Below are positions 1-64,000 of a stretch of DNA of 64,000 bases, one piece after another. Within the stretch, counting starts at the first letter, position 1. The number at the start of each line of letters is the position of its first letter. The position numbers and the translations under genes are program-made. This DNA is from Paenibacillus lycopersici (GTDB lineage Bacteria; Bacillota; Bacilli; Paenibacillales; Paenibacillaceae). Location: NCBI RefSeq assembly GCF_010119935.1, contig NZ_CP048209.1, forward strand, positions 2,793,001-2,857,000, written 5' to 3'. Below the pieces are notes generated by a model, which saw only the letters and a program-made list of their open reading frames with translations, had not been told where the DNA came from and made no database searches.

Positions 1-1103
1 TCATCGAGAGCACTGCAAATGGCGTCGGCAACTACTACCATCAGACGTACGAGGGCGCCAAGAAGGGCGATAATACGTGGACGCCGCACTTCTACGCCTG
101 GTTCCAGCATCCGGATTACCAGCTCCCGCTGAACGAGGGGGAGATGCTGGAATACACAGCTGACGAACGGGAGCTCGTTGAGAAGTACAAGCTGACACCT
201 GAGCAAGTCAAGTGGCGCCGTTGGAAGATCGCGAGCATGCCGTCGTCAGCCGATATGAGCGCCGAGGAACGATTCGCGCAGGAGTACCCGGCGAACGATA
301 TGGAAGCCTTCCTCATGACCGGCACTCCGGTATTCGATGCGAAGAAGGTCATGGCTCGCATCGAGCTACTGCAGGAGCGGTACAAGCAGCGGGCCGAGCA
401 CGGAGATCCGGTCGTGCGCGGCAACTTCGTGTACACGTACACCGGGCAGATGATTGTCGACAGCAGCATTCGCTTCCTTCCGGATCCGAACGGCATCGTG
501 ACCATCTATGTGGCGCCGGAGCCGCGCCGGCCGTACGTCATCGGCGGCGACACAGCGGAGGGTGGCAAGGACTACAGCGCGGGCCAAGTGCTCGATAACA
601 TCACCGGCGAGCAGGTGGCGGTCTGGCACGGGCACAGCGACACGGATTTGTACGCGAAGCAGATGTACTGCCTGGGCAAGTATTACAACATTGCGCTGAC
701 GGCGATCGAGGTCAACTTCGACCTGCATCCGGTCAAGGAGCTCGACCGTTTGGGCTATCACCGGCAATACTGGCGTGAGCAGTTGGACGACATCAACGAG
801 TCGGAGCAGCCGAAGTACGGCTTTAGGACGACCAAGGTGACGCGGCCGGTCATCATTGCGGAACTGGTCACCGTCGTGCGCGAGTCCATCCAGCTCATCA
901 ACGACATCGCCACGCTGCAGGAGATGCTGTCCTTCGTGCGCAACGACAACGGCCGACCGGAGGCGCTGCCGGGCAAGCACGACGACCTGATCATGGCGCT
1001 CGCCATTGCGCACCAGGCGCGCGGGCAACAGTCGATGGTGCTCGAGCCGGAGGAATACGAGGATGTCGATTACGAGGTGGCCTTTGGGAGCACCGGATAT
1101 TAA
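1..1103 (+). CDS. terL: Phage terminase large subunit, 5' end cut by the window edge
   Basis: This is the DNA-packaging motor that pumps phage DNA into the procapsid and cuts concatemers. The frame is open from base 3 and already within the gene: the first visible residues, IESTANG, match the end of the ATPase domain of large terminases. The RuvC-like nuclease domain follows, with an acidic metal ligand in GGDTAEGGKDYSAG, a second in AIEVNFD and the closing KHDDLIMALAIAHQ segment. About 366 codons are visible; the Walker A part lies to the left. The methionine at base 144 is internal, not a start. The portal gene follows 9 bases downstream, the usual packaging order. The product is certain to family level. 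Confidence 0.93.
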   Translation, partial: IESTANGVGNYYHQTYEGAKKGDNTWTPHFYAWFQHPDYQLPLNEGEMLEYTADERELVEKYKLTPEQVKWRRWKIASMPSSADMSAEERFAQEYPANDMEAFLMTGTPVFDAKKVMARIELLQERYKQRAEHGDPVVRGNFVYTYTGQMIVDSSIRFLPDPNGIVTIYVAPEPRRPYVIGGDTAEGGKDYSAGQVLDNITGEQVAVWHGHSDTDLYAKQMYCLGKYYNIALTAIEVNFDLHPVKELDRLGYHRQYWREQLDDINESEQPKYGFRTTKVTRPVIIAELVTVVRESIQLINDIATLQEMLSFVRNDNGRPEALPGKHDDLIMALAIAHQARGQQSMVLEPEEYEDVDYEVAFGSTGY

Positions 1104-1112
1104 GGAGGGCGT

Positions 1113-3095
1113 ATGGCAGCAGCAGCGACAAAGAAGAAGCGAACGGCGAGCTGGTATATGACGCGCATTGAAGCCGCGGAGAATTACCGCGACCGCACGT
1201 ACCGCGACAAGTGGACGCGATACTACAAGATTTACCGCAACATGGTCGACCAGTTGCGGGACGAAAAGGGTAAGCCGATCACGGACCGATCGAACATCAG
1301 CATTCCGATGGCCTTTACGATGCTGGAGACGATCCTTCCGCGCCTTGTCGAGACACTGTTTGCGGCGCGGCCGTACATCCGCATGCGCGGCGTGCCGACC
1401 AGTGTCATGGACTTTCGGCTGAACAAGATGGTCAAGCCGTGGGAGATCGCGGCCAAGAAGATGGAGACGCTCATCGACTATCAGATGAACGTGCCTATGG
1501 ACATTCGCGACTTGTTCACGGACGGCTTGAAAATCTGCGGCCTGTACGGCACGACCGTCGCGTATACGGGATGGAAGTACACGGAGCGGACGCGCATCCG
1601 CCGGGAACAGCAGCCAGTCATGAGTGACGAGATGGACCCGGAGACGGGGGCGCCGGTTCCGCTCATGGACGACGACGGCATGACGCCGGTCACGGACTGG
1701 GTGCAGATCGAGGAGACGGTGCCGGAATATGACGATCCAGAGGTCAAGTTCTTGGACTTGGGCCTGTTTTTTGTGGACCCGAACGCTTCGGACATTGATG
1801 ACGCGCGATTCGCCGGCCACGTCTGCTACCTGTCAAAGGCAGACATCGACGGCATGACCGAGAACGACGACGATATGAAGGTGGACTGGAAGAAGGTCCC
1901 GAAGCTGAGCGCGTCGAACGAGGCACGCAATTACCGCATGACCGCTATCGGCATGCCGAGCGTGGATGACGCGAACATAGATCAGAGCGCGGACGACGAC
2001 CTCTACGAGGTGCATTTTTACTGGGAGGACGACCGTAGCGTCGTGATCATCAACCGGGCGTACCTCGCCAAGGACGCGGAAAACCCGTTCTGGCACCGCA
2101 AGAAGCCGTATGATCGCGCTGTTTACTGTACGGATCCGGGCAACTTCTACGGCATCGGCATCATCGAAATGGTCTATGACCTGCAGATGGAGCTGAATGC
2201 CGAGCGCAACCAGCGCATCGATTACCGTTCGTACAGCATGCGGCGCATGTTCAAGGTACGCCGCGGCGCGAACATTCCGAAGCAGCAGCTTCGTTGGAAG
2301 CAGGGCGGATATGTCGAGTTGGACAAGATGGACGATCTCGACGTGCTTCCGGCGCCGGACAACAACCTTGGCGGATCGTTTAACGAGGAACAGACCATCA
2401 AAAAGGACGCGCAGGACGCGACGGGCGCGCAGGACGTCGTGATGGGCAGCAGCAGAGCGAGCGAAACAGCCACGACGACCATGAGCAAGGACAACAATGC
2501 TTCGACGCGCTTTAAGATGGTCATTTCGGCGCTCGAGAAGACGTTGCTCGTCGCGATCACGCGCAAGATGGTTCAGCTCGATCAGCAGTACGTCGACGAT
2601 ATACGTCTTCTGCCGCTGTTTGACAAGGACGAGTCGGAATGGCCGGAGATCAGTCCGGAGGAAATTCAGGGCGAATTCTACCTGACGCCGGCGGGCTCGT
2701 CGGTCGAGCCGATCGCGAACAAGGAAGCGTACAAGCAGCGAATGGTCGAGCTGTACGGCATCGCATCGAAGGATCCGTTCTATCAGCAGTTCCCGGACAA
2801 GCGCCGGAACCTGTTGGAGAAAGTCTTCGAAAGCTTCGACATTCAAGATACGGAAGATTTGCTTCCGTCGGACGCGCAAGTCGCGGGCGTGATGGAGCAG
2901 CAGACGATTCAGCGCTTCATTCAATCGTTGCCGCCGAACGTCGCGCAGGTGTTGTCCGCCTTCATGCCGCCGCCCGGGCAGCCAGCGCCGCCGGGTGGTG
3001 TTCCGCCGGACGCCGCCGCCCCGCCGGGAGCGAGCGGCGCGAACACGGCCGCGATGCAGGAACAGGGCATGCAGATGCAGGGCGCGGGGGTGTAA
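1113..3095 (+). CDS. Phage portal protein
   Basis: The 660-residue protein follows the terminase directly and has the size of a podovirus-type portal, the dodecameric ring through which DNA enters and leaves the head. Recognisable portal-like segments are a central MVYDLQMELNAERNQRIDYR helix-rich stretch and YVELDKMDDLDVLPAPDN, typical of the clip and stem region. The C-terminal tail is rich in proline, glycine and alanine (about residues 615-640) and ends in methionine- and glutamine-rich sequence, probably disordered or facing the tunnel. The start has the Shine-Dalgarno GGAGGG six bases upstream. The family assignment rests on position, length and these segments, not on an alignment. Confidence 0.85.
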   Translation: MAAAATKKKRTASWYMTRIEAAENYRDRTYRDKWTRYYKIYRNMVDQLRDEKGKPITDRSNISIPMAFTMLETILPRLVETLFAARPYIRMRGVPTSVMDFRLNKMVKPWEIAAKKMETLIDYQMNVPMDIRDLFTDGLKICGLYGTTVAYTGWKYTERTRIRREQQPVMSDEMDPETGAPVPLMDDDGMTPVTDWVQIEETVPEYDDPEVKFLDLGLFFVDPNASDIDDARFAGHVCYLSKADIDGMTENDDDMKVDWKKVPKLSASNEARNYRMTAIGMPSVDDANIDQSADDDLYEVHFYWEDDRSVVIINRAYLAKDAENPFWHRKKPYDRAVYCTDPGNFYGIGIIEMVYDLQMELNAERNQRIDYRSYSMRRMFKVRRGANIPKQQLRWKQGGYVELDKMDDLDVLPAPDNNLGGSFNEEQTIKKDAQDATGAQDVVMGSSRASETATTTMSKDNNASTRFKMVISALEKTLLVAITRKMVQLDQQYVDDIRLLPLFDKDESEWPEISPEEIQGEFYLTPAGSSVEPIANKEAYKQRMVELYGIASKDPFYQQFPDKRRNLLEKVFESFDIQDTEDLLPSDAQVAGVMEQQTIQRFIQSLPPNVAQVLSAFMPPPGQPAPPGGVPPDAAAPPGASGANTAAMQEQGMQMQGAGV

Positions 3096-3098
3096 GCG

Positions 3099-3323
3099 AT
3101 GGCCGCAGAGCAGGAACGCGCTCAGGCGCTACGCTTCGTGCAGGAAATGGCAGGCTGGCAGCTCATTGAGCAGCACATCCTTGAGCGCGCCGCCGACCAC
3201 CGCGAGCAGTTGATGACGTGCAAGGACTGGGAATCCGTTTTACAGCACCGCGCCGGGGCCGAAGCCTTGGAGGCGGTGCTTTTATTTATAGATCAAACGA
3301 TTCGCGATGGTGAAGAGCAGTAA
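3099..3323 (+). CDS. Small phage protein of unknown function
   Basis: This 74-residue, largely helical and charged protein starts 3 bases after the portal stop, so it is probably translationally coupled to it. It has no signal peptide, membrane segment or cysteine motif. Genes of this size between portal and scaffold are common in phage head modules, but their roles are mostly unknown. I do not recognise the family. A UUCG-loop terminator follows, closing the terminase-portal unit. Confidence 0.7.
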   Translation: MAAEQERAQALRFVQEMAGWQLIEQHILERAADHREQLMTCKDWESVLQHRAGAEALEAVLLFIDQTIRDGEEQ

Positions 3324-3372
3324 ACACGCGGGCCCGGCGAGACTCCGCGCCCGCAACCCACTTCGGTGGATC

Positions 3373-3396
3373 GGCTCCTTCGGGAGCCTTTTTTAT
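3373..3396 (+). terminator. Rho-independent terminator after the packaging genes
   Basis: A perfect 6-bp stem, GGCTCC / GGAGCC, is closed by a TTCG tetraloop and followed by six T residues. It separates the terminase-portal genes from the scaffold-capsid genes. Confidence 0.85.
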
Positions 3397-3425
3397 ATTC
3401 CACGCATTGAGAGGAGCAATACCCA

Positions 3426-4271
3426 ATGAGCATTTTCGGTGATGAGACGATAACCCCGCTGGAGTCCCCGGACGATTCCGGACAAGACGATGCAGCGGCG
3501 GCCGGACAGACCGGAAGCGACGATCCCGAATTCGACGATCAGGATGACAATGACGCCGACTTCGACGATGAAGGCGATGACGAACAGCCGGAAGATGGCG
3601 ACGATGAGCCCCCGCAAAGCGGACAAGGCGATGGCCTGATTCTCGGTAAGTTCAAGACGCAGGACGACCTGGCTAAGGCGTATACGAACCTGCAGCGCGA
3701 GTTCACCAAGCAGCGCCAGGGCGGCGGACAGGGCGGGCAACAGCAGGCGCCAACGCAGCAGCAGCCTGCGGGCCAGCATCAGGATCCGAATGCAATCTTC
3801 TGGGACTCATTCAAGAGCGACCCGTTCGGCACGATGCTGCAAATGATTCGCTTCACTACGCAAGGTGAAATCGCCCCGATCCTCGAGCAGCGCAACAATG
3901 AGACGCTCGGCCGCAACTTCGAAGCCGTCGCGAAGGCCTACCCGGCTGCTCGTACTGAGGAAGGCATGAAGCAGGTGTGGGAAAAGGTGTCGGAGATCGC
4001 AAATGAGCTCGGCAACCCGCAGTTAATGCAGCAGCCGACGGAACGTATTCTCCGCATGGCGGCGCAGGAAGCGTTTGGCTCTTCCACCTCCAAAGCATAC
4101 GAGCAAGGCAAGCGCGCCGGCCGCGAGGACGCCGCGAACACACGCCGCAACAAGCAGGCGGCCAATATGCCGAAAGGCAACAAACAACAAAAGCCGACAG
4201 ACCTCAGCCCGGCCGAGCAGATGAAGGCCAACATCCTCGCTGCTGGCAAGGGCGGCGGGCTCTTCGGCTAA
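3426..4271 (+). CDS. Phage scaffolding protein (predicted)
   Basis: The 281-residue protein sits just before the major capsid gene, the standard place for the scaffold that templates procapsid assembly and then leaves. Its first 70 residues are extremely acidic, with runs of Asp and Glu, and a Gln/Gly-rich linker follows at about residues 97-120. The rest is predominantly helical, and the last 50 residues are basic (RAGREDAANTRRNKQ), fitting the capsid-binding helix-turn-helix tail typical of scaffolds. The start has GAGAGGAG 9 bases upstream. The call rests on composition and position; no catalytic motif of a fused prohead protease is visible. Confidence 0.75.
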   Translation: MSIFGDETITPLESPDDSGQDDAAAAGQTGSDDPEFDDQDDNDADFDDEGDDEQPEDGDDEPPQSGQGDGLILGKFKTQDDLAKAYTNLQREFTKQRQGGGQGGQQQAPTQQQPAGQHQDPNAIFWDSFKSDPFGTMLQMIRFTTQGEIAPILEQRNNETLGRNFEAVAKAYPAARTEEGMKQVWEKVSEIANELGNPQLMQQPTERILRMAAQEAFGSSTSKAYEQGKRAGREDAANTRRNKQAANMPKGNKQQKPTDLSPAEQMKANILAAGKGGGLFG

Positions 4272-4290
4272 CCATAGGAGATGATTGTTC

Positions 4291-5445
4291 ATGGCAGTAG
4301 TTTCTGGCGTTCGCGATACCGCGAATATCACCCAAAATAAAATCGTCGTCGACATGTCCGACACGATCGGCCTTCTGCAACCCAATGCAGAACCGTTCAT
4401 GAGCTTTATGAAAATCGCGAAACGTAACACGGAAGTCGCGAATAATCCGAAATTCGAATGGATGGAAGACGATCTGCTTCCGCGCTGGGACGCCATCAAT
4501 GCCGGCGCCGGATATGCTTCCGGTATCACGGCGCTGGTCGTCGACAATGCGAATTACTTTTCGGTGAACGACGTCGTGAAGGTGCCGCGTACCGCCGAAG
4601 TAATGCTCGTGACGGCGATCAATACCGGCACGCAGACGCTGACAGTGATTCGCGGATACGGCCTGACGGCGGCCGCGGCGCTCGTGGACAATGATCCGCT
4701 CATCATCATCGGCAACGCCAACCAAGAGGGCTCCGGCACTCGAGAACTCAAGTCGACGCAAGAGGTGCCGAAGTTCAACCTCACACAAATCTTCAAAACG
4801 CCATTCGGCGTGACAGGTACCGAGAATGCAACAAAGATGTACGGCGGGAAGGACCTGTCCTACCAACAAGCAAAAGCTGGCGTGCAGCACAAGATCGACA
4901 TCGCGCGGGCTTACATGTACGGCGAACGGAAACTTGATACGACCGGTTCGAAGCCTATGCGCACGACGGGCGGTCTGCTGTCGTTCCTCACGAAGAACAA
5001 CTACGACGCCGGCGGCCAGCTGACGCAGACGGAGTTCGACAACAACATTTCCGAGGTCGTGTTCAAATACGGCTCGAAGAACAAGATCATGCTCGCATCC
5101 GCCCGCCTGCTCTCTGTTATCAACGGCTGGGCGATGAACAAGCTGCAAATCAACCAGGAGGCCAAGAGCTTCGGCCTCGAGATCTTCGAGTACGTCACGC
5201 CATTCGGGAAATACAGCATCATGAACTACCAGCACATCTTGGAAGGCGCGGTGTACGGTGGCTATGGCGTCATCCTCGATCCAGCGAACGTTAAGCACCG
5301 TCCGCTGGCCGGCCGTGACACAAAACTCGAAACCAACATCCAGGCGAACGATTCGGACTCCCGCGTCGATCAGTACATCACCGAGGCCGGCGTTGAAGTC
5401 CGGCTGCCGGATACGCACGCCGTATTGACTGGCGTAGCGAGCTGA
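4291..5445 (+). CDS. Major capsid protein, SU10-like (HK97 fold predicted)
   Basis: The 384-residue protein forms the head shell. The segments NPKFEWMEDDLLPRWDAIN near the N-terminus, LIIIGNANQEGSGTRELKST in the middle and QIFKTPFGVTGTENATKMYGG resemble the SU10 / DUF5309 group of capsid proteins, an HK97-fold family known from short-tailed phages. The ATG at 4291 was chosen over a TTG six bases upstream because AGGAG lies 10 bases before it. A strong GC hairpin with a TTCG loop follows the stop codon. Confidence in 'major capsid' is high; the SU10 subfamily assignment comes from memory of the motifs. Confidence 0.87.
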   Translation: MAVVSGVRDTANITQNKIVVDMSDTIGLLQPNAEPFMSFMKIAKRNTEVANNPKFEWMEDDLLPRWDAINAGAGYASGITALVVDNANYFSVNDVVKVPRTAEVMLVTAINTGTQTLTVIRGYGLTAAAALVDNDPLIIIGNANQEGSGTRELKSTQEVPKFNLTQIFKTPFGVTGTENATKMYGGKDLSYQQAKAGVQHKIDIARAYMYGERKLDTTGSKPMRTTGGLLSFLTKNNYDAGGQLTQTEFDNNISEVVFKYGSKNKIMLASARLLSVINGWAMNKLQINQEAKSFGLEIFEYVTPFGKYSIMNYQHILEGAVYGGYGVILDPANVKHRPLAGRDTKLETNIQANDSDSRVDQYITEAGVEVRLPDTHAVLTGVAS

Positions 5446-5450
5446 TGCAG

Positions 5451-5470
5451 GGCGGCTTCGGCCGCCTTCT
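5451..5470 (+). other. Stable RNA hairpin after the capsid gene
   Basis: A perfect 6-bp GGCGGC / GCCGCC stem carries a TTCG loop and is followed by TTCT rather than a full T tract. It starts 5 bases after the capsid stop. It could protect the 3' end of the capsid message or act as a partial terminator that lowers expression of the genes behind it; this is inference. Confidence 0.55.
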
Positions 5471-5485
5471 GAAAGGGTGGAACAG

Positions 5486-5893
5486 ATGGCAAGGGATCCG
5501 CAGCCTGTTGACTTGATGAGCAGAAACATTCAGCTAGGCGTTCAGTTTTATGAGAATGCCTTTGCGATTCGAGACACAAATAACTATCGCCCTAATCTTG
5601 ACCTGTCAGCGTTCCAAAGATTCCAAATATGGGCGTTCAATTCCATGGATCAAGACGTTTCGGTGACACTCCAAAAGATTGATTTGGGAGCACCTCAAAA
5701 CATTTATCAATGGAACGGCACAGCATGGGCTGGGGCACAAACAACTGTTCCCAAAGGCAGCATTTACTACCTACTTAATACCGCGTTGCCTTGTTTAGAC
5801 AGAGCTTTCGAGTCGTTGGCATTGAGACTCTCCGCATCCGTCGCCCCTACTTCGGGTTCAATAACAATAAAAGTCGTGGGGGTGCCGAATTAA
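5486..5893 (+). CDS. Phage protein of unknown function, probably structural
   Basis: This 135-residue protein lies between the capsid gene and the head-tail connector genes. The ATG follows GAAAGGGTGG with suitable spacing. The sequence is rich in beta-prone stretches (VSVTLQKIDLG, SGSITIKVVGVPN) and aromatic residues. It may be a head-decoration or small tail protein, but I do not recognise the family. Its codon use is visibly more AT-rich than that of the capsid gene in front, which suggests it arrived by recombination. Its stop codon overlaps the next start (TAATG). Confidence 0.68.
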   Translation: MARDPQPVDLMSRNIQLGVQFYENAFAIRDTNNYRPNLDLSAFQRFQIWAFNSMDQDVSVTLQKIDLGAPQNIYQWNGTAWAGAQTTVPKGSIYYLLNTALPCLDRAFESLALRLSASVAPTSGSITIKVVGVPN

Positions 5894-6087
5894 TGCCGGC
5901 CGAAACAGCCGAGGCAGTAGCGTGGGCTCTACAACAGAGCATTGTCGTCGATGGAGATGCGTATCCGGTAAAGAAGGATACTTGCCAGATGCTGGTTGAT
6001 AAGGTGAGCGAGTATTTTAATGCCAATAACATCGAATACGGATCGTTTAGTTTCGCCGACCTGATGGCAGGCGGTTTCTTGGATTAA
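5893..6087 (+). CDS. Small phage protein of unknown function
   Basis: This 64-residue acidic protein has its ATG overlapping the preceding TAA (TAATG), with GGGGGTG 10 bases upstream, so it is probably translated by coupling. No motif is recognisable. It shares the AT-leaning composition of the preceding gene, and the two may have moved as one cassette. A head-completion or decoration role would fit the position but is not shown by the sequence. Confidence 0.62.
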   Translation: MPAETAEAVAWALQQSIVVDGDAYPVKKDTCQMLVDKVSEYFNANNIEYGSFSFADLMAGGFLD

Positions 6088-6133
6088 CGATTTGCACAAA
6101 GTACTCTATAAGTAAATCGATAGGAGGATTAAC

Positions 6134-6379
6134 ATGGCTAAATTCTCTTCCCGCTGTCCTAACCAGGTGCTCTGTATGGTCCCGGCGAGAAACAGCATCG
6201 TGGACGGTATCCTCGTTCCTGTACCGGGACAGAACATCCGGTTCGAGCATGGCGAATACGAGACGAACAGCAAGAAGGAAGTCGACTTCATCCGCGCGCA
6301 TCGCCTCTTCGGTAACGCGATTATTGAAGTCAAGGGCGGCGAGTCCGCGCCGGCACCGCAGGCAGCGGCGGCCGAATAG
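6134..6379 (+). CDS. Small phage head-region protein of unknown function
   Basis: This 81-residue protein has an excellent ribosome-binding site (ATAGGAGG, 6 bases before the ATG). Its start MAKFSSRCPNQVLCMVP and the central VPVPGQNIRFEHGEYETN look like a compact beta-rich domain, and the tail is Ala/Pro-rich and probably disordered. Position between capsid and adaptor suggests a minor head or connector protein. A terminator follows directly. Confidence 0.66.
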   Translation: MAKFSSRCPNQVLCMVPARNSIVDGILVPVPGQNIRFEHGEYETNSKKEVDFIRAHRLFGNAIIEVKGGESAPAPQAAAAE

Positions 6380-6398
6380 TATACCGCACTCATTTACG

Positions 6399-6429
6399 GG
6401 GCAGGGCATTCGATGTCCTGCCCTTTTTA
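6399..6429 (+). terminator. Rho-independent terminator
   Basis: The 7-bp stem GGGCAGG / CCTGCCC with an 11-base loop is followed by a run of five T residues. It ends the capsid transcription unit in front of the adaptor gene. Confidence 0.82.
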
Positions 6430-6448
6430 CGTTCGGAGGTGACGTAAT

Positions 6449-7033
6449 TTGACGCTTGACGAGATGATCCAGCAGTGTGCGGTGGATATAGACGAGGAGT
6501 TGCCCAAGAGCGGCGGCGTGTACGTCGGGGACGAGCTGGTGACGGCCAATAAGATCGTGGCCGGGCTGAATTACGCCTATCAGAAGGCGGCGAGGGATAA
6601 GCACTTTCTGACGATGCAGGAGACGATGACGCTGGACGACAAGCGTTCGTTCACCGTTTCGTCGCTCGCGCAGCCCGTGGTCAAAGTCTGGAACGTCTAC
6701 GACGCCAGCGGTGAGCCAATTGACTGGATCGAGCGCAACCAGGCGACGATCGTCTGCTCGGATTACGATTCGGGCGCAGCGGTGACGGTCGAATATTCGT
6801 ATCTGCCGCCGCGGCTGCTGATCGCGAACCTGAACGGCTCGCCGCTGATCACGGAGCGGCAGATCGATCATATGATTTTCTGCTATTACGCCGACTTCTA
6901 CGTGTTGTCGCTCGAGCCGGACAACGAAAGCCGCGAGAAGGCTTCGACATTCCTCGGCCTGTTTAACGATGGGATCGACAGCGCACCGATGGCAATGTCG
7001 AGCGAATATACGATTTTCCGCGTAGAGAGGTGA
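6449..7033 (+). CDS. Head-tail adaptor protein (predicted)
   Basis: The 194-residue protein starts at a TTG preceded by CGGAGGTGACG. It has a helical N-terminus (LDEMIQQCAVDIDEEL), a central beta region (WNVYDASGEPIDWIERNQ, AAVTVEYSYLPP) and a helical C-terminal half (QIDHMIFCYYADFYVLS). This mixed layout and the position between capsid and tail genes fit the P22 gp4-like adaptors that dock under the portal. The call rests on layout and position. The next gene begins 7 bases later. Confidence 0.6.
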   Translation: MTLDEMIQQCAVDIDEELPKSGGVYVGDELVTANKIVAGLNYAYQKAARDKHFLTMQETMTLDDKRSFTVSSLAQPVVKVWNVYDASGEPIDWIERNQATIVCSDYDSGAAVTVEYSYLPPRLLIANLNGSPLITERQIDHMIFCYYADFYVLSLEPDNESREKASTFLGLFNDGIDSAPMAMSSEYTIFRVER

Positions 7034-7040
7034 TCGAGCG

Positions 7041-8960
7041 ATGAGCATCGCCATCCAACATCCGCCGCGCATGCCAGACCCGCCGGAGCTGCGCTTAGGA
7101 GCCGACGCGAACCTGCTCATGTCTGGCGGGGTCAATTATAAGAAGGACCCGACACAAGTGCGCGACAACCAGTCGCCGTACATGGTCAATATGTTCGCGA
7201 TTGATCGCGGATCCATCCTTAATAAGCGCGACGGGCAGGCCTACGTGTACGCGTCGTCCCTCGGCGGCGGCGGCATCAACGGTGCTTATGAACGGCTGTA
7301 TCAGGGCGTGAAGGTCTTCGCCTGGGGCACGGCCATTTATACGCAGTCCGGCACGTCGGCGCCGGTCTCCATCATGAGCGGGCTCGCCAATGCGAAGGGG
7401 TCATTCTTCGCGTTCGGCGGGCTCCTCTATTATATCAATGGTACGAATTTCGTCGTGATCAGCGACACGCTGACGGCGGCTGCGGTGACGCCATATGTGC
7501 CGACGCTTCTGATCTCCACGACGCCGACCGGCAGCGGCACGCCATACGAACAGGCCAACCTGCTGACGCCATCGTTCAAGATAAGCTTCAGCGCGGACGG
7601 CGCGGCGACGAAATTCTACTTCCCGTTCACCGGCTTAGACGCGGCTGCTGTTACGGTCATGGTAAACGGTGCGGCGAAGACGGAGGGCACGCATTTCACC
7701 GTCAACCGCACGGCGACGCCGTATGCATACGTGGATTTCGCTGCCGGCACGTCGCCGACCGGTATCATCGCGACTGGCGCGCCGAACAACGTCATCGTCA
7801 CGGCGGCGAAGACGACGGCGGGTAACGAAGCCAAGGTCAAAAATTGCCGCTACGCAATCGATTACGGCGGCGACAACGACACGCGCGTCTTTCTGTGGGG
7901 GAATCCGAGCTATCCGAACCGCGCTATTCGCAGCGGGCTGATGGATCCGACATACTGGCCGGAGAATGAATTCTCGGACGTCGGCAGCGCCTCGGAACGG
8001 CTCGTCGCCTGCGCGAAGCATTACGACAAGCTCGTTTATCTGAAAGAACGAAGCCTGTATTTCACGACCTACACGAACCCTGTTACGCAGGGCTTCTGGG
8101 GCGCGAGTCAGATCGGCGCTTCGTTCCCGCTGTATCCGATCAATAGCGCCGTCGGCTGCGACATGCCGGGAAGCGTGCAGATCATCGACAATAACATCGT
8201 GTTTGGGAATTCGGACTTGGGATTGTTCATCCTTCTGTCCACGCAGGTAAAGGACGAGCGAGACGTGCGCCCAATCAGCGGCAACATTAACGGCGCGCCG
8301 ACGCGTCCGGGCCTGCTCGATCTGAGCGTTTCCGACCTGCAGGCGGCTTCCAGCGTTGACTTTGACGGCCGGTACTGGCTGTGCGTCGGCAATCAGGCTT
8401 TCGTGTGGGATTATCGGCTTTCTCCATTCGCAGATACCGGCGATGTGGCGGCGGACGAGGATCGGCTGTCGTGGTTTCCGCAGACCAATATTAAAGCGAG
8501 CTGCTGGATTCAAGATGACCGCGCGCTCTATTATGGCGACCGAACAACAGGCAGAGTCGTAACCTTTCAGCCAAATTACAACGACTTCGGGCAGCCGATC
8601 CCGGCCGTGTGGCAGACGAAGCGCTTCAGCTTCGGTTTGCCCGATTGGCTTAAGACAATTAAAAAGGCTTGGTTTACATCCAAGGCAGGCGGCTATTCGA
8701 CCGTTAACATCAAGTACATCACGGAAAAGGGAGAAAAGGCTGACAGCGAGGATGTGAATGTAAATTCGTTTCGTTGGAACACGGCTACCTGGGCGACGTG
8801 GACGTGGGCAGTCAATGAGTACCCGCCGCCGGAGCGGATCAAACCGAAAATGAAGAAGGTCGTGTACTTCCAAATTGAGTTCAGCAATGGCAATTTGAAT
8901 CAGAACTTGTCTTTGATGAGCTTGGTTATTCAATACATGGTTGTGAAAAAGGTGAAGTAG
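7041..8960 (+). CDS. Tail structural protein (beta-propeller or hub-like), short-tailed phage type
   Basis: The 639-residue protein begins with a GGVNYKKDPTQVRDNQSPYMVN segment (16 residues in) and a following LNKRDGQAYVY. This 'N-Q-S-P ... N ... K-R-x-G' opening is typical of large tail proteins of podoviruses and related phages that form the tail hub or stabiliser below the adaptor. The body consists of repeated short beta segments, such as KHYDKLVYLKERSLYF and GRYWLCVGNQAFVWDYR, resembling propeller blades. Base composition turns AT-richer from about 8640 and stays so through the next gene, pointing to a recombination joint inside this gene. The exact family is not established. Confidence 0.62.
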   Translation: MSIAIQHPPRMPDPPELRLGADANLLMSGGVNYKKDPTQVRDNQSPYMVNMFAIDRGSILNKRDGQAYVYASSLGGGGINGAYERLYQGVKVFAWGTAIYTQSGTSAPVSIMSGLANAKGSFFAFGGLLYYINGTNFVVISDTLTAAAVTPYVPTLLISTTPTGSGTPYEQANLLTPSFKISFSADGAATKFYFPFTGLDAAAVTVMVNGAAKTEGTHFTVNRTATPYAYVDFAAGTSPTGIIATGAPNNVIVTAAKTTAGNEAKVKNCRYAIDYGGDNDTRVFLWGNPSYPNRAIRSGLMDPTYWPENEFSDVGSASERLVACAKHYDKLVYLKERSLYFTTYTNPVTQGFWGASQIGASFPLYPINSAVGCDMPGSVQIIDNNIVFGNSDLGLFILLSTQVKDERDVRPISGNINGAPTRPGLLDLSVSDLQAASSVDFDGRYWLCVGNQAFVWDYRLSPFADTGDVAADEDRLSWFPQTNIKASCWIQDDRALYYGDRTTGRVVTFQPNYNDFGQPIPAVWQTKRFSFGLPDWLKTIKKAWFTSKAGGYSTVNIKYITEKGEKADSEDVNVNSFRWNTATWATWTWAVNEYPPPERIKPKMKKVVYFQIEFSNGNLNQNLSLMSLVIQYMVVKKVK

Positions 8961-8972
8961 GGGAGGGATTCG

Positions 8973-10094
8973 ATGCCTTTAACATTTACGCCGCCAGACG
9001 GTTACCGTAATAAAACGAGTTTTCCAACAACGCCGACAAGTGAAGATGCATTTCGAGATTCAATGCAGAGTTTGCTTGACCAAATGCGAGATTACATCAA
9101 TAACAATTTGGCGTTAACTGCCGGCCCGACAATGGGGTTAAGTCGCCAAGCGATAATTAATGGCAATTTTAACATTTGGCAAAGGGGTACGAGCTTCACG
9201 AGTTTGAACGGATTTTCAGCAGACCGATGGTCGATTCAGTACGATGGAACATTGACGGCAGATGTTACGCGCCGTTCCTTTGCTCCTGGACAGACGGAAG
9301 TTCCGAATGAACCGAATTACTGCCTGCGAATTACGGTAACAAATGCAGGCACAGGTACACGAGTAGGTATTTCGCAGCGAATTGAAGACGTCCGAACATT
9401 TGCGGGAAAAAAAGTGACGCATACGTTTTGGATCAGATCGAATCGAGCTGGACTCAACGTACGAAGGGACATCTTTATCCAAAACTTCGGGAGTGCCGGA
9501 AGTACGCAAGTATCAGTAACGACAGGGCAGGCAGAAACGCTGGCCGCAAATGTATGGACGCCGATCACCATCACCTCTACGATACCAAGTATTGCAGGGA
9601 AGACGGTGGGCGATAACAGTTATTTATCCTTTGAAGTCCGCTGCTTAAACCCACAAACGGGTGACGTGATCGACATTGCCCAAGTGTCATTGAACGAAGG
9701 GAGTGCAGCACTGCCATTCCAAGCGCGCAATATCGCCGATGAACTGGCGTTGTGCTTGCGGTATTACGAAAAAAGCTATGCGTATGGAACAGTGCCGGGA
9801 ACCGCAGTCAGTAACGGATGCGTGCAATCCACATCGTTGTCATCGTTCCTGCTTTCGCGAAATGATGTCGGATTTCGGGTTAACAAGCGAGTACAGCCGA
9901 CAATGACGATCTATAGCACTCAAAATGGGGCGGTGGGATCCTCGACAGAAATCACTTCAAGTGGGACGTTTGTAGCGGATCGAGTTGTAACTACGACGGC
10001 AGTAGAATCTTCGTTCTCCGTAGGTGGAGCCGCAGGCAATTTCACGGCGAATAACTTCCAGCGGTTCCATTGGACCGCGGATGCAGAATTGTAA
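8973..10094 (+). CDS. Phage tail fibre or receptor-binding protein
   Basis: The 373-residue protein carries IINGNFNIWQRGTSF followed by FSADRW, the opening of a carbohydrate-binding-like jelly-roll domain widely found in phage fibres. A jelly-roll-like middle (KKVTHTFWIRSNRAG, SYLSFEVRCLN) and a C-terminal head ending in ADAEL follow. The first 50 residues, with TPTSEDAFRDSMQSLLDQMR, are a short helical base-plate-proximal domain. Codon use is clearly AT-richer than in the structural genes on either side, as expected for host-range cassettes exchanged between phages. GGGGAGGG lies upstream of the start. Confidence 0.78.
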   Translation: MPLTFTPPDGYRNKTSFPTTPTSEDAFRDSMQSLLDQMRDYINNNLALTAGPTMGLSRQAIINGNFNIWQRGTSFTSLNGFSADRWSIQYDGTLTADVTRRSFAPGQTEVPNEPNYCLRITVTNAGTGTRVGISQRIEDVRTFAGKKVTHTFWIRSNRAGLNVRRDIFIQNFGSAGSTQVSVTTGQAETLAANVWTPITITSTIPSIAGKTVGDNSYLSFEVRCLNPQTGDVIDIAQVSLNEGSAALPFQARNIADELALCLRYYEKSYAYGTVPGTAVSNGCVQSTSLSSFLLSRNDVGFRVNKRVQPTMTIYSTQNGAVGSSTEITSSGTFVADRVVTTTAVESSFSVGGAAGNFTANNFQRFHWTADAEL

Positions 10095-10106
10095 AGGGGG
10101 ATCGTC

Positions 10107-10412
10107 ATGGCGAACCACTATGAAAGAACCAACGAAGCCGGGGTGATTATCCTCGGCTTTTCTGATGCCTTCGTTCAGCCATTGGAGACCGATACTCTCG
10201 TTGCCGAAGACGCGGAACGGCATTATAACCCCGTGCTCACAAACGGGCGAGGGCAATTTCTTTACCGCCGGACGAACGGCCAACGCGTCGAGCGTACGCA
10301 GGAAGAGCTTGATGCTGAATGGGCAGCGCGGCCGCCCGATCCACCGACCGCAGAAGAGCGGCTTGCCGCAACCGAACAAGCACTGCTTGCGATCATGGAG
10401 GCGATGAGCTGA
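10107..10412 (+). CDS. Fibre-associated phage protein (XkdW-like position)
   Basis: This 101-residue protein follows the fibre gene and precedes an XkdX-like gene, the same order seen around fibre loci of many Gram-positive phages. The N-terminal half is compact; the C-terminal part, with PPDPPTAEERLAATEQALLA, is a proline hinge followed by an amphipathic helix typical of this class, which may form a trimeric coil. AAAGGGGGATCGTC precedes the ATG. Its stop codon overlaps the next start (TGATG). Confidence 0.66.
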   Translation: MANHYERTNEAGVIILGFSDAFVQPLETDTLVAEDAERHYNPVLTNGRGQFLYRRTNGQRVERTQEELDAEWAARPPDPPTAEERLAATEQALLAIMEAMS

Positions 10413-10543
10413 TGTACGATTTCATCTTAACCCAGTGGATCATGCGTAAGATTGATGCCGCCAAAGTCATCAGCTACGCCCCGAAATGGATTACGGTCGA
10501 ACAGGCGGAAGTGATCGTGGGGACACCGCAAATTGAATCGTAA
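10412..10543 (+). CDS. XkdX family protein
   Basis: This 43-residue protein has the XkdX layout: an aromatic N-terminus (YDFILTQWIMRK), a short helix and a closing WITVEQAEVIVG segment like the 'I-T-x-E-Q-x-x-x-I-x-G' end of the family. XkdX proteins are tiny products encoded just behind fibre genes of PBSX-like and other Gram-positive phages; their role is unknown. The start overlaps the preceding stop, implying coupled translation. Confidence 0.68.
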   Translation: MYDFILTQWIMRKIDAAKVISYAPKWITVEQAEVIVGTPQIES

Positions 10544-10555
10544 AACTTTACAAAT

Positions 10556-10566
10556 TGTGCTAGTAT
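10556..10566 (+). promoter_or_regulatory. Candidate extended -10 promoter for a small accessory unit
   Basis: TGC-TAGTAT forms an extended -10 (TGn followed by a 4/6 match to TATAAT) 29 bases before the next ATG. No convincing -35 is present at the right spacing, which is tolerated for extended -10 promoters. It sits after the XkdX-like gene and before two small AT-rich genes that end at their own terminator. Confidence 0.35.
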
Positions 10567-10594
10567 GGGGTTATCCTACTACTGAGGTGATTCT

Positions 10595-10783
10595 ATGAAG
10601 TGTTCAAAGTGCAACGCAGAATTACTTGCACCGCTAAACACATGCACGAGTTGTCACGAAGTTGAACTTCGTATCAGCGCCCCTTCGAACTTTGCAAAAC
10701 CTATAGTCAATGCTGTGCTGAACTGGAGTCCGTATGATACAGATAACTCAGCAAACCGTTGGGCCGCGGATGCAGAAATGTAG
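10595..10783 (+). CDS. Small zinc-ribbon protein with a fibre-like C-terminal tail
   Basis: This 62-residue protein opens with CSKC and, 12 residues later, CTSC: two CxxC knuckles that would bind one zinc ion in a ribbon. The last residues, NRWAADAEM, resemble the end of the fibre protein upstream (FHWTADAEL), and the DNA shares the stretch CCGCGGATGCAGAA at both stops. This looks like the 3' end of a former fibre gene now joined to an unrelated ribbon. CTGAGGTG precedes the ATG. Function is unknown. The gene is AT-richer than its neighbours. Confidence 0.55.
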   Translation: MKCSKCNAELLAPLNTCTSCHEVELRISAPSNFAKPIVNAVLNWSPYDTDNSANRWAADAEM

Positions 10784-10795
10784 TAGGAGGAGACT

Positions 10796-10882
10796 ATGAA
10801 ACGGAAGATAGCTATCATCGCCACGTTTTCAAATTTCGCCAAACGTTCCAGTATACTTCAGAACGAATTGAATAAAATCTAG
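10796..10882 (+). CDS. 28-residue basic peptide
   Basis: The frame follows a very good Shine-Dalgarno (TAGGAGGAG, 4 bases before the ATG) and encodes a basic peptide beginning MKRKIAIIATFS. It could be a membrane-active or regulatory peptide, but no family is recognised. It ends 6 bases before a terminator. Support is the ribosome-binding site and the position inside a promoter-to-terminator unit; there is no protein-level evidence. Confidence 0.4.
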   Translation: MKRKIAIIATFSNFAKRSSILQNELNKI

Positions 10883-10888
10883 CAACGG

Positions 10889-10913
10889 GACGCTCTTAAT
10901 GGGCGTCTTTTTT
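10889..10913 (+). terminator. Rho-independent terminator
   Basis: GACGC / GCGTC pairs around a 9-base loop and is followed by six T residues. It closes the small accessory unit before the ejection-type protein gene. Confidence 0.75.
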
Positions 10914-10936
10914 GTTGCATTCAGAAGGAGATGCTT

Positions 10937-13570
10937 ATGGCGAGCTTACTTACGAAAGACCCGGTGACGGGGCTGAACAAACTGCAGCAGGCGCAGATCG
11001 ATGCGCGGAAAGCGACGGGTCAGCCTTTGCCGTCATATGCGACACCAGCACCTGCACCGACTCCTACGCCTGCTCCAACTCCGGCTCCGGTTCCGGCAAC
11101 TCCAACTGCTCCGAAGCCTGCTTCAACGCCAGCGACCACGTCAAATACATTAACCGCCGAACAGCAGGCGGCCATAATTAACAGTTTGACTTCCGCTTCG
11201 TCGAAGGCGATGTTGAATTCTGGTCTTGCAAGCGACCCTGTGACGGGGCTGAATAAGCCTCAGACCACTCAGCAGGCCAACCAAGCGATCGCTGCAGCTG
11301 GAGGCACTCCGGCGTATGTGGCGCAGGTTCAGGCAGCTTCTAATAATTATGGCGGGACAGGCAATCCGCTTAATGAAATCTTGTACAGTAAGCAGCAGTA
11401 CGACGCCGGAAATAAAGCGTGGGCAACACAAAACGCAGCTGGTTACTATGACAAGCTTGATCCAGCCGAAGCAGCGGCAGTCCGGAACATGAGCGCGCAG
11501 CAATTGATGAACTACATTAATAGCAAAAACGCGCCAGCGCAGCAGCCGTCGAGCGCCTCTGTCGCCAACCAAACTTCGCCATCAAGTAATATTAATGCAC
11601 CTACAACACAAGTAGCACCGCCTGCAGCGACGACGCAGAAGCCATCACCAACGCCGACAACTCCAGCAGCTCCAGCAGCTCCAGCAGCTCCAGCCGCGAC
11701 GCCAGGCTATCAATCCACGTACAACGGTCCTGACATGGCAGCGATGCAGGCACAGCTTAATTCGCAGTACGATCAAGCGCAGGCGGCTCAGCTCCAGAAG
11801 CTTCGGGATGCATTAGCGACGGCGATGCAAGGGTACAACGCTCAGGAGACACAGGCGAACCAGTCCGCTTACACAAACCGCAACGCCGCGGACGTAACGA
11901 ACATGCAAAATTCGCAGGCGCTTCGAGAGATGATGGCGAACATGGGGTTGGGCGGCGACGGCCAGAATCTGACGCTGCAGACGGCACAAGGTGCTTCCCG
12001 GTTGGGAGCTATTAACGACATTAACCAGACGCAGGCTAATGCGCTGCAGGACATCTCGCAGAAGCGTTCTCTGCTGCAAAACAACGAGGCGGCGAACGAA
12101 CTCGCGCTTATTCAGCAGCTCGGTTCCGACAAGGCGGCGGCGCTGCTCGATCTGCTTAAGTACGGCGATCAGCAATCGTTCAACGTCGATCAGGCGAAAT
12201 ACGGCCGTTATCGCGACGACATCAATCAGCAGTTCGCGCAGGATCAGTTCAGCTGGCAACAGCAGACGGATCTCGCCAATCTGCTCGGAACGATTAATGG
12301 GCAGCGCACGCTCGCCGGTCAAGCCCAAGACTGGGGGAAACAGGTCGATACGGCAAATCTGCTGGGCTATCTCAATGGTCAGCAGACACTCGCGTCGCAG
12401 AACCAAGCGTTTAACCAGCAGATGTCGCTGGCGGATCTGATGGGCACGTATAACGGGCAGCAAACACTTGCCGGCCAGCAACAAGCGCTTGCCAACAAGA
12501 ATGCCAATTGGGGCGCCTATATGGACATCGTCAATCAAACAGGCAACCTGGGCGCCGGCCCGTCGCAGAATTGGGGCAGTCTGGTTAATAATGCAAACTC
12601 CGGCTCCCAGACGATGGCCGGGCAGAACCAGCAGTACAATCAAAATATGCAACAGGAACAATTCAAGTATCAGAAGGCGCGCGACACGATCTCGGATAAG
12701 CAATGGCAACAGAAGTTTGATGAGGACGTGCGGCAGTATGGCTTGAATTACGGATTGCAGCAGTTGCAGCTTAATAACGATGAGGCGTATCGCAAGGCGC
12801 AGCTAGCGCTCAGCCAGGACGACAACGACCGTCAATGGGCATCGCTTGACGCGCAGCTCAGCGGAACGGCCGATCAGGCGAAGGCGGTTTCTGGAGACGT
12901 GGCAGGTAATATCCTTGCCCAGTCACTGCAGAAGGTGGTTGGTACAGATCCGGTGTCGGGCAAACCGGTATACGGCACAATTTCCGATCCTACAGCCCGA
13001 GAGAAAGCGTTCATCGACGCATGGAATACCTCCGGCGTTGCTCCGGGGGCAGATACGGTCACGATGCTCTCGAAGGCGGGTTACACTGCCCAGGAAATCG
13101 CGAATCTGAAGAGTAAATACCCCGTGGCTTTTAATTCAGGGGGGCCGTCAGGCGGGAACGGTTCCCCCGCGAACGTATCAGTACCGCTTCGTTATCAGGA
13201 GATGCTGTCGGCGAGCAATAGCAAATATGGGCTTCCGGATGGCTTGCTGGCAGCCGTTGCAAACAAGGAGAGCAGTTTCAATCCATCAGCAAAGAACAGT
13301 AAGAGTGGCGCGGCTGGCATGTTCCAGTTCATGCCGGCGACGGCCAAGGGATACGGCATCGATCCTATGGATCCGCGACAATCGGCGGACGCGGCGGGTA
13401 AGATGCTGTCTGGTCTGGCCGCCAAGTACGATGGCGATTATTCCAAGGCGCTGGCCGCGTACAACTGGGGCGGTGGGAACGTCGATAAGGCCATCAAGGT
13501 TTATGGCGCGAACTGGTTGAGCCACGCGCCGGCTGAGACGCAGAAATACGTAAGTGAAATCCTCGGATAG
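10937..13570 (+). CDS. Virion ejection-type protein with C-terminal lytic transglycosylase domain
   Basis: The 877-residue protein probably enters the cell wall with the phage DNA. The C-terminal 115 residues form an SLT-type lysozyme-like domain: catalytic Glu778 in NKESSF, then SGAAGMFQFMPATA and ALAAYNWGGGNVDKA, all standard for lytic transglycosylases. The N-terminal 120 residues are Pro/Ala/Thr-rich and contain a duplicated DPVTGLNK element. The centre is very rich in Gln and Asn with 26-residue repeats. No signal peptide is present. The ATG at 10937 has AAGGAG 6 bases before it, better than the ATG two codons earlier. Like T7 gp16, it lies with large internal-type proteins between fibre and lysis genes. 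Confidence 0.78.
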   Translation: MASLLTKDPVTGLNKLQQAQIDARKATGQPLPSYATPAPAPTPTPAPTPAPVPATPTAPKPASTPATTSNTLTAEQQAAIINSLTSASSKAMLNSGLASDPVTGLNKPQTTQQANQAIAAAGGTPAYVAQVQAASNNYGGTGNPLNEILYSKQQYDAGNKAWATQNAAGYYDKLDPAEAAAVRNMSAQQLMNYINSKNAPAQQPSSASVANQTSPSSNINAPTTQVAPPAATTQKPSPTPTTPAAPAAPAAPAATPGYQSTYNGPDMAAMQAQLNSQYDQAQAAQLQKLRDALATAMQGYNAQETQANQSAYTNRNAADVTNMQNSQALREMMANMGLGGDGQNLTLQTAQGASRLGAINDINQTQANALQDISQKRSLLQNNEAANELALIQQLGSDKAAALLDLLKYGDQQSFNVDQAKYGRYRDDINQQFAQDQFSWQQQTDLANLLGTINGQRTLAGQAQDWGKQVDTANLLGYLNGQQTLASQNQAFNQQMSLADLMGTYNGQQTLAGQQQALANKNANWGAYMDIVNQTGNLGAGPSQNWGSLVNNANSGSQTMAGQNQQYNQNMQQEQFKYQKARDTISDKQWQQKFDEDVRQYGLNYGLQQLQLNNDEAYRKAQLALSQDDNDRQWASLDAQLSGTADQAKAVSGDVAGNILAQSLQKVVGTDPVSGKPVYGTISDPTAREKAFIDAWNTSGVAPGADTVTMLSKAGYTAQEIANLKSKYPVAFNSGGPSGGNGSPANVSVPLRYQEMLSASNSKYGLPDGLLAAVANKESSFNPSAKNSKSGAAGMFQFMPATAKGYGIDPMDPRQSADAAGKMLSGLAAKYDGDYSKALAAYNWGGGNVDKAIKVYGANWLSHAPAETQKYVSEILG
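12281..12514 (+). repeat. Three 78-bp in-frame repeats in the ejection-type protein
   Basis: Units beginning at 12281, 12359 and 12437 encode the degenerate 26-residue motif L-(L/M)-G-x-x-N-G-Q-x-T-L-A-x-Q. The regular 26-residue spacing suggests a repeated helical or coiled element; it is a protein repeat, not a mobile one. Confidence 0.75.
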
Positions 13571-13581
13571 AGGTGAAAGAC

Positions 13582-16500
13582 ATGGCACAACGACCGGTAT
13601 TGAAATATCGGGGAGAAGATGATGATCATAAAAAACGGGGACAGGATGCGCGTGAGCGTGTCCTTTCTCGCGTTTACGGGGGAGACGACAGCGGCGGAAC
13701 GACCGTTCCTTCACGACCCGTATTGAAATACATCGGTCCGCCTGATCCCTTGCCGTCATCCTTCAGCGGCGATCCGCGCACGTCCATGCTCAACGTGCCG
13801 AACGCGATTGAGAGCTTTCAGGAGCGGCATACGACGCCTGACTTCATGCAGGCCAAGCCGGATGCCAGACCAGGTAGCTTCGAAGCGATTCAGGACTTTC
13901 AGCGGAACGCCCCTGTTCCTGCGCCGGCATCGGCCAAGCAACAGTTCTACGAGCAGGAGGCGGCGGCACGAGACAAGCAGCTTGCGGGCGCGCCTGGCTT
14001 CATCCGCAAACCATTGGAATTCATTGGCCATGGGCTGGACGTCGTTCAGGCGAACATCCCCGGGCTTGCTGACTTCCAGCAGGGCGCAGCGAAGACATTG
14101 GGCGTGGAGGCGGAAACGGCTCCGTCTACCAGCGGTCTACTCGGTCGAGCGGCGAACATCGCCGGTCAATTCGCCGGCGGCGCGGTTAACCCTGCTGCGC
14201 TGGAGCAGAGCGTCGCTACAGGGGCTGATCGTATCGCTACTGGCGCGCTTCAGCGATTTGCGCCGAGTGCGAATCCGTTCGTACAGCGGCTGGCCGGCAA
14301 CGCCGTCGAGGGCGCAGCACAGAACGTGGCAAATACAGCGGCGACGGGGCGGACCTCTGCTCGAGATTTAGCGGAGGCTGCGGCACTGGGCGGACTGGGC
14401 GGCGCGGCGTTCGAGGCGGCGGGGACTGGGCTTGGGCGACTTGGGAAAGTACTTCACACACGATTTAAGCGTGCCGGTATCGACGAGCCTGAACAGAAAG
14501 TTCAGGAGATTCTTGCATTACCGCTTGGTCGGGAGGATGCGGCTAAGGCGAGGGGGCAACTCCCCCCAGGAACAGAGCCAATCGTCACTCCCTACACGCC
14601 AGAGCCGCTCGGGTTGCCGGCTCCGCGTAATGATGCATCGACCACGGCCCGCGTCACGCGCAAGGCAAATCCGTTCCGAGAGCAATTCGAAGACTTGATC
14701 GCCCACGCGCAGCGCTTACAGGATGAAGGCCGATTCACTCCCGGCCGCGAGGATCAGGATCTGGATAATCTTTGGGCATCGATGGCCGGCAGAGATGCCC
14801 CGAGCCTAGACGAGCTGATCCAGCTTGCCTACCCAACGGGGAAACCGATTGACCCGGATCTGGTTCGACGTGCTCGAAATTACCAAACTTCCCGCCAGGC
14901 GGCCGGCGTTCCGCTGCCGGTCAAGTCCGCGTCGGATCGAATGGCACCGCAAGGCGTGCTTGGAACAGTCGACGCGCCTGTCACAGTGCCGGCCCGGCCG
15001 AAGTTGGAGTATAAGGAAGCCGCTCCTCCTACGGAAGCGCTGGCAGAGCCGAATGCGTCAAGTGATGTAGAGGGCCTCGTTCGTCAATATCATGATGCCG
15101 AGCGCATCCTGCAGGAGATCGACGCAAAATATTCAGCTAATCCAGCGGCTTCGATGGAACCGAAGGACTATCAGGCAATGGCTGAGGCAATGAGCGCCCG
15201 GTCGGAGGCAGCCGAACGCATTCAGAAGATGAACAACGGGCCGGCAGAGCTGCCCGATGGTGTTCAAGGCCGGGCGGCTGCCGGCGTCAGGGAAACGAGC
15301 TTCGGGGCGCGCGAATCCGCTGTCACCGCGGCGCCGCCGGAGCCACCATCGGACACACAGGCGCTGTTCGGGCGCAAGTCGCAGTCGAGCGGCGGACAGG
15401 CGGCGGGAAATTCTGCGAAGACGATCTCACAGACAGCACTCACGAGTAGCTTCCGCAAAAATCTCGGTTTGACGATCGATACTGGGCGCATGGGTGTGCC
15501 GAAGTCTCAGGTCGCCGGCATCTATAAGGTGCATCCCGAGGTTATCCGCACTGGGACTCAAGGCGAATATGAAACGTTATCTCACGAAGCAGGTCATCAT
15601 TTTACGAAGAAGTTTAGCTTGAAGAGCGATCCTTCGCTAGAGAGCGAGCTCACGCAGATGATGGACACGCAGAACGTCCACGACTACAAGCAATATCCGC
15701 AGAATCAATGGTTCGATGAGGGGATTGCGGAGTATTTCCGCACACTTCTCTCCGAGCCTGCACAGGCGCGGCAGCTCGCCCCGAGGTTTTCGGCGTTCCT
15801 GGAATCCGAGCTGCCGTCCAAGCTGCAGGCGGGCATTCAAGCCGTTCAGCGGGACGTGAAGACGTGGTTGGAACAGGGCGATTATAACCGCGCGCAGGGA
15901 AAGCTTGATTTTGAGAGCGGCGGGAAGAAGAAGAAATTCAACTGGAATCGCTTCTACACGACAATGGTGGATGATCTTCATCCCCTCGCGATGTTTGAGA
16001 AAGCATTGACGGGGACAATCGCGCAAGGTAAGAAGTCGATCTACAAGATGGCCCGTCTGAGCCGCGGCGTCGCAGAGAGGGCGAAACTGGCGGTAACAAG
16101 TGGCATCTACGATGATAATGGTCGAAAGCTGAGCAATGGTTTGCGAAGCATTGTCCGACCGCTCGAGAAGATCGGCATGAGCGAGAAAGACCTATCGACG
16201 TACTTAGCTGTGAAGCATGCGGTAGACTTGCGACGCATGGGGAAGGAGACGCCGTTCACGCCGGACGAGATGGCCGAAGTGCTGAACCGTTGGGACGCCG
16301 ATCCGACGGTGCAGAAAGTCCATCGACAGATCATGAAGTACAACAACGCGCTGCTGGACATCCTCCAGCAGGCCGGCATCGTCTCGCGGCAGTCCGTTCG
16401 GGAGATGCGCCAGAAGTATCCGAACTATGTCCCATTCCTCCGGCATTTCGATGATGATGAGCTGGCGGGCTTTAAGGGAGGAGCGCTTGGAGGGGCGAAG

Positions 16501-18360
16501 GCATTCGCCAATATCACGACTCCGATTCGCAAAATGAGCGAAGAAGGTTCGGATCGGACAATCATCAATCCGCTGGAGTCGATGATTCAGAACACCTTCC
16601 GCGCTATGGATGCAGTGGCTCAGAACAAAGTTGGCCTGAATCTCGCGGAACTGGCGAAGGTGGAAGGCGCGGGCGCATGGGTGGAGGCGGTACCTGGGCA
16701 GAAATCGGCGAAGGAACATATCGTCGATGTTTATCAGGACGGCAAGAAGCAGGCATATAAGATTCGAGATCCGGACTTGTATAGCGCCCTCCTGTCACTA
16801 GATCGCGAATCGACGAATGCGGTTATCAAATTCCTCGGTGGCGCTGCCGGTATGCTACGCGGCGGGGCGACGCTGACGCCGGAATTCATTGTTCGGAACG
16901 CCTTCCGCGACGTGGCGAGCGCGATCATCAACAGCTCGAAGTACGGGTTTAACCCGATCGACTTCTTCAAAGGCCTGTTTCATGTTGTGGGTAAGTCGGA
17001 CGTGTTCGACAAGTTCATGAGCTCCGGCGGCGCCATGTCCACCATGATGGCGCTCGACCGCGATGCGAACCGCGAAGCAATGGAAATGGTGTTCCGACGG
17101 AGTATGAAAGACAAGGCCATGAACGTCGTTACGAGTCCAGCCGAGCTGGCGAAGTGGTTGTCGTTGTATCGGCCAGCGCAGAAAACGATCGGTATGTTGA
17201 GGCATGGTGCGGAAATTTCGGAGCTCAGTACAAAAGTAGGGAAAGCAAATCGTGTGTTCAAAAAAACTGGAGACTGGGATGAAGCGGCCTATCAAGCTCG
17301 AGACCTGATGGACTTCAACCGAGCAGGTAGCTCAATCCGACAAGCTAACCGCGCAGTCGCCTTCTTGAATGCATCCATCCAAGGCACGGACAAGATGGTT
17401 CGCTCGTTCAAGGAAAATCCGGCCTCGTTCATGACACGCGCATTTACGACGATGGTTCTGCCGGCCGCGGCGGCGTACTTCTGGAACCGGTATCGTTTGT
17501 CTGATGAAGAGCGAGAAACGTACAAGAACATCCCTCAGTACCAGAAGGACAACTTTCTCATCCTCGGCATCCCAGGCACGGGAAGATTCGTCCGGATCCC
17601 GAAGCCGTTCGAGACGGGCATGCTGTTCGCAACGTCGACGGAGCGCATGTTGGACTGGCTGCATGACAACGACAAGCAGGCCTTCGACGATTATGGGCGG
17701 GCGACATTGCAATCGTTCACGCCGCCAATGATGTTCACCGCGCTTGCGCCGCTGCTGGAAGGCATCACAAACTATTCATTCTTCCGCGACGCGCCGATCG
17801 TGCCGCAGGGTGAGCAACGGTTCGAGAAGAAGGACCAGTACGGCGTCTATACGAGCGAAGTAGCGAAGGATATCGGCAAGTTCCTGGACACGATCGGCGT
17901 GGGCAATTCAAACTTCGCGAGCCCGCGAGTCATTGATAACACGATTCAGGGGTACACGGCCGGGCTCGGTGGTTACGGCGTCGACCTAGCGGACGCGGGA
18001 ATTAAGGCGGCCACGGGGCGGAAGACGACGCCGCTGCCGGCAAAAGAATGGAGCGAGCAGCCGGTGTTGCGCTCTTTCTTCGCCAGTACGGCGGGCGGAG
18101 GCCAAGTGCGGGACGACTTCTATGACAAATGGGAGAAGCTCAGCAAGAAGAAGGAGTCGGCCGAATTCAACGAACAGCCATTCAAAGATCAGAAGGAATT
18201 CTATCAAATGAAACCCTATCAGAAGGAGATTGCGGCTTTGCAGAAGCGGTACAAGGCCATTCTGCAAGATAAAAAGCTGAAATCGGACGCCAAACGCTCG
18301 CAGTTGGATGCGCTCGATGCTAGAATGAATGCAGCAGCGAAAAAAGCGCTTGGAAGGTAG
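13582..18360 (+). CDS. Giant polyvalent virion protein with zincin motif and LPD38-like region
   Basis: The 1592-residue protein is the largest in the window. The N-terminal half (1 to about 640) is low-complexity with short RPVLKY-type repeats and Ala/Gly-rich helices that could insert in membranes. A metallopeptidase-like site follows: H668-E669-A-G-H672 with acidic partners in WFDEGIAEYF (D712, E713). The region from about 760 to 1400, with KYPNYVPFLRHF and FIVRNAFRDVASAIINSSKYG, resembles the LPD38 'large polyvalent protein' domain of phages. The last 60 residues are a charged helix. ATG 13582 follows AGAGGTG. Such proteins in short-tailed phages are thought to be ejected with the genome; that role is inferred here. 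Confidence 0.72.
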   Translation: MAQRPVLKYRGEDDDHKKRGQDARERVLSRVYGGDDSGGTTVPSRPVLKYIGPPDPLPSSFSGDPRTSMLNVPNAIESFQERHTTPDFMQAKPDARPGSFEAIQDFQRNAPVPAPASAKQQFYEQEAAARDKQLAGAPGFIRKPLEFIGHGLDVVQANIPGLADFQQGAAKTLGVEAETAPSTSGLLGRAANIAGQFAGGAVNPAALEQSVATGADRIATGALQRFAPSANPFVQRLAGNAVEGAAQNVANTAATGRTSARDLAEAAALGGLGGAAFEAAGTGLGRLGKVLHTRFKRAGIDEPEQKVQEILALPLGREDAAKARGQLPPGTEPIVTPYTPEPLGLPAPRNDASTTARVTRKANPFREQFEDLIAHAQRLQDEGRFTPGREDQDLDNLWASMAGRDAPSLDELIQLAYPTGKPIDPDLVRRARNYQTSRQAAGVPLPVKSASDRMAPQGVLGTVDAPVTVPARPKLEYKEAAPPTEALAEPNASSDVEGLVRQYHDAERILQEIDAKYSANPAASMEPKDYQAMAEAMSARSEAAERIQKMNNGPAELPDGVQGRAAAGVRETSFGARESAVTAAPPEPPSDTQALFGRKSQSSGGQAAGNSAKTISQTALTSSFRKNLGLTIDTGRMGVPKSQVAGIYKVHPEVIRTGTQGEYETLSHEAGHHFTKKFSLKSDPSLESELTQMMDTQNVHDYKQYPQNQWFDEGIAEYFRTLLSEPAQARQLAPRFSAFLESELPSKLQAGIQAVQRDVKTWLEQGDYNRAQGKLDFESGGKKKKFNWNRFYTTMVDDLHPLAMFEKALTGTIAQGKKSIYKMARLSRGVAERAKLAVTSGIYDDNGRKLSNGLRSIVRPLEKIGMSEKDLSTYLAVKHAVDLRRMGKETPFTPDEMAEVLNRWDADPTVQKVHRQIMKYNNALLDILQQAGIVSRQSVREMRQKYPNYVPFLRHFDDDELAGFKGGALGGAKAFANITTPIRKMSEEGSDRTIINPLESMIQNTFRAMDAVAQNKVGLNLAELAKVEGAGAWVEAVPGQKSAKEHIVDVYQDGKKQAYKIRDPDLYSALLSLDRESTNAVIKFLGGAAGMLRGGATLTPEFIVRNAFRDVASAIINSSKYGFNPIDFFKGLFHVVGKSDVFDKFMSSGGAMSTMMALDRDANREAMEMVFRRSMKDKAMNVVTSPAELAKWLSLYRPAQKTIGMLRHGAEISELSTKVGKANRVFKKTGDWDEAAYQARDLMDFNRAGSSIRQANRAVAFLNASIQGTDKMVRSFKENPASFMTRAFTTMVLPAAAAYFWNRYRLSDEERETYKNIPQYQKDNFLILGIPGTGRFVRIPKPFETGMLFATSTERMLDWLHDNDKQAFDDYGRATLQSFTPPMMFTALAPLLEGITNYSFFRDAPIVPQGEQRFEKKDQYGVYTSEVAKDIGKFLDTIGVGNSNFASPRVIDNTIQGYTAGLGGYGVDLADAGIKAATGRKTTPLPAKEWSEQPVLRSFFASTAGGGQVRDDFYDKWEKLSKKKESAEFNEQPFKDQKEFYQMKPYQKEIAALQKRYKAILQDKKLKSDAKRSQLDALDARMNAAAKKALGR

Positions 18361-18367
18361 GCGGAGA

Positions 18368-18511
18368 ATGAGCCAACGAGCAGGCACCGTCCTCATTGTC
18401 ATTATTATCATCCTGTTGAACCTATACTTCATGAGCAGCGGCCACGGCGGCCGCGGGCAAGACTACTACGAAACGCAAACGGATGCCGATTACATGAATG
18501 AGTCCCCATGA
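18368..18511 (+). CDS. Small single-pass membrane protein, possible lysis accessory
   Basis: This 47-residue protein has one clear membrane helix (TVLIVIIIILLNLYFM) after a 6-residue basic N-terminus, then a Gly-rich and acidic tail (GHGGRGQDYYETQTD). It starts 7 bases after the giant protein and directly precedes the lysis region, so a holin-like, antiholin or spanin-like role is possible. The 3' end of the gene forms the left arm of the terminator that follows. Confidence 0.6.
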   Translation: MSQRAGTVLIVIIIILLNLYFMSSGHGGRGQDYYETQTDADYMNESP

Positions 18512-18526
18512 CGGGGGCTCATTTTC
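18498..18526 (+). terminator. Rho-independent terminator overlapping the end of the small membrane gene
   Basis: GAGTCCCC / GGGGGCTC (one G-T pair) closes on an ATGAC-type loop and is followed by ATTTT. The left arm includes the last codons of the preceding gene. Confidence 0.72.
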
Positions 18527-18548
18527 CTTTTTTCGGAAGGAGCCGAAC

Positions 18549-18770
18549 ATGCTGGAAATGGACGAAAGCGAATATTCCGAGTCAGATTTCTCCGACGACA
18601 TGCTCCGGCAGATCGCCGGCGTATGCGGGCCCCGGACGGCACAGGCGTTGCTGCTTCCGGGGCCCGTTCCTGTATCCGGGGCGCCGGCGGCGCGGCCGGG
18701 GGTGAAGCGCAGATGTACGACTTGGTTCTTGAAATGGCGCACGCGGTCTGGAAGAACGGGCTCTCGTTAA
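18549..18770 (+). CDS. Small phage protein of unknown function
   Basis: This 73-residue product starts after TCGGAAGGAG. The first 25 residues are very acidic (ESEYSESDFSDDM), the middle is Pro/Ala-rich and the end is basic. The last 58 bases overlap the next start (18713) in another frame, so the true C-terminus is less secure. No family is recognised. It belongs to the lysis region by position. Confidence 0.48.
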   Translation: MLEMDESEYSESDFSDDMLRQIAGVCGPRTAQALLLPGPVPVSGAPAARPGVKRRCTTWFLKWRTRSGRTGSR

Positions 18771-19504
18771 GCGCGCTTGGAACGGCGGTGTACGTGCTGC
18801 TCAAACAGCGGAAGGTGAAGCGTGCGCTGCGGCGCCTGCTGCCCTGGCTGCTGGAAGACGACAGCGACATCAAGCCATACATCGCGAATCAACTCATCAT
18901 CATGGAAAATCAGCGGCGCGCCTTGGCCGCGTTAGGGGTGGAAGCGGTATGCCCGCAAAATGCAGTTACCTCGCCGACATCGAGCGGCTTTCTGCGCGCT
19001 CTCAGAACGTTCTTTACTTATTCTTGGCTGGGACGATCGCCTGCCCGCGATGCAGCCGGCCGAAACAGCCAGTCTATCACGCACTCAACTATATCGAATC
19101 GGAGGAAAAAACAGATGAAGAAATGGCTTAAAGCGGACTCATTGACGGTAATTGGCGGCGCGCTGGCTGCGGCGGTGTCGCGGTATTTCGGGGTGGAGAT
19201 CGACCCAGCCAACATTTTGGCGGCGGCGATCCTGCTGCTCGGGTATTTCAAGGCGCATGAATACGTGACGGTCGTGCGTGGCGCGAACGGCCTGCCGACG
19301 GGCTTCAGCGTCAACAGCCGGAAATTCATTTTCACGGCCATCGCGTTCGGCCTGATCGTCGCCGACGAGCTGCTGAAGCTCAACCTCAGCAATGAGCTGA
19401 TCATAACGATCACGGCGGCGGTGACGGGATACAACTACACGGAAGGCACGAAGGACGCCAAGCAAGCGGAGCAGGAGGGCGCGGACGCCCGGCAGACGCA
19501 CTAG
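18713..19504 (+). CDS. Long form of the holin reading frame (in-frame N-terminal extension)
   Basis: A start with GGGGGTGAAG upstream opens a frame that runs without a stop into the holin gene, giving a potential 263-residue product. The extension contains one weak hydrophobic stretch (LSLSALGTAVYVLLK) followed by a strongly basic segment (KRALRRLL) and a long helix. Residues from about 80 to 134 look less protein-like, and an alternative frame with its own start at 18949 overlaps this part. It may therefore be a short upstream gene that has lost its stop, or a genuine long form. Only the first 75 residues look convincing. Confidence 0.45.
   Translation: MYDLVLEMAHAVWKNGLSLSALGTAVYVLLKQRKVKRALRRLLPWLLEDDSDIKPYIANQLIIMENQRRALAALGVEAVCPQNAVTSPTSSGFLRALRTFFTYSWLGRSPARDAAGRNSQSITHSTISNRRKKQMKKWLKADSLTVIGGALAAAVSRYFGVEIDPANILAAAILLLGYFKAHEYVTVVRGANGLPTGFSVNSRKFIFTAIAFGLIVADELLKLNLSNELIITITAAVTGYNYTEGTKDAKQAEQEGADARQTH
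19115..19504 (+). CDS. Phage holin (predicted)
   Basis: The 129-residue protein has two to three hydrophobic helices (SLTVIGGALAAAVSRYFG, ILAAAILLLGYFKA, FIFTAIAFGLIVADELL and LIITITAAVTGY) and a charged, Gln/Glu-rich C-terminal tail. That is a holin layout, the pore former that times release of the endolysin. Its own Shine-Dalgarno (GGAGG at 19101-19105) lies 9 bases before the ATG, supporting this internal start in the longer frame. The amidase gene begins 11 bases after its stop. The amidase lacks a signal peptide and would need such a holin. Confidence 0.75.
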   Translation: MKKWLKADSLTVIGGALAAAVSRYFGVEIDPANILAAAILLLGYFKAHEYVTVVRGANGLPTGFSVNSRKFIFTAIAFGLIVADELLKLNLSNELIITITAAVTGYNYTEGTKDAKQAEQEGADARQTH

Positions 19505-19515
19505 GGGGAATCGAC

Positions 19516-20406
19516 ATGATCAACATGACATGGCTGGGCGACAAAGTGCCCAATTACGGCAGCCGGGTACGGAACGGGAAGACATATACGCCGATCGTTA
19601 TCGTCAATCATATCTCGGCTGGCACGCTCAGTAGCATGGACAACTGGTTCCGCAACCCGGCCGCTGAGGCGTCTTCACATTTCGGCATTGGTCGCGACGG
19701 GACAATCCATCAGTACGTACGCTTGGAGAATGCGGCTTGGACGCAGGGCCTGACGGCGGATGCTATTCCTCGTGCGACGGCGCCAATCATCCGGCAGATG
19801 GGCGTCAATCCGAATTTGTATTGTATTTCGAAGGAGCATGAAGGATATGGTAGTAATGGTGGAGATGGAACATTAACAGAACCACAATTCTGGGCGAGCG
19901 TTTGGTTGGATAAATATATACAAAGTGAAGTCGAAAGAAATTGGAGATATCGTATCATCTTTGGGCCGCAAACTGTCATAGGACACTTCCAGGTTGACCC
20001 GATTCGTAAGCCGTTCTGCCCGGGGCCGGCTTTCCCATGGGCGCGCACGTATAGCGAGCTTGCGATAGCGGAGAACATGGACCTGGACCATTACGAAGAG
20101 CGCGTGCATTATATGATGGATGATGCGAGCAAATACGCTGAAGCCTTCGCGGTGGTCGAGCGAATCAAGGACCTGGGAGGCAAGCTGACGGATCTGAAAT
20201 GGGGTGCGTCCGCGGAGATGAAGCTGCTGTGGCTCGCGCCGCTGCTGCCGTCGATCAATTACCAGGGCGACGTGACCGCCGCCGGAATCGCGGAACGCGT
20301 CCTCGAGTTGGGGGATACCGCAATGGGCGCCGGCACGTGGCAGATGGAGGCTGTACGGAAGCTGCTGCTGTTATTCCCGCTGATGAGAGAAAAAGGCCTG
20401 CTCTGA
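19516..20406 (+). CDS. N-acetylmuramoyl-L-alanine amidase, phage endolysin
   Basis: The 296-residue enzyme cleaves the bond between muramic acid and the peptide stem of peptidoglycan to release phage. The N-terminal Amidase_2 domain has likely zinc ligands His32 (IVNHIS), His157 (GHFQVDP) and Cys168 (PFCPGP), plus SSHFGIGRDGTIHQYV and SKEHEGYG. The C-terminal 100 residues are helical and of unknown type, possibly wall-binding. There is no signal peptide, fitting holin-dependent export. A patch of roughly 150 bases near 19820-19970 inside the catalytic domain is much more AT-rich than the rest, suggesting intragenic recombination. The stop codon lies in the following terminator. Confidence 0.88.
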   Translation: MINMTWLGDKVPNYGSRVRNGKTYTPIVIVNHISAGTLSSMDNWFRNPAAEASSHFGIGRDGTIHQYVRLENAAWTQGLTADAIPRATAPIIRQMGVNPNLYCISKEHEGYGSNGGDGTLTEPQFWASVWLDKYIQSEVERNWRYRIIFGPQTVIGHFQVDPIRKPFCPGPAFPWARTYSELAIAENMDLDHYEERVHYMMDDASKYAEAFAVVERIKDLGGKLTDLKWGASAEMKLLWLAPLLPSINYQGDVTAAGIAERVLELGDTAMGAGTWQMEAVRKLLLLFPLMREKGLL

Positions 20407-20426
20407 TTTTCGGAGCAGGCTTTTTT
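20396..20426. terminator. Bidirectional rho-independent terminator
   Basis: GCCTGCTC / GAGCAGGC forms a perfect 8-bp stem. Six T residues follow on the plus strand, and five A residues precede it, giving a T tract on the minus strand. It separates the plus-strand lysis genes from the convergent minus-strand gene. Confidence 0.88.
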
Positions 20427-20429
20427 GCG

Positions 20430-20756
20430 TTATTTGGCTTTATCGATTTTGTGTTCAAGCGTGCGCGCCACAATGCCGAGATGCAGATCCAAATCAGTCT
20501 GCGACACTTCGCGTTCGGCGCGGCGACCGTGCAGCGAATAGAGATAGCGCCGATCTCGAACGGGCACCTCAGAAACCCACATGCCATTCGCCTTCATGTT
20601 TCGCTTTGACCTCTCCACTTCAGATACGATGAGGCTCCCGACAACCTTGACGATCGCCTGCGTCACGCCCTTCGTTTCCTCCATCTTCTCTTTCGCGCTC
20701 TCGAGTGCAGTAAGCATCGCCACATGAACATTCAACGCAATAATCGGATCGTACAT
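20430..20756 (-). CDS. SOS-promoter prophage protein of unknown function
   Basis: The 108-residue protein has a helical first half (ALESAKEKMEETKGVTQAI) and a charged C-terminus, no membrane segment and no recognised motif. It stands alone between the amidase gene and the regulator gene. Its promoter carries a LexA-type box in the spacer, so expression on DNA damage is predicted. Such a gene could be an antirepressor, an induction trigger or a host-takeover protein; nothing in the sequence decides among these. An AAGGA stretch lies upstream of the ATG. Confidence 0.68.
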   Translation of the reverse strand: MYDPIIALNVHVAMLTALESAKEKMEETKGVTQAIVKVVGSLIVSEVERSKRNMKANGMWVSEVPVRDRRYLYSLHGRRAEREVSQTDLDLHLGIVARTLEHKIDKAK

Positions 20757-20789
20757 AGCTCATCATTCCTTCGAAGTGTGTTTACCCGT

Positions 20790-20819
20790 ATTATACGCGA
20801 ACGAGTGTTCTTATATCAA
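20790..20819 (-). promoter_or_regulatory. Sigma-A promoter with LexA (SOS) box in the spacer
   Basis: On the minus strand TTGATA (20814-20819) and a perfect TATAAT (20790-20795) are 18 bases apart. The spacer carries CGAACGAGTGTTCT (20798-20811), which matches the Gram-positive LexA consensus CGAACRNRYGTTYC at 13 of 14 positions. The -35 overlaps the stop of the upstream regulator gene. Confidence 0.82.
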
Positions 20820-21232
20820 GATAGGCAATCGTCCAGGACTGTGAGGAGTTCCATCAATAAAAGAATGACATTATTATTAGAAGGAAGACGTTTATCCGAC
20901 TCCCAGTTGTGAATGCTTTTTACGTCTACATTCATCTCTCTGGCCAGTTCTGTTTTTGACAGCCCCCGATATAAGCGCGCCTTCTTGATCTTCTGTCCAA
21001 GCGTTTCCACCGGAAGCATTTCGAATTTCCCCAAATAACTAACCGGCTTCCCCAGCGCGGCGGAAATTCTCCGTAACACCGGCAAGCCCACGCCCGTCAC
21101 ATCCCGTTCGATCATGCTTAACCCTTCCGGCGTAAGAGAGCATTGTTCCGCTAGCTGCCGAATGGTCGCGCCCAGTTCTAAACGAGTTGAACGAATTCGT
21201 GCGCCAACGGTGTCTGGGCGATCAGAATTCAT
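20816..21232 (-). CDS. Prophage regulator with two helix-turn-helix domains (XRE type)
   Basis: The 138-residue protein has two Cro/C1-type helix-turn-helix units in tandem: IRQLAEQCSLTPEGLSMIE in the first half and SKTELAREMNVDVKSIHNWE in the second. It contains no peptidase or dimerisation domain of the LexA/CI type. It lies at the very end of the prophage beside host comM and is read in the same direction as comM. A repressor or excision-control role is plausible. The start is uncertain: ATG 21232 lacks a good Shine-Dalgarno, and TTG/GTG codons as far as 21283 are in frame and would add up to 17 residues. Confidence 0.76.
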   Translation of the reverse strand: MNSDRPDTVGARIRSTRLELGATIRQLAEQCSLTPEGLSMIERDVTGVGLPVLRRISAALGKPVSYLGKFEMLPVETLGQKIKKARLYRGLSKTELAREMNVDVKSIHNWESDKRLPSNNNVILLLMELLTVLDDCLS

Positions 21233-21293
21233 GGTTCTAAACGTCGATGGCAAGGCTTCCTTGCGCACTACTTGAAAATCCAAGGTATTATTC

Positions 21294-22376
21294 TCACGGG
21301 CATGGATTCATGCTTGCCGCAAGCAGGAAAGAGGCCGGGAACCGGAATACCGCCCGGGAGCGGGCGATCGTCACTTCCCGATCCTCGAGCGGCTGTCTGA
21401 GCACTTCGAGCGCCGCTCTGGAGAATTCGGGCAGCTCGTCGAGGAATAACACGCCTCGATGCGCAAGCGTCGCTTCCCCCGGCCGCGGAATGGAGCCTCC
21501 GCCAATAAGGCCGGCCGCCGATATCGTATGGTGCGGACTGCGAAATTGACGTTCTTGCATCAGGGACGGTATCCCGCCCGGCAGCTTGCCGGCCGCGCTG
21601 TAAATCTTGGTAACCTGCAGCGCTTCTTCCTCGCTGAGAGGCGGCATAATCCCGGGCAGCCGTTTCGCCAGCATCGTTTTGCCGGTTCCCGGCGGACCCG
21701 TCAACAGCACGTTATGATTGCCCGCAGCTGCGATGAGAAGCGCACGCTTGGCATGATGCTGACCGAGGACATCGCCATAATCGCCATGCGGCGTCCGATA
21801 GATATTCCCGGCGACGGCCTGACGAATTTCAGCATGAGCGTCATAACGCAGCGGCTCCCATGACTGCTCGGCGGATTTGGGTTCGCCAAGATCCCGCAAA
21901 TGCGCGGCCGCAAACAGCTCGATGCCCTCGATGCACGAAGCCTCGGCTGCGTTGGCGCGTGGGAGAAGCACCCTCGCGACGCCGCTCTGCTTCGCTTGTT
22001 CGACCATCGCCAGCACGCCGGGAACCGCCCGGATTTCGCCATTCAACGCAAGCTCCCCGAGCACGATAAAATGCTGAAACAGCTCGCTTCGAAGCTGACC
22101 GCTGGCGGCCAGTATCCCCGAGGCAATGGCCAAATCGAATGCCGTTCCTTCTTTCCGCAGGTCTGCGGGCGCCAAATTGACCGTAATGCGTTCCATCGGG
22201 AACGTGAATCCGCAATTTTTGACGGCGGCTCTTACGCGCTCCACCGATTCCCGCACCGCCGGATCGGGCAGACCGACCACGTTCACTTGCGGCAAGCCGT
22301 TCGAAATATCGACTTCCACCGCTATCATTCGACCTTCGACCCCGTAAACGCTGCCGCTGCAAATTCGAGTGTACAT
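21294..22376 (-). pseudogene. comM: comM (YifB family AAA+ helicase), truncated by the prophage
   Basis: ComM is a hexameric helicase that extends branch migration during natural transformation. The remaining 360 codons include the N-terminal Lon-protease-like domain ([18 protein letters not shown]) and the AAA+ Walker A site with Lys233 ([10 protein letters not shown]). The frame ends at AASMNPCP followed by a stop, where family members continue NPCPCG and roughly 130-140 more residues with the sensor and C-terminal domains. The stump should be inactive. GGAGGTG lies 9 bases before ATG 22376; an in-frame ATG at 22397 has no ribosome site. The 3' part must lie beyond the other prophage end. 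Confidence 0.9.
21295..21311. other. Prophage attachment junction inside comM
   Basis: Read on the minus strand, ATGAATCCATGCCCGTG is the conserved comM coding sequence for M-N-P-C-P-(C); after it, comM coding stops and an unrelated sequence with an immediate stop begins. This marks one prophage-host junction. The other copy of the core and the rest of comM should lie beyond the left edge of the window. The exact core length cannot be set from one side. Confidence 0.75.
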
Positions 22377-22385
22377 AACAAAAAA

Positions 22386-22411
22386 CACCTCCGCCATTTC
22401 GGCTGAAGGTG
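22386..22411 (-). promoter_or_regulatory. Terminator-like hairpin covering the comM ribosome-binding site
   Basis: On the minus strand CACCTTC pairs with GGAGGTG (one G-T pair), extended by GCC/GGC after a bulged A, with a GAAAT loop. Six T residues follow before the start codon. The right arm is the comM Shine-Dalgarno. The hairpin lies downstream of the comM promoter, so it can act as attenuator, translational lid or both. A small competing pairing in the leader (GAAG/CTTC) is also possible. Confidence 0.55.
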
Positions 22412-22444
22412 CTTCCTCACAGGTCCGTATCAGTAAATATCCTC

Positions 22445-22477
22445 ATTATAATAGTGCACGTGCGAAGAAACTGTCAA
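22445..22477 (-). promoter_or_regulatory. comM promoter
   Basis: On the minus strand a perfect -35 TTGACA (22472-22477) is followed after 18 bases by TATTAT (22448-22453), which overlaps a perfect TATAAT three bases further on (22445-22450). It lies between the end of the DinB-type gene and comM. Confidence 0.7.
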
Positions 22478-22501
22478 CTTCGGCAAGTCATGCGTATCGC
22501 G

Positions 22502-22969
22502 TCATGCGTTCGGCAGCGCTTCGATCTGAAGCCGATGATGGCGGTCGTGGTCGATGAAATCGACGAGATACGCCCGAATGGTGAACGCATTGCCGTCACC
22601 GTCAAGGTAATTCGCTTCGCACTGGCCGGGAGACAAGGATTCAAGCAGCTCAACGAGCTGCCGCCGTTGTAAGATGCAGGCGTCGATGAGCTCGTTCTGC
22701 CCTACGGATGAGGCGTATGAAGCGGCTTGAGCGTTAAACGCGTCGAAATCCGTATGCTTCAGCGTCAAGGAAGCGCCGGCAGCGATCGGCGATATGGCGT
22801 TATCCTTGAAATGCTCGTCCCAAAGCATCATATGTCCGATAACGCCGCAGACGGGCCATTTGCCGGGCTGAAGCGGCCGGTTCCATTGTTCGCCGCTCAT
22901 CCCGCGAAGCGATTCCGCGAAGGGGATGAAGGAACGAAATTTCGACAAAAGCTCGGAAAGGTTTTCCAT
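22502..22969 (-). CDS. DinB/YfiT-superfamily protein
   Basis: The 155-residue protein has the four-helix DinB fold signature: an early PLQPGKWPVCGVIGHMMLWDEH segment with the first metal-binding His, and the closing DFIDHDRHHRLQIE with two more. DinB-superfamily proteins bind a divalent metal at these histidines; several are thiol transferases, but the Bacillus damage-inducible founder has no firmly known activity. A LexA box sits in the promoter, matching the SOS control of Bacillus dinB. AAGGGAG lies about 12 bases before the ATG. The gene reads toward comM but has a separate comM promoter behind it. Confidence 0.85.
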   Translation of the reverse strand: MENLSELLSKFRSFIPFAESLRGMSGEQWNRPLQPGKWPVCGVIGHMMLWDEHFKDNAISPIAAGASLTLKHTDFDAFNAQAASYASSVGQNELIDACILQRRQLVELLESLSPGQCEANYLDGDGNAFTIRAYLVDFIDHDRHHRLQIEALPNA

Positions 22970-23008
22970 GGCTGTCGGTTGCTCCCTTCAGAAAATTGTG
23001 TTACCATG

Positions 23009-23037
23009 ACTGTAACCGAACAAATGTTCGTTGTCAA
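23009..23037 (-). promoter_or_regulatory. DinB-type gene promoter with LexA (SOS) box
   Basis: On the minus strand TTGACA (23032-23037) and TACAGT (23009-23014) are 17 bases apart. The spacer contains a near-perfect palindromic LexA box, CGAACAAATGTTCG (23017-23030, plus-strand reading), matching CGAACRNRYGTTYC at 13 of 14 positions. Confidence 0.87.
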
Positions 23038-23255
23038 TAATTTGCTGAAGTTTGGCAATACTAGGCTCTGTATCAATACATCTCCAAGTTAAGCGTTTTA
23101 CGCTTGCTTTCATATCGCTATGAGATGAAACTGATATCAAAAAAGATGGTTTTTCGCCGCAAAAAAATAGGAATGCCATGGCGAATCGTGTTACAATACT
23201 TATTGGTTTTGTGTACATACGTAGGAGTTAACTGCGGATAGGAGGATTTTCGCAA

Positions 23256-24416
23256 ATGAATATCCATGAGTATCAGGGTAAGCAAGTGCTGAAACAATAT
23301 GGGGTTGCCGTGCCGGAAGGCAAAGTGGCATTCTCTGTTGACGAAGCTGTAGAAGCGGCAAAATCGCTGGGCACGCCGGTCGTTGTTGTCAAAGCGCAAA
23401 TTCATGCCGGCGGACGCGGCAAAGCGGGCGGCGTTAAGGTTGCCAAAAATTTGGACGAAGTTCGCGAATACGCGAGCCAAATTCTCGGCAAAGTGCTCGT
23501 CACGCACCAGACAGGTCCGGAAGGCAAGGAAGTCAAACGCCTGCTGATCGAGCAAGGCTGCGACATCAAGAAAGAATATTACATCGGTCTTGTCGTTGAC
23601 CGCGTTACGGGCCGTATCGTAATGATGGCTTCCGAAGAAGGCGGCACGGAGATCGAAGAGGTCGCCGCGCACACGCCCGAGAAGATTTTCAAAGAAGTAA
23701 TCGACCCGGCTGTCGGCCTGCAAGTATTCCAGGCCCGCAAGCTTGCTTATTCCATCAACATTCCGAATGAGCTCGTGAACAAAGCCGCTAAATTCATGCT
23801 TTCGCTCTACACGGCGTTCGTCGAGAAGGACTGCTCGATCGCTGAAATCAACCCGCTCGTCGTAACCGGCGACGGCAACGTAATGGCGCTCGACGCCAAG
23901 CTGAACTTCGATTCCAACGCGCTGTACCGTCACAAAGACATCGTCGATCTGCGCGACCTGGAAGAAGAGGACGAGAAGGAAATCCAAGCGTCCAAGTTCG
24001 ATCTGAGCTACATCGCGCTCGATGGCAACATCGGCTGCATGGTTAACGGCGCAGGTCTTGCAATGGCGACGATGGATATTATCAAATACTACGGCGGCGA
24101 CCCTGCCAACTTCCTCGATGTAGGGGGCGGCGCTACGAAAGAGAAGGTTACGGAAGCTTTCAAAATCATTCTCTCCGACGAGAAGGTTAAAGGCATCTTC
24201 GTAAACATCTTCGGCGGCATCATGAAATGCGACATTATTGCCGACGGCGTCATTTCCGCAGCGAAAGAGCTCGGACTCGACCGTCCGCTCGTCGTGCGCC
24301 TGGAAGGCACGAACGTCGAGCTCGGCAAGAAAATGTTGAACGAATCCGGTCTAAACATCGTTGCAGCCGACTCCATGGCCGACGGTGCACAGAAGATCGT
24401 CGCGCTAGTGAAGTAA
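23256..24416 (+). CDS. sucC: Succinyl-CoA ligase (ADP-forming) beta subunit
   Basis: SucC provides the nucleotide-binding ATP-grasp half of succinyl-CoA synthetase, the substrate-level phosphorylation step of the TCA cycle. The 386 residues open with [17 protein letters not shown], followed by [16 protein letters not shown] (ATP-grasp) and the C-terminal [15 protein letters not shown] loop. Length is normal. ATAGGAGG lies 11 bases before the ATG. About 285 bases separate it from the divergent DinB-type gene; a TACAAT -10-like element is present near 23195 but I see no convincing -35. sucD follows after 57 bases. Confidence 0.97.
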
Positions 24417-24473
24417 GACAAACCTTGTCGCGGTTCGGCGGCATACGATATCATTTAGGGGATGTGAGTTTCG

Positions 24474-25403
24474 ATGAGCATTTTGGTAGGCAAAAATACA
24501 AAAGTCATTACCCAGGGCATCACAGGTGCCACAGGGTTGTTTCATGCGAAGGGCGCCCTGGAATACGGTACCCAAATGGTTGGCGGCGTAACGCCGGGCA
24601 AAGGCGGAACAAACGTCGATATTACGCTTGAGAACGGAACGGTAGTCTCGCTTCCGGTCTTCAATACGGTTGCCGACGCAGTCGCCAAAACAGGCGCAAC
24701 GGCATCGGTAATCTACGTACCGCCTGCATTCGCTGCAGATTCCATCTTGGAAGCGGTCGACGCCGAGCTTGATCTTGTCATTTGTATTACTGAAGGTATC
24801 CCGGTAATCGACATGATTAAAGTGAAACGGTACATGGAAGGCCGCAAAACGCGCCTGATCGGTCCAAACTGCCCGGGCGTCATCACGCCGGGCGAGTGCA
24901 AGATCGGCATCATGCCGGGCTATATCCACACGAAAGGCCATGTAGGCGTCGTTTCCCGCAGCGGAACGCTCACTTACGAGGCTGTACACCAACTGACGAC
25001 GCGCGGCATCGGACAATCCTCCGCTGTCGGCATCGGCGGCGACCCAGTCAAAGGTTCGGAGTTCATCGACATCCTGAGCATGTTCAATGAAGATCCGGAT
25101 ACTTACGCGGTCATCATGATCGGCGAAATCGGCGGCTCCGCGGAAGAAGAAGCGGCTGAGTGGGTTAAAGCGAACATGAAGAAGCCGGTTGTCGGCTTTA
25201 TCGGCGGCGCAACGGCGCCTCCGGGCAAACGTATGGGCCATGCCGGCGCCATCATCTCCGGCGGCAAAGGTACGGCGGCGGAGAAAATCGCAACGCTCGA
25301 AAAATGCGGTATTCGCGTAGCGCCTACGCCATCGGAAATGGGTTCCACGCTCGTCAGCGTTCTTGAAGAGCGCGGCATGCTGGACAAGTGCAAAACGCAC
25401 TAA
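24474..25403 (+). CDS. sucD: Succinyl-CoA ligase (ADP-forming) alpha subunit
   Basis: SucD binds CoA and carries the phosphohistidine of succinyl-CoA synthetase. The 309-residue protein has the N-terminal CoA-binding Rossmann domain ([18 protein letters not shown]) and the active-site loop [12 protein letters not shown] with the phosphorylated His at residue 256. Conserved [19 protein letters not shown] is present. It is co-transcribed with sucC, and a strong terminator follows. Standard length, nothing unusual. Confidence 0.97.
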
Positions 25404-25444
25404 GCGGCTGATCGCTAGTCTAATCACGAATAGAAGTTAAAGGT

Positions 25445-25493
25445 AAGCAACCTTTCCAATTGCCCATAATGGGCTGGAAAGGTTGCTTTTTTT
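25445..25493 (+). terminator. Rho-independent terminator after sucCD
   Basis: A perfect 14-bp stem starting AAGCAACCTTTCCA encloses a loop that itself contains a GCCCATAATGGGC hairpin. Seven T residues end the right arm. Confidence 0.92.
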
Positions 25494-25575
25494 AGTTGCA
25501 ATCTAAATTCGGCTTGCTTTCTGTTTGCTCCTCAAGCACAATAGGATGCAGGCCTTCGAGACGAGGAGACCTGTC

Positions 25576-26703
25576 ATGAACGATATGGAAACGAAAATCG
25601 AAGCCTTGATTACATTGCATGAAGCACCCGGAATCGGTTGGAAGACCATTCGAAAAGTGTACGAATATGGACGTGAATGCGGGCAATGGAATCATTTTGC
25701 GCGGTTGGCGCCGGAGGCCTGGATCTCGTCGGCCGGGTTGAAGCCGGAACAAGCGAAAGCAATCGCGCATGCGTTCGCAACGGTCGAGCCGGCAGCGAGA
25801 CAACGGGAAGCTCTTTCGCGCGGCATATCTCGGATTACATATTTCGATGATGAATATCCCGATCTGCTGAAGCAAATCCCGCAGCCGCCATGGGTGTTAT
25901 ATGCGATCGGCCGCGTAGAACTGCTGAAACGTCATGCTATTGCAATCGTCGGGACCAGAGGACCGACTTCTTATGGAAGAAAGACGGCATCCATGCTAGG
26001 CGAGAAGCTTTCGCAGCGCGGCGTGACGGTTACTAGCGGCCTTGCGAGGGGCATAGATGCGATGGCGCATGAAGGAGCGCTGCAGGGCCGCGGAAGTACG
26101 ATTGCGGTTCTAGGAACCCCGGTAGATCGCGTATATCCGCTTGAGAACCGTTCCCTGTATCATCGGGTCGCGGAACAAGGGCTAATTCTCTCCGAAGTTC
26201 CGCCCGGAACGCCGTTTCATCCCGGACTGTTCCCGCTTCGCAACCGGATTATTGCCGGGCTGACGTTAGGCACGGTCGTCGTGGAAGCGGCCGAACGAAG
26301 CGGGTCGCTGATCACGGCCGATCAGGCGCTTGAAGCGTCGCGGGACGTTTTTGCCGTTCCGGGTCCGATTTCATCGCCGAAGAGCGCGGGGACGAACGGT
26401 CTTATCCGTCAAGGAGCGAAGCTGGTCGCTTCGTGCGACGATATCCTGGAGGAGTACGAAGGGGTATTTGATTTTCGCGGTCCTTCGCGGCCCGGGGACG
26501 CGCCCCAAGCAGCGGAAACGGACGGTTTTTTGACCGAAGAAGAGGCGTTCATCTACCGTCTTTTGCAGGAAGAAGCGCGCACGATGGATGAGCTTCATGC
26601 GCTTTCGTCCTTTCCGTTTGGACTTTTGCATTCAATTCTGATAAATTTAACTATAAAACGGAAGATTGAACAGCATTCTGGTTCCATATATAGTGTAATG
26701 TAG
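25576..26703 (+). CDS. dprA: DNA-processing protein DprA
   Basis: DprA binds incoming single-stranded DNA during transformation and loads RecA on it. The 375-residue protein has an N-terminal helical domain, the Rossmann-like core ([65 protein letters not shown]) and a C-terminal winged-helix domain (about residues 310-375). ATG 25576 follows GAGGAG with 7-base spacing; upstream in-frame codons lack a ribosome site. The order sucD-dprA-topA is as in Bacillus. It is a second competence gene near the interrupted comM. Confidence 0.95.
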
Positions 26704-26731
26704 CCAAAGAAGTGGAGAGGAGGACGCAGCG

Positions 26732-28834
26732 ATGGCAGATTCGCTTGTCATTGTAGAATCACCCGCCAAAGCAAAAACGATCGGCAAATATCTCGGCAGC
26801 AAGTTCATCGTCAAAGCATCGATGGGCCATATCCGCGATTTGCCGAAGAGCCAGACGGGTGTTGAAGTGGAAAATAATTTTCAACCTAAATATATTACGA
26901 TTCGCGGAAAAGGCAGCGTCCTGAAAGAACTGAAGGATGCCAGCAAGAAAGTGAAGAAAGTGTACCTCGCAGCTGACCCTGATCGCGAGGGAGAAGCGAT
27001 TGCGTGGCATCTGGCGCATTATCTCGAAATTGACGAGAGCGACACCTGCCGCGTCGTATTCAATGAAATTACGAAACAGGCCGTCAAGGATGCGTTCAAG
27101 ACGCCGCGGCCGATCAATATGGATCTGGTCAATGCGCAGCAAGCGCGCCGGATCCTGGACCGTCTCGTCGGTTATAAGATCAGCCCGTTATTATGGAAGA
27201 AAGTCAAAAAAGGACTGTCCGCCGGCCGCGTACAATCGGTCGCGGTCAAGCTCATCATCGATCGCGAGAACGAGATCGACGCCTTCGTTCCGGAAGAGTA
27301 TTGGAGCATAACCGCCCAGCTGAAGAAAGGCGCGACGGCGTTCGAAGCGAAATTTTATTCGCTTAACGGCGAGAAGATCGAGCTCGGCAACGAAGCGGAG
27401 ATGCAGGCGGTTCTGGACGCGATGGGGTCGGCCGCATTTACGGTCGGCGAAGTGAAAGAGAAGGAACGTCTCCGCAATCCGGCGGCTCCGTTCACGACAA
27501 GCTCCCTGCAGCAGGAAGCGGCCAGAAAGCTCGGGTTCCGCGCGTCCAAGACGATGTCCGTCGCGCAGCAGCTGTACGAAGGCGTCGAGCTCGGCAAAGA
27601 GGGCACCGTCGGTCTCATTACTTACATGAGAACGGACTCGACGCGGATTTCTCCGGTCGCGCAGGAAGAAGCGAAGGGCTTTATCGAGGAGAAGTACGGT
27701 CCGTCTTACGCGCCGGAACAGCCTCGCATATACGCCAAGAAGAACAGCAACGCGCAGGACGCGCACGAAGCGGTCCGTCCGACCTCCGTTCTGCGTGATC
27801 CCGACTCCATGAAGGAGTTTCTGAGCCGGGACCAGTTCAGGCTGTATAAACTGGTCTGGGAGCGTTTCATCGCGAGCCAGATGTCGTCCGCGGTGCTCGA
27901 TACGATGACGGTCGACTTTACGGTCGGCAGCGGCGCCGTATTCAGGTCCGTCGGCTCGAAAGTGAAATTCCCGGGCTTCATGAAAATCTACGTCGAAGGC
28001 AACGATGACGGAACGACCGATGAAGAGAAGTTCCTGCCGCCGCTAGCCGTAGCGGAATCGATTCAGGCGGAATCCGTGGAGCCGAAGCAGCATTTCACGC
28101 AGCCGCCGCCGCGGTATTCGGAGGCGCGTCTCGTCCGCATGATGGAGGAAATCGGAATCGGCCGGCCGAGCACGTACGCGCCGACGCTCGAAACGATTCA
28201 GAAGCGCGGCTACGTGGCGATGGAAGAGAAGAAGTTCATCCCGACGGAACTCGGAGAGCTTGTCATTCAAATGATGGAGGAGTTTTTCCCCGAAATCCTG
28301 GATGCGGAATTCACCGCCCATATGGAAGAAGACCTCGACCATGTGGAAGACGGCAAGGAAGACTGGGTACGCGTGCTGGGCAATTTCTACGAATCCTTCG
28401 AGAAACGCCTGAAAGTGGCGGAAGAGGAAATGAAAGAAGTCGAGCTGCAGGACGAAGTCTCCGATGAGATTTGCGAGAAATGCGGCCGGCATATGGTTTA
28501 CAAAATGGGCCGATTCGGCAAGTTCCTCGCCTGCTCCGGATTTCCGGACTGCCGGAATACGAAACCGATCGTCAAGGATATCGGCGTCGATTGCCCGAAA
28601 TGCAAGGTCGGCAAAATTATCGAGCGCCGCAGCAAGAAGGGCCGGTATTTCTACGGCTGCGATCAATACCCGGGCTGCGACTACGTCTCCTGGGATAAAC
28701 CGGCAAGCAAGCCTTGTCCGAACTGCGGCGGCTTGATGGTGGAGAAACGCAATCGGAGCGGAGCGAAGCTTGCGTGCACGCAGTGCGAATATAATGAAGA
28801 AGTGATCGAAGAGCAGGATTCCGCCGAATTATAG
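26732..28834 (+). CDS. topA: DNA topoisomerase I (type IA)
   Basis: TopA relaxes negative supercoils behind RNA polymerase. The 700-residue protein starts with the TOPRIM domain ([32 protein letters not shown]) and has the catalytic Tyr298 in [11 protein letters not shown]. Three C-terminal zinc-ribbon units follow: CEKCGRH...C-x4-C, CPKCKVG...C-x4-C and CPNCGGL...CTQC, all with four cysteines. The length is usual for Bacillota. It follows dprA by 28 bases with AGAGGAGG upstream. Confidence 0.97.
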
Positions 28835-28867
28835 GCGTTGCTTTGGATTGAAAGGAAGGGTTCAGCA

Positions 28868-30220
28868 GTGTCAGAAGTACAACGCGTTACCGTAATCGGC
28901 GCAGGTCTTGCGGGCAGCGAGGCCGCATGGCAGATCGCCTCGCAAGGCGTGCCGGTTACGCTCTATGAAATGCGGCCGGCAACCCAAACGCCGGCTCACC
29001 ATACGAATCATTTTGCCGAGCTTGTATGCAGCAACAGCCTCCGTGCGAATGGGCTGGCGAACGCCGTAGGCGTTCTGAAGGAAGAGATGCGCCGCATGAA
29101 CTCTTTGATCATGGATTGCGCGGATCGTAACGCCGTTCCGGCAGGAGGCGCGCTCGCAGTCGACCGTGACGGCTTCTCCGGCGATGTGACGCGGATTTTG
29201 AAGGACCATCCTTTGATTGAAGTGCGCACCGAGGAAGTAACGGAAATTCCGACCGAAGGCATTGTATTGATCGCTACCGGTCCGTTGACGGCACCGAAGC
29301 TCTCCGCGCAGATTCAAGAGCTGCTGGGCGAGGAATATTTTTATTTCTACGACGCGGCTGCGCCGATTGTCGAGAAGGATTCCATCGATATGTCGAAGGT
29401 GTATCTGGCGTCCCGCTATGACAAGGGGGAAGCGGCTTATCTGAACTGCCCGATGACGGAAGAAGAATTCGAACGTTTCCACGAGGCGCTCATTTCCGCC
29501 GAGAAGGCGGAAATGAAGGAGTTCGAGAAGGAACAATACTTCGAAGGCTGCATGCCGATCGAGGTCATGGCCAGCCGCGGCAAGCAGACGGTGCTGTTCG
29601 GGCCGATGAAGCCGGTCGGCCTGGTGAACCCGCATACGGGCAAGCTGCCGCATGCCGTAATCCAGCTGCGCCAAGACAACGCTGCCGGAACGCTGTACAA
29701 CCTGGTCGGGTTCCAGACTCACTTGAAGTGGGGCGAACAGAAGCGGGTATTCTCGATGATTCCTGGTCTTGAGAATGCGGAATTCGTCCGGTTCGGCGTC
29801 ATGCACCGCAATACGTTCATTAATTCGCCGAAGCTGTTGAAGCCGACCTATCAAACCATCAACCGGGAGAATCTGTTCTTCGCCGGCCAGATGACGGGCG
29901 TCGAGGGGTATGTGGAATCGGCGGCTTCAGGCTTGATCGCCGGGATGAACGCCGGCCGGCTCGCTAAAGGATCGGAGCCGATCGTCTTCCCGGCCGATAC
30001 GACGCTTGGCAGTATGGCGCAGTATATCACGACGGCGGATTTCAAGCATTTCCAGCCGATGAATGCCAATTTCGGGCTATTCCCTCCGCTCGAGAAGCGT
30101 ATGCGCAGCAAGAAGGACAAGAACGACGCCATTGCGAACCGGGCGCTTGATCAGCTGGCCGGGTTCAAAGAAACATACCTTTCCGGAAACGAGTCTATTC
30201 AAGAAGAAACGAAGAGCTAG
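28868..30220 (+). CDS. trmFO: tRNA (uracil-5-)-methyltransferase TrmFO, folate/FAD-dependent
   Basis: TrmFO makes 5-methyluridine at position 54 of tRNA using methylenetetrahydrofolate and FADH2. The 450 residues open with the FAD-binding [16 protein letters not shown] and carry the conserved [17 protein letters not shown] segment and [20 protein letters not shown] near the C-terminus. GTG 28868 was chosen because AAGGAAGGG lies 7 bases before it; the longer frame adds ten residues without support. A terminator follows instead of the xerC gene found here in B. subtilis. Confidence 0.95.
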
Positions 30221-30245
30221 GCTCCGGAACGAGCAAGGACAAACG

Positions 30246-30288
30246 ACAGCGGCAGCAATGAGCTAACGGCGGCCGCTGTTTACTTTTT
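30246..30288 (+). terminator. Rho-independent terminator after trmFO
   Basis: ACAGCGGC / GCCGCTGT forms an 8-bp stem around an 18-base loop, followed by TTACTTTTTTT. It implies that hslVU-codY has its own promoter in the next 100 bases; ATGACC and TACATA (17 bases apart, 30329-30357) are a weak candidate. Confidence 0.75.
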
Positions 30289-30385
30289 TTGAAATTTTTT
30301 CAATAATCAATCGATTCGCACCAATGACCAAGGTTCGCTTCAGTCCTACATAAACGGCTTATGACGAGATAAAGGAGGCATTTCG

Positions 30386-30931
30386 ATGAACATGGAATTT
30401 CACGCGACGACCATATGCGCGGTCCGGCATAACGGCAAAGGCGCCATTGCCGGCGACGGGCAAGTGACGTTCGGCAACAGCATGGTGATGAAGCATCACG
30501 CCAAGAAAGTAAGGCGTTTATATCGCGGTCAGGTTATCGCCGGATTCGCGGGATCGGTTGCCGATGCGATATCGTTATTCGAGAAGTTCGAGGGCAAGCT
30601 CGAAGAGCATCACGGTAATTTGCAGCGGGCTGCCGTAGAGCTGGCCAAAGATTGGCGTTCGGACCGCGTCTTGCGCAAGCTCGAGGCAATGATGATCGTG
30701 ATGGATGCGACGGGACTGCTGCTGATTTCGGGCGGCGGCGAAATCATCGAGCCCGATGACGGCATACTGGCCATAGGCTCCGGAGGCAGCTTCGCGCTGG
30801 CGGCTGCCCGCGCCGTGCGTCAGCATGCGCCTCATATGGAGGCGAAGGACATGGTCAAGTCGGCGCTTGAAATCGCTGCGGATATTTGCGTTTTCACGAA
30901 CCGGAATATTATTGTGGAAGAAATCGAATAG
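30386..30931 (+). CDS. hslV: ATP-dependent protease subunit HslV (ClpQ)
   Basis: HslV forms the double-ring proteolytic core that works with the HslU unfoldase. The 181 residues include [34 protein letters not shown] and GFAGSVADA. The catalytic Thr of the TTI motif is residue 8, so a 7-residue propeptide should be removed; B. subtilis ClpQ instead uses an N-terminal Ser, while staphylococcal ClpQ resembles the form here. AAAGGAGG with 7-base spacing fixes the ATG. hslU follows after 35 bases. Confidence 0.95.
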
Positions 30932-30966
30932 GTTACTCGTAGAAGGTACGAAACGGAGGGAAAGAG

Positions 30967-32373
30967 ATGTCAAACGAAGCATTGACACCGAAGCAAATCG
31001 TGGCAGAATTAGATAAATATATTGTCGGTCAGAAGGCCGCGAAACGGTCCGTGGCTGTCGCATTGCGCAACCGGTATCGCAGAAGCCGGCTGGATGAAGC
31101 GATTCGCGACGAGATCGTCCCGAAGAATATATTGATGATCGGTCCGACCGGCGTCGGCAAAACCGAAATCGCCAGACGGCTTGCCAAGCTCGTCAACGCG
31201 CCGTTCGTGAAGGTGGAAGCGACGAAGTTCACGGAAGTCGGCTACGTCGGCCGCGACGTGGAGTCGATGGTTCGGGATCTCGTCGAGACGGCCATCCGGA
31301 TGGTTAAGCTGGAGAAGACGGAGAAGGTCAAGGACAAAGCCGAAGTGTTGGCGAATGAGCGCATTGTAGCGATGCTCGTCCCTTCGTCCGTGAAAGCGAA
31401 ATCGACGAAGAACCCGCTCGAGATGCTGTTCGGCAACTCGAATGGGTCTAAAGAACCAGAAACGGAGCCGGAAGAGAGCGCATCGGTAATCGAACGCCGG
31501 AAACAAGCAAAGGAACAATTGGCGGCCGGAAAGCTGGAGAACGAGATGATCGAAATCGAAGTGGAAGACACTTCGCCGAATATGCTCGACATGCTTGCCG
31601 GCCAAGGCAACGAAGGCATGGGAATGGGCGCGAACATGCAGGAGCTGTTCGGTCAGCTGATGCCCAAGAAAGCCAAGAAGCGCAAGCTTCCGGTCAAGGA
31701 AGCCCGCAAAGCGCTTATTCAAGAAGAAGCGAACAAGCTCATCGATATGGACGATGTGATCTCGGAATCGGTCAACCGCGCGGAACAGTCCGGCATCATC
31801 TTCATCGACGAGATCGATAAAGTCGCGAGCTCCTCCCGGGGATCCGGTCCCGACGTATCGCGCGAGGGCGTGCAGCGGGACATTTTGCCGATCGTCGAAG
31901 GATCGACGGTGATGACCAAGTACGGGCCGGTCAAGACGGACTACGTGCTGTTCATCGCCGCGGGCGCCTTCCATATGGCGAAGCCGTCCGATTTGATTCC
32001 GGAACTGCAGGGCCGTTTCCCTATTCGTGTCGAATTAACGAACTTGAGTTTAGAAGATTTTGTGAAGATATTAACGGAGCCGAAGAACGCTCTTACGAAA
32101 CAATACACGGCCTTGCTGGAAACCGAAGGCATTACGATCGAGTTCTCGGACGACGCGGTTCGCGAGCTTGCCTCGATCGCGGCGGACGTGAACAAAAACA
32201 CGGAGAATATCGGCGCAAGGCGGCTGCATACCATTCTGGAGAAGCTGCTTGAGGACCTTTCTTTCGAGGCGCCGGAGCTTTCCTTGGAGCATATGACCAT
32301 CACGCCGGAGTACGTGCGGGAGAAACTGGGCAATATTGCGAAAAATCGCGATTTAAGTCAATATATACTGTAA
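30967..32373 (+). CDS. hslU: ATP-dependent protease ATPase subunit HslU (ClpY)
   Basis: HslU is the AAA+ hexamer that unfolds substrates and feeds them to HslV. The 468-residue protein has Walker [18 protein letters not shown], the pore loop [21 protein letters not shown], a charged intermediate domain (about residues 110-240), Walker [11 protein letters not shown] and the sensor region [10 protein letters not shown]. The C-terminus ending in SQYIL is the docking tail that enters HslV. Length is typical. Good Shine-Dalgarno (CGGAGGG). Confidence 0.97.
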
Positions 32374-32405
32374 GGGACGGACAGGAAAGTAGGGGGCAAA
32401 CAGCA

Positions 32406-33176
32406 ATGATTTTATTGGCAAAGACAAGAACGCTCAACCGGCTGCTGCAGCGTGCGGCAGGGGGAGCGCTCAATTTCCGGGAGATGGCGGAAGTGCTCTG
32501 TACGACCATACAGGCGGACGTGTTCGTTGTCAGCCGCAAAGGGAAAGTACTGGGCTGCGCCGCGGCAGGGCCTTATCAGCATGAACAGCTGCGCGCGCTG
32601 CCGATCGGCGATCTTCGCTTTTCTCCTGAGAGCAACGACCGATTCATGAGTATGCAGGAAACGGCGACGAATGTACTGCCGGACGGCGGCATCGCGGAGT
32701 CGTTCCCGATGATGGCGGCGCAGGACATTATGACCGTCGTGCCGATCGTCGGCGGCAGGGATCGTCTGGGCACGTTGGTGCTGCTCAGAAGCGCGGAGCC
32801 GTTCGGCGATGACGAATTGATTCTGGCGGAGTACGGCAGCACGATTGTCGGCATGGAGATCCTACGCGAACGGGCGGAAGAAATCGAGCTGGAGGCCAGA
32901 AGCAGGACCGTGGTAGCGGTTGCGGTCGGCTCGCTGTCCTTCAGCGAGCTGGAAGCGGTTGAACATATATTCGATGAACTCGATGGGAAGGAAGGCCTGC
33001 TCGTCGCGTCCAAAATCGCGGATCGGGTCGGCATTACGCGCTCGGTCATCGTCAATGCGCTGCGCAAGCTGGAAAGCGCGGGCGTCATCGAAACCAGGTC
33101 GCTCGGCATGAAGGGGACCTATATTCGCATCTTGAATACGCAGCTTTTGCAGGAGCTCAAAAAGAATAAAAATTAG
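32406..33176 (+). CDS. codY: Global regulator CodY
   Basis: CodY represses stationary-phase, competence and motility genes when GTP and branched-chain amino acids are plentiful. The 256-residue protein has the N-terminal GAF domain ([36 protein letters not shown]) and the C-terminal winged helix with [20 protein letters not shown]. It follows hslU by 32 bases and is closed by a strong terminator, so it probably shares the hslVU transcript. In B. subtilis CodY represses the fla/che promoter next door. Confidence 0.97.
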
Positions 33177-33233
33177 CCGTTCACACAGTCATTACAAATC
33201 CATTCAAAAAACAGTTCAAATATCCCATATATT

Positions 33234-33268
33234 AGTCCTATCTTCGACAAAGATAGGGCTTTTTTCTT
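33234..33268 (+). terminator. Rho-independent terminator after codY
   Basis: CCTATCTT / AAGATAGG pairs around a short CGACA loop and is followed by six T residues. The loop region also contains a Spo0A-box heptamer (33243-33249). Confidence 0.88.
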
Positions 33269-33357
33269 ATTGTAATAAATTAGGAAGTTGAGGAATATTA
33301 GTTTGATGGAAAAGGTTCGACAAGTCTCTCTCATAAATTTAATGAATCTTTGTCGAA
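33243..33357. promoter_or_regulatory. Three Spo0A-box heptamers in the fla/che control region
   Basis: TTCGACA at 33243-33249 and 33316-33322 and its complement TGTCGAA at 33351-33357 all match the 0A box exactly. The second and third are halves of a longer perfect inverted repeat, GTTCGACAA / TTGTCGAAC (33315-33323 and 33350-33358). They lie between the codY terminator and flgB, where the operon promoter must be. No sigma-A or sigma-D promoter could be assigned with confidence; TGG-TAATCT near 33380 is a possible extended -10. Confidence 0.5.
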
Positions 33358-33425
33358 CGAAGAAGGAATGTCTGGTAATCTGTTGAATATCTAACATCAT
33401 ACGAAACAGAAAGCGGGGTTTTTCA

Positions 33426-33836
33426 GTGAATTTGTTGAATGGCGCGGAATTCGGCAGACTGCAGAACGCCTTGAATGCGGCGGAGATGCGGCAGCGGGTC
33501 ATTGCCAACAATATCGCGAATGTCGATACGCCCAAATTCAAGCGTTCCGAGGTCGTTTTCGAACAATTGCTCGAGCAAAGCATGGGTTCCGGTGCGTATC
33601 AGCTTGCAGGCAAACGAACGAATCCGCGTCATATTCCTATCGGATCCTCATCTTCGGTTCCGCAAGCGCAAGTCGTTACGGATGAAACAAGCGTCATGAA
33701 CAATGACGTGAATAATGTCGATATTGATAGAGAAATGTCGCTGCTCGCCAAAAACCAGCTTAATTACAATTTCTACGTCCAACAGATGAATCACGATGTG
33801 AAAATGATGCGCATCGGAATCGAAGGGAGAGCCTGA
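33426..33836 (+). CDS. flgB: Flagellar basal-body rod protein FlgB
   Basis: FlgB is the proximal rod subunit of the flagellar basal body. The 136-residue protein has the family's N-terminal rod motif (MRQRVIANNIANVDTPKFKRSEV) and the C-terminal helix NNVDIDREMSLLAKNQLNYNFY. It starts at GTG and is the first gene of the fla/che operon. flgC begins 2 bases after its stop, indicating coupled translation. Length is normal. Confidence 0.95.
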   Translation: MNLLNGAEFGRLQNALNAAEMRQRVIANNIANVDTPKFKRSEVVFEQLLEQSMGSGAYQLAGKRTNPRHIPIGSSSSVPQAQVVTDETSVMNNDVNNVDIDREMSLLAKNQLNYNFYVQQMNHDVKMMRIGIEGRA

Positions 33837-33838
33837 TT

Positions 33839-34288
33839 ATGAGATTGACGAACGGGTTTGACGCCAGCGCCTCCGCGCTGACGGCCCAACGTCTCCGGAT
33901 GGATGTCATTTCTTCCAATATCGCGAATGCAGAAACGACAAGAGCGTCTTACGTAAACGGCCGCTATGAACCTTACAAACGCAAAATGGTCGTGCTCGAG
34001 CCGACATCGCAATCGTTTGCCGACGCGCTGAACCGCCAGATGAACGGCTCCGATCAGACGCCCGGCGTAAAGGCGGCGAGAATCGTCGAAGATTCGTCCC
34101 CGATGAAACTGGTTTATAACCCGACCCATCCCGACGCGGACGAGAACGGCTACGTGAAAATGCCGAACGTCGACGTGCTGAAAGAGATGGTCGACATGAT
34201 ATCTGCATCGCGATCGTACGAAGCCAACGTAACCGCTATGAATGCGACCAAAGGCATGTTCGTTAAAGCGCTCGAAATCGGTAAATAA
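33839..34288 (+). CDS. flgC: Flagellar basal-body rod protein FlgC
   Basis: FlgC is a rod subunit distal to FlgB. The 149 residues carry the N-terminal signature LRMDVISSNIANAETTR and the C-terminal YVKMPNVDVLKEMVDMISASRSYEANV, both diagnostic of the family. GAAGGGAG precedes the ATG. Standard length and position. Confidence 0.96.
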   Translation: MRLTNGFDASASALTAQRLRMDVISSNIANAETTRASYVNGRYEPYKRKMVVLEPTSQSFADALNRQMNGSDQTPGVKAARIVEDSSPMKLVYNPTHPDADENGYVKMPNVDVLKEMVDMISASRSYEANVTAMNATKGMFVKALEIGK

Positions 34289-34313
34289 ACAGAGATAACG
34301 CGGAGGGATACCT

Positions 34314-34628
34314 TTGATTAACCCCATGACTCTTAATCCGGTGCAAAGCCAGTCCATAAAACCGGTCGTAACAAATAACCCCAGCAGTTCCTCGACGCCG
34401 GCTGATCTTACGAAAACCTTCGGCGAATTCCTTCAAAACGCACTGGACGGCGTAAGCGCACAGGAACAAAACGTACATACGATGAACGATCAATATTTGC
34501 TCGGCAACGTTGACGTTTCGCAAGTCATGGTTGCGACCCAGCAAGCGGAGCTCGGCTTGCAGCTCACCTCACAAATCCGAAACAAAGTGATTGAAGCCTA
34601 TCAGGAAATAATGCGGATGCAGATCTAA
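34314..34628 (+). CDS. fliE: Flagellar hook-basal body protein FliE
   Basis: FliE joins the MS ring to the rod and is the first exported subunit. The 104-residue protein starts at TTG with CGGAGGG six bases upstream. Conserved parts are FGEFLQNALDGVSAQE in the middle and VSQVMVATQQAELGLQLTSQIRNKVIEAYQEIMRMQI at the end (two adjacent segments of the C-terminal helix). A few residues more or fewer at the N-terminus are possible because an ATG lies four codons downstream. Confidence 0.94.
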   Translation: MINPMTLNPVQSQSIKPVVTNNPSSSSTPADLTKTFGEFLQNALDGVSAQEQNVHTMNDQYLLGNVDVSQVMVATQQAELGLQLTSQIRNKVIEAYQEIMRMQI

Positions 34629-34671
34629 TGGCTTGTCCATTCGCATTAGAAGCTAACAGTGAGGTGGAATC

Positions 34672-36237
34672 GTGAACGAGAAATTTGCCCAATATCGAGC
34701 GAAGGTTGCTCAGTATTGGAACGTATTGGAGAAGAAACAGAAGATTTGGCTCGGCGCTTCCGCAGGCATCATCATTTTGACGATCATCCTGCTTACATAC
34801 CTGATGTCGAGAACGAACTACGAGGTGGCGTTTCGCGATTTGGACAGTACGGACGCAGCCGCTGTAATGGCGTACCTGGATTCGAGCAAGATACCTTACA
34901 AACTATCCGAGGCAGGGCAAACGATTTCGGTTCCGACGGCGGACGCTTCCAAGGTGAAAGTGGAGGCGGGTTCCCAGGGGATCATTCGCAACGGTTCGAT
35001 CGGGTTTGAATCCTTTAACGACAGCTCTTCGATGTTCGGTTCGACGGACCGGGAATTCGATGTGAAATACCGCAGCGCATTGAACGGTGAAATCCAGCGC
35101 TTGCTGAACGACATGCAAGGCGTCCAGAAGTCGAACGTATTGGTCAGCCTGCCGGATACGACGCCGTTCATGACGACGGAAGAGAAGGAACAGGCATCGG
35201 CTTCGATCATGCTCACCTTCCGTCCGGGATATCGTCCGGCGCAGAAGGAAGTCGACGGCTATTATAATCTCGTCAAAACGTCGATTCCGAACATCAAACC
35301 GGAAAACATTACGATCTCGAGCCCTGAAGGGGAGCTCCTCGCTTCGAGCGAAGTCGGAGGAAGCGGTACGGGCGGCGATCTGATTGAGACGCATTACCAG
35401 ATTCAGCGCAAATACGAGAACGATCTGAAGCAAAAAATCCAGTCGTTCCTGGGGCCGATGGTCGGCATGGACAACCTGGTCGTGAGCGTATCCAGCTCGA
35501 TCAATTTCGATCGGATCAAGTCGGACAAGCAATTAGTCATTCCATTGGAGGACAACAACAACAACGGCATTATCGTCAGCGAGTCGTCTTCAAGCAAGAC
35601 CGCGACCGGCGCTTCGTCGGTTGGCGGCGTTGCCGGCACGGGCGAAACCGATGTGCCGGGATATGAAGCGAGCGGCAGCGGCAACGGCGGCACGTCCGAA
35701 CAGAACGATCGGACGACGAATTACGATTACAGCAAGGACAATATTCAAACCGAGTCCGGCCCGTATGTCATCAAGGACTTATCTATTAGTATCGGCGTAG
35801 AAAAATCAAAATTAAGTGCGGAAGCGAAAACGGATATGACGAATGTCGTCGCATCGATCGTACGCTCGCAATTGGTCGAGTCCGGACAAGATGTAGCTAA
35901 TGACGCGTTGATCGAGAAGAAAGTTTCAATCATGGCGCAAAGCTTTATCGACAATGGCGGGGCAGCATCCTCCAAGACGCTTTCCACCGGTTGGATGGTC
36001 GGCATCGGACTTGCGGCGCTTGCGTTGATCGGCGGTTTGGGTTACGTCGTCGTCCGCCGCAGAAAACAAGCGGAGCTCGTCGAAGATATGGCGGTTCCGG
36101 GCAATGTAGAGTACCCGACGATCGATCTGGACAGCGTTCAGAACGAGAGTCAAGTTCGCAAGCAGCTTGAAACACTGGCCAAGCGCAAACCGGAAGAATT
36201 CGTTAACTTGCTCCGGACTTGGCTGGTTGAGGAATAG
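34672..36237 (+). CDS. fliF: Flagellar MS-ring protein FliF
   Basis: FliF forms the MS ring in the cytoplasmic membrane, the platform for rotor and export gate. The 521-residue protein has a first membrane helix (IWLGASAGIIILTIILLTYLM, split by its borders), ring-building motifs in the periplasmic part, a Gly/Ser-rich variable loop (about residues 305-345) and a second membrane helix (WMVGIGLAALALIGGLGYVVV region). The C-terminal tail with QVRKQLETLAKRKPEEFVNLLRTWL binds FliG. GTG start with GAGGTGG upstream. Confidence 0.97.
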   Translation: MNEKFAQYRAKVAQYWNVLEKKQKIWLGASAGIIILTIILLTYLMSRTNYEVAFRDLDSTDAAAVMAYLDSSKIPYKLSEAGQTISVPTADASKVKVEAGSQGIIRNGSIGFESFNDSSSMFGSTDREFDVKYRSALNGEIQRLLNDMQGVQKSNVLVSLPDTTPFMTTEEKEQASASIMLTFRPGYRPAQKEVDGYYNLVKTSIPNIKPENITISSPEGELLASSEVGGSGTGGDLIETHYQIQRKYENDLKQKIQSFLGPMVGMDNLVVSVSSSINFDRIKSDKQLVIPLEDNNNNGIIVSESSSSKTATGASSVGGVAGTGETDVPGYEASGSGNGGTSEQNDRTTNYDYSKDNIQTESGPYVIKDLSISIGVEKSKLSAEAKTDMTNVVASIVRSQLVESGQDVANDALIEKKVSIMAQSFIDNGGAASSKTLSTGWMVGIGLAALALIGGLGYVVVRRRKQAELVEDMAVPGNVEYPTIDLDSVQNESQVRKQLETLAKRKPEEFVNLLRTWLVEE

Positions 36238-36239
36238 AG

Positions 36240-37259
36240 GTGGCCGGAGTGGCAAAATTACAAGGATTCAGCGGTCGTCAGAAAGCAGCTATTTTGTTAA
36301 TTTCGCTCGGTCCGGAAGTTTCCGCTCAGATCTTTAAACATTTAAGAGATGACGAAATCGAACAGTTGACGCTCGAAATTGCAAATGTGCGCAAAGTGGA
36401 TACGCTTGACAAAGAAACGATTTTGAACGAATTTCATCAAATTTGCGTCGCGCAGGAGTACATCTCGCAAGGCGGCATTACGTACGCTCGAGAAATCCTC
36501 GAGAAAGCGCTCGGCGAGTCCAAGGCGATGGAAGTCATCGGCCGCTTGACGGCAACGCTGCAGGTTCGTCCGTTCGACTTTGCCCGCAAAGCCGATGCCG
36601 CGCAAATTCTGAACTTCATACAGAACGAGAACTCGCAGACGATCGCGCTCGTCTTGTCCTACCTGCAAGCGGATCAATCGTCGCAAATTCTGTCGTCGCT
36701 CCCGCAAGAGAAGCAGGCCGAGGTTGCGCGCCGCATCGCGTTGATGGACAGCACGTCGCCGGATGTCATTTCGTACGTGGAACGCGTGCTGGAACAGAAG
36801 CTGTCCGCTACCGTTACTCAAGATTACACCAATGCGGGCGGTATTGAATCAATCGTACAAATCTTGAACGGGGTCGACCGCGGAACGGAACGTACCATTC
36901 TGGACGCGCTCGAGATTCAGGACCCGGAACTGGCGGAAGAGATCAAGAAAAGAATGTTCGTGTTCGAGGACATCGTCAACATCGACAACCGTTCCATTCA
37001 GCGCATCATTCGCGATATCGAGAACGCCGATCTTCAGCTTGCGCTCAAAGTGGCCAGCGAAGAAGTGCGGGAAGCGATCTTCCGCAACATGTCCAAGCGC
37101 ATGGTCGAAACGTTCAAGGAAGAAATGGAATATATGGGCCCCGTCCGGCTGCGTGACGTCGAAGAAGCTCAAACGCGCATCGTAGCGACGATCCGCAGAC
37201 TGGAAGAGTCCGGTGAAATCATCATCGCCCGCGGCGGAGGAGATGACATCATTGTCTAA
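36240..37259 (+). CDS. fliG: Flagellar motor switch protein FliG
   Basis: FliG transmits stator force to the rotor and sits on FliF. The 339-residue protein has GRQKAAILLISLGPEVSAQIF at the N-terminus, the middle-domain EHPQ-like region (FIQNENSQTIALVLSYL) and the C-terminal torque helix with charged residues (FEDIVNIDNRSIQRIIRDIE). The start is GTG 36240 or GTG 36249; both have a usable ribosome site, and the shorter form begins MAKLQGFSG. The end overlaps the start of fliH by 8 bases. Confidence 0.96.
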   Translation: MAGVAKLQGFSGRQKAAILLISLGPEVSAQIFKHLRDDEIEQLTLEIANVRKVDTLDKETILNEFHQICVAQEYISQGGITYAREILEKALGESKAMEVIGRLTATLQVRPFDFARKADAAQILNFIQNENSQTIALVLSYLQADQSSQILSSLPQEKQAEVARRIALMDSTSPDVISYVERVLEQKLSATVTQDYTNAGGIESIVQILNGVDRGTERTILDALEIQDPELAEEIKKRMFVFEDIVNIDNRSIQRIIRDIENADLQLALKVASEEVREAIFRNMSKRMVETFKEEMEYMGPVRLRDVEEAQTRIVATIRRLEESGEIIIARGGGDDIIV

Positions 37260-38070
37260 GTTGTATAAGTCTTCTCATGTTATCGCGGTAGAAGATTTAA
37301 AACGGCTGGAATGGTTCAACCGCTACGTCAAGCCGGATCCGGAACAGGAACGACCCGCCGGACCGAGCGAAGAGACGATCTCGCTGCGCGATCAAATTCT
37401 GGAGGACGCCGAGCAGTTTGCCAATCAGCGCATCCAGGAGACAGGCGAACAGATCGAACGAATGCACGAAGAGGCGAACGCCCGGATCGATCAATGGTGG
37501 CTGGAACGCCGGCTGCAGGACGATGAAACGCTGGAACGGATTCGCCATGACGGCTACCGGCTCGGATTCGAAGAAGGCAAGGCGCAGGCCGAAGCCGACG
37601 TGCGCGCCCAATGGGAATCCATGCTGACGGAAGCGAGATCGATCCTCGATTCTTCCTATGAAACGAAGGAACAGATCATTCAAGAAGCCGAGCCATTCGT
37701 CGTCGCGCTGAGCACGGCCATCGCGGAGAAAATCATCCAGAAGCAGCTGACCGTCGAACCGGACTGGTCGCTCGATATCGTCCGCAAGGCGCTTGCGCGG
37801 CGAAGGGAACAAGGCGTGATCACGCTGTGCGTAGCGCCCCAGCAGCTTACGTACGTACAGGCTGCCCGGGAGGAGCTGTCGCTTGTCATCGATTCGCAGG
37901 CCGAGCTTCAAATCGTGCCCGACGTATCCGTCAAGTCGTTCGGCTGCGTCATTCGCTCTTCGTTCGGAAGCATCGATGCCAGAATCGATACGCAGTTGTC
38001 CGAAATCAAACGCGAGCTGATCCAGCTTGCCCTTCAAGCCGAAGAACGAGGGGCTGCCGATGAAAGCTAA
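37252..38070 (+). CDS. fliH: Flagellar export apparatus protein FliH
   Basis: FliH regulates the export ATPase FliI and links it to the C ring. The 272-residue protein has a long charged coiled-coil (about residues 45-130, rich in Glu, Gln and Arg) and the C-terminal FliI-binding domain, with ALSTAIAEKIIQKQL and SFGCVIRSSFGSIDARIDTQ. TTG 37252 was chosen because GGAGGAG lies 9 bases upstream; ATG 37243 is too close to the same site. It overlaps both fliG and fliI. Confidence 0.9.
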   Translation: MSKLYKSSHVIAVEDLKRLEWFNRYVKPDPEQERPAGPSEETISLRDQILEDAEQFANQRIQETGEQIERMHEEANARIDQWWLERRLQDDETLERIRHDGYRLGFEEGKAQAEADVRAQWESMLTEARSILDSSYETKEQIIQEAEPFVVALSTAIAEKIIQKQLTVEPDWSLDIVRKALARRREQGVITLCVAPQQLTYVQAAREELSLVIDSQAELQIVPDVSVKSFGCVIRSSFGSIDARIDTQLSEIKRELIQLALQAEERGAADES

Positions 38071-39394
38071 GCGACTGGACGCCGACCGGTATATCGAACA
38101 TTTACGACCGATCGACCCCGTTCGGGTGAACGGCAAAGTGACGCAGGTCATCGGATTGACGGTCGAATCGGAGGGACCGGACGCCAGCATCGGCGACGTG
38201 TGCCTGATCTATCCCGCGAAGTCGTCCAAACCGCTGAAGGCGGAAGTCGTCGGGTTCCGGGACAATAAAGTCATCCTGATGCCGCTTGGCGAGCTGCAAG
38301 CCATCGGACCGGGCTGCGATGTCGTCGGTACCGGCAAGCCGCTCAGCGTGCAAGTCGGATCCGAATTGCTCGGCAAAGTGCTGGACGGACTTGGCCAGCC
38401 GCTGGACGGCTCCTATATTCCGAGCCGGATGCCGCATCATTCCACGCACAATCAGCCAAGCAATCCGCTGAAACGGCCGAGAGTGAAAGAGCCGCTCAGT
38501 ATCGGCGTCCGCGCGATCGACGGACTATTGACCGTCGGACAAGGACAGCGGGTAGGCATTTTCGCCGGTTCCGGCGTAGGCAAGAGCACGCTGCTCGGCA
38601 TGGTGGCCCGCAACACCTCGGCGGACGTGAACGTCATCGCCCTGATCGGCGAACGGGGCCGCGAAGTGCTGGAGTTCATCGAGAAGGACCTTGGTCCCGA
38701 AGGACTTGCGAGATCCGTCGTCATCGTCGCGACATCCGATCAACCGGCGCTCATTCGGATCAAAGGGGCGCTCATCGCAACGACGATCGCCGAATACTTC
38801 CGCGACCGGGGCATGAACGTCATGCTGATGATGGATTCCGTCACCCGTTACGCGATGGCGCTGCGCGAAGTCGGGCTTGCCATTGGCGAACCGCCGGCCA
38901 CGCGCGGTTACACGCCTTCCGTGTTCGCGAACCTGCCGAAGCTGCTGGAGCGGGCAGGGACGGCGCAGAAAGGCACGATAACCGCCTTCTACACCGTTCT
39001 TGTCGACGGCGACGATATGAACGAGCCGATCGCGGATGCGGTCCGCGGCATTCTGGACGGACATATCGTATTAAGCCGGGAGCTGGCGAACAAAGGCCAT
39101 TTTCCGGCAATCGACGTGCTCGCTTCAATCAGCCGCGTGATGAAAGAAATCGTACCGGAAGAACAGCAGGATGCCGCCAACGAGTTGAAACGATTATTAG
39201 CTATTTATAAAGATTCGGAAGACTTGATTAATATTGGGGCGTACCAGCGAGGTTCGAACGAAAAAATTGATCAGGCCATCGAAATGCATGACGCGATTCG
39301 GGAATTTACGCGCCAGAAGACGAACGAGAAAGCCGAATATGAAGCTTCTCGCGACCGGCTGATCCAACAATTCCATCACAGCTTCGGGAGTTGA
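38060..39394 (+). CDS. fliI: Flagellum-specific export ATPase FliI
   Basis: FliI is the F1-beta-like ATPase that powers unfolding and delivery of flagellar export substrates. The 444-residue protein has Walker A GIFAGSGVGKSTLLGM near residue 170, IALIGERGREVLEFIE, the Walker B region MNVMLMMDSVTRYAMALREVG and the conserved GEPPATRGYTPSVFANLP. ATG 38060 follows GAGGGG and overlaps the end of fliH. Length is normal. Confidence 0.97.
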   Translation: MKAKRLDADRYIEHLRPIDPVRVNGKVTQVIGLTVESEGPDASIGDVCLIYPAKSSKPLKAEVVGFRDNKVILMPLGELQAIGPGCDVVGTGKPLSVQVGSELLGKVLDGLGQPLDGSYIPSRMPHHSTHNQPSNPLKRPRVKEPLSIGVRAIDGLLTVGQGQRVGIFAGSGVGKSTLLGMVARNTSADVNVIALIGERGREVLEFIEKDLGPEGLARSVVIVATSDQPALIRIKGALIATTIAEYFRDRGMNVMLMMDSVTRYAMALREVGLAIGEPPATRGYTPSVFANLPKLLERAGTAQKGTITAFYTVLVDGDDMNEPIADAVRGILDGHIVLSRELANKGHFPAIDVLASISRVMKEIVPEEQQDAANELKRLLAIYKDSEDLINIGAYQRGSNEKIDQAIEMHDAIREFTRQKTNEKAEYEASRDRLIQQFHHSFGS

Positions 39395-39403
39395 GACTGA
39401 TCC

Positions 39404-39850
39404 ATGTCCAGATTTCAATACGCCTTTCAGAAGATCGTAGATTTGAAGTCAAGCGAGAAGTCGCAGGCGGAATGGCAGTTGTCCGTCGTCGTCGGCAAGC
39501 TGTCCCAGGAAGAAGCAAGCCTGCAGCAGCTTCGGGAGGAGCGCGCCGCATGGGCGGACCGGCTGCAGAACGCATCGCTTCATGCCGTACCGCTCTCGGA
39601 AATCACGACCATCCAGACGTATATTCATTTCATGGATGACCGCATCGGACGCAAGCATCGCGACGTGCAGAAAGCGGAGACGGCCGTGGAGGAGCGCAGA
39701 CGCTTCCTGTCCGATCGGATGATGGACGAGAAAGTATGGCTGAAAACGAGAGAGAATGCCTTCCAGCGGTTCAAAGCCGACATGATGGCGAAAGAACAGC
39801 ATGCGCTGGATGAGCTGGCAACCGCGCGGTTCATGCACGCAGCGCATTAA
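39404..39850 (+). CDS. fliJ: Flagellar export chaperone FliJ
   Basis: FliJ is a coiled-coil central stalk of the export ATPase, similar to the gamma subunit of F1. The 148 residues start MSRFQYAFQKIVDLKSSEK, typical of the family, and form an almost uninterrupted charged antiparallel coiled coil (EERAAWADRLQ, DVQKAETAVEERRRFLSDR). It lies directly after fliI, as in all Bacillus-type operons. Confidence 0.92.
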   Translation: MSRFQYAFQKIVDLKSSEKSQAEWQLSVVVGKLSQEEASLQQLREERAAWADRLQNASLHAVPLSEITTIQTYIHFMDDRIGRKHRDVQKAETAVEERRRFLSDRMMDEKVWLKTRENAFQRFKADMMAKEQHALDELATARFMHAAH

Positions 39851-39903
39851 TAGACGAGCGGCTTTGCGAATCGGGAGCCATAGCCCGAGGGAGGGAACCT
39901 ATT

Positions 39904-40809
39904 GTGGCGGATTTTGAAATGGAGAAACAGGGCTACAGCGGATTCGAGAAATTTATGTTTTTCGTGACGCCGATCTTATTTACGTTGATTTTGCTTGGCG
40001 TGCTGGTCACGTTATTCAACTTCGACCTGCGCAACAAGGCATTGGAAATCGGCAATAACATTCCCGGCTTAAGCAAGATTCTTCCCGAGCCGGCCGCGAA
40101 GGAAGGAGCAGCCTCCAACGAAGAAGCGATGAAGGCCGCGAACGCTTCGGCCAAGATCGCTCAGCTTCAAGCGCAATTGACGGCCAAAGAATCGGAAATC
40201 AGCGCCTCGGCGGAAGAGAAGAAGAAGCTGGAGCAGAACGTCAAAGACCTGCGGCAGCAGCTGGACCAACTCAAGCAATCGAGCGCGGCGAAGCAGCTGG
40301 ACGATGCCGCGTACCAGAGCAAGGTCGGCGAGCTGGCCTTGATGTATACGAAGATGACGCCGAGCAAGGCGGCGCCGATTCTGGAGAGCATGGAGACGGA
40401 GGAAGCCGTGCTTGTTCTGGAAGCGATGAAGCCGGACGACCGCGCGATGATTCTCGAGAAAATGAATCCGAAGAAAGCGGCGGACGCCTCGATCATGCTG
40501 AAGGACGCGAAGACGGCCAAGGATCGTCAAATCGCCGCGCTGCAAGCGCGCGTACATAAGCTGGAAACGACGACCGACAGTTCGCAGGCCGTTCTGAGCA
40601 CGTCGCAGCTGAATTCGACGTTCTCCAGCATGGATCCGAAAAGCGCGGCCGATCTGCTGCTCAAAATGGCGGATGTCAGCCCGAGCAAGGTGCTTCGCAT
40701 CCTGAACGCGGTCAATGACGCGTCCCGCTCCAAGATTCTGGCGGAGATGTCGTCGGCGAACAAAGCGATTACGGCGCAGCTGGTTGCGAAACTGATGGTT
40801 GGCAAATAA
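39904..40809 (+). CDS. YlxF/MotE-like membrane-anchored coiled-coil protein
   Basis: The 301-residue protein has one N-terminal membrane helix (FMFFVTPILFTLILLGVLVTL, at about residues 18-38), a long coiled coil (about residues 80-130) and a C-terminal MgtE-N-like region with repeated M-x-P-x-x-A-A-x-I-L-E motifs (KMTPSKAAPILESM, MNPKKAADASIML, MDPKSAADLLLKM). The position between fliJ and fliK is that of ylxF in B. subtilis; MotE-type proteins chaperone stator or rotor parts elsewhere. GTG start with GGGAGGG upstream. The exact role is unknown. Confidence 0.83.
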   Translation: MADFEMEKQGYSGFEKFMFFVTPILFTLILLGVLVTLFNFDLRNKALEIGNNIPGLSKILPEPAAKEGAASNEEAMKAANASAKIAQLQAQLTAKESEISASAEEKKKLEQNVKDLRQQLDQLKQSSAAKQLDDAAYQSKVGELALMYTKMTPSKAAPILESMETEEAVLVLEAMKPDDRAMILEKMNPKKAADASIMLKDAKTAKDRQIAALQARVHKLETTTDSSQAVLSTSQLNSTFSSMDPKSAADLLLKMADVSPSKVLRILNAVNDASRSKILAEMSSANKAITAQLVAKLMVGK

Positions 40810-40907
40810 CCGGATCGCGGCATAGCCTGATTGACGATGAATGAAGACAAGGAATAGACCGTACGTATTGGATCCTTTCGATCGGATGAGAAAGGAGGTG
40901 AAACAAA

Positions 40908-42587
40908 ATGCAAATGCCGATTTCAAGCGCTTCGCCAAGCGCCGGTCCGGCGCCGGGCACGGCCGCTTCAAGCACCGCTTCCGTTCAAGGAGCGGATTCG
41001 GGCAGCTTCAATCAAGCGTTCGCGAAGTCACTGGCCGGCGCGCCGGCGAAGGACGCGAATGCCCATGCGGCAAGCGACGCGGCACCGTCCGCAAGCGGCG
41101 TATCCGCGATGAGCGCCCTCGCTTCGCTGCTCGGCAGCGATCTCTCTGCATCCGATCTGCTAAGCGCGATAGAATCGCTGCTGCAGAAGCTGGGGGACAC
41201 CGACGCCGAGGATCTCGCGCAAGCCACGACGGAGAGCGATCTGACCGAGGCGCTTCGGCAGCTCGATATGCTGCTCGGCGCCTTGACCGGCGTACCGCTG
41301 CTCGTGCAGCCGGCAGTTGTAACCGGAAATTCCGCTGCCGCAGAACAAGACAGCTCGTCCGCGGGCGATGCGCAGCCGGCTAACGGCGAACTGCTGACGA
41401 TTCTTGCCGGCGGCAATGCCGCGGCGGCGTCCAACAATGCCAGTCAGGCTGCTGAATCCGCGGTGCCGAACCAAGCTCAAGCGGTCGTAACCGAACAAGA
41501 CAGCTCGTCCGCGGGCGATGCGCAGCCGGCTAACGGCGAACTGCTGGCGATTCTGGCTGGCGGCAATGCCGCGGCGGCGTCAAACAACGCCATTCAGGCC
41601 GCTGAATCTGCTGTACCGAACCAAGCTCAAGCGGTCGTAGCCGATCTTGAGGAGATCAACGCGCTCAAGGCGGGGCTGCAAGAAGCGCTCGGGGACTTGC
41701 GGTCGCTGCTTCAGAATCAGAAAGGGCTATCCGCCAATAAGGAGCAGCTGACCCGGATCAGCCAACGGCTGACCTCGATCGACCGGCTCGTCAGCGGCAC
41801 GGGAGCGGAGTCTCCGAGCGCCGCAAGCCCGGCATCCGATGCGGTCTCGACCGAAGTCGTCGATTCCGTCCGAGCGCTGCAAACGCCGCAGACGCCGCAA
41901 GCGAATGCCCATCTCCAGCGCATGGCTCACCGGCTCCTTCACGTAGGCGTGCTCGGCGCGGTTCAGAAGCCGGAGAATAACGGGGCGAGCGCGGGCGAAG
42001 CCGAGGCTGTGCAGGTTCCAGCCGAAACGGCGGATCCGAACGGACAGCTTGCCGCGGTCAATGCGGATATTCAGCGTCAGCTGGCAACGGTCAGCAAGCC
42101 GGTCATCGCTCAGCCCGTGCCGGTGCAGCAATTCGCTTCGACGATTCAAGGCATGGTCGTCAAGGCCTTCAACGTGACGACGACGAACGGCGTCGCGCAA
42201 GCGCAGCTTACGTTGTATCCGGAGCATCTGGGACAAGTCAACGTCAACATTTCCGTTCATAACGGCACATTGACCGCTCAGTTCCTCGCCGATACCGTAA
42301 CGGCGAAAGACATGCTGGAGAATCAAATGGCGCAGCTGCGAACCGCACTGCAGTCGCAAGGCCTTCAAGTAGACAAGCTCGTCGTGTCGCAGGCGTCGGT
42401 TCAGCCGAGTCCGTTCCAGGACCGCCAAGGCGCGCAAGGACAGCAGCAGGGCTCCTCGAAGCGGAATCAGTCGAATGAAGACGCCGTCGACGAGATCGAT
42501 TTTGCGGCTGATCTGGAAGAATGGAACGCGCAGCAGGCCGCAGCCCGCGAGTTGGGACTTGGCCGCGGTATCCATACCATCGCTTGA
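40908..42587 (+). CDS. fliK: Flagellar hook-length control protein FliK
   Basis: FliK measures hook length and switches the export gate from hook to filament substrates. The 559-residue protein has a long low-complexity N-terminal ruler region and the folded C-terminal domain with AQLTLYPEHLGQVNVNISVH and MLENQMAQLRTALQSQGL. The ruler contains a perfect-period 50-residue tandem duplication (41344-41643). The best ribosome site of the operon, AAAGGAGGTG, precedes the ATG. Length exceeds that of B. subtilis FliK, mostly through the ruler region. Confidence 0.93.
   Translation: MQMPISSASPSAGPAPGTAASSTASVQGADSGSFNQAFAKSLAGAPAKDANAHAASDAAPSASGVSAMSALASLLGSDLSASDLLSAIESLLQKLGDTDAEDLAQATTESDLTEALRQLDMLLGALTGVPLLVQPAVVTGNSAAAEQDSSSAGDAQPANGELLTILAGGNAAAASNNASQAAESAVPNQAQAVVTEQDSSSAGDAQPANGELLAILAGGNAAAASNNAIQAAESAVPNQAQAVVADLEEINALKAGLQEALGDLRSLLQNQKGLSANKEQLTRISQRLTSIDRLVSGTGAESPSAASPASDAVSTEVVDSVRALQTPQTPQANAHLQRMAHRLLHVGVLGAVQKPENNGASAGEAEAVQVPAETADPNGQLAAVNADIQRQLATVSKPVIAQPVPVQQFASTIQGMVVKAFNVTTTNGVAQAQLTLYPEHLGQVNVNISVHNGTLTAQFLADTVTAKDMLENQMAQLRTALQSQGLQVDKLVVSQASVQPSPFQDRQGAQGQQQGSSKRNQSNEDAVDEIDFAADLEEWNAQQAAARELGLGRGIHTIA
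41344..41643 (+). repeat. 150-bp tandem duplication inside fliK
   Basis: Two direct copies, 41344-41493 and 41494-41643, encode 50-residue units beginning EQDSSSAGDAQPANGELL. They differ at only a few bases (for example LLTIL against LLAIL, NNASQ against NNAIQ), so the duplication is recent. It is in frame and adds 50 residues to the FliK ruler region. Confidence 0.93.
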
Positions 42588-42637
42588 TCCTAAGCCGATG
42601 GGCTTGCATTCTCAGTGAACGGAGGTGACGAGAAGGA

Positions 42638-43129
42638 ATGGCAGATCGCGTATCAACGAGCAACGTATGGCCGAATTACAGCGCAAGCAACGTTCGGACG
42701 GCGACGAATAAACCGGCCGATACCTCCATGGGCAAAGACGATTTTCTGAAAATCCTGGTCACGCAGCTGCAGAACCAAGATCCGATGCAGCCGATGGAAG
42801 ATAAAGATTTTATCGCGCAAATGGCGCAATTCACCTCGGTTGAGCAGCTGACGAACATGGCGGATCAGCTAGCGGCGCTCCGTCAGAACTTGGGCATGGC
42901 GTCGACGATGATCGGGAAAACGGTGCAATGGTACGACTATGACGATTCGGGAGCCACGGTTCAGAAGAGCGGGGTCGTCGATGCGATCAGCATCATGAAC
43001 AAGGTGCAGTACGCGCAGGTCGGCGGCGAGTATGTCAGTCTCGATGACATCGTTGCGATCGGCGATCAAGGCAGTGGTCAAGGTGGCGATCAAAGCGGCG
43101 ATCAAGGCGGTGAATCCGCGAATGGATGA
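42638..43129 (+). CDS. flgD: Flagellar hook cap protein FlgD
   Basis: FlgD caps the growing hook and helps hook subunits polymerise. The 163-residue protein has the conserved N-terminal FLKILVTQLQNQDPMQPMED (20 residues) and MAQFTSVEQLTNM. It ends in a Gly/Gln/Asp-rich tail (GSGQGGDQSGDQGG). As in other Bacillota, it lacks the long Ig-like C-terminal domain of enteric FlgD. The end overlaps the next gene. Confidence 0.94.
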   Translation: MADRVSTSNVWPNYSASNVRTATNKPADTSMGKDDFLKILVTQLQNQDPMQPMEDKDFIAQMAQFTSVEQLTNMADQLAALRQNLGMASTMIGKTVQWYDYDDSGATVQKSGVVDAISIMNKVQYAQVGGEYVSLDDIVAIGDQGSGQGGDQSGDQGGESANG

Positions 43130-43499
43130 CATCATGAAGATTGGTCATTTGCATCTGGCCGCTAACGCGCAGCTCCGTAAACCGGCGCAGACGGAAGGGA
43201 CGTCGTCCGGTTCCGCTTCATTTAAAGAGATGCTCGAGCGCAACGTCCTCAAATTCAGTCAGCACGCGGAGCAGCGGATCGCGCAGCGCGGGATTACGAT
43301 TAAACCGGAAGCGCTCGACAAGATCGGCAATGCGATCGACCAGGCCGCCGCCAAGGGAGCGAAGGATTCGCTGATCGTATACCGCGACATCGCGATGATC
43401 GTCAACGTGCCTAGCCGGACGGTCGTTACGGCAATGGATGGAAATGCTCTGCAAGGGAATGTATTCACTCAGATCGACAGCGCAGTCATTGTTTCGTAA
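43122..43499 (+). CDS. Flagellar operon protein (TIGR02530 family)
   Basis: The 125-residue protein has the family's core: SFKEMLERNVLKFSQHAEQR, RGITIKPEALDKIGNAIDQA and the C-terminal TVVTAMDGNALQGNVFTQIDSAVIV. Members lie between flgD and the hook gene in Bacillota, where they are needed for hook assembly in some species or have unknown roles. ATG 43122 overlaps the end of flgD; ATG 43134 is an alternative with no better ribosome site. About 118 bases without a gene follow. Confidence 0.82.
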   Translation: MDDIMKIGHLHLAANAQLRKPAQTEGTSSGSASFKEMLERNVLKFSQHAEQRIAQRGITIKPEALDKIGNAIDQAAAKGAKDSLIVYRDIAMIVNVPSRTVVTAMDGNALQGNVFTQIDSAVIVS

Positions 43500-43617
43500 T
43501 ACGGCCGGACCCGATCGTTGGGGAGCTAGGGCCGCGGATCGACTGAAGCGGCTCCGTCGAACAATGCGGCGCGCATATCGCAAGCATGATTCATACCTTT
43601 AGGAGGTTATCAATCGA

Positions 43618-44439
43618 ATGTTAAGATCAATGTACTCCGGCGTGTCCGGCATGCGCGGGTTTCAAACGAAGCTCGACGTTATCGGCAATAACATCGCGAA
43701 CGTGAACACGGTCGGCTTTAAAGCGGGCCGCGTCATGTTCAAAGATATTTTGAGCCAGACGGTTTCGGGCGTAACGCGGCCGGAAGACGGCACCACCGGC
43801 GGCGTGAACGCGAAACAGGTCGGTCTTGGCGTAGCGATCGCCGCGATCGACACGGTTCACACGCCGGGCAGCGCCATGACGACGAACGTCCCGACCGACG
43901 TTCGCATCGATGGCGACGGATTTTTCGCGGTTTCGCCGGACGGCGACGGCGGCTCGCCTTATCTGACGCGCGCCGGCAACTTTACGATGGATGCAACGGG
44001 CCAGCTGGTGAACGGCGACGGCATGTTCGTTCTCGATAACGGCGGCGCGCCGATCGTCATGGATCCGGAAGCCGTGAAATCGTTCACGATTTCGCAAGAC
44101 GGCTCGATCATCGGCGTCGGTCCGGACGGAACGAGCGAAGTCGTGGCGCAGCTGGGCGTCGTTAAAGTAACGAACCCGGGCGGCCTGGAGAAAATCGGCG
44201 GCAACCTGTACCGCATGACGCAGAACGCCAATGTCGACGGCGCGGTAGAGTACTCGACCGCCAACGATACGGAAGCCGGAACGGGCGCCATCATTTCCGG
44301 CCAGCTGGAAATGTCCAATGTCGATCTGACTTCCGAATTTACGGAAATGATCGTCGCTCAGCGCGGTTTCCAAGCGAACTCCCGCATCATTACAACTTCG
44401 GACGAGATTCTGCAAGAAGTTGTTAATTTAAAACGATAG
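43618..44439 (+). CDS. flgE: Flagellar hook protein FlgE (often annotated FlgG)
   Basis: The 273-residue protein has the rod/hook signature LDVIGNNIANVNTVGFKAGR at the N-terminus and the C-terminal SNVDLTSEFTEMIVAQRGFQ. It is short for a hook protein, but the B. subtilis hook protein FlgE (once called FlgG) is of the same size, in the same place, and ends in the same EILQELVNLKR-like sequence. The 'hook' assignment therefore follows the Bacillus precedent. TTAGGAGG precedes the ATG. A strong hairpin follows the gene. Confidence 0.9.
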   Translation: MLRSMYSGVSGMRGFQTKLDVIGNNIANVNTVGFKAGRVMFKDILSQTVSGVTRPEDGTTGGVNAKQVGLGVAIAAIDTVHTPGSAMTTNVPTDVRIDGDGFFAVSPDGDGGSPYLTRAGNFTMDATGQLVNGDGMFVLDNGGAPIVMDPEAVKSFTISQDGSIIGVGPDGTSEVVAQLGVVKVTNPGGLEKIGGNLYRMTQNANVDGAVEYSTANDTEAGTGAIISGQLEMSNVDLTSEFTEMIVAQRGFQANSRIITTSDEILQEVVNLKR

Positions 44440-44451
44440 GTAAATAGCCGG

Positions 44452-44474
44452 GGAGAGGCGCCCGCCGCCTCTCC
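44452..44474 (+). other. Strong hairpin between flgE and swrD
   Basis: A perfect 9-bp stem, GGAGAGGCG / CGCCTCTCC, with a 5-base loop, followed by TTCAGG rather than a T tract. It starts 12 bases after the hook gene. It may stabilise the abundant hook message or act as a weak attenuator; it is not a full terminator. Confidence 0.6.
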
Positions 44475-44495
44475 TTCAGGTTAAGGAGGAAGCCC

Positions 44496-44723
44496 ATGAT
44501 TGCCGTGACGCGTTTGAACGGAAAGAAGCTATATCTCAACGCGCTGCTTATCGAGCTGGTCGAAGAAAATCCGGATACATTGATTACGCTCACGACAGGC
44601 AAGAAAATACTGGTGTTGGAGAAAGCAAACGAAGTCATTTCCTCCATACAGTCCTACCTGCGCTCGATCGGCGTCTATGCGGCGACCATTAAGAGTGATC
44701 AATCGGAGGGAACCATCGAATGA
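44496..44723 (+). CDS. swrD: FlbD/SwrD family flagellar protein
   Basis: The 75-residue protein has the FlbD-family opening MIAVTRLNGKKLYLNALLIE (20 residues) and the PDTLITLTTGKK core. SwrD raises flagellar motor power and supports swarming in B. subtilis. TTAAGGAGG precedes the ATG. Its stop overlaps the fliL start. It is normal in length and position. Confidence 0.9.
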   Translation: MIAVTRLNGKKLYLNALLIELVEENPDTLITLTTGKKILVLEKANEVISSIQSYLRSIGVYAATIKSDQSEGTIE

Positions 44724-45205
44724 AGAAAATGCTGCCATGGCTCATTACCATTTTGCTTGCGATCACCTTGATTGCGATCGTTGCGGTCATTTTGTTTAAC
44801 TCCGTGTTTGACGACAAAGGGGCGAAGGACACGACGGCGAAAGCGGCGAAAGACGCGGCATCCGTCAAAACCGTTGAGCTGTCTGCGGACAAGCGCGTTG
44901 AATTGACCAGCACGATCGACAAAATTCAAACGAATTTACTGGACCAAGATTATATCGCAGTTCTTGGCTTTGCTTTTCAGCTGGATACCAAATCGACGAA
45001 GAAAGATTTCGACAAAATCAAAGACATTCAGATTAAGCCGATCATTATTCGTACGATTTCCGACATGAAGCCGGAGGAAATCAATGGCTCGAAGGGGAAA
45101 GACAAGCTTTGCGCGGAACTGCTTAATTTAATAAACGCGGAGCTGCCGGGCGGCGGCAAGCTCACGAAAGTGGAAATTACGGATTCTATCATTTCGAAGC
45201 TGTAA
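44720..45205 (+). CDS. fliL: Flagellar basal-body-associated protein FliL
   Basis: FliL is a single-pass membrane protein that surrounds and supports the stator. The 161 residues have a membrane helix (LITILLAITLIAIVAVILFN, residues 6-25) and an extracytoplasmic domain ending in KLTKVEITDSIISKL. The start overlaps the swrD stop (ATGA-type overlap). The middle segment is rich in Asp and Lys. Normal length. Confidence 0.92.
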   Translation: MKKMLPWLITILLAITLIAIVAVILFNSVFDDKGAKDTTAKAAKDAASVKTVELSADKRVELTSTIDKIQTNLLDQDYIAVLGFAFQLDTKSTKKDFDKIKDIQIKPIIIRTISDMKPEEINGSKGKDKLCAELLNLINAELPGGGKLTKVEITDSIISKL

Positions 45206-45250
45206 TCATCGTAAGCTCATGCAGCAAGCCGCCTAAAGGAGGTGAGAAAA

Positions 45251-46252
45251 ATGGTTGATGTTTTGTCGCAGAACGAGATTGACGCGCTGCTTGCTGCCTT
45301 ATCATCCGGCGAGATGGATGCAGAAGATTTGAAAAAGGAAGAGACGCAGAAGAAGATTCGTGTATACGAATTTAAACGCGCGGTTCGTTTCTCGAAGGAT
45401 CATATCCGCAGCTTGACTCGAATACACGAAAACTTCGCGCGATATTTGACCACTTATTTCTCAGCGCAGCTTCGTACTTTCGTACAAATAAACGTTGTCG
45501 ATGTCGAACAACTGCCATACGACGAATTCATACGCTCCATTCCGAAGATGACGATTCTGAATATCTTCGAAGCGGAGCCGCTCGAAGGACGCATGGTGCT
45601 GGAGGTGCACCCGAACATCGCTTATGCGATGCTGGACCGCATGCTGGGCGGACAAGGCGTGGCGCCTTCCAAAATCAATGCGTTGACGGAAATCGAAACG
45701 ACGATCATGGAGCGGATTTTCAGCCGGACGTTCGAGAGCCTGCAGGAAGCCTGGAAGACGATCATCGACATCCAGCCGCGGCTTGAAGCGCTGGAAACGA
45801 ATCCGCAGTTCATGCAAATCGTTTCACCGAATGAAACCATTGCTCTCATTTCGCTCAGCACCAAGATCGGCGACACGACGGGCATGATCAACCTGTGTAT
45901 CCCGCATGTCGTCATCGAGCCGATCATGCCGCGCTTGTCCGTTCACCACTGGTTCGTCTCGCAGAAGAAAACGAGGGCGCCCGAGGAAGTCGAAGTGCTG
46001 AAGCAGCGGGTAAGCAAGGCGAAGCTGCCGATCGTATGCGAGCTGGGGAGCTCCAGCATTTCGATCCGCGAGTTTCTGGGTCTTTCGATTGGGGATGTCA
46101 TTTCATTGAATAAATCAATCGACCAAGGTCTTGATATCAAAGTCGGAGATAAGCTGAAATACTCCGGCAGTCCGGGCTCGGTCAAAGACCGCATGGCCGT
46201 TCAAATCAATGAAGTTCTCACCGAAGGAGTGGAAGAAGAATATGACGAGTAA
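45251..46252 (+). CDS. fliM: Flagellar motor switch protein FliM
   Basis: FliM is the C-ring protein that binds phosphorylated CheY. The 333-residue protein has the N-terminal CheY-binding motif LSQNEIDALLAAL, the middle domain (FARYLTTYFSAQLRTFVQIN) and the C-terminal FliN-like domain (VELGSSSISIREFLGL-type region). ATG 45251 follows AAAGGAGGTGAG. The end overlaps fliY. Confidence 0.97.
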   Translation: MVDVLSQNEIDALLAALSSGEMDAEDLKKEETQKKIRVYEFKRAVRFSKDHIRSLTRIHENFARYLTTYFSAQLRTFVQINVVDVEQLPYDEFIRSIPKMTILNIFEAEPLEGRMVLEVHPNIAYAMLDRMLGGQGVAPSKINALTEIETTIMERIFSRTFESLQEAWKTIIDIQPRLEALETNPQFMQIVSPNETIALISLSTKIGDTTGMINLCIPHVVIEPIMPRLSVHHWFVSQKKTRAPEEVEVLKQRVSKAKLPIVCELGSSSISIREFLGLSIGDVISLNKSIDQGLDIKVGDKLKYSGSPGSVKDRMAVQINEVLTEGVEEEYDE

Positions 46253-47492
46253 AGATTACTTATCGCAAGAAGAAATCGATGCCTTGCTGCGTCAATCTTC
46301 CGATGAACCCGTTACGGAAGAGCCGCTTAGCCGCGAACAGGAGCTGAATACGTACTTAAGCTCGATCGAGCAGGACGCGCTTGGCGAAATCGGCAACATT
46401 ACATTCGGAAGCGCGGCGACGGCGTTGTCGACGCTGCTGGGCCGCAAGGTCGACATTACGACGCCGAAGGTGTCTCTCATCAAGCGGCACGAGCTCGACG
46501 AAGAGTTTCCGAAACCGCATGTCGCGGTCTCGGTCAGCTACGTCGACGGCTTCCAAGGCATCAACTCGCTCGTGATCAAGACGAAGGACGCGCAAACGAT
46601 CGCGGATCTGATGCTTGGCGGCGAAGGCAAGCTGCTCGGCAGCGAATTGAACGAAATCCATATCAGCGCCGTTCAGGAAGCGATGAATCAAATGATGGGC
46701 TCGTCGGCGACGTCGATGTCGACGATCTTCAACCGTTTCGTGAACATCTCGCCGCCCGGCATCGACATACTGGATGTCGCGAACGGCGAAGGCGTAGAGA
46801 AGCTGCCGCCTGACGATCTCTTCATTAAAGTCTCCTTCCGATTGACGATCGGGGATTTGATCGATTCGACGATCATGCAGCTGCTGCCGATTTCGTTCGC
46901 CAAAGAAATGGTAGACACGCTGATGGGCGGGACATCCGAGGCAGCGCCGGCGGCAGAGCCGGCCGTCGCGCAAGCGGCGCCGCCGATCGAAGCGAGCGTG
47001 GCAGCGCCGCCTGTAGCAGCAGCCTATGCCGAACCGATGGCAGCGCCCGTACATACGCCTTCGTCCGCTCCGTCAGGCCAATACGCCGCTCCGATGCAGC
47101 CGCCGGCTCCGCAGTACGCGGCGCCAGCGCCGACAGGGCCGCAAACGTACGGCAACATGCCGAATCGCAACGTCAATGTTCAACCGGTGCAATTCGCGAA
47201 TTTTCAAGGCACGCCTTACGTCCAGCCGGACGAATCGAATTTGAATTTATTGCTCGACATACCGCTTAAGGTAACAGTAGAATTAGGAAGGACTCAGAAA
47301 CAAATCAAAGATATTCTTGAATTGTCTCAAGGTTCCATCATTGAGCTGGACAAGCTAGCGGGCGAGCCGGTCGATATTTTGGTCAATAACAAGCTGATCG
47401 CCAAGGGCGAAGTCGTCGTTATCGACGAGAATTTCGGCGTTCGCGTAACGGATATTGTCAGCCAATGGGATCGTATCCAAAAGTTACAATAA
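46242..47492 (+). CDS. fliY: Flagellar motor switch phosphatase FliY (FliN fusion)
   Basis: FliY is a C-ring protein that also dephosphorylates CheY. The 416 residues carry an N-terminal CheY-binding motif (YLSQEEIDALLRQ), a CheC-like phosphatase domain with both active helices (LGEIGNITFGSAATAL and ISAVQEAMNQMMGSSATSM), an Ala/Pro-rich linker (about residues 230-320) and a C-terminal FliN domain (LLLDIPLKVTVELGRTQKQI). ATG 46242 lies within the end of fliM. Confidence 0.96.
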   Translation: MTSKDYLSQEEIDALLRQSSDEPVTEEPLSREQELNTYLSSIEQDALGEIGNITFGSAATALSTLLGRKVDITTPKVSLIKRHELDEEFPKPHVAVSVSYVDGFQGINSLVIKTKDAQTIADLMLGGEGKLLGSELNEIHISAVQEAMNQMMGSSATSMSTIFNRFVNISPPGIDILDVANGEGVEKLPPDDLFIKVSFRLTIGDLIDSTIMQLLPISFAKEMVDTLMGGTSEAAPAAEPAVAQAAPPIEASVAAPPVAAAYAEPMAAPVHTPSSAPSGQYAAPMQPPAPQYAAPAPTGPQTYGNMPNRNVNVQPVQFANFQGTPYVQPDESNLNLLLDIPLKVTVELGRTQKQIKDILELSQGSIIELDKLAGEPVDILVNNKLIAKGEVVVIDENFGVRVTDIVSQWDRIQKLQ

Positions 47493-47512
47493 CATCATAG
47501 GGGGAAGAAGCA

Positions 47513-47875
47513 ATGGCAAACCGCATTTTGATCGTTGACGACGCAGCTTTTATGAGAATGATGATCCGCGACATTCTGACGAAGAACGGCTACGAAGTCG
47601 TAGGGGAAGCGCCGGACGGCGCGCAAGCAATCGAGAAGTTCAAGGAACTGAAGCCGGATCTCATTACGATGGACATTACGATGCCCGAAATGGACGGTAT
47701 CGTTGCATTGAAAGAAATCAAGAAAATCGACGGCAACGCCAAAGTGATCATGTGCTCGGCAATGGGACAGCAGGCCATGGTTATCGATGCGATTCAAGCC
47801 GGCGCGAAGGACTTCATCGTGAAGCCGTTCCAAGCTGACCGCGTTATTGAAGCGATTAAGAAAACGTTAGGTTAA
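47513..47875 (+). CDS. cheY: Chemotaxis response regulator CheY
   Basis: CheY is the single-domain regulator that carries the chemotaxis signal to the motor; in Bacillus CheY-P promotes smooth swimming. The 120 residues contain the acidic pair D9-D10, the phosphoacceptor D54 (ITMDITMPEMDG) and the conserved Lys of FIVKPF. It lies between fliY and fliO as in B. subtilis. GGGGGAAG precedes the ATG. Confidence 0.97.
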   Translation: MANRILIVDDAAFMRMMIRDILTKNGYEVVGEAPDGAQAIEKFKELKPDLITMDITMPEMDGIVALKEIKKIDGNAKVIMCSAMGQQAMVIDAIQAGAKDFIVKPFQADRVIEAIKKTLG

Positions 47876-47879
47876 GAAG

Positions 47880-48494
47880 ATGAACGTGTGGAACGCTTCC
47901 CGACTTGCTGGACTAGCGGTCTCAGGCTGGCTAACGACAGCAAGTCTCGCTTCGGCGGCGAACGGCAACGACGAAGGGAAACCGGATGTCGGAGCGGGCA
48001 TCGGCTACTTGATCTGGGTCATTGTCGCGCTTCTGCTCGTCATCGGTCTTATCGTGCTTCTGATCAAGTGGCTGGCCAGCCGCAATCGCGGCTGGGGCAC
48101 GAACAGAGCGCTGCGCTCGCTCGGCGGCATCCCGCTTGGACAGAATAAGTCGCTCCAGGTCGTGGAGCTGTCGGGGCGCCTCTATGTGGTCGGGGTTGGG
48201 GAGAGCATCACGCTGCTCGATAAAATCGACGATCCCGATACGGCCGCGGCGATTCTGGACGCCATCGAACAGCAGAACGGCCGTAACTGGAACACGCCGA
48301 CGATGGCGGACTTTCTGGCAAGATTGCGCGGCAAGCAATCGTCCCAAGAACCGACCGACGAACAATGGCAGTCATCGAATGTTTCGTTCAAGGAACTGCT
48401 CGACAACGGCATGAAGCGGCAGGCGGATCGGAAGCAGAAAGTCGAAGAGCTGCTTAAAGAGCAAAATCACAATGATCGGTTGTTGGACGAATGA
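47880..48494 (+). CDS. fliO: Flagellar biosynthesis protein FliO (FliZ)
   Basis: FliO supports assembly of the FliP-FliQ-FliR export gate. The 204-residue protein has a signal peptide-like N-terminus (LAGLAVSGWLTTASLASA), a short outer loop, a membrane helix (YLIWVIVALLLVIGLIVLLI, 20 residues) and a cytoplasmic FliO domain (LGGIPLGQNKSLQVVELSGR). The C-terminal 60 residues are a charged helix. It starts 4 bases after cheY and overlaps fliP. Confidence 0.9.
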   Translation: MNVWNASRLAGLAVSGWLTTASLASAANGNDEGKPDVGAGIGYLIWVIVALLLVIGLIVLLIKWLASRNRGWGTNRALRSLGGIPLGQNKSLQVVELSGRLYVVGVGESITLLDKIDDPDTAAAILDAIEQQNGRNWNTPTMADFLARLRGKQSSQEPTDEQWQSSNVSFKELLDNGMKRQADRKQKVEELLKEQNHNDRLLDE

Positions 48495-49249
48495 ACAAAA
48501 AAATCGCACTAACGGTACTGGCTTTTCAATTGATCGGCCTGATGTTCCACGCGCATGCCTTCGCAGAACCGCTTCCTAACGTCAGCGTGAGCATCGGCGA
48601 CCAAGGAAGCGATCAGCCGGGGACGAGCGCTCTATCGCTTCTATTAATAATAACGGTACTCAGCGTCGCGCCGGGCATTCTGGTGCTGATGACAAGCTTT
48701 ACGCGGATCGTGATCGTGCTCGGTTTCGTGCGGACCTCGCTCGGCACGCAGTCGATGCCGCCTAACCAAGTGTTGATCGGACTGGCCATGTTCTTGACGT
48801 TCTTCATCATGTCGCCGACGATCAGCGCGGTTAACGACGTTGCGCTTCAGCCGTACCTGAAAGGCGAGATCACGCAGACGGAGGCGCTCAGCAAAGCGGC
48901 GGACCCGATGAAGAAATTCATGTTCCAGCAGACGCGGCAAAAGGATCTGGAATTGTTCATGAAGTACACGAAGACGGAACAGCCCAAGACGTACTCGGAT
49001 ATTCCGATCACCGTCATGGTTCCGGCCTACGCCATGAGCGAGCTTCGCACCTCGTTCCAAATGGGCTTCATGATCTTCATTCCGTTTCTGATCATCGACA
49101 TGGTCGTTGCCAGCACCTTGATGGCGATGGGGATGATGATGCTGCCGCCGGTCATGATATCCCTTCCGTTCAAAATTTTGCTCTTCGTTCTCGTAGACGG
49201 CTGGTACCTGGTCATCAAGTCGTTATTGTTAAGTTTTAATACGACATAG
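48491..49249 (+). CDS. fliP: Flagellar export gate protein FliP
   Basis: FliP is the main subunit of the export-gate helix complex. The 252 residues have a cleavable-type signal, then PGILVLMTSFTRIVIVLGFV, PPNQVLIGLAMFLTFFIMSP and the C-terminal IPFLIIDMVVASTLMAMGMM, all diagnostic of the family. ATGA overlap with fliO. Length is normal. Confidence 0.97.
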   Translation: MNKKIALTVLAFQLIGLMFHAHAFAEPLPNVSVSIGDQGSDQPGTSALSLLLIITVLSVAPGILVLMTSFTRIVIVLGFVRTSLGTQSMPPNQVLIGLAMFLTFFIMSPTISAVNDVALQPYLKGEITQTEALSKAADPMKKFMFQQTRQKDLELFMKYTKTEQPKTYSDIPITVMVPAYAMSELRTSFQMGFMIFIPFLIIDMVVASTLMAMGMMMLPPVMISLPFKILLFVLVDGWYLVIKSLLLSFNTT

Positions 49250-49272
49250 CCCCTGCGGAGAGGAGTGCAATC

Positions 49273-49542
49273 ATGAGTTCGGATTTCATCATCGCTTTGG
49301 CTGCGCAGGCGGTTTACACGGTGTTAAAGGCCAGCGCTCCAATGCTTGTGATCGGTTTGGTCGTCGGTCTGATCGTCAGCATCTTTCAAGCGACGACGCA
49401 AATTCAGGAGCAGACGCTGGCATTCGTTCCGAAAGTGGCGGCGGTCATGCTGTCCATCTTGCTATTTGGTCCATGGATATTGAACACGCTGGTCGATTTC
49501 ACTTACAACCTGCTGAATAACTTGTATAAATACATCGGATAG
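49273..49542 (+). CDS. fliQ: Flagellar export gate protein FliQ
   Basis: FliQ is a two-helix membrane subunit of the export gate. The 89-residue protein contains GLVVGLIVSIFQATTQIQEQ (20 residues) and LAFVPKVAAVMLSILLFGPW, the standard family features. GAGAGGAG precedes the ATG. fliR starts 12 bases later. Confidence 0.96.
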   Translation: MSSDFIIALAAQAVYTVLKASAPMLVIGLVVGLIVSIFQATTQIQEQTLAFVPKVAAVMLSILLFGPWILNTLVDFTYNLLNNLYKYIG

Positions 49543-49554
49543 GGCTGTGAATCG

Positions 49555-50343
49555 ATGGAGTTGTTTCTTCAAGGGTTCCCTATTTTTTTGCTTATTTTTT
49601 GTCGAATTACAGCATTTTTCGTCGTGGCGCCCATCTTTTCCACGCGAAACGTGCCGAATATGTTCAAGATCGGATTCAGCTTTTTCGTTTCCTTGCTCGT
49701 CTTTCTCACGTACGGCATGAAACAAACGATCGTGCCGGACGCCGAATACATATTGGCGATTATCCGCGAATCGCTCGTCGGGGCGCTGCTCGGTTTCGTC
49801 GCTTACTTGTTCTTCACGATCATCAATACCGCCGGCAGCTTCATCGATATGCAGATGGGATTCGGGATGGCGAATATCATCGATCCGATGACGGGAGCGT
49901 CGGCGCCGCTGATCGGCAATTTCAAAGGCATGATCGCAACGCTCCTGTTCTTGTCGATCAACGGGCATCATTATTTGCTTTCGGCGCTGCTGCAAAGCTA
50001 TGAATGGATACCGCTGTCGAATACGCTGTTCCTGCATTTGAAGTCCGGCAGCATCACGACCTTTCTCACCGGCATGGCGGGACAGACGATCATGCTGGCG
50101 CTTCAAATGTCCGCACCGCTCGTGGCGGCCATGTTCTTGACGGATATCGGACTTGGACTGCTAGCCCGTACGGCGCCGCAGTATAACGTGTTCGTCATCG
50201 GGATGCCGATCAAGATTCTCGTCGGCTTGCTGATGCTGGCCGTGCTGATGCCGGGCCTCGTCACGATTTACGAGCATATTTTCGAACAAATGTTCAGCGC
50301 AATGCAGAAGCTGTTCTCGATCCTGCAAGGTCCTGCAGCTTAA
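49555..50343 (+). CDS. fliR: Flagellar export gate protein FliR
   Basis: FliR completes the export-gate core. The 262-residue protein is highly hydrophobic with about six membrane segments, and shows RITAFFVVAPIFSTRNVPN, DMQMGFGMANIIDP and the C-terminal RTAPQYNVFVIGMPIKILVG. The start lacks a strong Shine-Dalgarno. The position after fliQ is standard. Confidence 0.95.
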   Translation: MELFLQGFPIFLLIFCRITAFFVVAPIFSTRNVPNMFKIGFSFFVSLLVFLTYGMKQTIVPDAEYILAIIRESLVGALLGFVAYLFFTIINTAGSFIDMQMGFGMANIIDPMTGASAPLIGNFKGMIATLLFLSINGHHYLLSALLQSYEWIPLSNTLFLHLKSGSITTFLTGMAGQTIMLALQMSAPLVAAMFLTDIGLGLLARTAPQYNVFVIGMPIKILVGLLMLAVLMPGLVTIYEHIFEQMFSAMQKLFSILQGPAA

Positions 50344-50400
50344 CGCGCGCCGCCGGAACGACGGCGACAGACGATCCACCTTGAGTCGGAGGCCTATGAG

Positions 50401-51492
50401 ATGACGAATTACCGTTGGACGCTCGATCTACAGCTGTTCTCGCAAGAAAAAACGGAGCGTGCAACGCCAAAGAAGCGGCAGGAGGCACGAAAGAAAGGAC
50501 AGGTGGCGAAGAGCCAGGAGCTTCCTGCCGCAATCATCCTGCTGTTCGTGTTTCTCAGCTTCATGATGCTGGGCGGCTACTATAAAGATCGGCTCCTGCA
50601 CATGTTCGGCATGCTGCTGGAACAGAAGATGCTGATGGAAGTGACGAAGGGCAACGTCATTACGCTGTTCTCCGATATATTGATGCAAGGCTTCGTCCTG
50701 CTAGCCCCGATCTTCATGATTACGATCGTGATCGGGCTGTTGGTCAATTACATGCAAGTCGGCCTCCTGTTTACGGGCCAAGCGTTCAAAATGAATTTCG
50801 GCAAAATCAACCCGGTCAAAGGATTCAAAAACATTTTCTCGATGCATTCCGCCGTCGAGTTCGTCAAGAACATCTTGAAGCTGCTGTTGATCGGACTTGT
50901 CGTCTACATGACGATCTGGCAAGAACGAGACCGCATTCTTAGTCTGGCTACCGTATCGGTCGGGAATATCTTCGGGTTCATCGCCAGCGTCACGTTGAGG
51001 CTGGGGGTCGAAATCGGTTCGATTCTCGTCGTGCTCGCCGGATTCGATTACTTCTATAAACGTTACGAGCACGAGAAAAACCTGCGAATGTCGAAACAGG
51101 ATATTAAAGACGAGTTCAAGAAAGCCGAAGGCGATCCGTTGATCAAAGGCAAAATCCGCGAACGCCAGCGCAGAATGGCGCTCCAGCGGATGATGCAGCA
51201 GGTGCCGAAAGCGGACGTAGTCATTACGAACCCGACGCACTTTGCAATCGCGCTGCAGTACGACGGATCGAAGATGGAAGCGCCGACGATCATCGCCAAA
51301 GGCATGGACTTCGTGGCTCTTCGGATCAAAGAGATCGCGAAAGAGCATGGGGTCATAATGATGGAAAACAGGCCGCTCGCCAGAGCGTTGTACGATCGGA
51401 CGGATATCGGGGATACGGTGCCGGCCGACTTGTTCCAAGCTGTGGCGGAAGTGCTGGCTTATGTATATAAGCTTAAAAACAAAGTGAAATAA
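50401..51492 (+). CDS. flhB: Flagellar export switch protein FlhB
   Basis: FlhB controls which substrates the flagellar export gate accepts. The 363-residue protein has an N-terminal ERATPKKRQEARKKGQVAKS (20 residues), four membrane helices and the cytoplasmic domain with the autocleavage site N277-P278-T-H (VVITNPTHFAIAL). Intact NPTH implies normal substrate switching with FliK. GGAGG lies 9-10 bases before the ATG. Confidence 0.97.
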   Translation: MTNYRWTLDLQLFSQEKTERATPKKRQEARKKGQVAKSQELPAAIILLFVFLSFMMLGGYYKDRLLHMFGMLLEQKMLMEVTKGNVITLFSDILMQGFVLLAPIFMITIVIGLLVNYMQVGLLFTGQAFKMNFGKINPVKGFKNIFSMHSAVEFVKNILKLLLIGLVVYMTIWQERDRILSLATVSVGNIFGFIASVTLRLGVEIGSILVVLAGFDYFYKRYEHEKNLRMSKQDIKDEFKKAEGDPLIKGKIRERQRRMALQRMMQQVPKADVVITNPTHFAIALQYDGSKMEAPTIIAKGMDFVALRIKEIAKEHGVIMMENRPLARALYDRTDIGDTVPADLFQAVAEVLAYVYKLKNKVK

Positions 51493-51520
51493 AGCCGCTA
51501 TCCGATGGAGGAGGAACGTC

Positions 51521-53554
51521 ATGAAGGCTAGAGATTTAACCATACTGATTGGCATTATCGGCATCGTGCTGATGATGGTTATTCCGATTCCGACTCCGCT
51601 GCTCAGCGTTCTGCTGATGATTAACATATCCATTGCATTGATGATATTGCTCATCTCCATGAATACGCAAGACGCGCTGCAATTCTCGATATTCCCTTCG
51701 TTGTTGCTGGTCACGACGCTGTTCCGGCTGGCGCTCAATATTTCGACGACCCGGAATATTCTCTCGAAGGCGGAAGCGGGCTCCGTCGTGGAAACGTTCG
51801 GCAATTGGGTTGCCGGCGGGCAGATCGCGATCGGCTTCGTCGTCTTCCTCATTCTGGTCGTCGTGCAGTTCATCGTCATTACGAAAGGCTCCGAGCGCGT
51901 TGCCGAAGTTGCCGCACGGTTTACGCTCGACGCGATGCCGGGCAAGCAGATGAGCATCGACGCCGACTTGAACGCCGGCTTGATCAACGAACAGCAAGCG
52001 AGAGAGCGCCGGCAGAAGATCGAGCGCGAAGCCGACTTCTACGGTTCCATGGACGGTGCGAGCAAGTTCGTGAAAGGCGACGCGATCGCCTCCATCATCA
52101 TCCTGTTCATCAACCTGATCGGCGGCTTCATTATCGGCATGGCGGTGCACGGACTGTCTTTCTCGGAGTCGCTGTCGACGTTCTCCATCCTGACGATCGG
52201 CGACGGTCTGGTCAGTCAAATTCCGGCTTTGCTGATTTCGACGGCTACCGGCTTGATCGTGACGCGGGCGGCATCCGAAGGCAACATGGCGCATGACGTG
52301 ACGACGCAGCTGTTCCGCTATCCGAAGCTGCTGTACATCGTAGCCGCTACCATTACGCTGCTTGGTATCGGAACGCCGATCGGCATCTTCGCTACGCTTC
52401 CGTTCGCGGCCATTATCGCCTTCGCCGCATACCGGATGCAGCAGAACCAGACGAAGCAAATGCAAGCCGAAGAGCAGCTTGTGGAGGAGCAGGAAATCGA
52501 AGAGGTTCGAAGCCCGGAAAGCGTCATCAGCCTGCTCCAGGTGGATCCGATCGAATTCGAATTCGGTTACGGCCTTATTCCGCTCGCCGATACGCAGCAG
52601 GGCGGCGATTTGCTCGACCGGATTATCATGATCCGGCGGCAATGCGCGCTTGAGCTCGGCCTGGTCGTCCCGGTCATCCGGATAAGGGACAACATCCAGC
52701 TGAAGCCGAACGAATATATCATCAAAATCAAAGGCAATACGATCGCCAGAGGCGAGCTGCTGCTCAATCATTACTTGGCCATGAGTCCCGGTTTCGAGGA
52801 CGAGAGCATCGTCGGCATCGAAACGATCGAGCCCGCGTTCGGCCTGCCGGCGATGTGGATCGACGAATCGACGAAAGAGCGCGCCGAATTGACCGGCTAC
52901 ACCGTCGTCGACCCGCCATCCGTCGTCGCGACGCATTTGACGGAGCTGATCAAGCGCCACGCGCATGAACTGATCGGACGCCAGGAAACGAAGGCGCTGA
53001 TCGATAATGTCAGAGAGTCGTATCCTGCGCTCGTGGACGAGCTGATCCCTTCGATTCTGAACGTCGGCGATATCCAGAAAGTATTTTCCAAGCTGCTTCG
53101 CGAGAAAATTTCGATCCGCGATATGGTTACGATTTTCGAAACGCTTGCCGATCACGGCGCCTATACGAAAGATCCCGATATCTTGACGGAGTACGTGCGG
53201 CAAGGGCTGTCGAGACAAATCACGCTGCAGTTCTCGAATCAAGGGGACACGCTTCGCGTCATCACGGTCGGACCGTCCCTGGAGAAGAAAATCGCGGAAT
53301 CCGTTCAATCGTCCGATCAAGGCAGTTATTTGGCGCTCGATCCCGTCGCGACGCAGACGATCTATCAGAAGCTGAACGAACAGGTGAACAGGCAGATTCA
53401 GTCGGGGCATCAGCCGATCGTGCTGGCATCGCCGACGATTCGCATGTATCTGCGCCAAATCGTCGAACGCACGATGCAGGACGTGCCGGTTCTGTCGTAC
53501 AGCGAGCTTGAGCCCAGCATTGAAGTTCAAAGCATTGGAGTGGTGAATCTATGA
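51521..53554 (+). CDS. flhA: Flagellar export gate protein FlhA
   Basis: FlhA forms the nonameric export ring that binds chaperone-substrate complexes. The 677 residues comprise an N-terminal membrane half with about eight helices (FPSLLLVTTLFRLALNISTT at about 64; DAMPGKQMSIDADLNAGLI loop) and a cytoplasmic domain with FGYGLIPLADTQQGGDLLDR and PVLSYSELEPSIEVQSIG at the end. GGAGGAGG precedes the ATG. It overlaps flhF. Confidence 0.97.
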   Translation: MKARDLTILIGIIGIVLMMVIPIPTPLLSVLLMINISIALMILLISMNTQDALQFSIFPSLLLVTTLFRLALNISTTRNILSKAEAGSVVETFGNWVAGGQIAIGFVVFLILVVVQFIVITKGSERVAEVAARFTLDAMPGKQMSIDADLNAGLINEQQARERRQKIEREADFYGSMDGASKFVKGDAIASIIILFINLIGGFIIGMAVHGLSFSESLSTFSILTIGDGLVSQIPALLISTATGLIVTRAASEGNMAHDVTTQLFRYPKLLYIVAATITLLGIGTPIGIFATLPFAAIIAFAAYRMQQNQTKQMQAEEQLVEEQEIEEVRSPESVISLLQVDPIEFEFGYGLIPLADTQQGGDLLDRIIMIRRQCALELGLVVPVIRIRDNIQLKPNEYIIKIKGNTIARGELLLNHYLAMSPGFEDESIVGIETIEPAFGLPAMWIDESTKERAELTGYTVVDPPSVVATHLTELIKRHAHELIGRQETKALIDNVRESYPALVDELIPSILNVGDIQKVFSKLLREKISIRDMVTIFETLADHGAYTKDPDILTEYVRQGLSRQITLQFSNQGDTLRVITVGPSLEKKIAESVQSSDQGSYLALDPVATQTIYQKLNEQVNRQIQSGHQPIVLASPTIRMYLRQIVERTMQDVPVLSYSELEPSIEVQSIGVVNL

Positions 53555-54963
53555 AGGTAAAGCGCTATGTCGTCAATGCATTACCTGAGGCACTGCCCAT
53601 GATCCGCAGCGAGCTCGGCGTCGATGCCGTCATATTGAATACGAAGGAAATTCGCGTAGGCGGGTTTCTTGGCATGTTCAGGAAGAAGAAGACCGAAGTC
53701 ATCGCGGCGATAGAGTCGGGCGGGCGCGACGGCGCGAGGCCGCCCGGCCGCCCGGCGGCGCCGGCCTCGAAGCCGTCGCCGTCGCCTGAGGCGGTCGCAT
53801 CGATGGCCGCTGCGATATCGACTGCGGCTGCGGCGGCAAGCCGGGACCGTCAGGCCGGGGAAGCGCCGGCTGTTAGGCCGGCAGCGACCGCGATGCTTGC
53901 CCCGGAGCAGGAAACGTACGTCAAAGCTGCTGCGCCGGCAGCCGTCTATGCAGCGCGAACGGCAACCGCGCAGCCGACGGGCCGCGGCGACTTGCCGGGC
54001 GGGAACTTGGCATCCGGCACGGCCGCCGCTTCAGCCTCGCCTCCGGCGGCGGAAGCGGGCCGGCAGCGGATGTCGGAAGACCTGTTAATGGAAGAAATTC
54101 GCGATATGAAGCAATGGATCATGCGGATGTCCGCCCAGCAGCGCTTGAAATCCAGGCCTGCCGCCGTGCAGGAGCTGTATGACCGGCTCGAGGAGCAGGA
54201 AGTCGCAGAGCAATGGATCGATCGGATGATGGAAGCCGTCGAGGCCCGGCTCGAATCGGGTTCGGGCGGGCAACCGCCGGATGCCGTCGAACGTTCGACG
54301 GTATGGCAAATCGCGGAATCGGTATTGCTGGACTGGTTGAGAGATTTCGAGGATGGCGCGATTCACGGCGATACGAGGGTCGTTCACTTCGTCGGCCCGA
54401 CCGGCGTCGGCAAGACGACGACCATTGCGAAGCTGGCCGCCGAACAGACGTTGAAGACAGGCCGGAAGGTCGGATTCATTACTTCCGATACGTACCGGAT
54501 CGCGGCGGTCGATCAGCTGCGCACCTACGCGACCATCTTGAACGTTCCGCTCGAGGTGGTGTTCTCGCCGTCCGAAGTCGCGCGCGCATTCAAGGCGCTG
54601 GACGATCGCGAGCTGATCTTCATGGATACGGCCGGACGCAACTTCCGCAACGAATTGTACGTGTCTGAAGTCAACAGCCTGCTTCAAACCGGGACCCACT
54701 CGGAGACCTTCCTGGTGCTCAGCCTGACAGGCAAATTCAGCGATATGTCCGCGGTTGCGGACAATTTCACGAAATTCGGCGTTACGCGCGTCGTGTATAC
54801 GAAGCAGGACGAGACGAGCGCCGTCGGCTCCGTTCTGAACTTGGCGATGGCGTACGGGCTGAAGCCGGCCTTTGTCGCTTACGGCCAGACGGTACCCGAC
54901 GACATCGCAGCGTTCCGCGCTTCGGCTTACGTAGCGCAGCTGTTGGGGGATTCGCATGAATGA
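53551..54963 (+). CDS. flhF: Flagellar SRP-like GTPase FlhF
   Basis: FlhF is an SRP-type GTPase that places new flagella. The 470-residue protein has an N-terminal B domain (MKVKRYVVNALPEALPMI), a long Ala/Pro-rich segment (about residues 60-175), a helical N domain and a G domain with [42 protein letters not shown] and TKQDET. The start overlaps the flhA stop and the end overlaps flhG. Confidence 0.96.
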   Translation: MKVKRYVVNALPEALPMIRSELGVDAVILNTKEIRVGGFLGMFRKKKTEVIAAIESGGRDGARPPGRPAAPASKPSPSPEAVASMAAAISTAAAAASRDRQAGEAPAVRPAATAMLAPEQETYVKAAAPAAVYAARTATAQPTGRGDLPGGNLASGTAAASASPPAAEAGRQRMSEDLLMEEIRDMKQWIMRMSAQQRLKSRPAAVQELYDRLEEQEVAEQWIDRMMEAVEARLESGSGGQPPDAVERSTVWQIAESVLLDWLRDFEDGAIHGDTRVVHFVGPTGVGKTTTIAKLAAEQTLKTGRKVGFITSDTYRIAAVDQLRTYATILNVPLEVVFSPSEVARAFKALDDRELIFMDTAGRNFRNELYVSEVNSLLQTGTHSETFLVLSLTGKFSDMSAVADNFTKFGVTRVVYTKQDETSAVGSVLNLAMAYGLKPAFVAYGQTVPDDIAAFRASAYVAQLLGDSHE

Positions 54964-55825
54964 CCAGGCAGAAGCGCTGCGGCATATGGTTCGCAATCAA
55001 GAATTGCGAGGCGAAGGCCGAATAACGCGCATCGTGACGGTGACCAGCGGGAAGGGCGGCGTAGGCAAATCGAATTTCAGCTTGAATTTCGCGCTCGCCT
55101 TATCGCGGCTCGGCAAGAAAGTGCTCGTCTTCGACGCCGACATCAGCATGGCGAATATCGACGTGCTCATGGGCATTTCGTCGACGTACAGTCTCTATCA
55201 TCTATTGAAGCAAGAGAAGACGATTTGGGAGATTATCCAGGAAGGCCCGCAAGGGGTGCATTTTATCGCCGGCGGCTCCGGCTTCAAGGACTTGCTTGAT
55301 CTCTCGACTTCGCAGCTCGATTACTTCACGGAGCAAATCGGCCGTCTGCAAGGCCAGTACGACGTCATTATCTTCGATACCGGAGCGGGCTTATCCAAGG
55401 AAACGGTGAAATTCATCGCCGCGGCGCAGGAAACGATCGTCGTCACGACGCCAGAACCGACTTCCTTGACGGACGCTTACGCGCTGATCAAGATGGTAAC
55501 CGCGATGGAAGACGGCGTGAAGTTCAAGCTCCTCGTCAACCGTGCCGTGGACGCCAGGGAAGGGAAAGCGACGGCGGACAAAATCGCGCTCGTCGCCCGC
55601 CGGTTCCTGGAGCTCGAAATTCCGGTGCTCGGCATTATGCCGGACGATCCGAACGTCATGAAAGCCGTGAAGAAGCAGACTCCGTTTACGATTTCTTTTC
55701 CCGGTACCGGGGCTTCCAAATCTATCAACGAAATCGCCGTAAGGTTCGCCGATGCCTCCGGTTCTCCCGCATCCGCGAACAGCGGCGTCAAAGGGTTCCT
55801 GCAGCGTATGTTTAAACGATCATAA
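54956..55825 (+). CDS. flhG: Flagellar number regulator FlhG (YlxH, MinD-like)
   Basis: FlhG is a MinD-like ATPase that stimulates FlhF and limits or spaces flagella. The 289 residues have an N-terminal activator helix with QAEALRHMVRNQE, the deviant Walker A VTSGKGGVGKSNFSLNFALA, VLVFDADISMANIDVLMG and DTGAGLSKETVKFI. A C-terminal amphipathic end (VKGFLQRMFKRS) may bind the membrane. It overlaps flhF. Confidence 0.95.
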   Translation: MNDQAEALRHMVRNQELRGEGRITRIVTVTSGKGGVGKSNFSLNFALALSRLGKKVLVFDADISMANIDVLMGISSTYSLYHLLKQEKTIWEIIQEGPQGVHFIAGGSGFKDLLDLSTSQLDYFTEQIGRLQGQYDVIIFDTGAGLSKETVKFIAAAQETIVVTTPEPTSLTDAYALIKMVTAMEDGVKFKLLVNRAVDAREGKATADKIALVARRFLELEIPVLGIMPDDPNVMKAVKKQTPFTISFPGTGASKSINEIAVRFADASGSPASANSGVKGFLQRMFKRS

Positions 55826-55856
55826 CAATTCCTTTGAAGAGATAGGAGGCTGGCGT

Positions 55857-57284
55857 ATGAGCACGACATCCCGCGTGCTTGTCGTAGACGATTCCGCGTT
55901 CATGCGGCAAATCATATGCGATCTGATCGAAGCGGACTCGCATTTCACTGTCATTGCGACAGCCAACAACGGCCGCGAGGCGATTGATGCGGTACGCCTG
56001 CACAAGCCGGATATCATCACGATGGATTTGGAAATGCCCGAGATGAACGGCCTGGACGCGCTTGAGCGCATCATGCGCATTCATCCAGTGCCCATCATCA
56101 TGATGTCCAGCATCAGCGACGACGGAACGAGGGAAACGATCAAAGCGCTGCAGAGCGGCGCCTTCGATTTCATCCGGAAGCCGTCGGGCCCGCTGTCGCC
56201 GGACATTCGCCAGGTCGGCGAGCAGCTGCTGGAGAAGCTTCGGATCGCCGTTCTCACGAAACGCTATTCGCGCTTGTATGAAGCGGATCATCCTGCAGGC
56301 GAGGCGCCGGACAAGGCGAAGCCCGTCGCGACCTCGGATACGCAAAAGCCGGCAACCGATAGATCAACGGCCGGCAAGCAGCTCCCGAACGAGCGAGCCG
56401 CGGACAAGCAGCCCGCAGCAGGTAAGCAAATGCCGGACAAGCAAACGCCGGACAAGAAGGCGTTCGACAGGCTGACGGCCGATAAGCGCTCGTCGGCATC
56501 CGGCTTATTCGGGCGGAAGGCGAAAGCAGCCACGGCCGCCGCGCCGGCGGAGCAGCGCGGGAAGCCGCTTGACGAACCGTCAGCCGGACCTGCCGCGCCG
56601 TCGCGCGAAGCGGCTCAGCAGATCGAAGCGGCGAAGCTTCAGGCGGCCCCTTCCTTCGATCCGGAGCCGTCGCGCCCGCCGAAGCAGAACGCGAAACCGG
56701 CGCAGGCCTTCCAGCATCTCGTGGCCATCGGCACTTCGACCGGCGGTCCGCGGGCGCTGCATGAAGTGATCACGGCGCTGCCCGAAGACTTTCCCGCACC
56801 GGTGCTGGTCGTCCAGCACATGCCGCCTAAGTTCACGCGCTCGCTCGCGCAGCGGCTGGACACCTTCAGCAGCGTGCGCGTGACGGAAGCCGAGCATGGC
56901 GAACGCGTCTACGCCGGCGTCGTATACATCGCGCCTGGCGGCTATCATCTGGAGCTTGCCAAGGACAGCGGCGGGTACTGCATCAAGCTGTCGGACGAAG
57001 CGCCGCGGAGCGGCCATCGGCCGTCCGTCGACATGTTGTTCGAGTCTTGCGCTGCATTCCCTGAATTAAGACGGCATGCCGTCATCATGACAGGCATGGG
57101 CAACGACGGCGTGAAAGGCATGAAGAAGTTGAACGAGAGCGGCGCGGTAACGGCCATTGCAGAGTCGGAAGAGACTTGCGTCGTCTACGGCATGCCGCGT
57201 TCGGCCGTCGAGGCGGGCGCCGCGAAGACCGTGCTGCCGCTCAAAGGCATCGCGCCGGCACTGACGGCGGCCGTCAGAAAATAA
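55857..57284 (+). CDS. cheB: Chemotaxis protein-glutamate methylesterase CheB with long linker
   Basis: CheB demethylates chemoreceptors and deamidates glutamines. The 475 residues comprise a receiver domain (phosphoacceptor D57 in ITMDLEMPEMNG), a linker of roughly 140 residues and a C-terminal methylesterase domain with the catalytic triad S294 (GTSTGGP), H321 (VQHMPP) and D417 (GMGNDGV). Most CheB proteins are about 350 residues; the excess is the linker, rich in Lys, Ala, Pro, Asp and Gln with repeated D-K-Q-x-A/P-x-K units. ATG 55857 follows ATAGGAGG. Confidence 0.96.
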   Translation: MSTTSRVLVVDDSAFMRQIICDLIEADSHFTVIATANNGREAIDAVRLHKPDIITMDLEMPEMNGLDALERIMRIHPVPIIMMSSISDDGTRETIKALQSGAFDFIRKPSGPLSPDIRQVGEQLLEKLRIAVLTKRYSRLYEADHPAGEAPDKAKPVATSDTQKPATDRSTAGKQLPNERAADKQPAAGKQMPDKQTPDKKAFDRLTADKRSSASGLFGRKAKAATAAAPAEQRGKPLDEPSAGPAAPSREAAQQIEAAKLQAAPSFDPEPSRPPKQNAKPAQAFQHLVAIGTSTGGPRALHEVITALPEDFPAPVLVVQHMPPKFTRSLAQRLDTFSSVRVTEAEHGERVYAGVVYIAPGGYHLELAKDSGGYCIKLSDEAPRSGHRPSVDMLFESCAAFPELRRHAVIMTGMGNDGVKGMKKLNESGAVTAIAESEETCVVYGMPRSAVEAGAAKTVLPLKGIAPALTAAVRK

Positions 57285-57329
57285 TGGATGGATTCGGGTA
57301 TTAACCACTCGCGCAGGAGGTGCATGAAC

Positions 57330-59402
57330 ATGGATATGAACGCTTATCTTTCAATGTTTATCGACGAATCGAACGATCACTTGCAGTCGCTTAACGAGAA
57401 CTTGCTGAAGCTGGAGAGCGCCCCGGACGATATCAGCATCGTCCAAGTCATATTTCGTTCGGCGCATACGCTGAAAGGCATGTCGGCAACGATGGGCTTC
57501 GAGGATCTGGCGTCGCTCACGCATGAAATGGAGAATGTGCTGGACCTCGTACGCAATCACAAGCTCGGCATGGACCAGTTTATTTTCGATACCTTGTTCA
57601 AGGGCTTGGACGCGTTGGAATCGATGGTGCAGGACGTGACGAACGGCGGAACCGGCAAAGCCGACGTAACCGCGATCGTCACCGATCTGAAAACGATCGT
57701 GAAGGGCGATCACAAGCATCAAGGCGCCGCGCAAGCTGCTGCGCAGACCGCCGGCGGCGACGACGGCAGCTCGCTTGATCAGTTCCAAAGCTCGATCCTG
57801 CTGCAATCCATCGAAGCCGGCATGTCCGTATTCCATGTCGTCGTTACCGTACGCGAGGATTGCGTGCTCAAAGCGGCACGGGCCTATATGGTGTTCGACT
57901 TCCTCGAGCGCAACGGCGAAATCGTGAAATCGACGCCGAGCTCCCAAGAGATCGAGCAGGAGAAGTTCGACCGTTCCTTCACGGTATTCACGATCGCCAG
58001 CATTTCGGAAGACGAGCTGCGCAAGGGGATCGAGTCCGTATCCGAAATCGAGAGCGCGGCCGTTACGCAGCTGGATACAGAATCGCTGATGCAGCTCGGC
58101 GCTTCCGCCGGGAACGGCGCGCCGGCCGCAGCCGCCTCGATCGCGCAAGAAACCGTTGCCGCGGCGCAAGCCCAGACCGCGGCAGCCGCGGCTCCGGCAG
58201 CGGCGCCTCAAGCGGCCGCGGCGCAGGCGCCGGCCGCATCGGGCGGCGGCGGATCGCGCACGATCCGCGTCGATATCGAACGGCTGGACTCGCTGATGAA
58301 CCTGTTCAGCGAGCTGCTCATCGACCGCGTGCGGCTGGAGCAGCTTGCGAGCGAGGTCCGGCGCAACGATTTGACCGAGACCGTGGAGCATATGTCCCGC
58401 GTCAGCAGCGATTTGCAAAATATCGTGCTGAAGCTTCGCATGGTTCCCGTCGAGTCCGTGTTCAACCGCTTTCCGCGCATGGTTCGCGATTTGGCCAAAT
58501 CGCTCGATAAGAAAGTCGACCTTGTCATCACCGGAGCGGATACGGAGCTCGACCGCACGGTGATCGACGAGATCGGCGATCCGCTCGTTCACTTGCTTCG
58601 CAACTCCATGGACCACGGCATCGAGTCGATCGCCGATCGGATCGCGGCGGGCAAGCCGGAGACGGGGACCGTCAATCTGCGCGCTTACCATAGCGGCAAC
58701 CATGTCTTCATCGAAGTTGAAGAGGACGGCCGAGGCATCAATGGGGAGAAAGTCAAACAGACGGCGATCAAGAACGGCGTCGTCGATGCCGACTCCGCCA
58801 AGCGGCTGACCGACAGCGAGATCCATATGCTGATTTTCGCCCCGGGCTTCAGCACGGCGGACAAAATCTCGGATATTTCGGGACGCGGCGTCGGACTGGA
58901 TGTCGTGAAGACGAAGATCGAATCGCTCGGCGGTCACGTCACCGTCGAGTCCGTGCAAGGCCGAGGGACGAAGTTCTCGATCCAGCTGCCGTTGACGCTG
59001 TCGATCATTGCCGCGATGCTCGTCAAGCTGGGAAGCGAGAAGTATGCGATCCCGCTGTCGTCCATCGTCGAGACGGCCATCGTGCCAAGGGAGCAGATTC
59101 GCAAGATCCACGGCAATCGCATGATCGATTACCGCGGCTCCGTCATTCCGCTCATATCGCTCGCTCAGGTGCTGGACTGCACGTCTTTCTCCGAAGAAGA
59201 AGAGCGCGAGACGGAAATCGTCGTCATTCGCAAAGGCAATAAGATCGGGGCCGTTACGGTCGACGAGTTTCTGGGACAGAGCGAAATCGTCCTGAAGTCG
59301 CTGGGCAAATATTTGACGAACATCGAAGCGATCTCGGGCGCAACGATTCTCGGGGACGGGCAAGTCGCGTTGATCGTGGATCCGAACGCGCTGATCAAAT
59401 AA
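57330..59402 (+). CDS. cheA: Chemotaxis histidine kinase CheA
   Basis: CheA is the receptor-coupled kinase that phosphorylates CheY and CheB. The 690-residue protein has the P1 domain with the phosphorylated His46 (SAHTLKGMSATMGF), a CheY/CheB-binding P2 region, an Ala-rich linker, the P3 dimerisation helices (LDSLMNLFSELLIDRVRL), the P4 ATPase (LVHLLRNSMDHGIE; DISGRGVGLDVVKT) and the CheW-like P5. ATG 57330 has AGGAGG 9 bases upstream. The order cheB-cheA-cheW is as in B. subtilis. Confidence 0.97.
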   Translation: MDMNAYLSMFIDESNDHLQSLNENLLKLESAPDDISIVQVIFRSAHTLKGMSATMGFEDLASLTHEMENVLDLVRNHKLGMDQFIFDTLFKGLDALESMVQDVTNGGTGKADVTAIVTDLKTIVKGDHKHQGAAQAAAQTAGGDDGSSLDQFQSSILLQSIEAGMSVFHVVVTVREDCVLKAARAYMVFDFLERNGEIVKSTPSSQEIEQEKFDRSFTVFTIASISEDELRKGIESVSEIESAAVTQLDTESLMQLGASAGNGAPAAAASIAQETVAAAQAQTAAAAAPAAAPQAAAAQAPAASGGGGSRTIRVDIERLDSLMNLFSELLIDRVRLEQLASEVRRNDLTETVEHMSRVSSDLQNIVLKLRMVPVESVFNRFPRMVRDLAKSLDKKVDLVITGADTELDRTVIDEIGDPLVHLLRNSMDHGIESIADRIAAGKPETGTVNLRAYHSGNHVFIEVEEDGRGINGEKVKQTAIKNGVVDADSAKRLTDSEIHMLIFAPGFSTADKISDISGRGVGLDVVKTKIESLGGHVTVESVQGRGTKFSIQLPLTLSIIAAMLVKLGSEKYAIPLSSIVETAIVPREQIRKIHGNRMIDYRGSVIPLISLAQVLDCTSFSEEEERETEIVVIRKGNKIGAVTVDEFLGQSEIVLKSLGKYLTNIEAISGATILGDGQVALIVDPNALIK

Positions 59403-59416
59403 AGGAGGGTTTACGT

Positions 59417-59878
59417 ATGGGTGAGGAAATGAAAGTGATCGTGTTTGGTTTGGCCGATGAGGAATACGGCATCGAAGTGGATAAAGTGCGTACGATCGAG
59501 CGGATGATGCCGATCACGCGCGTGCCGAAAACCCTCTCTTTCGTCAAAGGCGTCATCAACTTGCGGGGGGTTGTCATTCCGGTCATCGATTTGCGCGGAC
59601 GATTCGGATTGCCTGAATCCGAACCGACCGACGGCTCTCGCATCATCATCGTGGCCGTGAACGATCTGGAAGTGGGCTTCATCGTCGACACTGCGAATGA
59701 CGTCATCGATATCGATTCCGACACGATCGATACGCCTCCCGAGGTCGTAGGCGGCATCAAGGCCAAATATTTGCGCGGCGTAGCAAAGATTGGCGACGAC
59801 AGACTGCTGATCATGCTTAACTTGTCCGAAGTGCTGAACAAGAGCGAGATCATCCAACTGGAACAGCAAGAGGCGTAA
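59417..59878 (+). CDS. cheW: Chemotaxis coupling protein CheW
   Basis: CheW bridges receptors and CheA. The 153-residue protein has MKVIVFGLADEEYGIEVDKV, TRVPKTLSFVKGVINLRG and VIPVIDLRGRFGL, the canonical SH3-like subdomain sequences. AAAGGAGG precedes the ATG. Normal length. Confidence 0.97.
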   Translation: MGEEMKVIVFGLADEEYGIEVDKVRTIERMMPITRVPKTLSFVKGVINLRGVVIPVIDLRGRFGLPESEPTDGSRIIIVAVNDLEVGFIVDTANDVIDIDSDTIDTPPEVVGGIKAKYLRGVAKIGDDRLLIMLNLSEVLNKSEIIQLEQQEA

Positions 59879-59883
59879 ACGAC

Positions 59884-60501
59884 GTGGATCTGCTGAACAG
59901 ATTGGAAGCGTTCAAGCTGGATGTCTTGAAGGAAGTCGGGAATATCGGCGCGGGCAACGCCGCCACCGCCTTGTCCCGCCTTCTGGACAAGCCTGTCGAC
60001 ATGAGGGTGCCGACCGTCAGCCTCGTCCCGTTCGAGCGGATCGCCGATAAAGTCGGCGGCAGCGAACAGGTCGTCATCGCGGTGTTCCTTCGCGTCGAGG
60101 GCGAAGCGCCGGGGAATATGTTTTTTATCATCCATGAGGATTCGGCGAAGAAGCTGCTGCGCGGTTTGCTCGCCTTGGACGTTCAGGACGAGGGCTATTC
60201 CGAAATGGAATTTTCCGCGCTCGGGGAGATCGGCAATATTTTGGCCGGCTCGTACTTATCGTCTTTGGCGGACTTTACGCATTTGTACCTGTCGCCGACC
60301 GTTCCCGGCATTGCCGTAGACATGGCCGGGGCCATTCTCAGCTACGGGCTCGTGCAATATGGCGAGATGGGGGATTCCGCGTTGTTGATCGATACGGCGT
60401 TTCTGGAAGGGAAGGAAGTGCTGGCGGGCCATTTCTTCCTCATCCCGGATCCGGAATCGTTTGATAAAATTTTCAGCGCCTTGGGAGTGCCTAACGAATG
60501 A
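59884..60501 (+). CDS. cheC: CheY-P phosphatase CheC
   Basis: CheC hydrolyses CheY-P and works with CheD in adaptation. The 205 residues have both phosphatase helices, LKEVGNIGAGNAATALSRLL and FSALGEIGNILAGSYLSSLA, each with the E-x-x-N pattern. The GTG start follows 5 bases after cheW. The end overlaps cheD (ATGA). Confidence 0.96.
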   Translation: MDLLNRLEAFKLDVLKEVGNIGAGNAATALSRLLDKPVDMRVPTVSLVPFERIADKVGGSEQVVIAVFLRVEGEAPGNMFFIIHEDSAKKLLRGLLALDVQDEGYSEMEFSALGEIGNILAGSYLSSLADFTHLYLSPTVPGIAVDMAGAILSYGLVQYGEMGDSALLIDTAFLEGKEVLAGHFFLIPDPESFDKIFSALGVPNE

Positions 60502-60992
60502 ACGATGAACATGTTGTGAAAGTGGGTATGGCGGACCTGAAGGTTGCGGCCGGCGGAGCCATTCTGAAAACGACCGGACTCGGTTCCTGCGTCGGATTGA
60601 CTTTATTCGACGAACGAACCAAGGTGGCCGGAATGGCGCATGTCATGCTTCCGTCTTCCGAGATCGCCAGGGAAGCTTCAATCAACATGGCGAAATACGC
60701 GGACACGTCCATTCCCCGCCTCATCGAACTGATGCGGCAGGAGGGCGCCGAACCGAGGCGGTTCGTCGCGAAAATGGCCGGGGGCGCGCAAATGTTCGCC
60801 TTCAATACGAATAACGATTCCATGCGGATCGGTCCGCGGAACGTGGAGTCCTGCAAACAAATGCTGAAACAGTTCCATATCCCGCTGCTGTCGGAAGACA
60901 CGGGGGCGAACTACGGCAGAACGATCGAATTCTGCTGCATGAGCGGCGTCTTGACGATCCGCAGCGTTCAGCAAGGAGTAAAGGAGATTTAA
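60498..60992 (+). CDS. cheD: Chemoreceptor glutamine deamidase CheD
   Basis: CheD deamidates receptor glutamines and enhances CheC. The 164-residue protein has the catalytic Cys31 in GLGSCVGLTLFDE, the catalytic His in GMAHVMLPSSE and the conserved KMAGGAQMF. It overlaps cheC by 4 bases, and the pair is co-translated. Confidence 0.96.
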   Translation: MNDEHVVKVGMADLKVAAGGAILKTTGLGSCVGLTLFDERTKVAGMAHVMLPSSEIAREASINMAKYADTSIPRLIELMRQEGAEPRRFVAKMAGGAQMFAFNTNNDSMRIGPRNVESCKQMLKQFHIPLLSEDTGANYGRTIEFCCMSGVLTIRSVQQGVKEI

Positions 60993-60993
60993 C

Positions 60994-61431
60994 ATGATCG
61001 GTTCATGGCGCTGGAATGTCATGCTTGGCATTGTCGGAAGCTTGTTGACGTTGCTTTTCTCATTGAGCAGCAACGGGCTTGCAATTACGGGCCTCCGGTG
61101 TCTATACGCTTTTCTCGCTTTTTTCGCGGTCGCTTATCCGTTCAGGGCGCTGATTGCGTTTATTTTGCGGCCTAGCCCGGTCTCGGCGTTTCGGATGGGG
61201 AGCGACGCCGACGCCGCTATCGAAGACAAAGGACAAACGATTGACTATGCCACGCCCGACCAGGGCGATGAGCTGAACGAGCTGCTGAAGCATCAGATGG
61301 ATGGAAGCGCACTGCCGGAAACGGGCCAACCGCCTGACTTTAAACCGCTGTCGCCTCCCAAATTAGTGTCGACCCAGAACAAAGAGCCTGAAGAACTGGC
61401 AAAAGCAATACGTCACCTAACAGGAGGGTGA
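60994..61431 (+). CDS. Small membrane protein between cheD and sigD, unknown function
   Basis: The 145-residue protein has two membrane helices in the first 60 residues (MLGIVGSLLTLLFSL and LRCLYAFLAFFAVAYPFRAL) and an acidic, Pro-rich cytoplasmic tail ending PEELAKAIRHLTGG. It begins 1 base after the cheD stop and ends 4 bases before sigD, so it is a true operon member. B. subtilis has no gene here. Function unknown; a membrane partner of sigD or CheD is possible but not shown. Confidence 0.82.
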   Translation: MIGSWRWNVMLGIVGSLLTLLFSLSSNGLAITGLRCLYAFLAFFAVAYPFRALIAFILRPSPVSAFRMGSDADAAIEDKGQTIDYATPDQGDELNELLKHQMDGSALPETGQPPDFKPLSPPKLVSTQNKEPEELAKAIRHLTGG

Positions 61432-61435
61432 AAAG

Positions 61436-62221
61436 ATGATTGAGCCGAAAGCGCCTCACTTGTCTAACATCGAGATTTGGCGGAAATGGAAAGAAGACGG
61501 GGATATCGAAGCAAAGAAGCGGCTGATCGAACAGTATTTGACTTTGGTCGAATACGTCAGCAACCGGATGGCGATCGGCCTGCCGAAGAATGTCTCCAAA
61601 GACGACTTGGCGAGCAACGGCGTGATGGGACTTATCGATGCCATTGAAAAATTCGATTATAGAAGAGGTCTTCAATTCGAAACCTATGCTTCCTGGCGTA
61701 TTCGCGGCGCGATCATTGACGGCTTGCGACAGGGAGACTGGGTTCCGCGTTCCGTGCGCGAGAAAGCGAAGCGGATTGAAGAAGCTTATCAAATATTGGA
61801 GCAGCAATATATGCGTTCGGTGAGCGATACGGAAATCAGCGGCTACTTGTCCGTGTCCGAGAAGGAATTCGGCGTCATGCTGCAGGAAATCGCGGTCACG
61901 ACCGTTTGTTCCCTCGAGGATCCGATCCGGGACGAAGAGTCGGAAACGAGACTTTCGCTGCTTATCGACGAGAAAGCGAAAAACCCGGATTATAAGGTCC
62001 ATGAGTTCTTCTTGAAAGAATCGCTGATTCGCGGCATCGATCGTCTGACCGAGAAGGAAAGAACCGTGATATCGCTGTTCTACTACGAGGAACTGTCGTT
62101 GAGCGAAATCGCCGAGGTCATGTCATTGTCGCCTTCGCGAATTTCGCAGCTGCATTCCAAAGCGATTCTGAGACTTCGGGGGGCATTGGAGAAACAAAAA
62201 GACCAATTGATGCAGCATTAG
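61436..62221 (+). CDS. sigD: RNA polymerase sigma factor SigD (FliA type)
   Basis: SigD transcribes late flagellar, chemotaxis and autolysin genes. The 261-residue protein has region 2 (NGVMGLIDAIEKFDYRRGLQ, FETYASWRIRGAIIDGLR), region 3 (VPRSVREKAKRIEEAYQ) and region 4 (LSLSEIAEVMSLSPSRISQL). CAGGAGGGTG precedes the ATG. The gene is near the end of the long operon, as in B. subtilis, where the distance from the promoter limits its expression. Confidence 0.97.
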   Translation: MIEPKAPHLSNIEIWRKWKEDGDIEAKKRLIEQYLTLVEYVSNRMAIGLPKNVSKDDLASNGVMGLIDAIEKFDYRRGLQFETYASWRIRGAIIDGLRQGDWVPRSVREKAKRIEEAYQILEQQYMRSVSDTEISGYLSVSEKEFGVMLQEIAVTTVCSLEDPIRDEESETRLSLLIDEKAKNPDYKVHEFFLKESLIRGIDRLTEKERTVISLFYYEELSLSEIAEVMSLSPSRISQLHSKAILRLRGALEKQKDQLMQH

Positions 62222-62241
62222 ACCGTAAAGGAGGGGCAGTA

Positions 62242-63648
62242 TTGACTACGACAGAAAACTTACAGCATTATCTTGTGATCCAGCAATCGCCGGACAAACT
62301 GGCCGCTTACTTAACCTTCAACGTGGCGGACGATAATTTCTCCTGCACGGCCGAGCAGTTGGACGATTTCCTGAAGAGCCACGGCATTAAGTACGGCGTA
62401 ATGCGTGACGTGATCGATCAGCTGGTCAAGCTGCCGAGCCGATATTTCCACAGCCAGACGTTAATCGCGAAGGGCGACGCTCCGGTAAGCGGAGAGGACG
62501 GGTACATCCGGTTCGCCTACGATATGAACGAAGGCGAATATCAACCGTTGGAGCTTGAAAGCGGCAAGGTTGATTTCAAGGAAGTGACGCAGCTGAAGAA
62601 CGTCAAGCGCGGCCAGCTGATCGCGGAGAAGGTGAAGGCGACGCTCGGCAAGGACGGGACCGCCGTCACGGGTGAGCCGATTCCGAGCCGTAACGGCAAA
62701 GAAGCGTACTTCAAGCTGGGCAAGAACGTCGTGCTCAATCCGGAGCAAACGGCGATGTATGCCGCGATCGACGGCTTGATCGCCATGACCGATAAGGCCA
62801 AAGTCAATGTGTTCCCGGTGTTCGAAGTCAACGGAGACGTGGACTACAAGGTCGGGAATATCGACTTCGTCGGCAATGTCGTTATTCGGGGCAATGTGTT
62901 AACGGGCTTCAAGGTGAAGGCCGCGGGCGATATTCGCGTCATCGGCGGCGTTGAAGGCGCCGTTATGGAAACGGACGGCTCCATCGAGATCACCGGCGGC
63001 GTGCTTGCGACCAACAAGGGATACATCAAGGCGGGCAAGAACGTCAAATGCTCCTTTATTCAAGACGGCAACGTGACGGCGGCCGACGACGTGATCGTCT
63101 CCCAGAGCATTATGCACTCTCAAGTTCGCGCAGGGCGCAACGTGCTGTGCACGGGAACGAAAGGACTGGTCGTCGGCGGCAGCATTCAAGCCGGCGAACG
63201 GGTTGTCGCGAGAACGATCGGCAATACGATGTCGACGGCTACCGTCATCGAGGTCGGCGTTCGTCCGGAGCTCAGAAGCGAACTGCTGGAACGGCGAGGC
63301 CAAATCAAGCAGCTAAGCGAAAATCTGGATAAATCCGAGAAGGCGCTTGCGCTGCTTGATCAGATGGCCGCGGCCGGCCAGCTGCCGCCCGACCGGATGG
63401 CGATGCGCGTCAAGCTGGGCTCGACCAAACGCGCGTCGATCGAGGAAATCGCCGTGAACAAGGAACGCGTGCTGGAGATCGAGAAGTCGCTGGAGGATAT
63501 GGAGCGCGCCAAAGTCGATGCCGTGAACATCGTTTACGGCGGCACGAAAATCGTAATCGGGCGCAATACGCGTTTCATTAAAGAAGGCATGCAGCGCGTG
63601 TCTTTCCGCTATGCGGACGGCGATATCGTCATAGCGCCCTATATTTGA
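62242..63648 (+). CDS. FapA family protein (DUF342)
   Basis: The 468-residue protein has an N-terminal helical/beta part and a long beta-helix centre built from V-x-G-x-V/I repeats (VRGNVLTGFKVKAAGDIRVIGG-type sequence, cut here into INFDFVGNVVIRGNVL and related units at about residues 205-330). A coiled coil (LLERRGQIKQLSENLDKS) and a short C-terminal domain follow. DUF342 proteins act in polar surface or motility functions elsewhere; the role here is unknown. TTG start with AAGGAGGGG upstream. It takes the place of swrB (ylxL) of B. subtilis. Confidence 0.84.
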   Translation: MTTTENLQHYLVIQQSPDKLAAYLTFNVADDNFSCTAEQLDDFLKSHGIKYGVMRDVIDQLVKLPSRYFHSQTLIAKGDAPVSGEDGYIRFAYDMNEGEYQPLELESGKVDFKEVTQLKNVKRGQLIAEKVKATLGKDGTAVTGEPIPSRNGKEAYFKLGKNVVLNPEQTAMYAAIDGLIAMTDKAKVNVFPVFEVNGDVDYKVGNIDFVGNVVIRGNVLTGFKVKAAGDIRVIGGVEGAVMETDGSIEITGGVLATNKGYIKAGKNVKCSFIQDGNVTAADDVIVSQSIMHSQVRAGRNVLCTGTKGLVVGGSIQAGERVVARTIGNTMSTATVIEVGVRPELRSELLERRGQIKQLSENLDKSEKALALLDQMAAAGQLPPDRMAMRVKLGSTKRASIEEIAVNKERVLEIEKSLEDMERAKVDAVNIVYGGTKIVIGRNTRFIKEGMQRVSFRYADGDIVIAPYI

Positions 63649-63716
63649 ACAAGCCGCCGACCCGCCGATAGTCAGACCGAACCGCCCGGCCGCCGATTCG
63701 AAGGGAGGACGCCTCA

Positions 63717-64000
63717 ATGCCCTATAAGCCGATCGATTTCCAAATCTCGATTCCGCGGACGCAGGAGACCGGGGTGCAGCAAAATCAGCTTAACCAGCGT
63801 TCGCTGCTCGAACAATCGATGCTGAAGCAGGATACGGAGAAGCACGCGGAGCGGCAGCGCACGCGCAATGCCGGCGTCGAGCAGAGCGGCAACCAAGGGA
63901 TCGCCCCGAATCGTCATCGCGATTCCGGCTCGTCCAAGCGGAAGCGGCAACGGGAGGGGCACGAGGAGCGCGAGCCTGGACAGCAGCCGGATCCGGAGCC
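63717..64000 (+). CDS. Hypothetical protein, 3' end beyond the window
   Basis: The frame starts with ATG after AAGGGAGG (9-base spacing) and stays open to the window edge, giving at least 94 residues beginning MPYKPIDFQISIPRTQE. It is very polar, rich in Gln, Arg, Glu and Lys, with a probable coiled coil and then a disordered Pro/Gln-rich stretch. No membrane segment or motif is seen. Its position after the DUF342 gene suggests it is the last or next-to-last gene of the fla/che operon, before rpsB in the Bacillus order. Function unknown. Confidence 0.72.
   Translation, partial: MPYKPIDFQISIPRTQETGVQQNQLNQRSLLEQSMLKQDTEKHAERQRTRNAGVEQSGNQGIAPNRHRDSGSSKRKRQREGHEEREPGQQPDPE

Follow-up and report, generated by a model that had tools for sequence, protein, structure and literature searches.

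Integration of a temperate phage into the comM gene of Paenibacillus lycopersici would cut the phage's own integrase gene: comparison of integrated with free forms shows a conserved DNA-binding tail severed at the attachment site from a predicted large serine integrase whose known domains stay together. The explanation we favour, with a probability of about 0.55, places attP within the integrase ORF and regards the tail as a module of the integration stage that is lost on integration. The window, i.e. the whole stretch of DNA analysed (64,000 nucleotides), holds the right part of the prophage; the position of attP inside the integrase gene was not visible from the window alone. The relevant features of the window are as follows:

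1..21294, no strand: right part of the 40.3-kb prophage (core positions; SU10-type portal and capsid, lysozyme-like SLT domain, amidase)
20816..21301, minus strand: HTH tail half, an open frame of 161 codons from core to stop with two XRE helix-turn-helix domains (ORF, Pfam, family comparison)
21294..22397, minus strand: comM (yifB) 5' part, truncated at NPCP-TGA (ORF and Pfam ChlI / Mg_chelatase)
21295..21302, no strand: attR core, TGCCCGTG on the minus strand (identical 8 bp at attL, locus L006 1984-1991; comparison with related junctions)
21301-21302, no strand: proposed crossover dinucleotide within the attR core (comparison with related junctions)
22448..22477, minus strand: putative promoter-like site upstream of comM, TTGACA-18-TATTAT (pattern scan, 11/12 matches)

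The sequence-only reading had placed the prophage exactly at the NPCPCG codons of comM, and this holds: the minus-strand comM frame reaches NPCP and then meets a stop at the attR core (21295-21302). The start of this ORF was set at 22397, with 22376 as an alternative ATG, and Pfam analysis of the 5' part returned ChlI and Mg_chelatase (positions 1-160 of 207). The missing 3' part, which that reading expected at the other prophage end, was located 40.3 kb to the left, outside the window, together with a large serine integrase; Mg_chelatase_C had its sole match in the single-contig 6.74 Mb genome at 2773545-2773826(-), 40 kb left of the comM 5' part (2814297-2815397(-)). No second, intact comM was found in the 6.74 Mb genome, since further matches to the 5' part were weak (E 2.8e-9 or worse, 27-35% identity). 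When the host flanks were joined at the core, an open 523-aa ComM frame resulted, with 87% identity to the intact ComM of a same-genus genome (G013), and recombination at the common core would thus rebuild comM exactly, in agreement with the earlier proposal that excision could restore the gene. Across 22 same-genus genomes, comM formed one open frame of 525-571 codons in 19; it is split at residue 367 in the source genome and elsewhere in G002 and G017. Among 394 genomes of the family, alignment in two pieces is not a reliable sign of a split comM, as at least one gene that is open over the gap (G025) aligns in this way. Four promoter-like sites were counted in the comM region versus a mean of 1.2 in shuffled sequences, by pattern alone, which is no evidence of function. 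By ORF reading, window 22502-28834 appears to carry a DinB-like gene, sucC, sucD, dprA and topA after comM.

The prophage measures 40,311 bp from core to core, and both junctions have the same 8 bp, TGCCCGTG in the comM sense. A short identical core at both junctions, with an attB rebuilt from the joined host flanks, is what a large serine integrase leaves behind. The core was located via comM alignment; a blind shared-word search of both ends failed to single out so short a core. Portal and major capsid proteins encoded at window 1113-5445 match SU10 families, and the phage is therefore probably podovirus-like. An ORF of 1595 aa lies inside the prophage at window 13573-18360, and the same prophage is represented in IMG/VR (UViG_2888578766_000001, integrase 100% identical).

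The integrase ORF itself lies outside the window, on the minus strand of L006 from position 3664 leftwards toward attL, where its frame passes the core into ~50 host-coded codons. Resolvase (PF00239), Recombinase (PF07508) and zinc-ribbon (PF13408) domains follow each other in this order, all over cut-off, as predicted for a large serine integrase. All three fall at residues 22-387, and the core is reached at about residue 557. For the HTH half stranded at the other end, the closest solved structure in a profile comparison was SinR (E 4.4e-12), a likeness that fits DNA binding and points to no one role.

Free phages connect the two halves. Paenibacillus phage Harrison, a soil isolate (PMC6070908), encodes a 695-aa serine recombinase with the core inside its ORF, showing 53% identity to the prophage integrase over residues 7-527 and, in its C-terminal part, 39% identity to the prophage HTH over 123 positions. 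An HTH query against a phage collection returned nine records, of which the best three were Paisley and Harrison (two records), with the match lying within a 'serine recombinase' or 'integrase'. In Harrison and in six metagenomic loci belonging to three lineages, integrase and HTH form a single ORF of ~690 codons that contains the core. The six loci come from 56 viral loci analysed, 18 of which carry, in mid-contig and with no comM, an integrase whose frame is intact; the HTH is part of the integrase ORF in six of these (L088 = L036, L121 = L045, and the related L090-L093). It is absent in frame from the other 12: six are close relatives with short tails (L104, L111, L114, L115, L118, L120), L128 stops early, and the other five (L138, L140-L143) are more distant. 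On this count, the tail is dispensable in some phages and can be lost. An apparent HTH stretch in L104 had a worthless i-Evalue of 28, and this locus was not counted as fused. In L108, the contig ends at the HTH start. A search of viral contigs with the HTH only did not yield a confirmed relative.

Reading frame across the core was examined by comparing both ends of 22 prophages (17 plus five); the integrase was open to the core in 21, P. alvei being the exception. Prophage ends on separate contigs (e.g. those of P. alvei, Brevibacillus, Desulfoscipio and G235) were paired since each adjoins one comM half. Left out of the count were P. alvei, Cohnella lubricantis L021 and G735 (both on contigs that stop close to the core), loci L020, L035, L144 and L145, the prophage extracts among the 56 viral loci (integrase end alone examined) and the second integrase matches of G638 and G735. 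The comM alignment put the core 3, 3, 6 and 15 bases off on the HTH side of our own prophage and of P. macerans, the integrase side of G259 and the HTH side of Desulfoscipio, respectively; as these offsets are all multiples of three, phase was unchanged.

In every one of the 21 evaluable comM prophages, integrase and open HTH frame were in the same phase at the core. The shared phase was 2 in 18 prophages, 1 in two (Clostridium Ade.TY, G638) and 0 in one (G794), a shift in one half always being matched by the other; for Ade.TY, where BLAST missed the HTH, phase was taken from a 151-codon open frame. Core-to-HTH distances, measurable in 19 of 20 rows (17 prophages and three free forms), took six values (67, 82, 88, 91, 94 and 97 nt), all of them 1 mod 3. 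The two alternative frames on the HTH side were open for 140 codons in none of 40 cases. HTH dN/dS was 0.11-0.20 in five of nine pairs (the other four were saturated), values that are rough, with dS >1 in four of the five. Since the prophages are related, these frame counts are not independent trials. The att site is thus placed inside the integrase ORF directly in Harrison, L036, L045 and L090-L093, and by equal phase in the 21 prophages; the single ORF of the free forms and this equality of phase together lead us to conclude that integration separates the tail from a catalytically complete integrase.

The same insertion site recurs in other genomes. Nine of 13 genome loci from the integrase search adjoin comM at the core, namely four from Paenibacillus, one each from Brevibacillus, Marinithermofilum and a Desulfoscipio MAG, and two from Clostridium. 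The integrase was detected in 12 of 394 genomes of the family (E<=1e-100) and in 12 of 398 genomes drawn over the phylum (E<=1e-120), the source genome included. Within the phylum set, five genomes (G589, G558, G712, G638, G794) have the integrase adjoining comM; in G735, the contig ends after the integrase and comM pieces lie on other contigs; the remaining five matches, at 33-36% identity, lack a comM in the neighbouring ~1.4 kb. In P. alvei DSM 29 (L053 / L030), the frame of the comM-prophage integrase is broken upstream of the core, and the enzyme is therefore probably inactive. In G794, the phage frames coincide with the comM frame, so that the lysogen reads two fusion frames: the ComM 5' half with the HTH in one open frame of 563 codons, and the integrase with the comM 3' half in another of 698 codons (regions 3134078-3135586 and 3211646-3213694 of contig C1).

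Two further same-genus genomes, G002 (L147, C74:30700-48000) and G017 (L146, C1:3985300-3990700), have comM broken at the HNVL codons before Walker A by unrelated inserts with similar ends. The 16-kb L147 insert is satellite-like: besides genes for a serine recombinase and for phage capsid and portal, it has a RepA_N protein and a gene pair for type I restriction-modification; the 4.1-kb L146 insert has a DUF3800 protein, a weak deoxyribosyltransferase match and no recombinase among the listed ORFs. Rfam gave no match in either of these two inserts. This second comM site served as a control: the large serine recombinase of G002 terminates ~145 bp short of the junction (stop codon at 928 of L147, comM match ending at 777), and an ORF running through the att site is therefore no necessity for large serine recombinases, as judged from this one case.

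Serine integrases take their polarity from the central dinucleotide of the core. The integrase faces the comM 3' half in 14 of the 22 prophages (type A) and the 5' half in eight (type B). In several phages, the attP core reads CACGGNTGYCCGTG for type A and CACGGACAACCGTG for type B, one near-palindrome with TG or CA at its centre; for prophages, the attP core was deduced from its two halves. In a tree of 26 integrase sequences, where the eight free phages were labelled by core letters and not by comM junction, the orientation label changes five times, four of the changes being forced by well supported branches; G235 (type B) and G296 (type A) are sisters with full support. At sequence level, prophage orientation tracks the core dinucleotide, apparently with repeated changes.

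According to the favoured explanation, a temperate phage has integrated through its large serine integrase at the 8-bp core in the NPC codons of comM. The sequences show that in this phage family attP sits in the integrase ORF, between the catalytic and DNA-binding domains on one side and a conserved tail of ~150 residues with two XRE domains on the other, so that integration swaps this tail for an unrelated host-coded stretch and strands the HTH half at the opposite prophage end. Unintegrated (circular) phage DNA would then be the sole source of the full Int-HTH protein, and a lysogen would make only the tail-less enzyme. As an integration-stage module, the tail might either restrain the reverse reaction or repress early phage or int transcription; with the tail discarded by integration, the lysogen-made enzyme would be the excision form, and a single excision event would bring back both comM and the Int-HTH ORF. 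An integration-stage role is the most likely one for the HTH tail, given that it lacks a conserved start of its own. More tentatively, and at somewhat below even odds, recombination may act as a toggle between Int-HTH on circular DNA as the integration form and Int alone in the lysogen as the excision form, amounting to a self-editing integrase. The host-coded integrase tails were also considered as a functional part and ruled out by their length, which ranges from 4 to 170 residues in 16 prophages with an intact frame.

The severed HTH could instead be the lysogen repressor, expressed in type A from the comM promoter and held as an integrase tail in the free phage, so that immunity would depend on integration. 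We consider this unlikely. In the source prophage, comM and the promoter-like site both lie upstream of the HTH half, in-frame TTG, GTG and ATG codons occur ahead of the first helix, and a stand-alone HTH product is accordingly possible; the XRE domains, moreover, resemble SinR as well as phage repressors, and integration of mycobacteriophage BPs at attP alters its repressor product (PMC4557955). An in-frame start of this kind is available in 13 of 20 HTH halves, the source prophage included, but ATG, GTG and TTG are all absent before the first helix in the other seven, and candidate starts match AGGAGG at no more than 4 of 6 positions. In type B (8/22), the HTH is adjacent to the comM 3' half and directed away from it, so that the comM promoter cannot serve there, and a separate CI-like repressor gene exists in the prophage (L006 5822-6316). 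Less probable again is an incidental fusion of neighbouring genes, their frame and linker being kept only by shared ancestry and the DNA constraint of an attP arm. The codons that directly follow the core do overlap a conserved DNA stretch (agataa) resembling an attP arm, and some free relatives do without the HTH; however, phases 1 and 0 are found in both halves together, core-HTH indels are all multiples of three, and the seven HTH halves mentioned above are untranslatable alone from a usual start.

Listeria carries a serine recombinase prophage in a com gene, comK, which undergoes regulated excision, and the sequence-only reading extended this logic to comM. A reversible comM switch regulating competence would suit the exact, in-frame empty site and the presence of dprA four genes from comM (ORF reading). 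We nevertheless regard it as very improbable: comM is not comK, and two same-genus genomes have comM broken elsewhere by other elements. Related prophages break comM at the same codons in either orientation, which is what would be expected of a conserved codon block that simply serves as attB. The role in transformation of Firmicutes is, moreover, assigned to RadA in the accessible text of a study in EMBO J. that describes ComM as the canonical transformation helicase of Gram-negative bacteria (PMC11612176), and the parallel with comK is not supported.

Judging from the accessible portions of the published reports, the systems closest in logic are the attP-in-repressor arrangement of BPs and the suicidal integrases of archaea. 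In BPs, attP likewise sits within a phage ORF whose protein product is altered by integration, but the gene cut is a repressor whose short form is active, whereas here an integrase loses a whole DNA-binding domain (PMC4557955). Archaeal integrases of the SSV type also have their own att site in the integrase gene, which is split on integration, and integrases of this sort are termed exclusively archaeal in the accessible part of a review (PMC8371274); they are, however, tyrosine recombinases described there as inactive in two pieces, whereas the serine integrase described here retains every one of its Pfam domains. Artificial serine integrase-RDF fusions similarly link a second domain to the integrase C-terminus, and their authors envisage reassembly of a split gene (PMC5737554). 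Those proteins are engineered with an RDF as partner, whereas a natural double-XRE module takes that place here, in a gene that recombination itself splits. Phage WO sr1 of Wolbachia offers a parallel in its insertion, since a serine recombinase prophage interrupts a magnesium chelatase gene and has XRE regulators at its opposite end (PMC9203015); no integrase-HTH fusion or attP in the integrase gene is described in the accessible text, and WO sr1 is set apart by description only. A serine integrase with attP inside its own ORF was not found in the literature searched, a body of work that most subscription journals lie outside. According to the accessible part of a survey of large serine recombinases (PMC10083194), a later selection kept only enzymes of 400-650 aa; proteins of ~690 aa would therefore have dropped out.

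Taken at the strength given above, these data would point to a self-cutting integrase family spread across several Bacillota lineages, belonging to another recombinase class than the archaeal one and with its catalytic domains kept. The occurrence of sister phages with opposite core dinucleotides makes prophage polarity testable. If the tail steers the reaction, the fused and tail-less forms would constitute ready-made natural pairs for the question of what sets the direction of serine integrases. If the integrase is indeed self-editing, it would possess a built-in latch for direction or timing, while orientation would be free to flip via the core dinucleotide.
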